Origin: a virus
Strand: one strand, 5' to 3'
Virus record (IMG/VR): IMGVR_UViG_3300012685_000006
Location: 1-47,975 of that record
Length of the DNA stretch: 47,975 nucleotides
Part shown: in pieces, positions 1-47,975 of the stretch
Layout of the letters: every line of letters starts with the position of its first letter
Position numbering within the stretch: the first letter of the stretch is position 1
Made by a program: the position numbers and the translations under genes
The notes under the pieces: generated by a model
What the model was told of the DNA's origin: nothing
Seen by the model: the letters and a program-made list of their open reading frames with translations, nothing else
The model's database searches: none

Positions 1-11
1 CAAACCGGTTC

Positions 12-152
12 ATGGCTTTTCTGACGGGAATAGATGAAGAATGCGAAGAGTGTGAACACCGACTGAAAGCGCACGACCCTAAAACAGGCCAATGCATGAT
101 CCCTGCTTGTGGCTGCATCCGGTCCCTCGCCTCGGGAGCGGAGGAGAAGTAA
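12..152 (+). CDS. Small Cys-rich protein, possibly 5'-truncated
   Basis: A 46-residue frame from ATG to TAA. Cysteines are arranged as CEEC near residue 11 and as a Cys/CGC group near residues 28-35, with a His between them, which suggests a one-zinc ribbon. The frame is also open to the window edge, so the true start may lie upstream; no clear ribosome site precedes the ATG. It ends directly before the next gene, whose ribosome site (GGAGGAG) lies inside its last codons, so the two are probably co-translated. I do not recognise a family. Confidence 0.5.
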   Translation: MAFLTGIDEECEECEHRLKAHDPKTGQCMIPACGCIRSLASGAEEK

Positions 153-284
153 ATGTTCCTAGTCATTCTCTGGATCCTAGCCTGCATCACCTTTATACTC
201 TGGTCCAGGGGTGATTTATCAAAAATCTTTAACTGGCTAGAAAACACAAGCAGCAATCTTCTACACTGGTTAAGGAAACATTAA
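153..284 (+). CDS. Small single-pass membrane protein
   Basis: A 43-residue protein starting immediately after the previous stop, with a strong GGAGGAGAAG ribosome site inside the upstream gene. Residues 2-17 are almost wholly hydrophobic (Phe, Leu, Ile, Val, Trp) and form a likely transmembrane helix. The remainder is polar with a short basic end. It is followed without a gap by another small gene (285). Function unknown; such peptides in phage early regions are often membrane-acting host modulators, but nothing here shows that. Confidence 0.5.
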   Translation: MFLVILWILACITFILWSRGDLSKIFNWLENTSSNLLHWLRKH

Positions 285-425
285 ATGTACGAAACAAACC
301 AAGAAACTGAAGAAACTAGTATCCTCCAGATCCTTTTACATACATACTGGATTCTAGCGAATCTAATAAAACAATCAAAGATTTCCAACCACGACGCAGT
401 TCAGGATGCTACCGCAGGAGAGTGA
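285..425 (+). CDS. Small hypothetical protein
   Basis: A 46-residue protein whose ATG follows the preceding TAA with no spacer, part of a chain of tiny abutting genes. The N-terminal 12 residues are Glu/Thr/Gln-rich; residues 13-28 are hydrophobic and could be an amphipathic or membrane helix. It ends with a GCAGGAGAG stretch that supplies the ribosome site for the 18-codon frame that follows. No family recognised. Confidence 0.45.
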   Translation: MYETNQETEETSILQILLHTYWILANLIKQSKISNHDAVQDATAGE

Positions 426-426
426 A

Positions 427-483
427 ATGCTTAAATGGCTATGTGATAGAATTAAATGGCTGAGGTACTTCTCATGGCAGTGA
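427..483 (+). CDS. 18-residue leader-like peptide
   Basis: A very short frame with a strong ribosome site (CAGGAG, 7 bases before the ATG). It is rich in Trp, Lys and Arg (KW, RIKW, LRY), so it would be amphipathic and cationic. Its stop overlaps the preferred start of the next gene (474), which suggests translational coupling. It could be a leader peptide rather than a functional product. Confidence 0.3.
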   Translation: MLKWLCDRIKWLRYFSWQ

Positions 484-1055
484 ACGGAGAGAGTCATTGC
501 TATGCTTGTGAGGAACAAATAAACATCTCTGTATGCAAGGCGTGTACTAATTTATTCTGTGAAACACACTCCTCGCAACTAGACCGTTCGTTTTGTACAG
601 CATGTATAGATTTTTCTAACACTCGTATAGAATCAAAACCAGTCGTAGATGCCGAAGGCGTATCTCATAAAGTCCGTCAGTTGATACTAACTGGCGAAAC
701 TTGGATGCGTAATCGAGATATAATCGCCAAGATGACTGACGTAGAATTGGAAGCAAAGCTCACGGCTATTACACAGGCTGTTAGAGAAGCGGAGATGATT
801 CTCGATTTCCGTCGTATTGCGAAAACGCAGTTGGAATCTGAGAAAGGAGATCGTTACTCGCGTAAACTAGGAAGGCGTCGCCTTATAGGCGCTATGGATT
901 CCGTCCATAAAAATGCTACTAAGATACCTGGTACAGCCAGTGAGAAAGTCGAGATAGCTAAAGACGCCTTGAAGATGTTAAAAGCATTAGGCCTTAATAA
1001 AGATGCGGTGGCGAATGTCCTCTTAAAACTAGCGCAAGCTAAAGGAAAAACATGA
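474..1055 (+). CDS. Zinc-finger protein with helical tail
   Basis: The open frame begins at ATG 456, but the ATG at 474 has a better ribosome site (GAGG, about 9 bases upstream), so I use it (193 residues). The N-terminal 45 residues carry four Cys pairs/His groups (CYAC, CKAC, CETH, CTAC), resembling a two-zinc B-box or ribbon fold. The rest is charged and helical, with a Lys/Arg-rich stretch near the middle. It overlaps the downstream nuclease gene by 4 bases (ATGA). It may bind nucleic acid or be a partner of the nuclease; this is inference. Confidence 0.6.
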   Translation: MAVNGESHCYACEEQINISVCKACTNLFCETHSSQLDRSFCTACIDFSNTRIESKPVVDAEGVSHKVRQLILTGETWMRNRDIIAKMTDVELEAKLTAITQAVREAEMILDFRRIAKTQLESEKGDRYSRKLGRRRLIGAMDSVHKNATKIPGTASEKVEIAKDALKMLKALGLNKDAVANVLLKLAQAKGKT

Positions 1056-2086
1056 ACGGCGTAACCGAAGCAGCAGATCGAATCAAACCCGGAGAATTCT
1101 ATCGCATCCGCGAAGACGGTAGATGGGAAATCTATCTGGACGCCACGATGGCCGGTACCTTCGGGGTCTGTGAAGAGATGTTTAGAAGCTCCTTCGTAGA
1201 ACGCCTCACTCCCAAAGGAGACCGTCCTTTCGCTCGGGACCTGGGAAGCTGGTGGTCCGACGTAATGGAGCATATCTATACCGCTGATTTCAACTTCAAG
1301 CGTCTCGACTCCAAAGAAATTGTCGATATGTCCATGAAAGTATGGAATGATCTCCAGATGGACGAGCTAGAAAAGTATCATCCACGCAGTTTTAAGGAAT
1401 TTGGTGGTCGATACGGTGCTTTGCAGATGATTGCCGAGTACGCTACGCGACAGCTTCCAATCGACTATCAAACATGGAAGATCGTCGCAGCCGAGGCATC
1501 CTTCGGCAGAAACCGAGAGGTGTGCATTGGAGAAACAGAACGAATTATTCTATACTGGATGGGACAGCCCGATTTATTTGTCGTTTCAGGGGAGAGACTG
1601 TTTCCAGTCGATCATAAATCCATCGCTTATATTGATGGAAACACTTCGAAGAAATACAAACCGCATATACAAATTCCTGGGTATATCGTCGCCGGGCAGA
1701 TTCTCTGTAAGTCTCTTGGCTACGATCTACAGGTGGATCGTGCTGTTATTAATTGTGTGGCGCGTACTGACCGGACAGCTAAAAGCGGAGAGTCTAAGTA
1801 TCCTCGCTTCAAAAGAATATCTGTCACGTATACACCTGCGGAGTTAGATGAGTGGAAGCGACGAAGATTAGCCCAGGCGGAGCGTGTGAGACACTGTTTC
1901 GAATTTAATGAATGGCTCTGGAATGAGAACACATGTTCTAACTTCTACAACAAACCTTGTCCTTTCCAGAATATTCATGAAAAGCCACCTGATGTACGGC
2001 AAGTCGTCATAAACGCTGATTACGTAAAAAGAGATTTCTGGATCCCCGGACGTAGTAAAAATGAAACCGAAGCTAAAGGAGAATAG
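1052..2086 (+). CDS. PD-(D/E)XK nuclease, Cas4/RecB-like exonuclease
   Basis: A 344-residue protein with the catalytic core of the RecB/Cas4 nuclease superfamily: Glu148, Asp174 (QPD), the Asp187-x-Lys189 pair (DHK) and the Gln207-xxx-Tyr211 motif. Cys40 near the N-terminus and Cys282/295/303 near the C-terminus resemble the split cysteine set that holds an Fe-S cluster in Cas4 and AddB, although the spacing is not a perfect match. It lies just upstream of a Sak4-like ATPase and an SSB-like gene. It therefore probably makes 3' single-stranded ends for phage recombination or replication. Start is coupled (ATGA) to the previous gene. Confidence 0.8.
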   Translation: MNGVTEAADRIKPGEFYRIREDGRWEIYLDATMAGTFGVCEEMFRSSFVERLTPKGDRPFARDLGSWWSDVMEHIYTADFNFKRLDSKEIVDMSMKVWNDLQMDELEKYHPRSFKEFGGRYGALQMIAEYATRQLPIDYQTWKIVAAEASFGRNREVCIGETERIILYWMGQPDLFVVSGERLFPVDHKSIAYIDGNTSKKYKPHIQIPGYIVAGQILCKSLGYDLQVDRAVINCVARTDRTAKSGESKYPRFKRISVTYTPAELDEWKRRRLAQAERVRHCFEFNEWLWNENTCSNFYNKPCPFQNIHEKPPDVRQVVINADYVKRDFWIPGRSKNETEAKGE

Positions 2087-2087
2087 T

Positions 2088-2366
2088 ATGCCGAAGAAGT
2101 TAACGAAGTGCGAACATTGTGGCAAGAAATTCAAGAGCATCAAAGGTCACCTTCTTCATTGTAAGGTACTCGCCGAGCAATCGAAAATCAGAAACGAGTA
2201 TCAATCACACAAAACGAACGTTCTGGAACAAGGTCGTACAGAAGGTCTTCAAGAAGCCAAAAGAGAGCAGGCATTTCGTGGCAAGGATGCCATTATTCAA
2301 TTAACCGAATGTATTGCTAAAATGAATCAAGCTCTTGCTCAAGTCGTCGGCGAGTGGAGGTGGTAA
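2088..2366 (+). CDS. C2HC zinc-finger protein with coiled coil
   Basis: Ninety-two residues. The start at 2088 follows AAGGAG by about 8 bases and lies one base after the previous stop; a longer frame from 2061 would overlap the nuclease gene and lacks a good ribosome site. Near the N-terminus it has CEHC followed by HLLHC, a single classical-type zinc finger. The rest is a charged, Gln/Glu/Lys-rich predicted coiled coil. Possibly a DNA-binding accessory of the recombination module on either side. Confidence 0.6.
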   Translation: MPKKLTKCEHCGKKFKSIKGHLLHCKVLAEQSKIRNEYQSHKTNVLEQGRTEGLQEAKREQAFRGKDAIIQLTECIAKMNQALAQVVGEWRW

Positions 2367-3233
2367 TTGATTGACGCGCGGAGCATGGAATCCGAAGTCT
2401 CCACTGACATTCTTCACGTCGCTGTTGTAGGTCCAGAGAATAATGGTAAGTCCATTCTCTGTTCCACAGCCCCAGGCGTGAAGTTGTTTTTGGACTTCGA
2501 TCAAAAGAAACAAGTCTTATCTGGAAGAAAAGATGTCTATGCCATCACCTTCAAGAACGCCCAAGGCGGATACATGCTTCCGGATGCAGCCGAAGAAGTT
2601 CTGGACATAATGACAGGTCTTGAGACTTCGTTAGACTTATACAACCTAAAAGATAAGCGTGGTACACGCCTCTTCCCAGACGTTCCCGAAGGTACTCTCG
2701 TCAAGAATCTTATCTTCGATTCCATGGCCTCCTTTGGACGAGTTATAATGGCATACGAGCTTTATAACTCTAATGACTTAAAAAGAGAAATCAAGATTGG
2801 CCCGAAACTCTCTATTCACATTCCAAAGAATTTCGATGCTTGGAATGCAGAGATGCAAGGGGTAGAATCAATCGTAATGAGAGCTTTTGCTCTACCAGTA
2901 AACGTCTTCTGTACTTTCCACGAACGCGCCGAGGAAACTCCTGACTCCACAATGGAGAAACCGAAGTTCACAGGTCGTGTCTCCGTATTCCCCGTTAGAT
3001 ACAAAGACCTGCTCTTGAAATACTTCACAGATATATGGCGCGTTAAGCTAACCCAAGTAATCGGCAGTAACACCGTTCAGTTCCTCCCTCGCGTCTACGT
3101 CCTTCCAGACTTCTCGATGGACTCTGGTACGTCTATGAAGCTGGATGCGATAGAGGAACCTGATATAACCAAGATGATTACGAAGCATAAATCACGAATT
3201 TCGACCCCCCAAGGGCCGATTATCAAAAAATAA
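2367..3233 (+). CDS. Sak4-like RecA-family ATPase (single-strand annealing)
   Basis: A 288-residue protein with a Walker A loop (residues 22-29, GPENNGKS) and a Walker B-like strand (LIFDS) near residue 115. This is the arrangement of the phage nucleotide-binding Sak4 family, small RecA-fold proteins that promote strand annealing together with a phage SSB. The start is TTG at 2367: GGAGG ends 6 bases before it, and the alternative ATG at 2385 has a poorly spaced site. The nuclease at 1052 and the DUF669/SSB-like gene at 3249 complete a typical phage recombination set. Confidence 0.75.
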   Translation: MIDARSMESEVSTDILHVAVVGPENNGKSILCSTAPGVKLFLDFDQKKQVLSGRKDVYAITFKNAQGGYMLPDAAEEVLDIMTGLETSLDLYNLKDKRGTRLFPDVPEGTLVKNLIFDSMASFGRVIMAYELYNSNDLKREIKIGPKLSIHIPKNFDAWNAEMQGVESIVMRAFALPVNVFCTFHERAEETPDSTMEKPKFTGRVSVFPVRYKDLLLKYFTDIWRVKLTQVIGSNTVQFLPRVYVLPDFSMDSGTSMKLDAIEEPDITKMITKHKSRISTPQGPIIKK

Positions 3234-3248
3234 AAAGGAGACTTACGA

Positions 3249-3710
3249 ATGGCCAAGATTTCATACTCTAAAGAAGACCTCGCAGGTAATGTCTACCCTG
3301 ACGGTCTCTACGAACTCCGCTTGGAAGGATTCGAGCCGGAGAAATCCAAGAAGGGTGATTCGGTGAACTTGAATCCAGTTCTCAAGATCGTGAATCACCA
3401 AACACTCAACAATAAGCGTGTCTTTGACAACCTCAACTCATCCGCTAGTTGGATCGTCGAATCCTTCTGCCACGCCTTCGGTCTTCCGCTAACTCCTAAC
3501 CCAAATGGCGGAGGTGACATGCCCGGGGACTTCGTAGGCCCCGACGGCGAGCCAGATAAATGGCAGTACACTGGTCCTCTAACAGGCGCCATTGCCAAAG
3601 CCTTCGTCAAGAATGCGCCGTATAACGGCAAAGACCAATCCAAAGTCGATCAGTGGTTTTGTCAAGTATCCGGATGCCAGACAAAACATGCTCAGAATCT
3701 AGCTAAGTAG
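3249..3710 (+). CDS. DUF669-like single-stranded DNA-binding protein
   Basis: 153 residues with an AAGGAG ribosome site. The N-terminal half (YPDGLYELRLEGFEP, then KGDSVNL and VFDNL) has the strand pattern of the DUF669 family, OB-fold proteins usually encoded beside Sak4-type annealases and thought to act as their SSB partner. The C-terminal half has a Pro/Gly-rich loop and two Cys. Its position directly after the Sak4-like gene supports the call. Confidence 0.65.
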   Translation: MAKISYSKEDLAGNVYPDGLYELRLEGFEPEKSKKGDSVNLNPVLKIVNHQTLNNKRVFDNLNSSASWIVESFCHAFGLPLTPNPNGGGDMPGDFVGPDGEPDKWQYTGPLTGAIAKAFVKNAPYNGKDQSKVDQWFCQVSGCQTKHAQNLAK

Positions 3711-3718
3711 TTAGATTT

Positions 3719-3739
3719 ACTGTTCATTGAGTGAACACT
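3719..3739. promoter_or_regulatory. Dispersed palindrome, copy 1 of 8
   Basis: ACTGTTC-N7-GAACACT, one mismatch from the consensus AGTGTTC-N7-GAACACT, followed by AAAA. It lies between the SSB-like gene and the ParB-domain gene, 14 bases before the TTG start, and abuts that gene's ribosome site (AAAGGAG). A protein bound here could block translation-proximal DNA or transcription into the ParB-domain gene. Confidence 0.7.
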
Positions 3740-3753
3740 AAAAGGAGAATGAC

Positions 3754-4482
3754 TTGGAGACTGTCGATATTAACGAGGTTCTAATCGAAAATAGAATGAG
3801 AAAGGACCTTGGAGATATTGAGCAGCTCTCCAAGTCAATATCCGAAAACGGCTTAATACAGCCGATAGTGTTGACTTCATTTCAGGAAAACGATTTAACA
3901 ATCATTAAGCTGGTCGCCGGACATCGTAGGTACGAAGCTCTGAAGAAACTTGGCATAGCTACTTTAGTACATGCCGAGCACTTCCTCTGGAGAGACGATC
4001 TCGCTACGGACGAGTACCGTAGAAACGCCGTCGAGCTTGAAGAGAATCTTCGTCGTAAACAAATGAACTGGTCAGAGGAGGTCCTCGGTAAGCAGCGCCT
4101 CCTCGAAGTTTATCAGCGCATATACGGCGCTCCTATCCCCGGCCAACCCTCTAGAACAGTGCAACAAGGCCTAAAACCTGCTGGCTTTGGTGTCCGAAAA
4201 CTCTCTGAGCTACTAAACGAAGCCGTTGGTTCTACAAGTCAAGACTTACAGATGGCGGCGTTAATAGAGAAGATTCCGTCTCTAAAGAATGAACCGTCTA
4301 GAGAGGCCGCTCGTAGAAAATTAGAACTGGCGCTTAAAATACAAGCCGGAACGCACAGCGTTCATATGGCTAAGCCATTGGCTTATAAGATTCTCGTCGA
4401 GTGTGAATCGGAAGCCCAACAGATTGTTTTACTAACACAATTTAGATCGGCGGGACTAAAATGTCAAGCAATAGTAGCATAA
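3754..4482 (+). CDS. ParB/KorB-like DNA-binding protein
   Basis: 242 residues from a TTG start (AAAGGAGAA 7 bases upstream). Residues 3-100 form a ParB N-terminal domain: the LIENRMRK..D...L..SI..NGLIQPI pattern, then VAGHRRYEALKKLG with GHRR at 56-59 in place of the usual GERR nucleotide-binding motif. Residues about 105-200 look like the helix-turn-helix part, ending in a charged tail. There is no ParA gene in the window. Phage ParB-domain proteins can be CTP-switch clamps, nucleases or KorB-type regulators. The palindrome just upstream, repeated seven more times, makes a site-specific regulator or clamp loader attractive. Confidence 0.75.
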   Translation: METVDINEVLIENRMRKDLGDIEQLSKSISENGLIQPIVLTSFQENDLTIIKLVAGHRRYEALKKLGIATLVHAEHFLWRDDLATDEYRRNAVELEENLRRKQMNWSEEVLGKQRLLEVYQRIYGAPIPGQPSRTVQQGLKPAGFGVRKLSELLNEAVGSTSQDLQMAALIEKIPSLKNEPSREAARRKLELALKIQAGTHSVHMAKPLAYKILVECESEAQQIVLLTQFRSAGLKCQAIVA

Positions 4483-4775
4483 CCGAAACACAACAGACAG
4501 TTTCTCAATGGGCAGAGCAGACTTTTGGCTCAGTTGGCTCTAACGCCAGCGTAGCTGCTAGAGTTAATAAGGAGATGGCTGAGCTTATAATGGAGCTTGC
4601 TAGAGACGATAACTCTCCCAAAATGGGAGATGAAATAGCTGACGTAGTAATCTGTCTAATGAGACTAGCCGATAGAAACGGTATTGATATGCTCGAAGAG
4701 GTGGACAGAAAGATGAAGATAAATCGTTCGAGAGAGTGGGTTTTAGATGGTCACGGTCACGGTCAACACAAATGA
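4461..4775 (+). CDS. MazG-like nucleotide pyrophosphohydrolase
   Basis: 104 residues overlapping the ParB-domain gene by 22 bases. It has the all-alpha NTP-PPase metal motif: Glu38-xx-Glu41 in one helix and Glu58-xx-Asp61 (GDEIADV) in the next, then a helix ending near REW. MazG-like enzymes hydrolyse (d)NTPs or alarmones such as ppGpp; phages use them to tune nucleotide pools or host stress signals. The C-terminus is His/Gly-rich. Its stop overlaps the next start (ATGA). Confidence 0.75.
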   Translation: MSSNSSITETQQTVSQWAEQTFGSVGSNASVAARVNKEMAELIMELARDDNSPKMGDEIADVVICLMRLADRNGIDMLEEVDRKMKINRSREWVLDGHGHGQHK

Positions 4776-6229
4776 AAATCAACATCCACCGCGAAGTCGA
4801 AATCGAATCTACGATCCGGACCGAGCTTTTAAGCTCCATGTTTGAGGTACCTGCCAAAACCAAACTAAGCGTTTCGCTTACAGGAGATATTCCTAATTCC
4901 CCTCATTATAACATAGGGCTAATAGTCGGACCGTCAGGAAGTGGGAAGACTCTTCTTCTAAACGAGATTTTCGGAGAGCCTCGTAGATTTTATTGGAATT
5001 CTAAATCCGTAATAGACGATTTTGATACTAGACTCTCGATGGAAGAAATTACACGTGTGTGTCAATCCGTTGGGTTTAACACCGTTCCCTCATGGATGCG
5101 TCCGTATAGTGTCCTCTCAAACGGGGAGCGTTTTAGAGTGGAAGTAGCTCGTCATCTTGTATCTGATTCACTCAACGAAAACTGCCTTAGCGATGTTATT
5201 CGTATCGACGAATTTACCTCTGTTGTAGATCGTCAAGTGGCACAATTCGCCTGTCACTCTATTCAGAAGTACGTTAGAGAGAATAATAAACATCTTGTCG
5301 TAGCCTCCTGCCACTACGACATTATCCCCTGGCTCCAGCCAGATTGGATTCTAGAGCCCGGAAATCCGTGTCGCTTTACCTGGAGGTCTCTTCAATCAAG
5401 ACCACCAATTACATGTCAAGTATCTAGATGCAAATACGAGACTTGGCAGTTATTCAAAGACTTTCACTATATGAGCGCTGATCTAAATCGCGCTGCGAGG
5501 TGTTATGGGCTCTTCGTTGAATCCCCACAACTGGACGGTAGACTGGCAGCAGAATATAATGACGAACACATTCGTTCATATTCCGACGGGCGTGGAAGTA
5601 ACACAGGAAATGATTCTAGACTACGGCTTCCCCGATCCTCAGTATTGTCGCAGCGCGATAGCGATTCGTCAGTGGTACTTCGCCAAGATGACGAATGCGA
5701 GGATAGCAGGGACGCTCAGGCCGCATTCGCAGGTGACGAATCTACCGGGGACTCAGCATTCATCTTTTCAAAATCAGCAGCGATTCATGAATCACTATCT
5801 AACCAGCAAATTAGCGTGGTACCTGTATCCAGATGCTCCGACCCAACCTATCGAATTGCTTCTATGTGTGGAGTCCTTCATCGTCCGCATCCCAAAGTAT
5901 CAGATATTTGTGGATTCACTCGAATGGTTACACTGCCGGACTTCCAAGGACTCGGTTTGGCTTTCGTGCTCGCTTGTAAAGTCGCCAGTGCCTATAAGGC
6001 TCTGGGAAAAAGACTTCATTCTTATCCAAATCACCCCGCCTGGATCCGATCCTATCAGCGAAGTAGCCTGTGGATGCAAGTTAAAGATAGTGGGTCCTAT
6101 AGTCCCAGGCGAGGTTCCACAAGTACGGTGGGAGGATTTGGCAATAAGAGATGTGCCGTTTTTCAGTATATCGGAGATGCGATGAATCGAGAAGAGGCGG
6201 AAAGGCTTATAAATGTCGATAAGGCTTAG
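4772..6229 (+). CDS. ABC-type ATPase fused to GNAT-like domain, with large insert
   Basis: 485 residues from ATG 4772, coupled to the preceding stop. Residues 1-205 are an ABC ATPase: Walker A GPSGSGKT (53-60), signature LSNGE (115-119), Walker B IRIDE (143-147) and a His switch near 181. Residues 215-470 match a GNAT-like domain that accompanies such ATPases: FHYMSADLNRAARC, GVLHRPHPK, VTLPDFQGLG, and HPAWIRSYQRSSLW. Between Glu250 and Tyr359 sits an insert of about 108 residues, very rich in Ser, Asp and Arg, absent from the family as I know it. The same DNA reads as a more protein-like sequence in another frame (see 5505). Role unknown. Confidence 0.7.
   Translation: MKINIHREVEIESTIRTELLSSMFEVPAKTKLSVSLTGDIPNSPHYNIGLIVGPSGSGKTLLLNEIFGEPRRFYWNSKSVIDDFDTRLSMEEITRVCQSVGFNTVPSWMRPYSVLSNGERFRVEVARHLVSDSLNENCLSDVIRIDEFTSVVDRQVAQFACHSIQKYVRENNKHLVVASCHYDIIPWLQPDWILEPGNPCRFTWRSLQSRPPITCQVSRCKYETWQLFKDFHYMSADLNRAARCYGLFVESPQLDGRLAAEYNDEHIRSYSDGRGSNTGNDSRLRLPRSSVLSQRDSDSSVVLRQDDECEDSRDAQAAFAGDESTGDSAFIFSKSAAIHESLSNQQISVVPVSRCSDPTYRIASMCGVLHRPHPKVSDICGFTRMVTLPDFQGLGLAFVLACKVASAYKALGKRLHSYPNHPAWIRSYQRSSLWMQVKDSGSYSPRRGSTSTVGGFGNKRCAVFQYIGDAMNREEAERLINVDKA
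5505..6185 (+). other. Long overlapping frame inside the ABC-ATPase/GNAT gene
   Basis: A 226-codon frame wholly inside the gene at 4772, shifted to another frame. It has its own ATG and a GAGG site 4 bases before it. Its first 110 or so residues look like an ordinary folded protein (balanced hydrophobics, Trp, Tyr, IPTGVEV, ILDYGFPDP), whereas the host gene's frame over 5522-5845 is low-complexity. After about 5846 the host frame carries conserved GNAT motifs, so the second half of this frame is probably a shadow. It may be a nested gene, or an insertion read out of frame. Confidence 0.4.
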
Positions 6230-6413
6230 TAGTGCCCAAGTAACTAGAATTAGAGAAGCTCTCGACCTTCATCTAAAAATAGGTTGGTTAGAAGACAAAA
6301 CAAGGCATTGGAATATCGAAGATTTAGTAGAAGACATCCTAAAGGAGGTAGTCCCCGAATGCAACCCAAGCGAGCACCTAATACAGAAAGAGCAGCGGAG
6401 TGTCAGCATTTAG
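6213..6413 (+). CDS. Small hypothetical protein
   Basis: 66 residues, starting inside the end of the previous gene (17-base overlap) and overlapping the next gene by 55 bases. The sequence is helical and charged, with Trp residues at 25 and 33. No motif recognised. A purine-rich AAAGG stretch about 7 bases upstream could serve as ribosome site. Confidence 0.5.
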   Translation: MSIRLSSAQVTRIREALDLHLKIGWLEDKTRHWNIEDLVEDILKEVVPECNPSEHLIQKEQRSVSI

Positions 6414-6568
6414 TAGAAGAAATCCGTGACTTCCTCGAAGAATTAAATCCTACGGAGCAGAAATTTATCTCCGATATGGACGAACGCCTCACGAAGTGGG
6501 GCCAAGGTACCTTCATCTCCGATGATCAGTATAAATGGATACAGGATATTTATGAACGGGTGTGCTGA
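6359..6568 (+). CDS. Small hypothetical helical protein
   Basis: 69 residues. I choose ATG 6359 over the open-frame start at 6284 because AAAGGAGGT, a near-perfect ribosome site, precedes it by about 8 bases and lies within the end of the previous gene. The product is acidic and helical (LVEEIRDFLEELNP) and ends YKWIQDIYERVC. No family recognised. Its end overlaps the start of the UDG/exonuclease gene. Confidence 0.55.
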   Translation: MQPKRAPNTERAAECQHLVEEIRDFLEELNPTEQKFISDMDERLTKWGQGTFISDDQYKWIQDIYERVC

Positions 6569-7718
6569 TATTGCGCTGAGACAGGCGCTTGCGCTGAAAG
6601 GACTTCGATATGTCGGAACCAGAGGAAATACTCGCTCATCTGTTTGTATTCTTGGAGAGGCACCTGGCGAGCGGGAGGATCTCAAAGGATTGCCTTTCAT
6701 TGGCCCTTCCGGTTATCTTCTCGACAACATGCTTAAAGAGGCCGGTTTTTCGGCTACGGAGTGCTGGTTCACCAACCCATATAAAACTCGACCCCCCGAT
6801 AACAAAATGGATCGGTTACACGAACTCGGTATTGACCATAAGGTTTTTCTCGATCAATTCTGGGAAGAACTCGAACAATACAAGCCAACAATAATCGTCT
6901 CTTGCGGCAAGACACCGACTCAACTACTATGTCCTTTTACAAAACCAAAGCGAATAATCAAGAAGCAGAACGAAAAGAAAGACGGTTTTGGACACTGGCG
7001 TGGTTCTCTTCTGACAAGCCCGTTTCTAAATCATCCGCATTATATTATTCCCATGTATCATCCAGCTTTCGTTTTACGTCAGTACTCGGAGCGTGAAATA
7101 TGTATCTTTATCTTAACAAGAGCATACGAAGAGTGGAAGTATTTTGCACGTCACGGGCGCTTGGAGTCATTACCATCCCGGACGATAATTACCAGTCCTT
7201 CCTTTCAAGATGCTTCTGGTTTCCTCACGCGCTGTATCAATTCACCAGATCCTATTTCGATAGATATAGAGTTACTGCGTCGGAAAGTCCCATACACCAT
7301 CTCGTTTGCTCCTTCAGAGAGGGAAGCGGTGTCAATTTCCTTCTGGAATTACCCCGTGAAGGAACTAATCATTCTATGGAGAAAAATGGATGAAATCTTC
7401 CGAACAAAGCAACAAATCGGCCAGAACTACACTACTTTTGATGCTCACTGGCTTCGTGCTCTCGGTTTTTCTGTCAATCTTAGTTTGGTACATGATACTC
7501 TCATACGCCACCACATACTGTGGCCGGGTCTGCGCCACAAACTTGAATTTCAAACAATGCAGTACACACGCGAGCCCTATTACAAAGAAGAAGGCCACAG
7601 TTGGAGTCCACGGGACGGAATAGACAAGTTAATGAAATATAACTGCAAGGACACCTTGGTAACTTATGAAATCTTTCTAAAACAGCAGGAGGAGTTTCAA
7701 GAACGTGCCGCCGCTTAA
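6552..7718 (+). CDS. UDG4-like domain + 3'-5' exonuclease (N-terminal half of split SPO1-type DNA polymerase)
   Basis: 388 residues from ATG 6552 (AGGAT just upstream); an earlier in-frame ATG at 6522 is possible. Residues 25-200 match family-4 uracil-DNA glycosylase: GEAPG (35-39), PFIGPSG, TNPYKTRPP and YHPAFVLR. The cysteines that bind the Fe-S cluster in true UDG4 enzymes are replaced (KTRPP instead of KCRPP), so it is probably structural or a degenerate glycosylase. Residues 235-380 hold the proofreading motifs: Exo I Asp238-x-Glu240, Exo II Asn292...Asp297, and Exo III Tyr363-xxx-Asp367. SPO1-type phage polymerases have this order followed by a PolA domain, here encoded separately at 8423. 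Confidence 0.8.
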   Translation: MNGCADIALRQALALKGLRYVGTRGNTRSSVCILGEAPGEREDLKGLPFIGPSGYLLDNMLKEAGFSATECWFTNPYKTRPPDNKMDRLHELGIDHKVFLDQFWEELEQYKPTIIVSCGKTPTQLLCPFTKPKRIIKKQNEKKDGFGHWRGSLLTSPFLNHPHYIIPMYHPAFVLRQYSEREICIFILTRAYEEWKYFARHGRLESLPSRTIITSPSFQDASGFLTRCINSPDPISIDIELLRRKVPYTISFAPSEREAVSISFWNYPVKELIILWRKMDEIFRTKQQIGQNYTTFDAHWLRALGFSVNLSLVHDTLIRHHILWPGLRHKLEFQTMQYTREPYYKEEGHSWSPRDGIDKLMKYNCKDTLVTYEIFLKQQEEFQERAAA

Positions 7719-8139
7719 CACATTAGAAAATGTACTTTCATATGTTAAGAAACTAGAAAACGGCTGCTGGGAATGGACAGGTGCCAGAGATAAACACGGA
7801 TATGGGGCTCTTAGTTACAAAGGAGAATCCTGGCGCGCTCATGTACTTATATACACTCTTATCAAAGGGCCTGTCCCGTTTGGGAAAATACTACATCATA
7901 GATGTGAATTCAAGAGTTGTGTAAACCCTGAGCATCAAGGGCCATTATCCCATGGAGCACATAGACTAATTCACACAATGAATAGAACTTATTGTGCGAG
8001 AAATCACGAACTTACCTTCGCAAACACTTACATTACACCTGAGGGAAGAAGAACATGCTTAACTTGCCGTCGAGAGAATCTAAAACTGCACAGAAAAAGG
8101 AAAGCGCAAACGAAAAGCCGCCGCTTGAGACAGTCCTGA
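7705..8139 (+). CDS. HNH homing endonuclease in polymerase locus
   Basis: 144 residues from a GTG start overlapping the exonuclease gene by 14 bases; GGAGGAG lies about 11 bases upstream. The sequence GCWEWTGARDKHGYG...AHVLIY...HHRCEFKSCVNPEH is the HNH_3-type core (His-His, Asn-Pro-x-His). The C-terminal C..NH...N...C..C module is a zinc finger common to these enzymes. It sits exactly at the exonuclease/polymerase domain junction, in a gene family (SPO1 polymerase) known to be invaded by HNH-bearing introns. Here it is free-standing. Confidence 0.85.
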   Translation: MPPLNTLENVLSYVKKLENGCWEWTGARDKHGYGALSYKGESWRAHVLIYTLIKGPVPFGKILHHRCEFKSCVNPEHQGPLSHGAHRLIHTMNRTYCARNHELTFANTYITPEGRRTCLTCRRENLKLHRKRKAQTKSRRLRQS

Positions 8140-8423
8140 AATTCGAGACCGGTCTAACACGCGCTTTAATGAGCGGCACGAAGCGAGTTACTATCCGCTT
8201 AGGAAAGCGTAGCTTTGCTCAACATATAACTATCTACGGAAAGAAAGCCGAGGTCCAATCCGTCGTCCATACGCAGCTTTTATATACGCCTTTCGAAGTT
8301 CTCCAACTACAAGGATTCAAACATATGTTTCATGCTTTAATTTCATTACAGAAGTATTATCCAGGAATAACGCAGACATCGCAGATTACGATAGTTACGT
8401 TCCGAATACTCGATACACTTTAA
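8055..8423 (+). CDS. ASCH/PUA-like domain protein
   Basis: 122 residues. The core KFETGLTRALMSGTKRVTIRLGKRSF resembles the start of ASCH domains (strand, IlsGxKxxTiR), a PUA-related fold that binds RNA or modified nucleotides. The N-terminal 25 residues overlap the HNH gene and are basic and disordered. A GAGGGAAGAA site precedes ATG 8055. Its stop shares TAATG with the polymerase start, so polymerase translation is probably coupled to it. It may have arrived with the HNH gene, or be a translation-linked regulator; inference. Confidence 0.55.
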   Translation: MLNLPSRESKTAQKKESANEKPPLETVLKFETGLTRALMSGTKRVTIRLGKRSFAQHITIYGKKAEVQSVVHTQLLYTPFEVLQLQGFKHMFHALISLQKYYPGITQTSQITIVTFRILDTL

Positions 8424-9901
8424 TGCCTTTATTCAACAGTCTCGAACAGTTTTATAACTGTTATGAAATGCCCCTTGCTCGCGTGTTTCACGAGATAGAT
8501 CGAAGAGGAGTCTTAGTTGACCAAAAAAGACTTAAAAAATTCATTGAAGGCATCGACGTTGACCTTACAACGGCGTGTCAGAAGATTGAGTCCGTTGTCA
8601 AGCTCAAAGTCATTCCAAAAGGAATCAAAGGAAAGAAAACCGATGCTGATACACTTAACCTCTCCAGCGTACCTTCTCTTAAAAGAGCACTTACAGAAGT
8701 ACTTGGGATCAAACTAAAAAAAGACTGGAAAACCAAAAATGAATCCACCGGAGAAGAAGCCCTTAACGAAGCCTACGTTTCCACAGGAAACCCAGTTCTC
8801 AAAGAAATACTCCGAGTTCGTGAGCTTAATAAAATCAAAGGAACCTACGCCGAAGCAACTCTACTCGATTCTGTTTTATACACTTCGTATGCGGTCACTG
8901 GCACTGTTACTGGCAGACGATCCTCTAGGGAAACTCCGTTTACGTCTGAAACAGGTCATGCTATCGGAACAAACGTTCAGAATCTACCTAAACAAAGCGA
9001 ACTTGGAAAGAAGTTTAGAGAATGTATCATTGCAAGACCTGGAAAGATTTTTGTTAGCTGCGATCAGGTCCAAGCTGAAGATTGGATCGTGTGTGCTATC
9101 ATTCACGACGTATCGAGAGACGATAGCGGCCTTTCCGAACTCCGAAGAGGGGTTGATAGACATCGAAGACTAGCTATGCAAATTTTCAATAAAAGCGAAG
9201 CTGAATGTGGAAAAGGCACGATGTTTCGTTTTATGGGCAAGAAAACACGACATGCGGGGAATTACGGAATGCAGGCTCCGAAGATGGCCGTCGAGCTTGC
9301 GAAAGAAGGATTCTCACTAGGAGTTAAATACTGCGAAACTCTATTGGAGCGCTTCCATGCATTCGAACCTGAGATTAGAAATTCATTCCAAAAATCTGTC
9401 GAAGATAGTATTAGAACTAAACGAACCCTCCGTACTCCCGTTGGAAGGGAGCGCTACTTCTTTGGTCTCCGACCTGACGCTGATAATAGTAAAATATTTA
9501 AGGAAGCATTCTCTTATATCCCCCAGTCAACAGTTGGAGATAACACAGGACTCGCCGTCTTACACTGTGAGCGTGTTCGACCCGGATGGGTTATCATGGA
9601 CACACACGACGCGATTACCCTCGAATTGGATGACCGAGAAGATGAGATCCTCGCTGGATTAGAACTCTTAAGAAACGCCTTTGATAGAGAATTTACTTTT
9701 CCAAATGGCACGAAAATCAAGATTCCGATAGAATACACCTTGGGCTATGATCTTAAAAACGAAATGGAGATTAACCCCGCACAGTGTCACGGAGACTTAG
9801 CAACTGGATTGCGCAATACCTATCCTATGTTGGTCCAGCTTCGGAATCTCCCATTTCCTATATCTTCTGGTCCGCTGCAACAGCAATTAGTACAGTCTTG
9901 A
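8423..9901 (+). CDS. Family A DNA polymerase, polymerase domain (C-terminal half of split enzyme)
   Basis: 492 residues. Residues 10-35 (EMPLARVFHEIDRRGVLVD) match the usual entry to the PolA palm. TGRRSS (163-168) and NVQNLP precede motif A, Cys213-Asp214...Glu219. Motif B is a phage variant, KKTRHAGNYG (273-282), and motif C is DTHDAITLE (His395-Asp396). The enzyme lacks its own exonuclease, supplied by the gene at 6552. The last 39 or so residues overlap the next gene in another frame and look unlike polymerase. The native end was probably near residue 453. Confidence 0.9.
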   Translation: MPLFNSLEQFYNCYEMPLARVFHEIDRRGVLVDQKRLKKFIEGIDVDLTTACQKIESVVKLKVIPKGIKGKKTDADTLNLSSVPSLKRALTEVLGIKLKKDWKTKNESTGEEALNEAYVSTGNPVLKEILRVRELNKIKGTYAEATLLDSVLYTSYAVTGTVTGRRSSRETPFTSETGHAIGTNVQNLPKQSELGKKFRECIIARPGKIFVSCDQVQAEDWIVCAIIHDVSRDDSGLSELRRGVDRHRRLAMQIFNKSEAECGKGTMFRFMGKKTRHAGNYGMQAPKMAVELAKEGFSLGVKYCETLLERFHAFEPEIRNSFQKSVEDSIRTKRTLRTPVGRERYFFGLRPDADNSKIFKEAFSYIPQSTVGDNTGLAVLHCERVRPGWVIMDTHDAITLELDDREDEILAGLELLRNAFDREFTFPNGTKIKIPIEYTLGYDLKNEMEINPAQCHGDLATGLRNTYPMLVQLRNLPFPISSGPLQQQLVQS

Positions 9902-11004
9902 AGCGGAATGTATACGTAGGTCGTGGGACATATAAGTTACATCCGAATCTCTACACAGTCTTGGTCGGTAGACCAGGTATCGGAAAAGGAACAGCGATTA
10001 AACCGGCGATTAATCTAATGAAAGAAGCGAAGGTAGCGAACACGCTATCAGGTAGAATAACTATAGAATATGTTCTAGAACGCCTCTCCGTCGGATGGCC
10101 ACAGCCTATGTTAGGCGGTACTCTTAAAATCGGTAATGAATCGGCATGTATGATTTTCTCAACCGAACTTTCAGTATTCTTGGGCGCAAGTCCCAATACT
10201 CTTCCTATTCTCTGCGACATCTGGGACTTCGACGAGGGAGATTTCGAATATGGTACTCGACATAAAGGTGAATTTAGAATTAAAAATCCCACAATCTCCC
10301 TTCTTGGCGGGACTACTCAAGAGTGGCTCATCTCATCAATCCCTTCCTCTGCCGTTGGCGGAGGTTTCACTCGGAGAGTTAATTTCGTGGTTGCAAACAA
10401 TCGAGAAAAACTGCTCCCCTGGCCAGTCGTTCAAAATCACTCTACGATCAGAGATAATCTCCTTCTCGATCTCCAGTCCATCGCTAGGCTAAAGGGAGAG
10501 TTTCAATTCGCCAATGACGTAAAACCCCTCTTCGAAGCGTGTTATTCCATTGACTCAAATCCTACGGAATACGACGACGAGGCGACGACCTCGTATAAAA
10601 CGAGTTTATGGGCCCAAGTGGTGAAACTAGCAATGTGTATGTCGGCTTCTCGCGCTGATGATTTAATTATAACAAAGGAGGACTTTCGTAAATCTTATGA
10701 CGCAATCATGTCAGTAGCAGGTAACGTACCGAAAGTCTTTAGAGGCGTCGGGGAATCGGAGATGGCTATAGCTACGGATAAAATACTTCGATTCCTAGAG
10801 AATAAGGGCTTTGCCAATCGACAAGAAATTCTTAAAGCTCTTTGGAGAGACGTGACTAGAGAAGATTTAGATAAGATTCTCGCTACGCTTCTCGAAGGCG
10901 CAGTTATTTATGAATATCAACAAGGCAGAAGTACAATGTTTGCAGTAAAGGCCACGCACGCAGTAGGAACTCAAACTCGAAAAGTGAAGGGAGTTACACC
11001 TTGA
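9784..11004 (+). CDS. DUF3987-like P-loop ATPase, probable replication helicase
   Basis: 406 residues from GTG 9784, overlapping the polymerase gene by 118 bases. The opening (NWIAQYLSYVG..SE.PISYIFWSAATAIS) and the Walker A loop GRPGIGKGT (62-70) are typical of DUF3987-type phage ATPases. A strand MIFSTELS near 118 would be Walker B with Glu. A winged-helix-like segment (ANRQEILKALW...EDLDKILATLLEGAVI) ends the protein. It is placed with DNA polymerase as in many phages where this family replaces a DnaB-type helicase; the exact role is inferred. Confidence 0.7.
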   Translation: MSRRLSNWIAQYLSYVGPASESPISYIFWSAATAISTVLKRNVYVGRGTYKLHPNLYTVLVGRPGIGKGTAIKPAINLMKEAKVANTLSGRITIEYVLERLSVGWPQPMLGGTLKIGNESACMIFSTELSVFLGASPNTLPILCDIWDFDEGDFEYGTRHKGEFRIKNPTISLLGGTTQEWLISSIPSSAVGGGFTRRVNFVVANNREKLLPWPVVQNHSTIRDNLLLDLQSIARLKGEFQFANDVKPLFEACYSIDSNPTEYDDEATTSYKTSLWAQVVKLAMCMSASRADDLIITKEDFRKSYDAIMSVAGNVPKVFRGVGESEMAIATDKILRFLENKGFANRQEILKALWRDVTREDLDKILATLLEGAVIYEYQQGRSTMFAVKATHAVGTQTRKVKGVTP

Positions 11005-11315
11005 GCACAGCCGTAAAGGAACAAAAAGGCTTCTACATCATCCCTGCGCCAGGCAGAATATGGCTCGTAGAGGATGGCTTCAAATATGAAGGGCGTATTG
11101 TCATACCTGACAAAGTGCAGCGACGCCCGACCACTGGAGTCGTGAGGTGGGTTGGAGAAGGAGTAAACTACGTAGAAGGACAAAGACTAGTTTACGGACT
11201 TTATTCTGGAACTGTAGTTAATTTCAAGAATCAACCAGTTTATAGAGTTTGCAATCCGGATGAGATTCTAGGAATTGTCGAAGGGGAAGCGGAGTTGGAA
11301 GGAGTGGGGACGTGA
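11001..11315 (+). CDS. GroES-like co-chaperonin
   Basis: 104 residues from TTG 11001 (AAGGGAG 6-7 bases upstream), overlapping the previous stop. It follows the GroES strand order: PAPGRIWLVED, then EGRIVIPD (GGIilPd equivalent), TTGVVRWVGEG, VEGQRLVYG, TVVNFKNQPVYRV, and NPDEILGIVEG (dDILavle equivalent). Phage GroES homologues such as T4 gp31 redirect GroEL to fold the major capsid protein. The mobile loop (around KYEG) is short. The capsid protein of this phage is encoded far away on the other strand. Confidence 0.7.
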   Translation: MSTAVKEQKGFYIIPAPGRIWLVEDGFKYEGRIVIPDKVQRRPTTGVVRWVGEGVNYVEGQRLVYGLYSGTVVNFKNQPVYRVCNPDEILGIVEGEAELEGVGT

Positions 11316-11410
11316 TGCCAGAAGAAATCGAAGATAATGAAGACATTCTTCAAGAAGATGATCCAAGCGAAGAAGACGACATAACAGAAATGGAGGAAGA
11401 GGATGACTAA
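11315..11410 (+). CDS. 31-residue highly acidic peptide
   Basis: ATG 11315 overlaps the previous stop (TGATG), and GGAGTGGGG lies just upstream. Nineteen of the 31 residues are Asp or Glu and none is basic. Its 3' end overlaps the next gene's start and supplies that gene's ribosome site (GGAGGAAGAGG). Very acidic small phage proteins can be DNA mimics, but the size and lack of structure allow only speculation. Confidence 0.45.
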   Translation: MPEEIEDNEDILQEDDPSEEDDITEMEEEDD

Positions 11411-11738
11411 TGTCCTTGACGAAGAAAAAAGCAGCAGCAAATGCCGTGACTGTATGAACCACATTCTTAGACTCGGCGACTGGGTAGACATTCTTCCTCC
11501 CCAGAACATAAAATGGATTGGTAAAATCGTGGAGATTAATGACGGTGGGATAAGTCTCTCGATTGACAAGAATAATAGAGGAATGACACCTGCAAAAGTT
11601 CGTGTCGTTCTTGATATTACTATGAACGCCAATCCTCAACTAGCTGTCTTTCCAGGATTAACGAAAACACTTCCTCCTGGAAGCGATGATATGATTGATA
11701 AAGTAATGGAGGAGGCTGAAAAACCTCCTGTACAATGA
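11403..11738 (+). CDS. Hypothetical protein with Cys pair
   Basis: 111 residues. CRDCMNH near residue 14 could bind a metal. Residues 25-75 (LGDWVDILPP..IKWIGKIVEINDGGISLSID) have the alternating pattern of a small beta barrel such as an SH3- or KOW-like domain, followed by a Pro-rich tail. It sits between the acidic peptide and an HNH gene with overlaps on both sides. Function unknown. Confidence 0.55.
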   Translation: MTNVLDEEKSSSKCRDCMNHILRLGDWVDILPPQNIKWIGKIVEINDGGISLSIDKNNRGMTPAKVRVVLDITMNANPQLAVFPGLTKTLPPGSDDMIDKVMEEAEKPPVQ

Positions 11739-12172
11739 CAAAATGTAGAATTTGCAAACTAGACAGATCGTTAGACGAGTTCCCTGACTGGCAACTCAAA
11801 AACTACAGAAATCCAGCCTGTAAGGATTGTTTGAGTAAAAGAGGAAGTAAACGATGTCTTAATTGTAAAATTATCGTTATAAAACATTACAGTAACGGTA
11901 CTATGAAATGTAATTGTTGTGGTGAGAGTAGAGTTGAGTTTCTTTCAACAGATCATATCGACGGTCTTAAGAAAAACGAAATAAGAATTAGCGGAAGAGC
12001 TTTCTATGTAAGACTAATACATGAACATTTCCCTCCCGGATACCAGATACTTTGTTTTAATTGTAATCTATCCAAAGGATTTTTCGGATATTGCCCGCAT
12101 GAAAAGGAGCGAATGAAAGAGGAGATTCCTTTAACTAAAGAACCTCCTCCATCCGGACCAATTACGATGTGA
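11735..12172 (+). CDS. HNH endonuclease with zinc ribbons
   Basis: 145 residues. The N-terminus has paired Cys sets (CRIC, CKDC, CLNC). The core CNCCGESRVEFLSTDHIDG ... FPPGYQILCFNCNLSKG ... CPH is the DHI-type HNH nuclease with structural zinc cysteines, widespread in phages as free-standing homing endonucleases. It overlaps the previous gene by ATGA and is the last gene of the rightward early module. Its stop lies 2 bases from the stop of the facing late gene. Confidence 0.8.
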   Translation: MTKCRICKLDRSLDEFPDWQLKNYRNPACKDCLSKRGSKRCLNCKIIVIKHYSNGTMKCNCCGESRVEFLSTDHIDGLKKNEIRISGRAFYVRLIHEHFPPGYQILCFNCNLSKGFFGYCPHEKERMKEEIPLTKEPPPSGPITM

Positions 12173-12174
12173 GA

Positions 12175-12435
12175 CTATACATCTTTGCTAGACGCTGCCT
12201 TTTTACCAGCAGCGATATTCCGGGAGAGACCGGAGCCTTTCTTGCCGAATCCACTTTCAGAATTCGAAAGATGACCCTTAGTGCCAGAGGCATGCTTCGG
12301 ACCGTGAGCTTTCGCTCGCGGGTTATCGGCAGAGCCGCTGTAAAGATGCGACCCAGGGGAATTAGCCGAAGGACTGCATTCTAGACTATCTTCGACGGCT
12401 TTTACTTCTTTATGACTCATTGGTGAAGTTGGCAT
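12175..12435 (-). CDS. Small basic Gly/Ser-rich late protein
   Basis: 86 residues from the ATG at 12435, chosen because AAGGAG precedes it; the longer frame to 12507 would cross the palindrome and overlap the ejection-type gene. The product is Ser, Gly, Lys and His-rich, low in hydrophobics, probably disordered. It is the last gene of the leftward late module and has palindrome copy 2 about 20 bases upstream. Function unknown; perhaps a virion-associated minor protein. Confidence 0.5.
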   Translation of the reverse strand: MPTSPMSHKEVKAVEDSLECSPSANSPGSHLYSGSADNPRAKAHGPKHASGTKGHLSNSESGFGKKGSGLSRNIAAGKKAASSKDV

Positions 12436-12456
12436 ATATGCTCCTTGATTAGATTT

Positions 12457-12477
12457 AGTGTTCAGAAAATGAACACT
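12457..12477. promoter_or_regulatory. Dispersed palindrome, copy 2 of 8
   Basis: A perfect AGTGTTC-N7-GAACACT match. The outer TAG on the minus strand doubles as the stop codon of the gene ending at 12476. The site lies in the short gap before the gene starting at 12435. Confidence 0.75.
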
Positions 12478-14371
12478 ATTTGTACTGACCGATCGTGTCA
12501 GTAACAAACTCTGTCATAGCTCCACGCTCTAGAAATCCTTTTTTACGAGGAGACTTACGTGTTGATTCCTTCAGTTTATACGCTGAAATCGGGCCGACAA
12601 CGGGTATGCGTCGCAGCATTTCCAGTCCTATCGGCTGTTTCGTATGTGGCAAGCGAGCGAGATCAACGAAGTCGGAAATCACGGGTCCAGCCACGAAGTG
12701 CCAAATCGGCGCATCGCTCGGAGATGCAACGTTGTAAATCATGTCTTGAAAAATTCCAAAAGCTCCTGCGTGAGCCGCGTTATCAATTAGTCTCTCTAAA
12801 GGATATTCAGGCCGCTCTTCGAGCGTTCCCTTCCGGGCATACTCACGTAAATCCGCGGTCAATTCCCCGAAAGTGGGAAATAGCATTGACATATACACTA
12901 GCGGGCGTATATCTCCGTCAGCTCCAGCAGTCTGAAGATATTTCACCGCGGGTTTGACGGCAAAGTTCTTGACGAAATTGGCTTGCGTGTAAAAATACTG
13001 CTTAAACTGTAGTACCAATCGAGCCATCGGACTCGCCTTCCACGCGAGCGGTAGTTGATTAGCATCGAATGTGAATTGAGTAACATCGGAGGTGCGCTTT
13101 GCGGCTTGTAGTAAATCGTCTTCGGATAGATTGCCACGTTCTAGAGCCTTCGCTACATCGAGACCTAATTGACCCAGCTTTGATCGAGCGACATTTGGCC
13201 GGACACCTCGCTGTATTTCTGAAAACAAGTCTTCTGCAAGATGCTTACCCGCTACGGCTGCGAATATACGCCGATATTTATCAAGGGCAACAAATCCTGT
13301 CGCGTGAAGAATCTTGGAGCCTAGAGCGCCCGTTTGCTGCCCATAAAGCTCTTTATATCTGCGCATTGATTCTGTCCACGTCGCTCCGCTCCGCAGGGCA
13401 AAGTCTTCTGCACTCCGCACGTTCCCGTTTTCTACAAATTCTGAAACTAGCGAAGCTAAAGCCTTAGCAAATGGCTTAACGCCAGCATAAACGGCGACGT
13501 TAAGAGGCTGACTCGTATGCGACAAAACAGCAAGGCTTAACTTACTAGCTACTTCTAGACTCGCTAAGCCTTGCTCCCAAGGGCGAATACCCCTATAATA
13601 CTTGCCCGTTTTTGTTATGCTATCGACATACTTAAGAGCCAAATCCTGGGCAGACTTGCCTCCAGTTTCTTTAACTCCTTTGAGTATAAGATCAAGATTC
13701 TCGTCATTCGCTCCGAAGATTTTCGCCCAGTTTAATCTTTTATATCCTTTATCAACGTCCTCAAAGAGAACACCCAAATCTCGGCGATATCCTGGCAGAT
13801 CCCATTTACGAGGAGTCTCGTAGTTATGAGCGCGGGGGGATTTTCCGGAAATCTGGTCCAGGAGTCCCTCAGCTTGTCTAAGGGACATACCTTGACGCTG
13901 TAGTTTACCGATAGCTTGCTCACGGTTGACTCCTTCGAAGAGTTCTCGTGGGTACATACGCGGCCAGTCGTCTTCGACCATCGGGCCGACTTTGATTCCA
14001 GATTGCTGCATACTCGAATAAATATGTAAGCGAGCCAGCTTTGCTTTAGTGATTGATTCCTTCAACGGCCCATCAGGAAGATTCTTGAAATTCTGCCAGT
14101 GTGTAGCTATATCTCCTGTAATACTCTTATCCTTTAGAATAGGTTTCATACTTCGTAGAAGCGTAGAATAATAATCACCGGAGTTTCTAGCAGAGTTATC
14201 CTGCCATGACTTCATCGAATCTACGAGCATATCTCCGAACGGACCTGCTCTCCTCAAAGCGCCTTCTCCGGACATAACCGCAGTAGTCGAAAGCTCGTTA
14301 TTGAAAATCTTAGGGAGAAATTCCTTTACTCCCTTCCCTAAAGTCGAAACTGCTTCGCCTAGCCAGCTCAT
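12476..14371 (-). CDS. Large internal virion / ejection-type protein
   Basis: 631 residues from ATG 14371, which overlaps the previous stop (ATGA); an upstream ATG at 14401 is also in frame. It has long helical stretches, a hydrophobic central region (SKLSLAVLSHTSQPLNVAVYAGVKPFAKALA), and a segment QFKQYFYTQANFVKNFAVKP typical of large phage internal-protein C-termini. Length, composition and position next to two other long low-complexity late proteins suggest one of three ejection proteins that form the DNA-entry channel of short-tailed phages. No catalytic motif is visible. Confidence 0.55.
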   Translation of the reverse strand: MSWLGEAVSTLGKGVKEFLPKIFNNELSTTAVMSGEGALRRAGPFGDMLVDSMKSWQDNSARNSGDYYSTLLRSMKPILKDKSITGDIATHWQNFKNLPDGPLKESITKAKLARLHIYSSMQQSGIKVGPMVEDDWPRMYPRELFEGVNREQAIGKLQRQGMSLRQAEGLLDQISGKSPRAHNYETPRKWDLPGYRRDLGVLFEDVDKGYKRLNWAKIFGANDENLDLILKGVKETGGKSAQDLALKYVDSITKTGKYYRGIRPWEQGLASLEVASKLSLAVLSHTSQPLNVAVYAGVKPFAKALASLVSEFVENGNVRSAEDFALRSGATWTESMRRYKELYGQQTGALGSKILHATGFVALDKYRRIFAAVAGKHLAEDLFSEIQRGVRPNVARSKLGQLGLDVAKALERGNLSEDDLLQAAKRTSDVTQFTFDANQLPLAWKASPMARLVLQFKQYFYTQANFVKNFAVKPAVKYLQTAGADGDIRPLVYMSMLFPTFGELTADLREYARKGTLEERPEYPLERLIDNAAHAGAFGIFQDMIYNVASPSDAPIWHFVAGPVISDFVDLARLPHTKQPIGLEMLRRIPVVGPISAYKLKESTRKSPRKKGFLERGAMTEFVTDTIGQYK

Positions 14372-16200
14372 TCTTGAGCACCAAACTGGCTCTCTAGCCA
14401 ATTCTTCATTTCATGAAAATAAAGCTCATCAGATAACCTACCCTGCTTTCTTAGTTTCTGAAAGCCCCTTAAATAAGATTCCCCGTGAGGAAAGTCCTTC
14501 ATAGCCTCTTCGAGTTCAGGGATGTGCATCATATTAAGAGAACCAGGGGTATACTTGCCAGCCAATTCCTGAGCATGTTTTTCTAAGGCAGACCCAAATT
14601 CCTCTTTCTTCGAAAGCTCTCGCTTCGCGGCTATTCTCTCTCTATCCGCCGCTTGCTGTGCAGGTGAGGCTGGCTTACCTTCTTTTGCTCGAATCTTCGG
14701 CCCTGTCTCCCCTTCGGGAACTTTTACAATCGGAGTAGAGCCCTCCCTCTCCTTCGCTTTACGAATCTGCTCTGCCATCTCCTCTCCACCGCCACCTTCA
14801 GCGATGCGAGAGGCCCCTTCTAATCCTTTATACTCATCAATCTGCATCTGAAGAATCTTCTTCTCTTCTTCAGAAGCTCCCTTCATACGGTCGGTTAGAT
14901 AAGTTACTAAGCGTCTTTGCTCCGCTAGTATATCACGTCGTCTCTCCGCTACCCCAGTAGGAGGTGTTCCAGGACCTTCTCTCTTCTCAATCTGACCAAG
15001 TGTCTTTCCTATCGACGGATTCTCCTCCGCTGCCTTAGCAGCAACGGCTTGTTTCTGCACTGGCGTGGTCGTCGGTACAGCAGAGCGCCTTTGAGCCTGT
15101 TTCGCAGCTTTTTCAGTAGAAGCCTTAGCTTTCTCAGCACGCTTTGCGGTTTCTTCCGCTTCTCTCCCTGCTTTTGCAGCCGCTACTTCGGCCTTCTTAG
15201 TAGCTTGTTTAACAGCCTGTTGTGACTTAATCTCCTCCTTCATCGCAGCAGGCATCTGTGTTTTTTCAGGTCCTGTTAAATCCTTGAAGACTTTGCCAAA
15301 TTTCTTCTTCGCTGCTATATCAGCAATATCCCCCATAGAAGAAGCCGCTTTGGCTGTGGTCCCAGCATCCTCCACAGCCTTAGCAGCCTCGGGCGCGCCA
15401 GCGGATACTGATCGACGCCCAAGTCCGAACATCTTTCCTAACATCGGGAACGCTGCTCCAAGAACCCCGCCCCACATAGCGCCGCTTTTGGGATCTCCTC
15501 CAGGTCTCGAAGCCTCAAAAGTGGCTCCACCTGCGGCTCCTCTTCCAGCACCGCTTAATACCTTCGCTCCCTTAGAAGCACCAGCTCCTAGAGCTGGAAG
15601 CATGGATTCTACTCCGTGAGTAGCTATTGTTGCTGGTAGTTGATGACCAATCGCTGCTCCTACAGATGCCCCTGTTGGAGCTACTTCCTTGGCTTCTCCG
15701 TAAGCCCTGCCTTCGGCTTCGCCCATTCTTTTGATAGACTCAACATTCTGCTTGTGAATGTAATCACCGACAATCGGGAGATGTTTTTCTAGCTTATCTT
15801 TCAACTCCGCTATTGTCTTAATTCCTCCAATAACACCTGCTCCAGTAGCAGAGACAGTCTGAGCGGCCTTTTCCAAAACACCGTGTTTTACTTCTGGGTC
15901 TTTTAATTCTGTTTTCTGATCATACGGGATGTCAAACATACGTGCAGCGAACTGAAGGCGTAAACGATCTAATTCTTCTTCATCAAGCGGTCTCTGTTGA
16001 TTTACCTTCTGATACTTCGGAAGCGCATATCTCTTAAACATTCTATCAACAAATTTAACAGCCTTATCCGGATCCATATTATTAAGCCTTTTTCTATGTT
16101 GATAGATAAAGGCAATAGGATCCTTCCTTGGGTCTATATCTTGATCCTGACTTCCGTTAGCAAAGCTAGTTTGGCTTTGGTTCGTCTGCGTCTGGGGCAT
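14368..16200 (-). CDS. Ala/Lys/Glu-rich internal virion protein
   Basis: 610 residues from the ATG at 16200 (GGAGG about 9 bases upstream); the frame itself extends to 16221. A Gln/Ser-rich N-terminus is followed by a helical region and a Gly-rich hydrophobic stretch (VSATGAGVIGG, GASVGAAIGHQLPATIATHG, GAGRGAAGGATFE) that could insert into membrane. A long Ala/Lys/Glu coiled-coil region of about 100 residues follows. It belongs with the genes at 12476 and 16166 as a probable ejection-protein set. Confidence 0.5.
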   Translation of the reverse strand: MPQTQTNQSQTSFANGSQDQDIDPRKDPIAFIYQHRKRLNNMDPDKAVKFVDRMFKRYALPKYQKVNQQRPLDEEELDRLRLQFAARMFDIPYDQKTELKDPEVKHGVLEKAAQTVSATGAGVIGGIKTIAELKDKLEKHLPIVGDYIHKQNVESIKRMGEAEGRAYGEAKEVAPTGASVGAAIGHQLPATIATHGVESMLPALGAGASKGAKVLSGAGRGAAGGATFEASRPGGDPKSGAMWGGVLGAAFPMLGKMFGLGRRSVSAGAPEAAKAVEDAGTTAKAASSMGDIADIAAKKKFGKVFKDLTGPEKTQMPAAMKEEIKSQQAVKQATKKAEVAAAKAGREAEETAKRAEKAKASTEKAAKQAQRRSAVPTTTPVQKQAVAAKAAEENPSIGKTLGQIEKREGPGTPPTGVAERRRDILAEQRRLVTYLTDRMKGASEEEKKILQMQIDEYKGLEGASRIAEGGGGEEMAEQIRKAKEREGSTPIVKVPEGETGPKIRAKEGKPASPAQQAADRERIAAKRELSKKEEFGSALEKHAQELAGKYTPGSLNMMHIPELEEAMKDFPHGESYLRGFQKLRKQGRLSDELYFHEMKNWLESQFGAQE

Positions 16201-17440
16201 CTGCGTCGTCCTCCGGAGCATTCATAAACATTTCCATAAGCTCCTGATCACCGACTTGATTTAGATACTCGTCTGCTTGTTTTTGATAAAAATCCGCCTT
16301 CTGTTCATAATATTTCTTTTGCTCGTCTGTCAAAGGCCTCCCGTCTTTGGTTTTACCACTCTTGACTATATCAAGGTATCCTTTAGCATAATTCTCATAA
16401 ATCTTCGCCCCTGCGGCCATATTGGCTGCGCCTCCTTTGTTCTTCGCTGCTTTATCTCTAGAAGCCCAAGCCTCTTTCATCGCGTCAGCGGCGTATTTAC
16501 GAGCGTTTGAGAAGATAGTAGCGGAGTCTACTTTGCCTTTATAACCAAGCCCTGCTTTGTACATATCAACTTCTCCGCGTATGGCTGCGCCTACAGCCTG
16601 CTCATATACTTTTAAGCCCGCTAGTTTCTCCTGTGCGGTCATGGTTTGCAAATCCGCCGGGCTAAGTCCTAAATTGGATTTATAGAATTCCGAAGCGTGC
16701 TCCTCCGCGGAACTTAATTGCGAAGCACCCATCATGCTGATAGCGGAGCCAGGATCGTCCTTAATCTTCTGCAAAATAGCTGATTGCAACGCAGCTTTTA
16801 TCTGCTGCTCCTGCGAAGGCTGTGGCATTATAGGCTGTCTCTGCGGCTGTCCTTGAGGTTGACCACCTGGCTTCTGACCTGCCCCTTGTTTCTGTATTTT
16901 CTGAATCGCACTCTGTACTCCGTGAGCTTCCGGAGGTACCTCCTCCTCAAGAGGAACATATTCTAAACCAGTCTTCAAAATCTTCCGAATCTTCGGATCC
17001 TCTAGAATCATCATTGCTTTCTGCTTATCTCCAGGATCGCCGCTTGCGAGTAGACCGTTAATCTGCATTAAGTAATTCTCTGCAAGAGCAGCTTTCTTAG
17101 CGTGTTCTTTCTGACCGATGGTATTGAAAATACCACTTAAAGAATTCCCTAATGAAGTTAATCCAGCGTTTACCTGCCCGCTTCGCGTAGATTGCTCCCC
17201 TGTCTGTTCTGTCATTGGCATTGGAGTATACGGTCTTGGCGGAGCTGTTGTAATCGGCCCCGACCCGCCACCCCCAGGACGGAATTGAATCGTAGCTCCA
17301 GGTGGAGGAGGTGTAGTACCAGGCTGGACAGGGGATCCTCCGCCTCCTGCGCCTGTCATTTGCCTGACTCCAGAAAGCATTTTCTGAATCGCCTGCATTA
17401 TCTTGGCTGAATCATCACTTGTTTGCTGTTGCGGCGGCAT
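16166..17440 (-). CDS. Gln/Gly/Pro-rich virion protein
   Basis: 424 residues with GAGGT before the ATG. Residues 30-75 are Gly/Pro-rich and disordered; the middle is helical with a Gln/Pro-rich linker (GQKPGGQPQGQPQRQP); the C-terminus is acidic (DDADAPDADEP). No enzymatic motif. It overlaps both neighbours, in a block of low-complexity late genes. Likely an internal or ejection-associated virion protein; this rests on context. Confidence 0.45.
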   Translation of the reverse strand: MPPQQQTSDDSAKIMQAIQKMLSGVRQMTGAGGGGSPVQPGTTPPPPGATIQFRPGGGGSGPITTAPPRPYTPMPMTEQTGEQSTRSGQVNAGLTSLGNSLSGIFNTIGQKEHAKKAALAENYLMQINGLLASGDPGDKQKAMMILEDPKIRKILKTGLEYVPLEEEVPPEAHGVQSAIQKIQKQGAGQKPGGQPQGQPQRQPIMPQPSQEQQIKAALQSAILQKIKDDPGSAISMMGASQLSSAEEHASEFYKSNLGLSPADLQTMTAQEKLAGLKVYEQAVGAAIRGEVDMYKAGLGYKGKVDSATIFSNARKYAADAMKEAWASRDKAAKNKGGAANMAAGAKIYENYAKGYLDIVKSGKTKDGRPLTDEQKKYYEQKADFYQKQADEYLNQVGDQELMEMFMNAPEDDADAPDADEPKPN

Positions 17441-17660
17441 ATGTTACCTCAGCGACTAAATCATAAAAAGGATCATCCAGTGTAGCAACGAATTCATCGT
17501 CGGTCATTTTCATTAAAGGATGATCTTTGTGTAAGAGAATAAACTTATCGTTCTCAACGAGCTGATAATAATACTGACCATCAGGAGTCATCAAAGGAGG
17601 TTCTTTTAGACCTTGTTGAAAAACAACAAAGTCTACGGCTGCTTTTTCATCTATTATCAT
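17415..17660 (-). CDS. Small hypothetical late protein
   Basis: 81 residues, starting with an ATGA overlap of the previous gene's stop and overlapping the next gene's start by 26 bases. It contains aromatic and acidic residues (YYYQLVENDKFILLHKDHPL, then MTDDEFVATLDDPFYDLV). No family recognised. Confidence 0.5.
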   Translation of the reverse strand: MIIDEKAAVDFVVFQQGLKEPPLMTPDGQYYYQLVENDKFILLHKDHPLMKMTDDEFVATLDDPFYDLVAEVTYAAATANK

Positions 17661-18514
17661 ACTAAAGCCCCTAGTAAAGCCCCAATTCCACCAGCGTCAG
17701 CGGCAGCCCCTCCGAGAGCACCGACTCCACTTAGCAAGGAACCTATCCCTTCCATTATACCGCTTCCTTTTTGTCCCCCATACATATTCGGACTCGCCAT
17801 GGCGCCACCCTGGAAAAGTTGATTCAAAAACTGACTCTCCGCTCCAGCCATTCCAGTAATATCTTGGCTCGCCGCTAGTTTACGCTGCATAGCGGATTCC
17901 ATTGATTGCTGTTCTAGCTGCGCCAGCAAAGCATTCTGATCTTTCGAAGTCTGTGTAAAATAATCGGACATTCCAGTAGCCATTGGGCTAGAGGCCAAAT
18001 CGCCCATGAAAGCGAACTGCTCTTTCAGATTCGCAGCATTCTCTCCAATCCCTCGCTGCTGCGCTTGAATCATTTTCTGCCATTCAGGAAGAGCAGAAAT
18101 CGGATCACCTGTTTGAGCCATTCCTGTCAGAGAAGATGCTCCAGGAATACTAGACTGACCTCCGCCAAGAAAACTCAGTAATTGATTCTGAAGATCACCT
18201 CCGCCTCCCTGCATCAAGCTCTGAAGCATCTGATAAAAATTAGCCGTGAACGTAGGATCCATCGTCGGCTCGGAGGTCATTCCCCCGCCAAGCTGGTGCT
18301 TACCTCCGGGCTGCCAGTAGTTAGACGAACCAGGAAGATTTTGTGTAAAGTTTGAACTAGTACTAGAGGAAGGATTAAAATTAGGCAAAGCCGGATAATT
18401 CATCCACTGATTCGATCCGCCCGAGGTAACCCCGCCGCCCCACGGGTTCTCTGAACGCGCTGGACTAGGCATCATGTTACCGCTACCAAAAAGATCACCT
18501 GCTCCAGTTTGCAT
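17657..18514 (-). CDS. Gly/Ser/Gln-rich virion protein with hydrophobic C-terminus
   Basis: 285 residues with AGGAGA 8 bases before the ATG. The N-terminal 120 residues are Ser/Gly/Asn-rich and disordered; 130-225 are helical and Gln-rich. The last 34 residues are a Gly/Ala/Leu stretch (IGSLLSGVGALGG, GIGALLGALV) resembling a membrane-inserting helix pair. With the following three long genes it resembles the set of internal proteins a short-tailed phage ejects into the cell envelope. No homologue is recognised with certainty. Confidence 0.5.
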   Translation of the reverse strand: MQTGAGDLFGSGNMMPSPARSENPWGGGVTSGGSNQWMNYPALPNFNPSSSTSSNFTQNLPGSSNYWQPGGKHQLGGGMTSEPTMDPTFTANFYQMLQSLMQGGGGDLQNQLLSFLGGGQSSIPGASSLTGMAQTGDPISALPEWQKMIQAQQRGIGENAANLKEQFAFMGDLASSPMATGMSDYFTQTSKDQNALLAQLEQQSMESAMQRKLAASQDITGMAGAESQFLNQLFQGGAMASPNMYGGQKGSGIMEGIGSLLSGVGALGGAAADAGGIGALLGALV

Positions 18515-18527
18515 ATTAAGATCTCCT

Positions 18528-19265
18528 CTAAGTGCCCCACATATACGGTCTTCTGGTCATACTTAATCTAGATTCCATTCTCCACTGTTCTTTACGGCGC
18601 TTTCGTTTCACGGAGTAGAATAAACCAGGCTGAGAAGGATCCTTTGGATCTCCGTGCATAAGTTGATATACCTTCGCAGCCTTTTCATACTCCATTAGTT
18701 CATTAAAACCACGATAAACCGCATTCCATATTAAGACTTCATTCCAGTCACGAGGTAAAAGAATTAAGGTCTGAGCTAAAACATTATCATTAATCGGATG
18801 CATCTTAACCATACGCCATTGAACCTGATATGCCTTATCAGGCGTAGGGTTAAATCCAATATTCGTGGAGTGTCTATACCACTCTGTAGGGAGTGAGAAG
18901 ATTGGAGTAAATCTATCAGTTTTTTGATAATGACTCACATCCAGTTTACGACGAACGGAGTTCAGCGGATAATCGGTCCATATTAGAATATCGTCTACAA
19001 CGGATACTATGTCACCAGTCGGCGCAAGTAGAGACTCGTCATACTCCTGTTGTTTAACAATTAAGTTAAAAACAGGTCCAAGTTCCTCTAACTCTATAAA
19101 ATCATCTCTATAATCAGGAGATCCACTTATTTCCAAAAGCGCATCTCGAAGCCAAATCGCCGCTCTTGAAGCGTCGTTGGTACGATTCTCAGTTCTCAAA
19201 AGAACTTCGTTTACTAGATCACCGATAAAAAATTGCAAAACCCCACTAGGGCTTAGAACTGGCAT
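18528..19265 (-). CDS. Probable head-tail adaptor / tail tubular protein A-like
   Basis: 245 residues. The helical start (RAAIWLRDALLEISGSPDYRDDF), a central run of strands with Pro/Trp (LPTEWYRHSTNIGFNPTPDKAYQVQWRMVK), then a helix (LPRDWNEVLIWNAVYRGFNELMEYEKAAKVYQL) resemble the gp11/gp4-type adaptor ring below the portal. This is a pattern judgement, not a motif match. The C-terminus is basic. Confidence 0.5.
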   Translation of the reverse strand: MPVLSPSGVLQFFIGDLVNEVLLRTENRTNDASRAAIWLRDALLEISGSPDYRDDFIELEELGPVFNLIVKQQEYDESLLAPTGDIVSVVDDILIWTDYPLNSVRRKLDVSHYQKTDRFTPIFSLPTEWYRHSTNIGFNPTPDKAYQVQWRMVKMHPINDNVLAQTLILLPRDWNEVLIWNAVYRGFNELMEYEKAAKVYQLMHGDPKDPSQPGLFYSVKRKRRKEQWRMESRLSMTRRPYMWGT

Positions 19266-19559
19266 TTAGAGCTTCTCCCCAATTAAATGAAGTCTTTCTT
19301 GAACACTTTTATTAACCATAACAAGCCTTGCAGCAAGCTCCGCTTCACTTATTACATTCCTTTTAGTACCTTCGTGTATCTTCTGAAGTAGAGCATGAAT
19401 TATTTCCCGCTCAATAAACGGTTTCATCCACTCTTTGTATGTATCATAACCAGGAAGTACACCCTTCGGATTTCTAATACGCTCATCTTCATTGCAGGAG
19501 ACTATAGCAATAGCAATTCGTTCCTCTGGCGAATCTGCGTAGATATAGCTCCCGTTCAT
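19266..19559 (-). CDS. Hypothetical late protein
   Basis: 97 residues, directly abutting the next gene. It is helical, with a charged C-terminal half (KIHEGTKRNVISEAELAARLVMVNKSVQERLHLIGEKL). A Cys-Asn-Glu-Asp-Glu stretch lies near residue 22. No family recognised. Confidence 0.5.
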   Translation of the reverse strand: MNGSYIYADSPEERIAIAIVSCNEDERIRNPKGVLPGYDTYKEWMKPFIEREIIHALLQKIHEGTKRNVISEAELAARLVMVNKSVQERLHLIGEKL

Positions 19560-19574
19560 GAAGGCTCTCCAAGA

Positions 19575-19772
19575 CTATCGTAAAAGATCCGTTAAACGTT
19601 TTCGCTTCTCCTCATCTGGTTCTACTTCTTTCAGATACGCTTCTATTGCTCGAACTTTTCTCCCAATCCCGTTACCTTGCTTGGTTAAGTCCCGATATGC
19701 AAGCCAGAATAGAATGAGCAACACCAACGGTGCAACCGGGCTTTCCATGATTTTGACAAGCACTTCTCCCAT
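19575..19772 (-). CDS. Small membrane protein, holin-like
   Basis: 65 residues: one transmembrane helix (residues about 11-27, SPVAPLVLLILFWLAYRDL) with a short N-terminus, then a highly charged helical tail (RKVRAIEAYLKEVEPDEEKRKRLTDLLR). This layout fits small single-pass holins or spanin-like lysis helpers. A second holin candidate lies at 36953, and the endolysin is at 28770, so the lysis role is uncertain. Confidence 0.45.
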   Translation of the reverse strand: MGEVLVKIMESPVAPLVLLILFWLAYRDLTKQGNGIGRKVRAIEAYLKEVEPDEEKRKRLTDLLR

Positions 19773-19843
19773 ATCACGAACTTAATACTGCTTTCCCGCT
19801 GGGCTTGGGCTCAGGCTTGGGCTTGGATTCGTTGGGCATCAGT

Positions 19844-22303
19844 TCACTGTAGACGTACCCAATTACACCCCGCCGCCGCACTACTGACAAGCTGGCTTTG
19901 CAGGATTGCAGTCGTGTTCGCTGCGAGCGTCGCGCTAGGAGTGATCGTCTCGCTAGCAAAAGGAACGAGCGTGGACGGTGCCGCGTTGATGTTGCGGATG
20001 TAGATGCTCTGGCCCGTATAACCCATGCACGATTCGAGCGTGAAGTTGCCCGCGCCGAAGTTGAGGATCGCGTAGGTATCAACGTCCTGCTGCTGCGGCA
20101 CTGAAGCTGTTCCTGCTACGCTCAACGCTCCCAAGCCCGTCACCGGGAGATAGGCTGTAAAAGTCGTGTTATTCGGGGCTGTGAGGATTTGCCAGCAGTG
20201 GCCAGCGGGACTGTTGTAGCCTGCGGGCGTAACACCAGCTACGGTCGCACATTGTCCAACCGCAAAAGCATTCGCGGCTGTCGTAAATGTCGCTGTATTT
20301 CCTGCCTCTGTTGCTGCGCTGACGGCTACGGCAGCGGGTGCTGCGGCCACATACACGTTAGCTGTGGAGAAATCATTGTTCCCATGAAAGCGATTAACAC
20401 CCCTCTGGATGATAGGCGCGACTAGATTGGCATAACCCTGCGTTAAGGGATGCAGGGTTCCATCACACCATGTGGCGTTGGCAGCGGCACCATCAGCACC
20501 TAGAAGGGGATCTGAGCCTACATCAATCAGACCATCGGCAAAAGAGTGCCAATTCAACCGAATCCATGTGTCATACGTGTTTTTGAAAGCATCTGCGCCA
20601 GTGTGAGACATCATCGTTGCGACAAGGCATTTCCAACCAACTGCTTTCCTTGCGCGGCAATAACCAGCAAGCCCTGATTCTGCCGTCACTCCGTTATCAT
20701 TAACTCCAGCCATTATAACTACAGTATTTCGAGAACCTGCCGGGGCGTAGAGGGGGTCAACTGCAAACGGAGCACCAGTAATCAATCCGGTCAGATTGCT
20801 ACCGTTATATCCAATGAACGCTCCACCTATCCCCTGATTGTAAACGTTCCAACTCCCCGCTGGCTGAAATGTGGTGTAGAGCGAATAGGGGGTGCCAGGA
20901 GCCGTGCAACATCCAGATGTCTGCGAGTCCCCATCCAGTACTAGCGAGTCACTTGTAACAAGAGGGTCAAAAATAGATGGTGTGACACCCCGCGCCGCCA
21001 TTGCACTGTTTATAAAGGCGACATTTGCAGCTACTTCCGCCGCCGTCAGGACACGATTATAAAAGACAGCGTAGTAAATAAATCCACTGAACTGCGCGAG
21101 GCTGGCAGGCTGACCATAGTGAGCCGCATTCACACCCCCTAGTTGGAACACACCAGAAGTCTGTACGCCTGCCATCGACCTAGACTGGCTATAATACCCG
21201 GTATTTCCAACCGATGAATGAGTCAAAAGGGTGTTATTAAAGTATAAACTATCCAGCGTATCCATGCTCCACGTAACAGTGACATTTCCTTTGAATACCG
21301 CTCTAACGGTCACGCCCTGCAAGTCACTGCCCGTAGTGGACAAGAGGCGATAGTAGCCAGGGAGTGCAGGTCCATTGATGGTTTGAACTGTCGAAGACGG
21401 CACAAAAAGAAGTCCTGAAACACTCGCCAGTGTGCCGCCATTGCCGAAAATAGGAGACCCGGATAGCCCACTGGTGCTGGTTACGGGGTGCATGAAAATC
21501 TGCACGGTCTTCGCTGCATTTAACGCTGAATGGAGAAGTATCCCGCCGTTGAAAGCATCTGATATTCCGCCACTTACTGGAATAATGGCGGGGGACACGC
21601 CAACGCAGCCGGTGGCATTATTCGCGTTTCCCGAGTAGTCTACCAAGGCGCAAGGATTTTCAGACGGCAACATCCGAAACTCACCAATCAAGCCCGAGGT
21701 GACAGGAACAGCCGTAACTCCTGGCTCGCCTGGGATGGACGAGGTAGTGGTAACGCCGCCGACTGACGCCCACGTCGTACATGTATTCCCGCTTACTGCT
21801 TGGCATACACGGTTGCTTTGACTCACTAAATTATAATACTGCCCCCCAACGCTACACCCAACCTCTGTATCTGTATAAGCAACGGCTCCAGGCCCGCAGG
21901 TAATCGAGATTGCAGGTGGAATAACACTGCTTGTAATTGTCTGAGAAGCCCCGGTTATAGTAAGAAACCCTGATGTGAAACAAATAAACTGTGTCTGAGC
22001 GCACACCGTAACAGTCCACTGTGTTCCAGAGGGGGTTATTAAATTATTATCAGGAACAGGTACGTTCGTAAAAGCCCCAATGGCACTAAGAGAACCCGGT
22101 ATAGGGACAGGTGTATACGGAGCTCCGCTTAGTCTATAAGAACCGTTAAACTGCGGTTTTGGTATGAAGTTAAATGTATACGTACCATTATTCCATGTCT
22201 GCCCACCAGCGTCAGTTATAGTCGCTGTTACGTTAGTGTTCTGAGCGTGAACACTAAATACAAATATTAATGATAGAAATGTGATTAGAGTAATTCTCTT
22301 CAT
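19844..22303 (-). CDS. Tail-fibre-like protein: signal peptide, LamG-like domain, SGNH hydrolase
   Basis: 819 residues. Residues 1-20 are a textbook Sec signal peptide ending VHA-Q. About 22-130 is a beta domain (TATITDAGGQTWNNGTYTF). Residues 203-435 look like a LamG/concanavalin fold ending FSGFIYYAVFYNRVLTAAEV. Residues 452-637 are an SGNH/GDSL esterase: GDS (458-460), GxND (533-536) and Asp614...His618. SGNH enzymes on phage tails deacetylate or hydrolyse surface polysaccharide esters. The gene is more GC-rich than its neighbours, suggesting acquisition. Palindrome copy 3 lies within its signal-peptide codons. Confidence 0.75.
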   Translation of the reverse strand: MKRITLITFLSLIFVFSVHAQNTNVTATITDAGGQTWNNGTYTFNFIPKPQFNGSYRLSGAPYTPVPIPGSLSAIGAFTNVPVPDNNLITPSGTQWTVTVCAQTQFICFTSGFLTITGASQTITSSVIPPAISITCGPGAVAYTDTEVGCSVGGQYYNLVSQSNRVCQAVSGNTCTTWASVGGVTTTSSIPGEPGVTAVPVTSGLIGEFRMLPSENPCALVDYSGNANNATGCVGVSPAIIPVSGGISDAFNGGILLHSALNAAKTVQIFMHPVTSTSGLSGSPIFGNGGTLASVSGLLFVPSSTVQTINGPALPGYYRLLSTTGSDLQGVTVRAVFKGNVTVTWSMDTLDSLYFNNTLLTHSSVGNTGYYSQSRSMAGVQTSGVFQLGGVNAAHYGQPASLAQFSGFIYYAVFYNRVLTAAEVAANVAFINSAMAARGVTPSIFDPLVTSDSLVLDGDSQTSGCCTAPGTPYSLYTTFQPAGSWNVYNQGIGGAFIGYNGSNLTGLITGAPFAVDPLYAPAGSRNTVVIMAGVNDNGVTAESGLAGYCRARKAVGWKCLVATMMSHTGADAFKNTYDTWIRLNWHSFADGLIDVGSDPLLGADGAAANATWCDGTLHPLTQGYANLVAPIIQRGVNRFHGNNDFSTANVYVAAAPAAVAVSAATEAGNTATFTTAANAFAVGQCATVAGVTPAGYNSPAGHCWQILTAPNNTTFTAYLPVTGLGALSVAGTASVPQQQDVDTYAILNFGAGNFTLESCMGYTGQSIYIRNINAAPSTLVPFASETITPSATLAANTTAILQSQLVSSAAAGCNWVRLQ
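22235..22255. promoter_or_regulatory. Dispersed palindrome, copy 3 of 8 (intragenic)
   Basis: A perfect AGTGTTC-N7-GAACACT match inside the coding sequence of the SGNH tail protein, covering signal-peptide codons 16-23, about 50 bases after the start. A bound protein here would act as a roadblock early in the gene rather than as a promoter operator. Confidence 0.65.
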
Positions 22304-22314
22304 TGTTATGATCC

Positions 22315-24549
22315 TCAGTTTGTACTAAGTATCGCCACCTGAATGTAACTAGCTACCGCCGTATGAAAGTTACTAGTTGCTTTAACTGTTATTGCTCCGG
22401 TATCCCATATATTAACAGTAAAAGTAACAACCGCGCCATTAGCATAGGTTGTTTTCGACCACGCCGAATCCTGACAACTACCTATATTATTCAGCGGCTG
22501 TGTTTCCATCTGTGCCCAAGAGGTGGTGCCGTCGCTCAGAGTACACTCACCATTCACACCACCACTTATGAAATAATTATAAACTACGTTTGCTCTCCAG
22601 GGGCCACCAGAAGAAGGCATCGTAACGGCAACGCTGTCAATCGTTGCAAGCGAATTTGCCCCAACCGCAACGTCCCCTGCTAAGTTCTGATTAGTAAATA
22701 ATCGTACTGCGGCAGGGGTAGAAGCTGCAACACAGATAGGCGTGAACCCAGAGTTCAGCCCTTGCGCGAAGTTGTTCCCTGTGCAGTTCGAAGTCGTGGC
22801 CGGCAACTGTGCCCCGGTAGCAACTCCGGTCAGGTTGGCAAAGGAGGGCTGCGCGGCACCGATTGTGCCGTCCACATTCACTGAAGTAAGGAATTGATTC
22901 GCTACCGCAGCTTTAGAGAAAATCGCGCCTACACTTACAGGCGTCGGATGAGGCAGATCCGCCCCTACGACATAGCGAACTGTCATAGGGCCAAAAGTAG
23001 GTGTAACTGGGGCTAGATTAGTAACTTCAAATACACTGGCGATACCGTTTGAAATACCACAACCTCCACAAGTCGGTGAAGTTAAACTGCCACTAAAAGT
23101 AGTCGCGCCGCCGGTGATGTTGGTCGCCGCCAGCAGGATGATTTCCGTTCCTTGTCCAGCATTGTTGATTACTTGACTAACCGGAACGAAGACATCACCA
23201 ACGGAGTCTGTGAAAGAAACGACGCTCACAGGTCCTAGGTTATTCGAAGTGAAACCAGACATGATCGCTATGATTAAGGTTCTACCAGCGGTAGGAACAA
23301 ATCCGATTACCTGATTCGTGAAACTGCTAAATGCACCAGTAATTATATTGGACTGATTTGTTAATGTAGGAGTAAAGGTTGGTCTAGCAGTGAATAACGC
23401 TAGTGCTGCTGACCAATTCGGGCCAGTATTGCCGATTGGTCCCGAAGCCGCGGCTGTAGCCGTGCCGATAACGTTCTTGTAGAAATATTCTTGAGTAGAA
23501 CTATTCAAACTCGATGCAGTCCAAGAAACATCTGGAGTAAAAGCTGGAGCGTTGCCAGTATTATCTCGAACTGAAAACACCATGGCAAAGTCCCCGGATT
23601 GTTTAGGGGTAGCACTAATAGAAATTGGGGAAGCAGTACCAGTCGCAGTAGAAATAGCGAAGTCCACCAAATCTGTAGCAGTACCAGAGGGACCTGCATA
23701 AAATGTGTTAGCGTTCTGACTAATCGGAGAATACGAGAACGCGGGAGTAGTTGTCGAAGTAGCGATATTAACGTTAAAGAGAGGTGAGATACTACTAGAG
23801 CTTATACTTGTAATTGTCCCACTACCAGCAAGAGAAACTATGGGAGCAACCCATATATACGAGTAGGTAATTACTCCAACCCCTCCAACACTTACTACAT
23901 AATTCTGACCAGCAGTAGCGAAGAATACGTAGTTTCCTCTAGCATCAGCGTTAGTAGGATTAGAAAGCGGTAGAGTCAAAGCAACATCAGAGAATATATT
24001 CGCTGTCCCAGTACACACAGAACCGGCAGGAGGGAGAAGAGCTCCATTACACACAGTTACAACAGCACTCGGAATTACCTTCACTACTCCAGATCCAGCA
24101 GACGTATTCGCGGCGACGAAAGCAAAATCTCTGTGACCAGCTCCTTGACCGAAACTGCTAATAGAGAATAAACTCAACAAAATAGCGATGATAAATAATC
24201 TCAATACAGCAGAAGCCGCTGTGGCTCTCAGAGTTAACTGCGTCGTAGTCGCCGCTACACTGCCCGTGTAAATATCACAAGCTCTATCCTTTTGCATAAC
24301 CCAATACCCCACAGGAAGTCTTTGAAGATTATGATTCACAGTAAAATCCGTATTTGGAGCTACAGGAGCTACTACGTTTATCCAAGAACCATCTATATTA
24401 TCAGGAAGAGTCCCATCCCCGAATCCAACTCGTCCGTTAATAACCCCGATAAGATTCTGGTAAACGTTCTTTATCATCTGAACAAAATGATGAAAAGAAG
24501 TTTTCTCAAACTTCACATGCGTAAAGTCGAGATTAGGGGTGGCTTTCAT
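22315..24549 (-). CDS. Tail fibre protein with internal signal-peptide-like segment
   Basis: 744 residues. Residues 1-112 resemble a stand-alone phage tail protein (FTVNHNLQRLPVGYWVMQKDRACDIYTGS, then QLTLRATA). Residues 114-133 are a strongly hydrophobic run (RLFIIAILLSLFSISS) followed by FGQG, exactly like a Sec signal peptide plus cleavage site, but internal. The remaining 600 residues are Ser/Thr/Asn/Gly-rich beta repeats with paired Cys, typical of fibres or secreted adhesins. It reads as a fusion of a short virion protein with a secreted protein. It lies 11 bp upstream of the SGNH gene. Confidence 0.6.
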   Translation of the reverse strand: MKATPNLDFTHVKFEKTSFHHFVQMIKNVYQNLIGVINGRVGFGDGTLPDNIDGSWINVVAPVAPNTDFTVNHNLQRLPVGYWVMQKDRACDIYTGSVAATTTQLTLRATAASAVLRLFIIAILLSLFSISSFGQGAGHRDFAFVAANTSAGSGVVKVIPSAVVTVCNGALLPPAGSVCTGTANIFSDVALTLPLSNPTNADARGNYVFFATAGQNYVVSVGGVGVITYSYIWVAPIVSLAGSGTITSISSSSISPLFNVNIATSTTTPAFSYSPISQNANTFYAGPSGTATDLVDFAISTATGTASPISISATPKQSGDFAMVFSVRDNTGNAPAFTPDVSWTASSLNSSTQEYFYKNVIGTATAAASGPIGNTGPNWSAALALFTARPTFTPTLTNQSNIITGAFSSFTNQVIGFVPTAGRTLIIAIMSGFTSNNLGPVSVVSFTDSVGDVFVPVSQVINNAGQGTEIILLAATNITGGATTFSGSLTSPTCGGCGISNGIASVFEVTNLAPVTPTFGPMTVRYVVGADLPHPTPVSVGAIFSKAAVANQFLTSVNVDGTIGAAQPSFANLTGVATGAQLPATTSNCTGNNFAQGLNSGFTPICVAASTPAAVRLFTNQNLAGDVAVGANSLATIDSVAVTMPSSGGPWRANVVYNYFISGGVNGECTLSDGTTSWAQMETQPLNNIGSCQDSAWSKTTYANGAVVTFTVNIWDTGAITVKATSNFHTAVASYIQVAILSTN

Positions 24550-26150
24550 TAGTCTACTGTTCCTCCGCGTTGCTCGCCTGAAATATCAAACATCGGACAA
24601 AATTCAATCACAGCACCAGGTTGACTAGGTGCTACAGAGCAACTCCATGTGATTCTAAGACCTCCAACATTAAACCCAAGAACAGTACTTATAGAATCAC
24701 CTGTCCCGCTTCCTAGAGTTACTGTTTGAGATTCGGAGTATCCTTTGTCATTGGAAACGACGATTACATAAGTCGTTGCGCCCTGATCCTGTATTGTGAG
24801 TCGAAACTTCTTAACAGTGTGCTTATGCCGGCGATCCTTGAAGATATGTTTTCCAGAAACAATCTGAGCAGGTTGTTCACTATAGTTTGTGAAATCAATA
24901 TATGCAACCTGACCAGTAGTATTGCCAATGGCATAGCCGTCTAGTGAATTACTTCCGAGAGTAGCAGGAGTCCAGTTTTGGTCTATAATTCTTCCTACAA
25001 GATCGATGATTCTAATTCCAGTAGGATTAAAGAACTTTCCAGATACAGTCTTAATATCAGCATAGGAAAAAGGAGTCCAGTTATTCTCATCGAAGTTATA
25101 AACCCAAACCCGAACCCCAGGTATAAAGAGCCAATAAGCATTAAAAACCTGGCCCTTAATATTCTGAGTCACATAGCCAAAAGCGTTCGCTGGGTTTCCA
25201 GAAATTAGATCAGTAAAGATTCTTGAACGAGCGCCTATTCTTCGTTTACCATCAAGAGGCATATCTCCGATTGGGATAACCGAAGACTGATTAAAGATAT
25301 AGACGTTATCAAATCCAGCATACGCAGCACATTCCACGCCGTCTCTATTAAAATGATCAAGAGAATGAGGGCAGAAGTTACCGACATTTGAGTTCGCTAT
25401 CGCAGTGAAGTAGAACGGCGCGAGCCCAATTCCAGTTGGCTGAATCTGAACAATACCCCAGGTATGCCAGCCATAGCCGTATTGACCTAGTTTGAGAAGA
25501 CCTTGTCCTGGGCCTAAGTTATTGAGGTTGTCGTTTACCCCAGCAGTGAACCCAGTCCAATCCGTCGGATCTCCTACGCCACTCCAGCGATACCGTTGAG
25601 TGAAATTAATTCCACCCTCAACGGTATTAAGAGTCATTAAGTGTAGACCAACTTCAGCCATATAAAATGCGGCTGGAGCATTAGCGGAGCTTTGAGAATA
25701 ACCAGCGGTTATCCCATCCCAGAGCCAGACTTTGTCAACTCCTTGAGAAAAAAGAAGTTTGTTATTAAGAACATCCCAGCTAAAAACTTGTGTTGCAGAT
25801 CCGGTGAGTCCTGTTCCGGTTATCGGTGTCCATGTTTGTGTACTAGGATTCCATTGAAGTAGGCGAGTTTGAGTTATAACTACTTGAATCCTAACCCCAT
25901 TCTTCGTAAAGAAATCCGCTATCCCTAAAACAGGCTCGTTAGCTGGAGCAGGGAAAGGTGCTAGTGCAGTGAAACCTGGACGAACATAGGCAACGCCTTT
26001 TCGAAATAAAAAGTTTGTAGAATCAGCGAAGCCATAATCTTCGATTTGATCCAACGGAAGCTCAGACTGAACCCCACCGAAAGGACCAGTAATCGGAAAT
26101 TCTAGGAGCTCTTCCGATCGTGTTTGTTGCCTATCAGTAGCTCCAGGCAT
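24549..26150 (-). CDS. Beta-propeller-like tail protein (tail nozzle / stabilisation type)
   Basis: 533 residues. A start such as FGGVQSELPLDQIEDYGFADSTNFLFRKGVAYVRPGF, followed by repeated short strands with Trp (LLQWNPSTQTWTPI, KVWLWDG, VWVYNFDENNWTPF), is typical of the beta-propeller tail proteins of short-tailed phages (functional equivalents of T7 gp12 or P22 gp10). It overlaps both neighbours by one base, in the tail block. The assignment is by pattern and context. Confidence 0.6.
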   Translation of the reverse strand: MPGATDRQQTRSEELLEFPITGPFGGVQSELPLDQIEDYGFADSTNFLFRKGVAYVRPGFTALAPFPAPANEPVLGIADFFTKNGVRIQVVITQTRLLQWNPSTQTWTPITGTGLTGSATQVFSWDVLNNKLLFSQGVDKVWLWDGITAGYSQSSANAPAAFYMAEVGLHLMTLNTVEGGINFTQRYRWSGVGDPTDWTGFTAGVNDNLNNLGPGQGLLKLGQYGYGWHTWGIVQIQPTGIGLAPFYFTAIANSNVGNFCPHSLDHFNRDGVECAAYAGFDNVYIFNQSSVIPIGDMPLDGKRRIGARSRIFTDLISGNPANAFGYVTQNIKGQVFNAYWLFIPGVRVWVYNFDENNWTPFSYADIKTVSGKFFNPTGIRIIDLVGRIIDQNWTPATLGSNSLDGYAIGNTTGQVAYIDFTNYSEQPAQIVSGKHIFKDRRHKHTVKKFRLTIQDQGATTYVIVVSNDKGYSESQTVTLGSGTGDSISTVLGFNVGGLRITWSCSVAPSQPGAVIEFCPMFDISGEQRGGTVD

Positions 26151-26803
26151 TATCCCATGAACTCCAGTCTGATTCTAAGACTATAAATAGGTGCTCCAGT
26201 TACTCCGCTAAAAATAACTTGATAGTTAATATTTGTACTCTGAGCAGCCAGAAACGTCGTCTGCGATGGAATAGTGAAAATACCTGACCCAGACTCAATC
26301 GCCTGCGTGGCATCAACTGCTGTTCCTTGATAACTCTGACCATTTGTACCATTATTCCAGGAGAAAGCAGGGCGAATATTACCACCAGTCCCAGTGGTGG
26401 TCATTTGAATACTACCAGAAGCTCTATAAACACCGCCTTGACCAACAGGTACAGCGTAGAGAACAGTACTACTTATCGCGGCCGCTTGAGCGGTTAGATT
26501 TGTAGCCGCTACTCCTCGGGAGGCTAGAAACGAGGAGCTAATATCAATCCATGCAGCGTTATTCCACTGAAAAATCTGACTCGTATCCGTCGAGAAGTAA
26601 AGAATACCAAACCCAACCCCTCCCCAGGTCGCGTTAACTACTTCAGGAGTAGGTCTATTCGCAAGAGTGCCGCTTAGAAGAGACATCCGTTGCATTACAT
26701 CCTGACGGAAGTTACGAAGGTCCTGTCCAAGGAGATTTGCTAACTGAGTATCAGGAGGAAAGGTTATGTCCCATACATTGGAAAATGTTGGAGGAAATGG
26801 CAT
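26150..26803 (-). CDS. Tail- or head-associated beta protein
   Basis: 217 residues. The N-terminal helix (LANLLGQDLRNFRQDVMQRMSLLSG) precedes a strand-rich body containing FGILYFSTDTSQIFQWNNAAWIDIS, a motif frequent in phage tail and capsid fibre proteins. The last part ends in a beta-sandwich-like pattern (IYSLRIRLEFMG). Palindrome copy 4 lies directly upstream, with an AGGAGAT stretch in its spacer. Confidence 0.55.
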   Translation of the reverse strand: MPFPPTFSNVWDITFPPDTQLANLLGQDLRNFRQDVMQRMSLLSGTLANRPTPEVVNATWGGVGFGILYFSTDTSQIFQWNNAAWIDISSSFLASRGVAATNLTAQAAAISSTVLYAVPVGQGGVYRASGSIQMTTTGTGGNIRPAFSWNNGTNGQSYQGTAVDATQAIESGSGIFTIPSQTTFLAAQSTNINYQVIFSGVTGAPIYSLRIRLEFMG

Positions 26804-26809
26804 ATATTA

Positions 26810-26830
26810 GATGTTCATCTCCTGAACACT
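26810..26830. promoter_or_regulatory. Dispersed palindrome, copy 4 of 8
   Basis: GATGTTC-N7-GAACACT. It lies in the 25-base gap between the HNH gene (26829) and the tail gene starting at 26803; on the minus strand its outer TAG is the HNH stop codon. The 7-base spacer reads AGGAGAT on the minus strand, a ribosome-site-like sequence, so occupancy or hairpin formation could affect the downstream gene. Confidence 0.7.
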
Positions 26831-27152
26831 AAATCGAATGAATATAATTACTTCCCTTACCTTTACTAAGCTCACCAGTTTCGACAGCCTTAATCATATT
26901 ACAATTAGCACAAAGCAACTGATATTCATTAGTACCAAGAGCTTGAGACTTTACAATCTTACGATATAAAGCGTAACCACGATTTTTATCCAGACGACCT
27001 CCACCGTTAACGTGATCTACTTGTAAGGCCCTCGAATCTGAGAAAGAACACTTAACGCATTGACTACCTAAAGCTCTAATAATCGCAGCCCTTACCTGCC
27101 TATTCTTTTCTCGACTCGTAAAAGCACGATGAGTAAGATTTTGTCTAGGCAT
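26829..27152 (-). CDS. HNH endonuclease (paralogue of 28412)
   Basis: 107 residues. The core CVKCSFSDSRALQVDHVNGGG ... YQLLCANCNMIK is a DHxN-type HNH nuclease with two zinc Cys pairs. It closely resembles the HNH protein at 28412 (CVRCGF.DHRALQIDHINGDG, YQLLCANCNWIK). Its start overlaps the end of the ATP-grasp gene by 8 bases. Probably a free-standing homing endonuclease. Confidence 0.8.
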   Translation of the reverse strand: MPRQNLTHRAFTSREKNRQVRAAIIRALGSQCVKCSFSDSRALQVDHVNGGGRLDKNRGYALYRKIVKSQALGTNEYQLLCANCNMIKAVETGELSKGKGSNYIHSI

Positions 27153-28407
27153 TTATAATCTCCAATGAGCGTTCAATTTGACGTACTTCCTTTTCAAAAA
27201 TCTTATCTAAATCAGTACGCATTTGCTTTTCAGGTATTCTTAGCTTGTAAGCTAATTTATAAGCCTCGTCAAAAGAGGCTTCTATCGTATCCCCATATCC
27301 GACGCAGACCCCAATAATTCCATAACCCCCTGAAGTAACTTGTTTACCGTTTTGTAAGGATACCTCATATGGATAGAATCGGTCAAAATCTGACCCTCTA
27401 AGCCCTCGTAATGGAATGCCTGATTTGGCATGAAAATCCTCCGAAGGCCATGGTGCCGTTGATACCCTAATACCCGAAGCATAATCGCTTCTGAGCGGCA
27501 TGGGAGAAGTACTACCCTTCGTAGAATCATAAACAAAGCTCCCAAAATTACCCTCAAAAAGACCTAACAAAAGAGTAGGAAAAGAGTCGTACCCTAAACG
27601 AGGAGTAAACTCTAGTGCGTAGATTTCGCCTTCTTTGGAGACGACGGTGTTAATGTCGATTGGCCCTGTCCATTGATTCTCTTCGAGAAAGTCTTTGAGT
27701 TTCACTAGATTCGCGCAGAGCGAACAGTCCTCTTCTAAACAGGCCCATACTACATTTCCAGTGCATCCACCCGAAGGTCCTAAGTCATCATTCATTAACT
27801 GTTTACGCTCAAGTGTGTGGTTTGTGGGACGGAGGAGCTTACCCTTGGAGCACCAGACCTCACTTGAAATACAAACTCCTTCCACAAACTCTTGAAGTGT
27901 AAACTCAGGTTCATTTCCTATAATCCCTTTGTAATGCTCTAACATTTCCATTAATTCTTCATTATCATGTGGCACATACGACGGTACTACTCCGCTGTAT
28001 TTGCCTTCGGGCTTGAAAACAAGTTTAGAATCTTCGTCCCAATTCTGAATAAACTCAAAAGCAGATTCCCAGTCTGTGAATCCCTTAGAGAAAGGCTCTT
28101 TAATTCTCGCTTTCTTAAAGACTTCAGACGCATATTTACGGTCACTTTCTAGTTTATCAGCTATTCCAGAGCCACCAAAAATATCTCCGTCATTGGCTCT
28201 ATATGAGTCTAGTAAAGCCCCAGAGCCAGTACAATCCGCAAGGAGAACAGGCTTAAATTCCGGAGTAGCGTTCTTTTCAATTAGTCCTTCCCCTCTTTGT
28301 TCAGCAATGGGATCCTTGATACTCATGCTTACTTTGTGACCTTCTTCTTGAAGCCGGAGCGCCAACCCCAACCCATCTCCCCCTTCCGAAATGATGAGAA
28401 AACCCAT
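27145..28407 (-). CDS. PurD-like ATP-grasp enzyme
   Basis: 420 residues from ATG 28407, after the HNH stop; a longer frame to 28500 would lie inside the HNH gene. It opens MGFLIISEGGDGLGLALRLQEEGHKV, as in GAR synthetase. It continues with an ATP-grasp core: DRKYASEVFKKARIKEPFS, LVFKPEGKYSG, FTLQEFVEGVCISSEVWCSKGK, GPIDINTVVSKEGEIYALEFTPRLGYDSFP. Family members join an amine to a carboxylate using ATP (phosphoribosylamine-glycine ligase). Phage copies sometimes serve nucleotide or DNA-modification pathways. It is boxed between two paralogous HNH genes in the late module, far from other metabolism genes. The substrate is unknown. Confidence 0.7.
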   Translation of the reverse strand: MGFLIISEGGDGLGLALRLQEEGHKVSMSIKDPIAEQRGEGLIEKNATPEFKPVLLADCTGSGALLDSYRANDGDIFGGSGIADKLESDRKYASEVFKKARIKEPFSKGFTDWESAFEFIQNWDEDSKLVFKPEGKYSGVVPSYVPHDNEELMEMLEHYKGIIGNEPEFTLQEFVEGVCISSEVWCSKGKLLRPTNHTLERKQLMNDDLGPSGGCTGNVVWACLEEDCSLCANLVKLKDFLEENQWTGPIDINTVVSKEGEIYALEFTPRLGYDSFPTLLLGLFEGNFGSFVYDSTKGSTSPMPLRSDYASGIRVSTAPWPSEDFHAKSGIPLRGLRGSDFDRFYPYEVSLQNGKQVTSGGYGIIGVCVGYGDTIEASFDEAYKLAYKLRIPEKQMRTDLDKIFEKEVRQIERSLEIINA

Positions 28408-28411
28408 ATCT

Positions 28412-28765
28412 TTATTTTCGTCCACGCCATTCCCCATTTTCATAACGTTTAATCCAATTACAGTTGGCGCAAAGAAGCTGATATAATCTCTTAATTTCAT
28501 CGAGCTTATTTTGTCTAAAAAGTGCTATAATAGCCATTACAATATAACTAGCTCCTCTATTCCCACGTTCATTACACCCATCGCCGTTTATGTGATCTAT
28601 TTGCAAAGCACGATGATCTAAAAACCCGCAGCGCACGCATTTACCACCCAAAATTCTGATAACTCTTAATCTCTTTTTTGCCAAAATCTCAGACATATAA
28701 TTAGAACGAAACTTTTTGGCCTCAGGATCATCTCGATACCACAACGTTTTGTCAGTGACTAACAT
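28412..28765 (-). CDS. HNH endonuclease (paralogue of 26829)
   Basis: 117 residues with a GGTGAG site just before the ATG. The core CVRCGFLDHRALQIDHINGDG...YQLLCANCNWIKRYENGE is an HNH nuclease with paired zinc Cys. The N-terminal 40 residues are basic and helical. It lies between the endolysin and the ATP-grasp gene. Its similarity to the HNH gene on the other side of the ATP-grasp gene suggests duplication or joint mobilisation. Confidence 0.8.
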   Translation of the reverse strand: MLVTDKTLWYRDDPEAKKFRSNYMSEILAKKRLRVIRILGGKCVRCGFLDHRALQIDHINGDGCNERGNRGASYIVMAIIALFRQNKLDEIKRLYQLLCANCNWIKRYENGEWRGRK

Positions 28766-28769
28766 AAAC

Positions 28770-29150
28770 TCACCTATGAATATATTCGAAGTGTCCCGGG
28801 TCTCCTCGACCTTTATTCAAATGAGTCCAGCGTCCTCCCCAAAAAAGTCCTAAAGACTCACCAATCTCGCCAAGCCGATTCCATTTAGGGTTATCTGGAC
28901 CCCAGAATTTCTGAGACATACACTCTCTCGGAACTATATCAATAGCCTCACTCTTCATTTCAGGGGGCTGTGGTAAGTGTTTAGAACGAAGTGTCCATGA
29001 AATCCCGAGAGCGAGTTTCTGATCTTGTTCTTCTACTGTCCGTCCTGTATCTTCGACTACAGGATCAAGTCCAGCGGCTTTAGCCTGAGAAAGTAACTCC
29101 TCAGCCAGAGGCTTCATGTAACTTGCTAGTTCGTCTAGGTCTTTACCCAT
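28770..29150 (-). CDS. M15-type peptidase endolysin
   Basis: 126 residues. The zinc ligands of the VanY/L-alanyl-D-glutamate peptidase fold are visible: His58 (SKH), Asp71 (AID) and His120 (GHFEY), with Trp109 in GGRWTH. There are six more residues than usual between the first His and Asp (LPQPPEMKSE). It has no signal peptide or cell-wall-binding domain, so release should depend on a holin. It cuts peptide stems of peptidoglycan at lysis. Confidence 0.8.
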   Translation of the reverse strand: MGKDLDELASYMKPLAEELLSQAKAAGLDPVVEDTGRTVEEQDQKLALGISWTLRSKHLPQPPEMKSEAIDIVPRECMSQKFWGPDNPKWNRLGEIGESLGLFWGGRWTHLNKGRGDPGHFEYIHR

Positions 29151-29729
29151 TTAGTTAATTGTCACCAAAATAACAACATTAGTAGGTATCGACTGTAAAG
29201 TTATCCCGTCGACCCACATGATTTTGCCTCTGTTCTGAGCAACGAATCCAGTAGTCTCAGTTACTCCGACATCAACGCGCCAAATGAGATTTCCATTTCT
29301 ATCTACAAGAATCATCTGAGTAGTCCCTCCAGGAGCTCCTCCAGTTCCTTGTAGAGAAATATCCTCCGCTCTTACCATCCAAGGATACTGACAGACTAAA
29401 ACGGAGCCGCCCCCCGAGGCAGCGATAACAGTACTAAAGGGCATACCGCTCTTCGGTCCTGAGATATTCGCGAGCAATGCCGTAGTTGCAGAAGGAACTG
29501 CGACGACTTGATAGAAACCAAGGAAGCGACCGTTCGTATCAGCGACATAGGTTATATACTGCCCAGCAGCAAGACCATGCGCTCCTACCGTCGTAAGAAG
29601 CACAGAGGCTAGACCTTGCTGCCCCAAGGTAGTCCCCTGCTGAACCATTCCAGTAGGAGAAGCCGCAGCGACAACTGCGGCTGGTACATCAGCGGAGGTA
29701 AAAGACCAAGGATTTGATGAAATGTTCAT
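29151..29729 (-). CDS. Probable virion surface or decoration protein
   Basis: 192 residues, Ala/Thr/Gly/Val-rich with an alternating strand pattern (GQYITYVADTNGRFLGFYQVVAV; MILVDRNGNLIWRVDVG) and a C-terminal strand IPTNVVILVTIN. No signal peptide or enzymatic motif. It abuts the endolysin start. Composition and location beside capsid genes suggest a head or tail structural protein; not recognised. Confidence 0.45.
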   Translation of the reverse strand: MNISSNPWSFTSADVPAAVVAAASPTGMVQQGTTLGQQGLASVLLTTVGAHGLAAGQYITYVADTNGRFLGFYQVVAVPSATTALLANISGPKSGMPFSTVIAASGGGSVLVCQYPWMVRAEDISLQGTGGAPGGTTQMILVDRNGNLIWRVDVGVTETTGFVAQNRGKIMWVDGITLQSIPTNVVILVTIN

Positions 29730-29917
29730 GCTTGCGGCGACTCCTCGTCCGCTACATCCACAACTAATACCTCAGGGGCCGGAACAGTGGCATTCTGAAT
29801 AGCCCAGTTTATTTCTTGTTGATCGTGAAAGTCACAGAATACCAAAGCTCCGCTGGTGTTATTCCACACGGAACGATTAGAGCCTCTACCACAAATAGCG
29901 CATACCTGAAATGCCAT
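29726..29917 (-). CDS. Zinc-ribbon mini-protein (tandem paralogue 2)
   Basis: 63 residues. CAICGRGSNRSVWNN...FCDFH matches the next gene upstream (29917), with conserved CxxCGR, WNN and CDFH elements that could hold one zinc. The C-terminus is acidic (VVDVADEESP). It probably arose by tandem duplication beside the capsid genes. Confidence 0.6.
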   Translation of the reverse strand: MAFQVCAICGRGSNRSVWNNTSGALVFCDFHDQQEINWAIQNATVPAPEVLVVDVADEESPQA

Positions 29918-30117
29918 TAAGAACTCCCCCGTTCGTGATGTGTTTTCGGAACGTTATCTTGAGTTGGGGTGCCAACAGCATTTGCCGTAACGACAGCTTG
30001 AATTACATTCTGAGAATGAAAATCACAAGCGACCTTCGTGGTACCGTAAACGTTGTTATTATTCCAGGAAGGTCTTGTAGAAGCACGACCACAAACGACA
30101 CAGACTAAGAGTGCCAT
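29917..30117 (-). CDS. Zinc-ribbon mini-protein (tandem paralogue 1)
   Basis: 66 residues with AGGAGG before the ATG. CVVCGRASTRPSWNN...ACDFH is shared with the gene at 29726. A small zinc-binding fold is likely; the C-terminal 25 residues are polar. These two, with 30844, make three small Cys-rich genes beside the major capsid gene. Confidence 0.6.
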   Translation of the reverse strand: MALLVCVVCGRASTRPSWNNNNVYGTTKVACDFHSQNVIQAVVTANAVGTPTQDNVPKTHHERGSS

Positions 30118-30126
30118 TTAACCCTC

Positions 30127-30798
30127 CTAATTGAAGTTGAATTCCACTAGACAATCAAAGCCATAAAAATCCAATTTCCCAGTGTTAGCCATTACGGCTG
30201 TCATTTCTATCCAGACTTCTTGATCTACGATATTTCGATAAATTTGCTGCCCAGCCGCTAAAGCAGTGTTGACAACATAAGGATTCGCCTGCGTAGCCGT
30301 AGCGATTCCAGTTGGGGCAAGAACAGCCGTGATAGCAGGAGCTACGTTGTTTACGAAAAGGGTCTGATCGACTCGAACTACATTAGTAGTCAAAGCTACA
30401 ACGGTGTTCCTATAAATAGTATCAAAAGAAAGTAGCTTGATTCCTTTTATCTTCAACGCAGTTCTTGGCTGTAACTGCTGTGCCGCAGCCATGGCAGGTA
30501 TGACATCAGGTCGATAAACTTGAGGCTGTGCAGAAGCGGGGATACCTGTGCCACCAAACTGCTCTTGTAAATCTTCACCGAACCCAGTTCGACGAATAAC
30601 AGCGTTTGTGATATTTGCAGCCAAGCTAATAGTCTCAGCACCAGCGGCAGTTCTAGTGAGAGACCAATCACCAGCGGCGTTTCGGGTAACTACAGGTACA
30701 GCCGCGGTACTAGAAACGACGACATCACCGGGGCCTAGAAAAACTCTAGCGTCCGTGAAGCCTAAATCTTGTTGGTATCTTGATTGCGTGTGGGGCAT
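30127..30798 (-). CDS. Probable structural protein (decoration or minor capsid)
   Basis: 223 residues with GAGGAGGG before the ATG. It is Ala/Val/Thr-rich with many predicted strands (DVVVSSTAAVPVVTRNAAGDWSLTRTAAG) and ends GFDCLVEFNFN. A middle segment (LQPRTALKIKGIKLLSFDTIYR) resembles phage proteins annotated as virion structural. No catalytic motif. It lies two genes downstream of the major capsid gene. Confidence 0.5.
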   Translation of the reverse strand: MPHTQSRYQQDLGFTDARVFLGPGDVVVSSTAAVPVVTRNAAGDWSLTRTAAGAETISLAANITNAVIRRTGFGEDLQEQFGGTGIPASAQPQVYRPDVIPAMAAAQQLQPRTALKIKGIKLLSFDTIYRNTVVALTTNVVRVDQTLFVNNVAPAITAVLAPTGIATATQANPYVVNTALAAGQQIYRNIVDQEVWIEMTAVMANTGKLDFYGFDCLVEFNFN

Positions 30799-30843
30799 GG
30801 CATTGACCCTCCTCAGGTCGCGTCTTCTCGACGGCTAGTTGCC

Positions 30844-31101
30844 TTATGACGATATAGAATCTACGTCATCGGATTGGTTTTCTTTTAGAATTTCAGCTAC
30901 GCGAAGTTCTTCGTCTCCAGTAAAGGAGAGTTTATCTTGAATAATAATCGGACGTTGCCATGCGATAGTGTCATCTACGCAGGTAGGGCATAGAATCAAT
31001 CCTAACTGTTTCTTCAGTTCGGTTACACGATAAGTATAACCACACCGATCACAGTCATGAAATGGTGCTATGCCCCTACCGCTATGACTAGTTGCTGGCA
31101 T
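30844..31101 (-). CDS. Zinc-ribbon protein downstream of capsid gene
   Basis: 85 residues. CDRCGYTYRV...LILCPTC is a classical two-knuckle zinc ribbon; the C-terminus is acidic. The ribosome site AAGGAGG lies in an AGCCT/AGGCT stem just after the capsid gene, which may moderate its translation. Function unknown, possibly an assembly factor. Confidence 0.6.
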   Translation of the reverse strand: MPATSHSGRGIAPFHDCDRCGYTYRVTELKKQLGLILCPTCVDDTIAWQRPIIIQDKLSFTGDEELRVAEILKENQSDDVDSISS

Positions 31102-31135
31102 AAAGCCTCCTTGGGTAGGCTATTGCCGATTAGCT

Positions 31136-32089
31136 CTAAGGGCCATTTGAGCCCCAGGTTCCCATCCATGTTGTCGCTCCAAATGCGAAGCGCATTCTGG
31201 AGAGCTGTTTAATAGAAAAAGTATCGAAGTCATCGGAGAAGTCCTCATCAAGTTCTTTGCGAATAAGGAATTTCAACCAATGACCTTCTTTTTCAGTAAC
31301 AGCGAACCATGCTGAAGCGGAAGTCAAGTAGTGACTAACGAAGTACTGCAAGTCTTCTTTAATCAGAGCATTGATTTCGTTGTCAGCGGTGTAGGGCTTG
31401 TGCGGAGATCCGAGAACTTCTCTCGCAATCCACTTCAACTCGGGTGGAATAATCAGATACCGCGGCTTGATCGAAATGGGCAAGCCCTGAGAATCAACAA
31501 GTCGCTCGAACATATTAACCATCAACTGAATGGCTGTGAACGAAATGTCAACGTCCGTCGCGGGGCGGTTCGGGTAGGTACCAGCGGCGCTGATAATGTT
31601 ACCCAACCCAGGCCCATACGAAGTCGCGGCTGTGCCACCGAGAAGTGGGTGTTGGTTGTTAAAGATCGAAACGCCGTCGGCAGTAACCTGAGTTGTGAAA
31701 CCCAAGTTAAAGAGATTCCAGGCGTTCTGTTCTTTTGTGAAGTGCGCGGAGCGAGCAATCGCCTTCGGAACTTGCATGATGATGCCATATTGATCATCTT
31801 CATAAAGCTCGAAGGACGAGCGAACGCCAAGCGCGTAAGTGAAGTTGATGTATCTCTTTGTGCCGCCCTGCACTGCATCCTGATAAATCGTCGCCTCTGC
31901 TTCAGGCTTTAGCGGCATGGGTGGAAGACCTGAAAACTCAACTTCGTCTTCAAAGGCCTTATCGGAAGGCTCCACGTGGAGGATATGACTAAATTCTTCC
32001 TCACGTTGGAGGGTGTCTACCCAATGAACGAACTCTCCGTGAAGTCCCGGTGCCTGTAATTGAGAAAACTGCCCGCGAACCATCGTCAA
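31136..32089 (-). CDS. Major capsid protein
   Basis: 317 residues. The start is TTG 32089, with GGAGG six bases upstream (the ATG at 32083 would be 12 bases away). A body such as YALGVRSSFELYEDDQYGIIMQVPKAIARSAHFTKEQNAWNLFNLGF, IFNNQHPLLGG and PRYLIIPPELKWIAREVLGSPHKPYTADNEIN resembles HK97-fold capsid proteins of the Mu/T-like branch. It lies after portal and scaffold, as expected. The TTG overlaps the stop of a 21-codon leader frame (TTGA). Confidence 0.8.
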   Translation of the reverse strand: MTMVRGQFSQLQAPGLHGEFVHWVDTLQREEEFSHILHVEPSDKAFEDEVEFSGLPPMPLKPEAEATIYQDAVQGGTKRYINFTYALGVRSSFELYEDDQYGIIMQVPKAIARSAHFTKEQNAWNLFNLGFTTQVTADGVSIFNNQHPLLGGTAATSYGPGLGNIISAAGTYPNRPATDVDISFTAIQLMVNMFERLVDSQGLPISIKPRYLIIPPELKWIAREVLGSPHKPYTADNEINALIKEDLQYFVSHYLTSASAWFAVTEKEGHWLKFLIRKELDEDFSDDFDTFSIKQLSRMRFAFGATTWMGTWGSNGP

Positions 32090-32151
32090 GAGACACCTCC
32101 AACAAGCTGTTTTGTAAGAAGTACATCATAAGTAGTTTTATTTTTAGTCAT
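32086..32151 (-). CDS. 21-residue leader peptide before capsid gene
   Basis: ATG 32151 has an AAGGAG site about 6 bases upstream. The stop TGA overlaps the TTG start of the capsid gene, a classical coupling arrangement, and the capsid ribosome site lies inside its last codons. Translating the leader could keep that site open and set capsid yield. The peptide (basic start, hydrophobic middle) has no known function. Confidence 0.45.
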   Translation of the reverse strand: MTKNKTTYDVLLTKQLVGGVS

Positions 32152-32161
32152 GATGTTCTCC

Positions 32162-32716
32162 TTATGCCACATTCTGATACGCAGCAGGTAGAAGTATAAA
32201 ATATACTCCACGAGGCGTAGCGGATTGATCGTTAGGGTCGAGTTTTACGATAGTGACAACCTTGTTAGCGCCTGCGGCTGTCTTATCGACAAACCAGTGG
32301 TTGTCAGCGTCTTTGGTTAGACCAGCGGTAGTGCCAAGGTCAGTAACAAGAGCCGTTTGAGCAGGCCCTACCTGACCCAAGAAGACGGTATCCTGAGTTC
32401 CAACTTCTATGCCAGTGCTACCGTCATTGAAGAATGGTCTAGAGATGTTAACGGCAGCAGCTTCGTTTGGTACAGAACCAAAGGTCTGCTGCTGTGCAAC
32501 ACCACTAGCTGCGAGGTTCGCTGCTTGTTCTTTAGAGAACCCCACCAAGGGTACAGCAGTAGTCGCAGGAGAGACAACGGAGAGAACAAACCCTGTTGCG
32601 TCTATGAATACTGGAGTACCTGGAAGAAACGTCTGTCCAGCCTTCTCAGCCATCCTTCGGACACGAGGTTGGTTTCCAGAAACAGATTGTACACTATGTA
32701 TCTCTATCGACGCCAT
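32162..32716 (-). CDS. Probable capsid decoration protein
   Basis: 184 residues with GAGGTGA upstream. The sequence QTFLPGTPVFIDATGFVLSVVSPATTAVPLVGFSKEQAANLA..., and a C-terminal strand GVYFILLPAAYQ, has the features of small capsid cement proteins. Its gene directly precedes the major capsid gene, a usual place for decoration proteins. Function by context. Confidence 0.55.
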   Translation of the reverse strand: MASIEIHSVQSVSGNQPRVRRMAEKAGQTFLPGTPVFIDATGFVLSVVSPATTAVPLVGFSKEQAANLAASGVAQQQTFGSVPNEAAAVNISRPFFNDGSTGIEVGTQDTVFLGQVGPAQTALVTDLGTTAGLTKDADNHWFVDKTAAGANKVVTIVKLDPNDQSATPRGVYFILLPAAYQNVA

Positions 32717-33176
32717 TAATCACCTCAACACGGTTGACAGCACCATTAGATTCTCTAATGATTTTTGCCAACTCTTCCCTTCTCATAATTATATCCTCCT
32801 TTACAGTTGCTCTGCTATCACTTTTATCTTGCACAAGACTAAGTAGTTCGATAGCAGCTTCCACTTGCCTACGTTTACAGATAACGTAGTCCTTAATAAC
32901 CTTTAAAAATGGAAGAGCTGACCTACCGCCCATGCAAACTCCAAAGTACTTCCGTCCTCTTACCTCATGCTCAATTATACGGAAGTTAAATTTAAAAGCG
33001 ATAACAGCGATAACCTTTGGCTCGGCTTGCTCAATAGAAACAGTTATATTCGGTAGTCTTTGAGTATTATTTCTTGAGCAGATACAACCTTCTCCATCAA
33101 AGAAACCGGCGAGCCACTGAGGTGTAGCTCTAGCCAAAGCCTCAAGAGCTTCTCCCTCATTCATATCGTATGCCAT
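32694..33176 (-). CDS. LAGLIDADG homing endonuclease
   Basis: 160 residues from ATG 33176, with AGAGGAG inside the preceding gene's end; the frame extends to 33284 but that part overlaps another gene. Residues 22-30 are LAGFFDGEG, the LAGLIDADG helix motif with its acidic catalytic end. One motif only is visible, so it should act as a homodimer. It is free-standing between two head genes and overlaps the decoration gene start by 23 bases. Confidence 0.85.
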   Translation of the reverse strand: MAYDMNEGEALEALARATPQWLAGFFDGEGCICSRNNTQRLPNITVSIEQAEPKVIAVIAFKFNFRIIEHEVRGRKYFGVCMGGRSALPFLKVIKDYVICKRRQVEAAIELLSLVQDKSDSRATVKEDIIMRREELAKIIRESNGAVNRVEVINGVDRDT

Positions 33177-33177
33177 C

Positions 33178-33735
33178 TTACTCCTCTTTTCTTTCAGAAG
33201 ACAGTTTGTCGTCCTCAGCCATAAAATTTGGATCAGCGGTTTTATCCGATGATCCAGGCCGAAAGGCTTGTAGTTTAGACGCAAGCGTTCTGCCTACGTC
33301 ACGCGGAACGCCGGCTTGAGTTACGGCTTTGGAGAGTTCTTTACGACCGGTTTGAAGCTGACGATCAGGCGCCAAACGAGCTATGCTACGCTCCCAGTTA
33401 TACTTCAGAGCGCCTTCGTATTGTTTTCTGTCAATCTTCATTAAGATCAAGTCGCCTCGAATGATCTTACCGTCTTTGATAAGATTTGCCATTAAAGGCT
33501 TTCCATCAGGCATAACTACTTCCGAGGGATTAACAGGCACAAAGCCGGCGTAGATCATTTCGTCGAGACGCTGAGTAGAACCCTGAACGCCTACGGCACG
33601 GTTGACCCATCTTAGAGAGATACCAGGGTTCCTTGGTTTCACATTCACGAAGTCAGGAAGCTGAAGAGGACGAGCTTCGATACCTGGAAATGGATCCCCG
33701 TAGGGAGTTTCGTGTTGTTGATTAATCATGCTCAT
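33178..33735 (-). CDS. Hypothetical head-module protein
   Basis: 185 residues with AGGAGAA upstream. It is basic, with an opening ETPYGDPFPGIEARPLQLPDFV, the strands VMPDGKPLMANLIKDGKIIRGDLILMKI, then a helical C-terminus ending in Glu/Lys. It lies between scaffold-like and capsid genes. Possibly an assembly or maturation protein; not recognised. Confidence 0.5.
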   Translation of the reverse strand: MSMINQQHETPYGDPFPGIEARPLQLPDFVNVKPRNPGISLRWVNRAVGVQGSTQRLDEMIYAGFVPVNPSEVVMPDGKPLMANLIKDGKIIRGDLILMKIDRKQYEGALKYNWERSIARLAPDRQLQTGRKELSKAVTQAGVPRDVGRTLASKLQAFRPGSSDKTADPNFMAEDDKLSSERKEE

Positions 33736-33745
33736 TTAGATTCTC

Positions 33746-34492
33746 CTAGACATTCACAAAAGTCATCTTATCCTTCGTTTTCTGATACCCTTCAGGGGTT
33801 ACACCCTTGCCGTAACGGCTTTGTTTCTTGATGATTTCTTCTTCCATCGTGGTGAGTTTCTCAGGTTTCTTCTCATCGCCAGGTCCTTTATCCTGATTCG
33901 TAGAGACGGACTCGACGAACGTCTGAGGCTCAGCCATTAATTCGTTGAAGTGTTTGCCTTTGATATAATCGAAGAGATTAATCCATGTCTGCATGTTACC
34001 TTTTACGTGTAAGGCGACTTCGGAAGCGGCTTTATCTATTTCGGAAGACCATTTATCCCAGAGTCGAGACATGGAAATCTTGCCACCAGGAGTAGTGACA
34101 TACTGTCCCTGTAAGGATTGCTTCGCAAGAAGCATTGCGCTGTTAGCGGCAGCTTGTAGAGCTACCTGAGCTACTGGCTGCATTCCATCGACGAGGCGTT
34201 CGGTGAAGGCTTTGTTTTCGTCGTCGATAAAAGAAGTATAAACTCTCTCCTCAGTCTGACGAACAGGTTTCTTAGCGTTAGCTTCGAGTTCGTCCAGAGT
34301 CCGTTTCGTTTCGCTAAACTTACCGTCCAACTGAGATAGATTCGTTTTAACAGTGGAAAGTTCTGTTTTCGAACTAGCGAGTTCTTCGGTTAGTTTTTTG
34401 TTATTTAATACTTGTTCCCGAATCTGAGCTGGTGTTAAGCCCAAATCCTTTAGTTCATCTGGTATTTCTTCTTTCTTAGTGCCCCACGGCAT
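33746..34492 (-). CDS. Scaffolding-like protein
   Basis: 248 residues, strongly charged and helical. Residues 8-75 form a coiled coil (NNKKLTEELASSKTELSTVKTNLSQLDG). The rest is helical with a Lys/Glu-rich tail. Lying between portal and capsid with this composition, it most probably is the internal scaffold that directs procapsid assembly. AGGAGAA precedes the ATG; the start overlaps the previous gene by 17 bases. Confidence 0.65.
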   Translation of the reverse strand: MPWGTKKEEIPDELKDLGLTPAQIREQVLNNKKLTEELASSKTELSTVKTNLSQLDGKFSETKRTLDELEANAKKPVRQTEERVYTSFIDDENKAFTERLVDGMQPVAQVALQAAANSAMLLAKQSLQGQYVTTPGGKISMSRLWDKWSSEIDKAASEVALHVKGNMQTWINLFDYIKGKHFNELMAEPQTFVESVSTNQDKGPGDEKKPEKLTTMEEEIIKKQSRYGKGVTPEGYQKTKDKMTFVNV

Positions 34493-34772
34493 GTGAGTTC
34501 TCCTTTGGTGGTTCTATTTTCCGCATTTGACCCGTAGAAACGCCCTTAATATAAGTATCAACTTCCCCACGAAGTTGTAACAAGTTGTCCAGGACACTGA
34601 TACAGCCTTGTAAACGATGTATCCTAGAGATATCTGACTCATGAAGAAGTTTGTCAAGACATTCTGTCCTATAGTCGGAAAGGTAATCATTGAAGCATTC
34701 CGCCTCCCCCTGGCCCAGCCATCCCCGGAATTTGTGGGCCTGTAGGAGGAGCTTGTCCAGCTTGTTGGCCAC
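34476..34772 (-). CDS. Small protein overlapping the portal gene 3' end
   Basis: 98 residues from GTG 34772, with a perfect AGGAGGT site 4 bases upstream, inside the portal gene. It overlaps the portal coding sequence by 86 bases in another frame. It is helical, with Cys at 27, 38 and 57 or so (SDYRTECLDKLLHE, HRLQGCISVLDNLLQL). This resembles DUF-type head proteins that may help portal or scaffold. Function unknown. Confidence 0.6.
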   Translation of the reverse strand: MANKLDKLLLQAHKFRGWLGQGEAECFNDYLSDYRTECLDKLLHESDISRIHRLQGCISVLDNLLQLRGEVDTYIKGVSTGQMRKIEPPKENSHAVGH

Positions 34773-36558
34773 CTTGACCTCCTATCTGTGGTTCAGGTAC
34801 GAGTAAGTCCACGTCTTCTTGGTCGAAGTTACGAAGGACGTTCTTCATAACGATATTGGAGGCCTTGATAACCTGCATCAAATAAGTCTTGACTTCCGGA
34901 GGCGTCATCATATTCGAAGTCTGAGCAATTAGATTGGCAATGCCCATATAATGCTGACGCATTAGATTAACTAACAAGAAGAGATTCTGTTTCTCGACTT
35001 CTTTGTTAACGGACGCTGTGGAGGAGTAGATAGGCAATCCAATGCGGCCTGACTTAACACCCTCAAGTGCTTTAGTAATCTTACTCGCTTTCTCCCCGAA
35101 CATTTCAAGCAAACTGTTACGTACACCGAATTTCGCGTAGTCGGCAAGGAGAATTCTCCCTAGTCTGGTATGAGCGTAGCGAAGGTCAGATATGTTAAGA
35201 TCAGTACGACGATTGCCCTCCTGCATTACAGAGAGAGTACCCATTGCGGTGTAAATACCCCTCTTACCCTGGGACCCCGCCCCCGCTCCTTGCATTGGAG
35301 GACTTATTCCAGCTCGTCGCTCGGCGAGTTCGAGAGAGAATCTTTCATCATCAATCGTTTGCTGTGATATATCTCCAGCTTGTAAGGATTCGATTTCGCC
35401 CTCCTCCGCAGGAACACAAGCGGAGGGATAGATGCGATAGCCTGCATGGAGCTTCGAATCAGGAGAAACACGCCATACGCGAGTATTGGCGATAGTACGA
35501 TTATCGAGGCGCTGATTATGTTGTTCACTTATTTCTTCCTGAAAAGCCCACATTGTTTCACAGAAGCCGTAGCCGTAAATCATATCATCGCGGTAGAAGA
35601 GGCGTGCTAGAGCAAACGGTAGTATTGTATGCGTATCGTAGATAGCACGCATTAGTGTATCGGAATTCTTATGATATGTGGCGATTATCGCAGGCTTATA
35701 CTTCCCATCAGGAGTAGGCCAGTTTAGCCAGCATTCGTAGAGGTCCCATTCTTTGTAGCCGTAAGTGCCAGTGGTTTTGGCTCCAAGAGTCTCTTCGTTC
35801 ATTAACTGCGAGTAGCCAGGGGAAGTTCTATCAGGTCGATTCAGAATAGAATCGACCTTCAGTGGATCATAAATCTTAAAGAACCGCCTCTCTTCGAGTT
35901 CACTTTTAATCATTACACGTTTATGAATGCGAATATCAGCTGATTCAAGAGACTTTGATCCAGGAGGAATTAAGAAATGCTCGAAGGCAATCTTCTCCGG
36001 GCGAGGCCCTTCATACTCCGTTTCGCGCATGAAAGCGATTTCTTTTCTACCAGAGCCGTCGCCTTCGGACTCTACGAGTTCGTCTCGATAACGAATTTCA
36101 TGCGGACATTTTACAACGGACATTCCGTACTTGATTCCTTCACCAAACCATTCGTGGTATACTCTATAAAGATCAAGCTCTGTTGGCTCGATTCCGACAT
36201 ACTCCATGAACTCTTCGAGTCCGGTTCGAACAGTGTCATCAATATCTTTATGAGAACCAAAGATTTTAGCAACCCAAGGTGGTCTTGTCTTTAACACCGC
36301 TGACATAACGCGAGCAAGTAAGGTGTCACTAAAAGTAGCAATAATAGGAACAACCAAATTTGAAGCATTATAGAATGGGAACTCACGAGTTTTCTCCCGT
36401 GGGGTTGCTTCGTAGGCTTTGCGCCATTTGACAATCTTGGTTTCGTGAAGCTCACGGAGACCATCTTCGAGTGCGAGAATACGCATTTTCAAATGGCTTT
36501 TCAGCTTTGTTTCAGCATCGCCAGATAGCTTAACAGGAATGAAGTTCTTATCAGGCAA
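34687..36558 (-). CDS. Portal protein
   Basis: 623 residues from a TTG start (GGAG 10 bases upstream). Segments typical of T7/P22-type portals include FPFYNASNLVVPIIATFSDTLLARV, AFEHFLIPPGSKSLESADIR, FYRDDMIYGYGFCETMWAFQEEISEQHNQRLDN, and a helical barrel region near the C-terminus with a Gly/Gln/Pro-rich tail. It is placed next to terminase and scaffold. The portal is the dodecameric ring through which DNA enters and leaves the head. Confidence 0.85.
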   Translation of the reverse strand: MPDKNFIPVKLSGDAETKLKSHLKMRILALEDGLRELHETKIVKWRKAYEATPREKTREFPFYNASNLVVPIIATFSDTLLARVMSAVLKTRPPWVAKIFGSHKDIDDTVRTGLEEFMEYVGIEPTELDLYRVYHEWFGEGIKYGMSVVKCPHEIRYRDELVESEGDGSGRKEIAFMRETEYEGPRPEKIAFEHFLIPPGSKSLESADIRIHKRVMIKSELEERRFFKIYDPLKVDSILNRPDRTSPGYSQLMNEETLGAKTTGTYGYKEWDLYECWLNWPTPDGKYKPAIIATYHKNSDTLMRAIYDTHTILPFALARLFYRDDMIYGYGFCETMWAFQEEISEQHNQRLDNRTIANTRVWRVSPDSKLHAGYRIYPSACVPAEEGEIESLQAGDISQQTIDDERFSLELAERRAGISPPMQGAGAGSQGKRGIYTAMGTLSVMQEGNRRTDLNISDLRYAHTRLGRILLADYAKFGVRNSLLEMFGEKASKITKALEGVKSGRIGLPIYSSTASVNKEVEKQNLFLLVNLMRQHYMGIANLIAQTSNMMTPPEVKTYLMQVIKASNIVMKNVLRNFDQEDVDLLVPEPQIGGQGGQQAGQAPPTGPQIPGMAGPGGGGMLQ

Positions 36559-36563
36559 CTTCG

Positions 36564-36956
36564 TTAGTCTCCGTATGCAGACAGAAAGTCGGCCATATTA
36601 GAGGTTATACCCTTTACAGCGGCATCCGCCTTCGCAGGATCCTTGCACTTGACTGAGCCAAGAACACCGCTCGTCGCCCATTGATTCATTAAAAGAGCGA
36701 TTCCAGGAGCCGCGGCTGCTAACTTCTGACTACCTGTCTTGGCATCTGGACCGCTAATTGCGACGAGCATCTTCTCGGCAGTGATAACTTCTTTAGCGAT
36801 AAGAGTAAGATCACTGATGCCGGTTTGAACTGCCTCTCCCGCCTTCTTTGGCAATATTCCAGTCATAACTGAAATAATCGGACCGTAGCCCATAACCTCT
36901 CCGGCTACCTCAGCGCCCTTTGCTAATAGCAAACCTAGTTTCTTTAGAAAATTCAT
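36564..36956 (-). CDS. Ala-rich hydrophobic hypothetical protein
   Basis: 130 residues with AAGGAGAA upstream. It has a basic N-terminus (MNFLKKLGLLLAKGA) followed by Gly/Ala/Val-rich helices and a second helical region (KLAAAAPGIALLMNQWATSG). It could be membrane-active or a small virion protein. Between portal and a membrane protein; not recognised. Confidence 0.5.
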   Translation of the reverse strand: MNFLKKLGLLLAKGAEVAGEVMGYGPIISVMTGILPKKAGEAVQTGISDLTLIAKEVITAEKMLVAISGPDAKTGSQKLAAAAPGIALLMNQWATSGVLGSVKCKDPAKADAAVKGITSNMADFLSAYGD

Positions 36957-37183
36957 TTCGGATTCTCCTTCGAGGCTTCTTGAATCTGCGCTGGTAGTTT
37001 AGAGGCATAAGCTCTAGTAACGTTCGCAGCTAGAGTATTTGCAAACTGAAAGAACCAGCGATAAAACTTATGCGAGGACGCATCAGGCATAGGTAAGGAA
37101 CCTACCGCGGCGCTCGTTACGTAGTACACCGCGAGTGTTACGGTTGTAGGGTGTAGCTTTAGAAAGGTAATAAGAGAGGTCAT
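36953..37183 (-). CDS. Small membrane protein, holin candidate
   Basis: 76 residues. ATG 37183 (TAGGAG 7 bases upstream) is preferred over the in-frame TTG one codon earlier. A hydrophobic helix (TTVTLAVYYVTSAAVGSLPMP) and an aromatic second segment (FYRWFFQFANTLAANVTRAYA) recall a protein commonly found next to phage terminase genes and often called holin. The C-terminus is polar. Lysis role is plausible, not shown. Confidence 0.55.
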   Translation of the reverse strand: MTSLITFLKLHPTTVTLAVYYVTSAAVGSLPMPDASSHKFYRWFFQFANTLAANVTRAYASKLPAQIQEASKENPK

Positions 37184-38904
37184 CAATGAACTCCTATCGA
37201 GTAAGGTAGATTTACTCTACGTGCCCAAGCGGCGTTCTGCATTTTCCATTTCTGTCCTTCAATCCAGGATTGCGGTAATCGTAGCATCTGCGGGACGTAG
37301 GCCAAAGCATCGAGAAGGTCCACGAATCTGCCACGAGGAAAGGAAGTGTATTCACCCTTAAAATCTTGAAACCTGCGCTGAGTGTAAAACTTATTAGATT
37401 CGAAGATGGGAGAAAGTACGTTTCGGATTCTCCACTCTTTCTTTCGAGTGATAGTACCGTCAGGGGCATCGACTTCGCCTTTAAGCTCGATTAGCCGAAG
37501 ATTACGATTTTCTAATCTATTACGATAGTTAATGTGATAAGCCAAGTATTTTTGAGCAGCGACGGTCTCGATCCCGAGCTTACGCATGTTCCATTTTGCA
37601 GCTACTTCGTAGAGCTTTGCGATGTATTTATCGGATTCGCAGGCCTCGGCCCAACAATCGAGTAAATAATAATAACCAGCGGCGCTAAGACCTACGACGT
37701 TGATCGCGTGACGGCAGCGTCCTTCAGCGCCACTATGATTTGGATCGGTAACCATACAAACACTAAGATGGCTAACTTTAATATCCTTAACAATAATACC
37801 ATCCACAACTTCATGCCTGATAATGTCTTCGTCATTTTCGCCCTTAAAAATACTGAAGTGTCGAAGGTCACTTTCTTTGAAAGCAGCGTTTTCTGGCGAA
37901 GCGGGGTTATTTAGAAACTGACAGCTAAACTGATAAGCTCCTAGCCTCTCACGCCAACGAGCCAGCTTCTCTGCGGAGAACTCCTCTGGAAAGATAGGAG
38001 TATCCATCGGATGCGCAGCACAGCATCCGCCCATAGCGGAGTGTGTCTGGAAGGAGAACCAGGGTGCGTTCTCTCGAATCCATGAATTTAGATCGTAGTA
38101 GCCCCATCTATTACCAACTACGAGTTCGTCATTATCTTCGAGAGCATCCTCGTTTTCAAAAGCGCCAACCATTAACTGATGACACTCAATAGCCTTATCC
38201 ATAATGGACGGAGACTCAATAGCTTTACGTCCCACTAAGTCATCCTGTACTACCAACCCATTATAATGTCTAGACTGGAGGGCACCCCCGACGCCAAGAA
38301 AATCGAAGGTGCCTTCTCCGTGTCCCCCTAGTGACTTACACTGTGTAGGCAGCCTGTGACACTTGGAGATGTTTGACCATATTTCGGAGGAGGTGGGGAT
38401 TAGTTCAGGGAAGATATTACGATATATTTGGTTTGATTCGTAGTGAAAGTCAATCTTTCTCCCAAGTTTACCAGCATTGGTGATGTTCTCAGAGACCAGT
38501 AAATTGCGGGCCTCTGGCCTGTGAATTTCTTGCTGCCATTGAATAAACTCAGGAGGGTAACCAAGTCTTTGAAACTCTCGTAAATCCTCATCTGAGCAGA
38601 AGAGGACGCGCCACATTGGGAGGCCTTCGCCGCAGATAGTGGACTTAAAGTGGTCGCGTGGTATCTCGTAGACATCTTTGATATGCCTTCTTTCCAAAGA
38701 CTGACATAAAGGCTTGTGAAGTTTCTCGGTGAGTCTACGACGACGGAGAGTGATCTTGATAAAGAAGTAGAGGCTTCCAAGACTATTCAGGCGCATCGCT
38801 TTGCGCCAGGCTTCGCCAGTTAAGCCGTTAACAGGAAGAGGCTTATAAGTACTATCAAACTCAAATACTTTAGAATCTTGATTAAGCTGTTCTAAAGTCT
38901 CCAA
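37183..38904 (-). CDS. terL: Terminase large subunit
   Basis: 573 residues from TTG 38904, with GGAG 3 bases before it and directly after an upstream TAA. The Walker A loop is of the deviant phage type (PRDHFKST, 82-89). A Walker B-like strand GLVVQDD lies near 215. The nuclease domain shows VCMVTDPNHSG and FVDLLDALAYV acidic residues. It packages DNA into the head through the portal and cuts concatemers. Confidence 0.85.
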   Translation of the reverse strand: METLEQLNQDSKVFEFDSTYKPLPVNGLTGEAWRKAMRLNSLGSLYFFIKITLRRRRLTEKLHKPLCQSLERRHIKDVYEIPRDHFKSTICGEGLPMWRVLFCSDEDLREFQRLGYPPEFIQWQQEIHRPEARNLLVSENITNAGKLGRKIDFHYESNQIYRNIFPELIPTSSEIWSNISKCHRLPTQCKSLGGHGEGTFDFLGVGGALQSRHYNGLVVQDDLVGRKAIESPSIMDKAIECHQLMVGAFENEDALEDNDELVVGNRWGYYDLNSWIRENAPWFSFQTHSAMGGCCAAHPMDTPIFPEEFSAEKLARWRERLGAYQFSCQFLNNPASPENAAFKESDLRHFSIFKGENDEDIIRHEVVDGIIVKDIKVSHLSVCMVTDPNHSGAEGRCRHAINVVGLSAAGYYYLLDCWAEACESDKYIAKLYEVAAKWNMRKLGIETVAAQKYLAYHINYRNRLENRNLRLIELKGEVDAPDGTITRKKEWRIRNVLSPIFESNKFYTQRRFQDFKGEYTSFPRGRFVDLLDALAYVPQMLRLPQSWIEGQKWKMQNAAWARRVNLPYSIGVH

Positions 38905-38961
38905 TTACTCCAGTCTTTCTTCTTGGCTAGAAGAAGGTGAAAAGTAAAAGAAGGAGTCCTC

Positions 38962-39134
38962 GCGGCAGGAGCCGCTGCGGGGCGGGCCGTTCGTGATGCT
39001 CTCCTGCATGTGCGGGCGGTAGGCGCTTCTTGATTTGGTGGATACTAACCCAAATGCAGTGTGAGCACCTAACGAAGAAGGCCCGCCAAGGCACCTCGTT
39101 AGGGTATTTGCCCGCTTTAAGTTAGTATCCACCA
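38962..39134 (-). ncRNA. Structured non-coding element upstream of terL
   Basis: This 173-base stretch holds nested inverted repeats. The outer pair is a perfect 14-bp repeat, TGGTGGATACTAAC (39036-39049) and its complement (39121-39134). Inside it lies an 8-bp pair, CCTAACGA (39068-39075) and TCGTTAGG (39096-39103). Downstream on the minus strand is a GCGGC/GCCGC hairpin (38962-38975). It is more GC-rich than its surroundings. A frame exists across it but has no ribosome site and low-complexity content. It could be an RNA regulator of terL, a packaging site, or a small palindromic mobile element. Confidence 0.5.
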
Positions 39135-39136
39135 TA

Positions 39137-39448
39137 TCACATATTCACATTACAATGCTGCAAACTCTCATGTGCTTTCTCGTTCCCGCACGTACACGGA
39201 TGCTTACTACAAGTGCAGTTGGGCGTGTGGAAGCCATGTCCAGCTCCGCGAAACTTACCGGAGGGGCGACGCGCCATTCTGCCTGCATTTACTTTCGAGA
39301 CATTCTCGTCTTCGTGTGAGGCGAATTCAATGGTAGAAGGATACTTCCCGCTTCGTGGATCATGGACGGATCCTGTACCTGCGGTTCGAGAGTTCTTAGG
39401 CTTCACTGAACCTGCTTCATCATAACGCGCTGAGTCGGAGGATGGCAT
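39137..39448 (-). CDS. Small polar protein with Cys/His cluster
   Basis: 103 residues. The first 70 are Ser/Gly/Lys/Arg-rich and probably disordered. The end has HTPNCTCSKHPCTCGNEKAHESLQHC, enough Cys and His for one or two zinc ions. Palindrome copy 5 lies about 15 bases before the ATG. It sits between terS and terL but is not a typical terminase subunit. Confidence 0.5.
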   Translation of the reverse strand: MPSSDSARYDEAGSVKPKNSRTAGTGSVHDPRSGKYPSTIEFASHEDENVSKVNAGRMARRPSGKFRGAGHGFHTPNCTCSKHPCTCGNEKAHESLQHCNVNM

Positions 39449-39462
39449 AACGAAGCTCCGTT

Positions 39463-39483
39463 TCTGTTCACAGAGTGAACACT
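39463..39483. promoter_or_regulatory. Dispersed palindrome, copy 5 of 8
   Basis: TCTGTTC-N7-GAACACT, in the gap between the terS stop and the start of the gene at 39448. The half GAACACTAA is perfect. Confidence 0.7.
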
Positions 39484-39485
39484 AA

Positions 39486-40091
39486 TTATTGAACTCTCTT
39501 CGAGCCGTTAATCTCGTTTACTACCTTATCCGCTTCCTTTGACACAACGTCTATCACTCCATCGGGCAGCCTAACGGCATCAATCGGAAGCTCGGAGGGC
39601 TTACTCCGCTGTGCGACCCGATCGGGATCTCGGTCGAGCAGTTCCAACGAAGCAGCTAAAGCCGTCTTCAAGTCACGGCGTTGATTGGCTACTTCGATCA
39701 CTGTCCGCAGGGCCGCGGGCACGGCGCCCCGCACTTCTTGACGGAGTGTCTCGACATTGCCGGCGATAGCTCTATCCATGGCACTTATAGTACCATCGAA
39801 GATGGCTTCTTCTACTTCTTTGTATTCGGGGAGATTAATTAGATAATGAAAAGCAGGAGGAGTTATGCCTTCACGAAGCTGAATAACTTGATCTTTGATA
39901 CCCGCTACACGCATACGGGCGACCCGTTGGATCCTGAGCCGGAGCTGACTCGACACGCCGCCCGGGCGGCCCGGCCCCCCAACTGCTTGATGATTACCTT
40001 GTCCATTATTAACAGGACTATTATCAGGAAACGGATTCTCCAACTCCGCTACCATACCGCTTGGCGCTCCATTCGGCACATGGATTTTCAT
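39486..40091 (-). CDS. terS: Probable terminase small subunit
   Basis: 201 residues from ATG 40091, preceded by AGGAAGGG; the frame extends to 40139 but that part overlaps the promoter. After a disordered N-terminus, residues 45-160 have a helix-turn-helix-like region (ARMRVAGIKDQVIQLREGITPPAFHYLINLPEYKEVEEAI) and long helices (VPAALRTVIEVANQRRDLKTALAASLELLDRDPDR), the usual design of small terminases. It is the first gene of the late module. It recognises the packaging site and activates TerL. Confidence 0.65.
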   Translation of the reverse strand: MKIHVPNGAPSGMVAELENPFPDNSPVNNGQGNHQAVGGPGRPGGVSSQLRLRIQRVARMRVAGIKDQVIQLREGITPPAFHYLINLPEYKEVEEAIFDGTISAMDRAIAGNVETLRQEVRGAVPAALRTVIEVANQRRDLKTALAASLELLDRDPDRVAQRSKPSELPIDAVRLPDGVIDVVSKEADKVVNEINGSKRVQ

Positions 40092-40110
40092 ACACCCTTC
40101 CTGAAAGGGA

Positions 40111-40139
40111 ATACTAGCACATCGCGTAGCGATTGTCAA
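40111..40139 (-). promoter_or_regulatory. Sigma70-type late promoter with operator in spacer
   Basis: Reading leftward, TTGACA (40139-40134), 17 bases, then TAGTAT (40116-40111) preceded by TGC. The spacer contains ATCGCTACGCGAT, an inverted repeat of 5+5 bases around TAC, fit for a regulator. It would drive terS and the late genes. A CCCTT/AAGGG pair covers the terS ribosome site downstream. Confidence 0.65.
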
Positions 40140-40240
40140 GTTTTAGTAGTCAACAAGTCTAATGAAATCAGCAATTTACCCTGTAAATTTTTCTACTCTC
40201 AAGATGCTGCCCTCTTCTGAAAGGTTCTTAGATTGGATTT

Positions 40241-40261
40241 AATGTTCCTATTATGAACACT
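40241..40261. promoter_or_regulatory. Dispersed palindrome, copy 6 of 8
   Basis: AATGTTC-N7-GAACACT followed by AAT, in the divergent control region. It lies about 105 bases upstream of the leftward terS promoter and about 330 bases before the rightward gene. Confidence 0.7.
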
Positions 40262-40460
40262 AATGCCGGTGGAGAAAAATTAGGCGCCATTTAGGGCCGA
40301 AAAAATTATTCCTGAACACTCCAGCAGGCCCGACGAAAACTCCGTTTTTGTGCCTCCCCCTGTGTGCGGACACTATATACGAGTACTAGCATAATATTCA
40401 CACGATAATATCCGTATCGTACGGGTTTCGTATGAATGATGCTGATGTACAGATTAATAA

Positions 40461-40567
40461 CTCCGTTTGTCTTGCGAGTCTCTCCAGACTCACGGAGGTG
40501 GCGTACAGCCAGAGCAACCTGTCCAGCATGTAAGCACGCTGAGAAGGACTGAGCAAGTCACCTCCGT
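40461..40567 (+). promoter_or_regulatory. Structured 5' leader with alternative helices
   Basis: Helix A pairs CTCCGT (40461-40466) with ACGGAG (40492-40497), enclosing a GAGTCT/AGACTC hairpin (40476-40481 with 40486-40491). Helix B pairs ACGGAGGTG (40492-40500) with CACCTCCGT (40559-40567). Both need the same ACGGAG, so they exclude each other. When free, the CTCC at 40562-40565 could pair with the GGAG of the ribosome site of the gene at 40590. This looks like a switch or attenuator. Confidence 0.5.
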
Positions 40568-40589
40568 TATTCATAAAAGGAGAAACGCT

Positions 40590-47238: not shown

Positions 47239-47621
47239 GCAGAAAATTCATCCATCGCCATAACTTCTGTCCGCGTGGGCACTCGATGGAAGACGCTTAT
47301 ATCTGCCGGGATAACCGTGGTTACGAACATCGGCATTGCCGGACTTGCCGCACAGAAACTTTGCGGCGCTGGCGGCTGGAGAATCTGGACAAGATTCGCG
47401 TCGAAAAACTCAGTTACAGCGACAAGCGTATCGAGAAAGTCTGGCGGTTTAGGATGTGGGAAAACGCGCATTTGTCCAGTGAGAGCAAAGATTTAATCAA
47501 CAGCATGACGCTCTCGCCGCACATTGCCAACGTGAAGGAGCTTAACTGTCCGGTATTCGTTGTCGAACTTTACGGCAGAAAGCGTAGAGAAATTCTAAAC
47601 GAGCCATTGCCAAGCTGGTAG
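47235..47621 (+). CDS. Zinc-finger protein related to HNH zinc modules
   Basis: 128 residues. FCPRGHSMEDAYICRDNRGYEHRHCRTCR is the C..GH...N...C..C zinc module often attached to HNH endonucleases (also at the end of the HNH protein at 7705). No HNH catalytic core is seen. The rest is basic and helical, with a strand-rich end (CPVFVVELYGRKRREIL). Role unknown. Confidence 0.5.
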   Translation: MSRKFIHRHNFCPRGHSMEDAYICRDNRGYEHRHCRTCRTETLRRWRLENLDKIRVEKLSYSDKRIEKVWRFRMWENAHLSSESKDLINSMTLSPHIANVKELNCPVFVVELYGRKRREILNEPLPSW

Positions 47622-47654
47622 CAGGCAGCAAGAAGGGGAAGGGGGCGGAAAGTG

Positions 47655-47975
47655 ATGGCAAGTAAACGGTATCGTTGTTTCTTCTGCGATGAGGTTTTCA
47701 CGAATCGCCGCACTGCATGGGAGCACTTCGGGGAGCAGAACTGCGAATCGGATGTTCCTGCTTGCGTTGACCCGCTGCGCACGGACGAGAAAGCTCGCAT
47801 GACAGCGCTGCGCGAGGCCCAAGAATATGCGATGAAGTGTCAGAACGAGGCTCAGGCAGCAGAAGATAAGGCTGGCGACGTTGAAGCGCTATATGCTGAA
47901 TTGCGGCGGTATTTCGGCGAGGACTGCAACTCAGTTTGGCTTGCTGGCGACCGTTACAAATCAGCACTCAACCGA
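47655..47975 (+). CDS. Zinc-finger coiled-coil protein, 3' end outside window
   Basis: At least 107 residues, running off the window. KRYRCFFCDEVFTNRRTAWEHFGEQNC is a C2HC finger known from small phage proteins with PAC and LR motifs after it (VPACVDPLR). A helical Ala/Glu-rich region follows. GGGGGCGGAAAG precedes the start; a GTG lies one codon earlier. Confidence 0.6.
   Translation, partial: MASKRYRCFFCDEVFTNRRTAWEHFGEQNCESDVPACVDPLRTDEKARMTALREAQEYAMKCQNEAQAAEDKAGDVEALYAELRRYFGEDCNSVWLAGDRYKSALNR

Follow-up and report, generated by a model that had tools for sequence, protein, structure and literature searches.

An orphan ParB-family protein and a dispersed set of palindromes that vary together point to a probable virus-wide gene switch

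The stretch of DNA analyzed in this work (the window) is a single IMG/VR virus record of 47,975 bases. At positions 3754-4482 (+) it carries a gene with a TTG start for an orphan ParB-family protein of 242 aa, which consists of a domain of the ParB_N/CTP-binding type, an HTH at approximately residues 147-176 and a short C-terminal part. The ORF matches PF02195 (ParB_N) above the cut-off with 35.4 bits, is also matched by PHROG and NCBIfam models for ParB/Noc, and is the one PF02195 gene in the record. A structural model of the protein was built with AlphaFold2 on 16 sequences (mean pLDDT 82, the C-terminal dimerisation part being poorly modelled) and compared with known structures using Foldseek and VIA-align. 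The model matches ParB, Noc, Spo0J and KorB over the N-domain and HTH, with the alignments to Noc, ParB and KorB extending to about residue 195-209 at Z 10.5-11.7; these include Noc 7nfu (Z 11.4, 164 residues, rmsd 3.5) and KorB 8qa9 (Z 10.5, 172 residues, rmsd 4.8). The ParB DBD-parS complex 6s6h was matched over 74 residues within 99-198 (Z 5.4, rmsd 3.1). With both a ParB_N domain and a downstream HTH, the protein is a member of the ParB/Noc superfamily, in the broad sense only. Searches of the record, which is possibly incomplete, with the ParA-type families PF13614 and PF01656 gave no match, and 14 of 14 control genomes were positive; classical partition is thus unlikely, as a preliminary description of this DNA had reasoned.

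The nucleotide-binding boxes of the protein read GHRR (P-motif) and EENLRR, and align with GERR and EENIRR of relatives, such that the P-motif arginines and the Asn of ENxRR are kept and the motif glutamate is replaced by His. GHRR is found in the window and in relatives G001, G009 and G014, GERR in G013, G016, G021 and G022, and GGRR in G032 and G035. The earlier suggestion that GHRR hints at altered nucleotide use was not supported: the four genomes with GERR have the same kind of network, and KorB, with the P-motif GARRYR, hydrolyses CTP at a rate comparable to Noc (PMC11790492), so the GHRR box alone says little on nucleotide use.

Directly upstream of this gene lies a 21-bp palindrome (site 1, 3719-3739, +) of sequence ACTGTTCA-TTGAG-TGAACACT, followed by the parB ribosome-binding site AAAAGGAG and separated from the TTG at 3754 by exactly 14 bases (3740-3753), which agrees with the placement and the single ParB-domain gene given in the preliminary description. 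Site 1 is imperfect, its left half ACTGTTCA giving one C-C mismatch, and belongs to an eight-copy dispersed set of the form AGTGTTCA-N5-TGAACACT. Site 2 (12457-12477, -) has perfect arms and lies 21 bp before the start at 12435 of a small minus-strand gene; site 3 (22235-22255, -) falls within the signal-peptide codons of a gene starting at 22303; and sites 4 (26810-26830, -) and 5 (39463-39483, -) lie 6 bp and 14 bp before ATG codons at 26803 and 39448, respectively. Site 6 (40241-40261, -) is placed 101 bp upstream of the -35 of a predicted sigma-70 promoter (TTGACA-N17-TAGTAT, 40111-40139, -) that reads towards a small-terminase-like gene (39486-40091, -), assigned by alignment and position and located between sites 5 and 6. 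Site 7 (43087-43107, +), again with perfect arms, comes 4 bp before the -35 of a second predicted sigma-70 promoter (TTGACA-N18-TACACT, 43112-43141, +), and site 8 (45456-45476, +) has at its centre the conserved ATG of an FtsK/SpoIIIE-like gene (45444-46637, +).

Matches to AGTGTTCA-N5-TGAACACT with up to two mismatches on both strands numbered 19, versus a shuffle mean of 3.84 (largest 10), and the top de novo motif of the window, AGTGTTC-N7-GAACACT, occurs in 8 copies versus at most 5 in shuffles. Four of the eight sites (1, 2, 4 and 5) fall in the 30 bp that precede a start codon (P = 0.0017); this zone, with start-codon overlap included, covers 7.5% of the genome. For several sites, which are intercistronic, no promoter is evident alongside. 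Two other descriptions were rejected: site 2 is not a convergent terminator, as a minus-strand gene starts 21 bp downstream in a layout common to relatives, and the sites have no fixed genomic polarity, the stronger half being on the + strand in the window and site 6 being flipped in relatives.

Other genes were seen in the window. Between 6522 and 9901 a DNA polymerase is present in pieces, comprising a uracil-DNA-glycosylase and 3'-5' exonuclease ORF (6522-7718), an HNH endonuclease (7705-8139), an ASCH-like ORF (8055-8423) and a polymerase A ORF (8423-9901). A Cpn10-like co-chaperonin gene is found at 11001-11315, and a small protein encoded at 43989-44474 has a C-terminal J-domain-like stretch (HPD motif) and is kept across the family. 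A VWA-like protein directly precedes the FtsK-like one (44741-46637), a pair that is kept family-wide, ParB-minus relatives included. A megablast search of positions 1-12500 against named phages gave no match, nor did Rfam and tRNA scans of the window.

Searching with ParB, terminase, FtsK and an AAA protein as queries revealed a family of syntenic relatives. In this bacterial virus and its uncultured relatives the near-identical palindromes number 6 to 10, most of them shortly ahead of genes, in versions that differ by lineage (TGTTCA, TGTTTA, TGTCAA, TGTTAA and others) and have a common TGT-N11-ACA geometry. G001, with a ParB 97% identical to that of the window, has the same motif; G009 (68%) and G014 (78%) have AGTGTTTA-N5-TAAACACT; G013 (53%) has AATGTCAA-N5-TTGACATT; and G016 and G022 (51-54%) have looser motifs, e.g. 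AAGTGTYA / CGAACACTT and AGTATT / AATACT. The spacer is five in all of these. The copies in relatives have orthologous positions, most of them at start codons or a short way ahead: the position of site 2, before the 12435 gene, is filled in 7 of 7 genomes checked, that of site 4, before the 26803 gene, in 10 of 10 examined, and that of site 5, before 39448, in most. A site precedes parB in the window, G001, G009, G013 and G021, with a hairpin between site and gene in G009 and a hairpin plus an extra ORF in G013; no palindrome is present before parB in G016, and none is clearly seen in G022.

Specificity residues of ParB/Noc proteins lie in and near the recognition helix (PMC7383237). Within each motif class the corresponding residues are constant, reading TSQDLQ with TGTTCA, TSQDLE with TGTTTA and TSNDLD with TGTCAA; the helix is TSKD(I/V)E in the TGTTAA class and TSKDLE in G035. 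The TSQDLE of the TGTTTA class also occurs in G021 and G022, whose own motifs are less distinct. This covariation, which is confounded with ancestry, is consistent with ParB as the protein that would bind the palindromes.

Two further clades were recruited via the major capsid protein. In a sister clade (capsid identity 72-73%), ParB is joined to an N6/N4 DNA methylase, with PF01555 and PF02195 in one protein; across the sister clades such fusions occur in G027, G028, G029, G030, G032, G035, G036 and G039 (for example L305:1414-2787). Genomes of the 72-73% clade have the palindrome ACTGTTAAC-NNN-GTTAACAGT, in which the TGT-N11-ACA geometry is retained, and G035 has a palindrome of its own (CTACTAAC / GTTAGTAG). 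A copy of the clade motif lies inside the parB-methylase gene itself in G027, G028, G029 and, with one half degenerate, G036, the gene of G035 holds a copy of that genome's own motif, and none was found inside the gene in G030, G032 or G039; G032 (67%) has ParB and only two candidate sites. The half site GTTAAC, being palindromic in its own right, is also a possible target of methylation. In the other clade (62% capsid identity), G033 and G034 (50-52 kb) have neither ParB nor such palindromes. Every testable genome with palindromes has ParB; in G031, which has sites, ParB is missing only because the gap between the contig ends coincides with the parB region. The co-loss of ParB and palindromes, the negative side of this phyletic comparison, rests on two related genomes, and a census of TGT-N11-ACA that required fixed flanking pairs proved too stringent to tell the genomes well apart.

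The same association was seen in an unrelated phage, Desulfofustis phage LS06-2018-MD01 (L345, OP947158.1), which encodes a 430-aa protein of the ParB-methylase type, 31% identical to the window ParB, and carries ten TATGTCC-N7-GGACATA (TATGTCCC-N5-GGGACATA) sites of the same geometry (at 246, 2248, 7685, 13424, 15471, 23056, 29967, 37110, 41278 and 42974), most of them a short distance ahead of annotated genes and five of them 16-33 bp before annotated starts. ParB is the only window protein that has a homologue in this phage yet is missing from G033 and G034. Dispersed N5 palindromes were not found in the ParB-methylase phages Mel-JY34 (L347) and VS-ABTNL-3 (L349), so the link between ParB and palindromes is not universal, and in the high-GC Gordonia phages Kiko and Wizard the palindrome count was swamped by GC-rich words and hence unreadable. 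Vibrio phage VS-ABTNL-3 (MF497422.1) has a different dispersed element, seven GAATTAT-ATAATTC palindromes without spacer. The ParB-like gene of Gordonia phage Kiko (L348, MK284521.1, 35302-38151) almost adjoins an FtsK-like translocase, and both functions also occur in the window. Aphanizomenon phage Yong-DA (L346, ON073792.1), which encodes ParA and ParB, has dispersed TGTTCAGACGTCTGAACA sites (3726, 15524, 19737, 31875, 38137 and 42293), one of them inside parB; these look as expected of parS, and the gene content looks plasmid-like. A scan of bacterial genomes returned only distant ParB N-domains, so no host can be named.

Joint presence, joint absence and joint change of ParB and the palindromes suggest a gene switch that operates virus-wide. 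The preliminary description had proposed a KorB-like autoregulated network, and this is the best-supported reading, given that ParB and palindromes co-occur and are lost together, that motif and protein diverge together, that sites keep orthologous positions and that an independent phage has the same layout; the parB-proximal site, part of that proposal, proved common and not universal. We consider it probable that the orphan ParB is an autoregulating protein acting at dispersed operators, KorB-like in layout, and infer that it binds them directly. On this proposal a ParB dimer would contact, via its HTHs, the two half sites of each of the eight palindromes, of the form nnTGTnnn-N5-nnnACAnn. 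With one palindrome ahead of parB, the protein would regulate its own gene along with other operons, predicted targets being the terminase operon, the FtsK-like gene and structural genes. Protein bound close to promoters, ribosome-binding sites and 5' gene ends would mainly repress or time transcription, and a CTP-dependent clamp state like that of KorB, Noc and ParB could extend control to distant promoters.

Of the rival explanations, the one that survives best assigns the palindromes, as operators, to a different protein of phage or host origin, with parB merely one of its targets. Most window proteins are without annotation, and the small terminase between sites 5 and 6 has a probable HTH, which leaves room for another binder. 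Among conserved window proteins, however, only ParB fits the palindrome distribution, being absent from G033 and G034 and present in the Desulfofustis phage, and motif divergence among close relatives speaks against one fixed host protein; we regard this explanation as unlikely. Two specific candidates were rejected, the small terminase since it is found in G034, which has no sites, and the protein encoded at 40467-41051, considered as a ribbon-helix-helix binder, since no homologue of it was detected in the TGTTAA clade, where sites are present.

Somewhat less probable again is a parS-like set serving condensation, plasmid-like segregation or packaging with the FtsK-like translocase, and not regulation. 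The half sites do resemble parS (TGTTTC), an FtsK-like gene is present, and the copy inside parB-methylase genes is like the palindrome copy in the parB of ParA-encoding Yong-DA. The absence of ParA from the window nevertheless speaks against such a set, and the concentration of sites at gene starts, with positions kept across relatives, would be unneeded for condensation or packaging.

Pairing within the arms bears on the remaining alternative. When 48 sites were oriented by the gene downstream, pairing failed at 87 of the 384 arm positions, with 69 non-wobble and 18 G-U mismatches, and the G-U share of these mismatches is about that expected by chance (1 in 6), so stems are not kept by wobble pairing; this pattern favours a DNA dyad over an RNA stem, judged from the sequences. 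RNA hairpins in mRNA leaders controlling translation, processing or termination are accordingly a very improbable account: many sites adjoin or include a start codon or ribosome-binding site, stems of 8 bp with loops of 5 nt are possible, and another hairpin follows the site in G009 and G013, but within a genome it is the sequence that is conserved and not just the pairing, site 7 lies upstream of a promoter and would be untranscribed from it, and no Rfam family matched.

Phage genomes very often encode ParB-like proteins, and the usual label for these is partition protein or nuclease. A ParA-less ParB with predicted genome-wide operators, lineage-specific motifs and matching helices provides a concrete alternative to these labels, and opens a large class of phage proteins to direct tests of function. 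The motif classes TGTTCA, TGTTTA, TGTCAA and TGTTAA constitute a natural experiment on the evolution of ParB DNA specificity, and the methylase-fused clade ties DNA modification to the same network. Autoregulation by the orphan ParB can also be extended, much more tentatively, to a CTP-switched sliding-clamp regulon in tailed phages, in which ParB would load at the TGT-N11-ACA operators and terminase, FtsK-like, structural and parB operons might be timed from a distance; the sister clade, with this module joined to a methyltransferase, suggests that the regulator may in addition mark or modify the operators it uses.

Among known systems, KorB of plasmid RK2 resembles the window protein in its ParB-family fold with N-domain and HTH, in a P-motif without glutamate, and in having many dispersed operators, predicted ones in the window, some a few bp and some approximately 100 bp from a -35, with its own operon among the targets. 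Operators of KorB are placed either 4-10 bp or 45 bp to >1 kb away from the promoters they control, and the spacing of site 7 (4 bp) and site 6 (101 bp) from strong -35 elements is within these placements; the OB operator is a 16-bp element (PMC11790492). Unlike OB, the window sites (AGTGTTCA-N5-TGAACACT) are at least 21 bp and of other sequence, there is no ParA/IncC partner in the window, the genome is that of a phage, and the sites are often at or over ribosome-binding sites. No KorA-like HTH regulator was found among the window proteins scanned, where many small ORFs are without assignment. The window protein was not filed as KorB because of the mismatch in operator sequence and ParA partner. 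Noc and chromosomal ParB (Spo0J) are its best sequence and structure matches, the half sites of parS, like those of the window, begin TGT, and specificity is set in the recognition-helix region, as is predicted for the window protein. Unlike the 16-bp parS/NBS, the window sites are at least 21 bp with a 5-bp spacer, stand at gene starts genome-wide and are accompanied by no ParA; unlike ParABS, no parA lies beside parB, and the sites differ from consensus parS TGTTTCACGTGAAACA in sequence and spacing. Phage ParB-methyltransferase fusions, such as WBK39746.1 of Desulfofustis phage LS06-2018-MD01, share the ParB and HTH module, and that phage has palindromes of the same geometry, whereas the window protein is without a methyltransferase domain. 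The stoperators of mycobacteriophage repressors are likewise many dispersed repressor sites in one phage genome and are short and asymmetric. Unlike stoperators, which are bound by an unrelated repressor, the window sites are palindromes at gene starts, and their candidate binder is a ParB.
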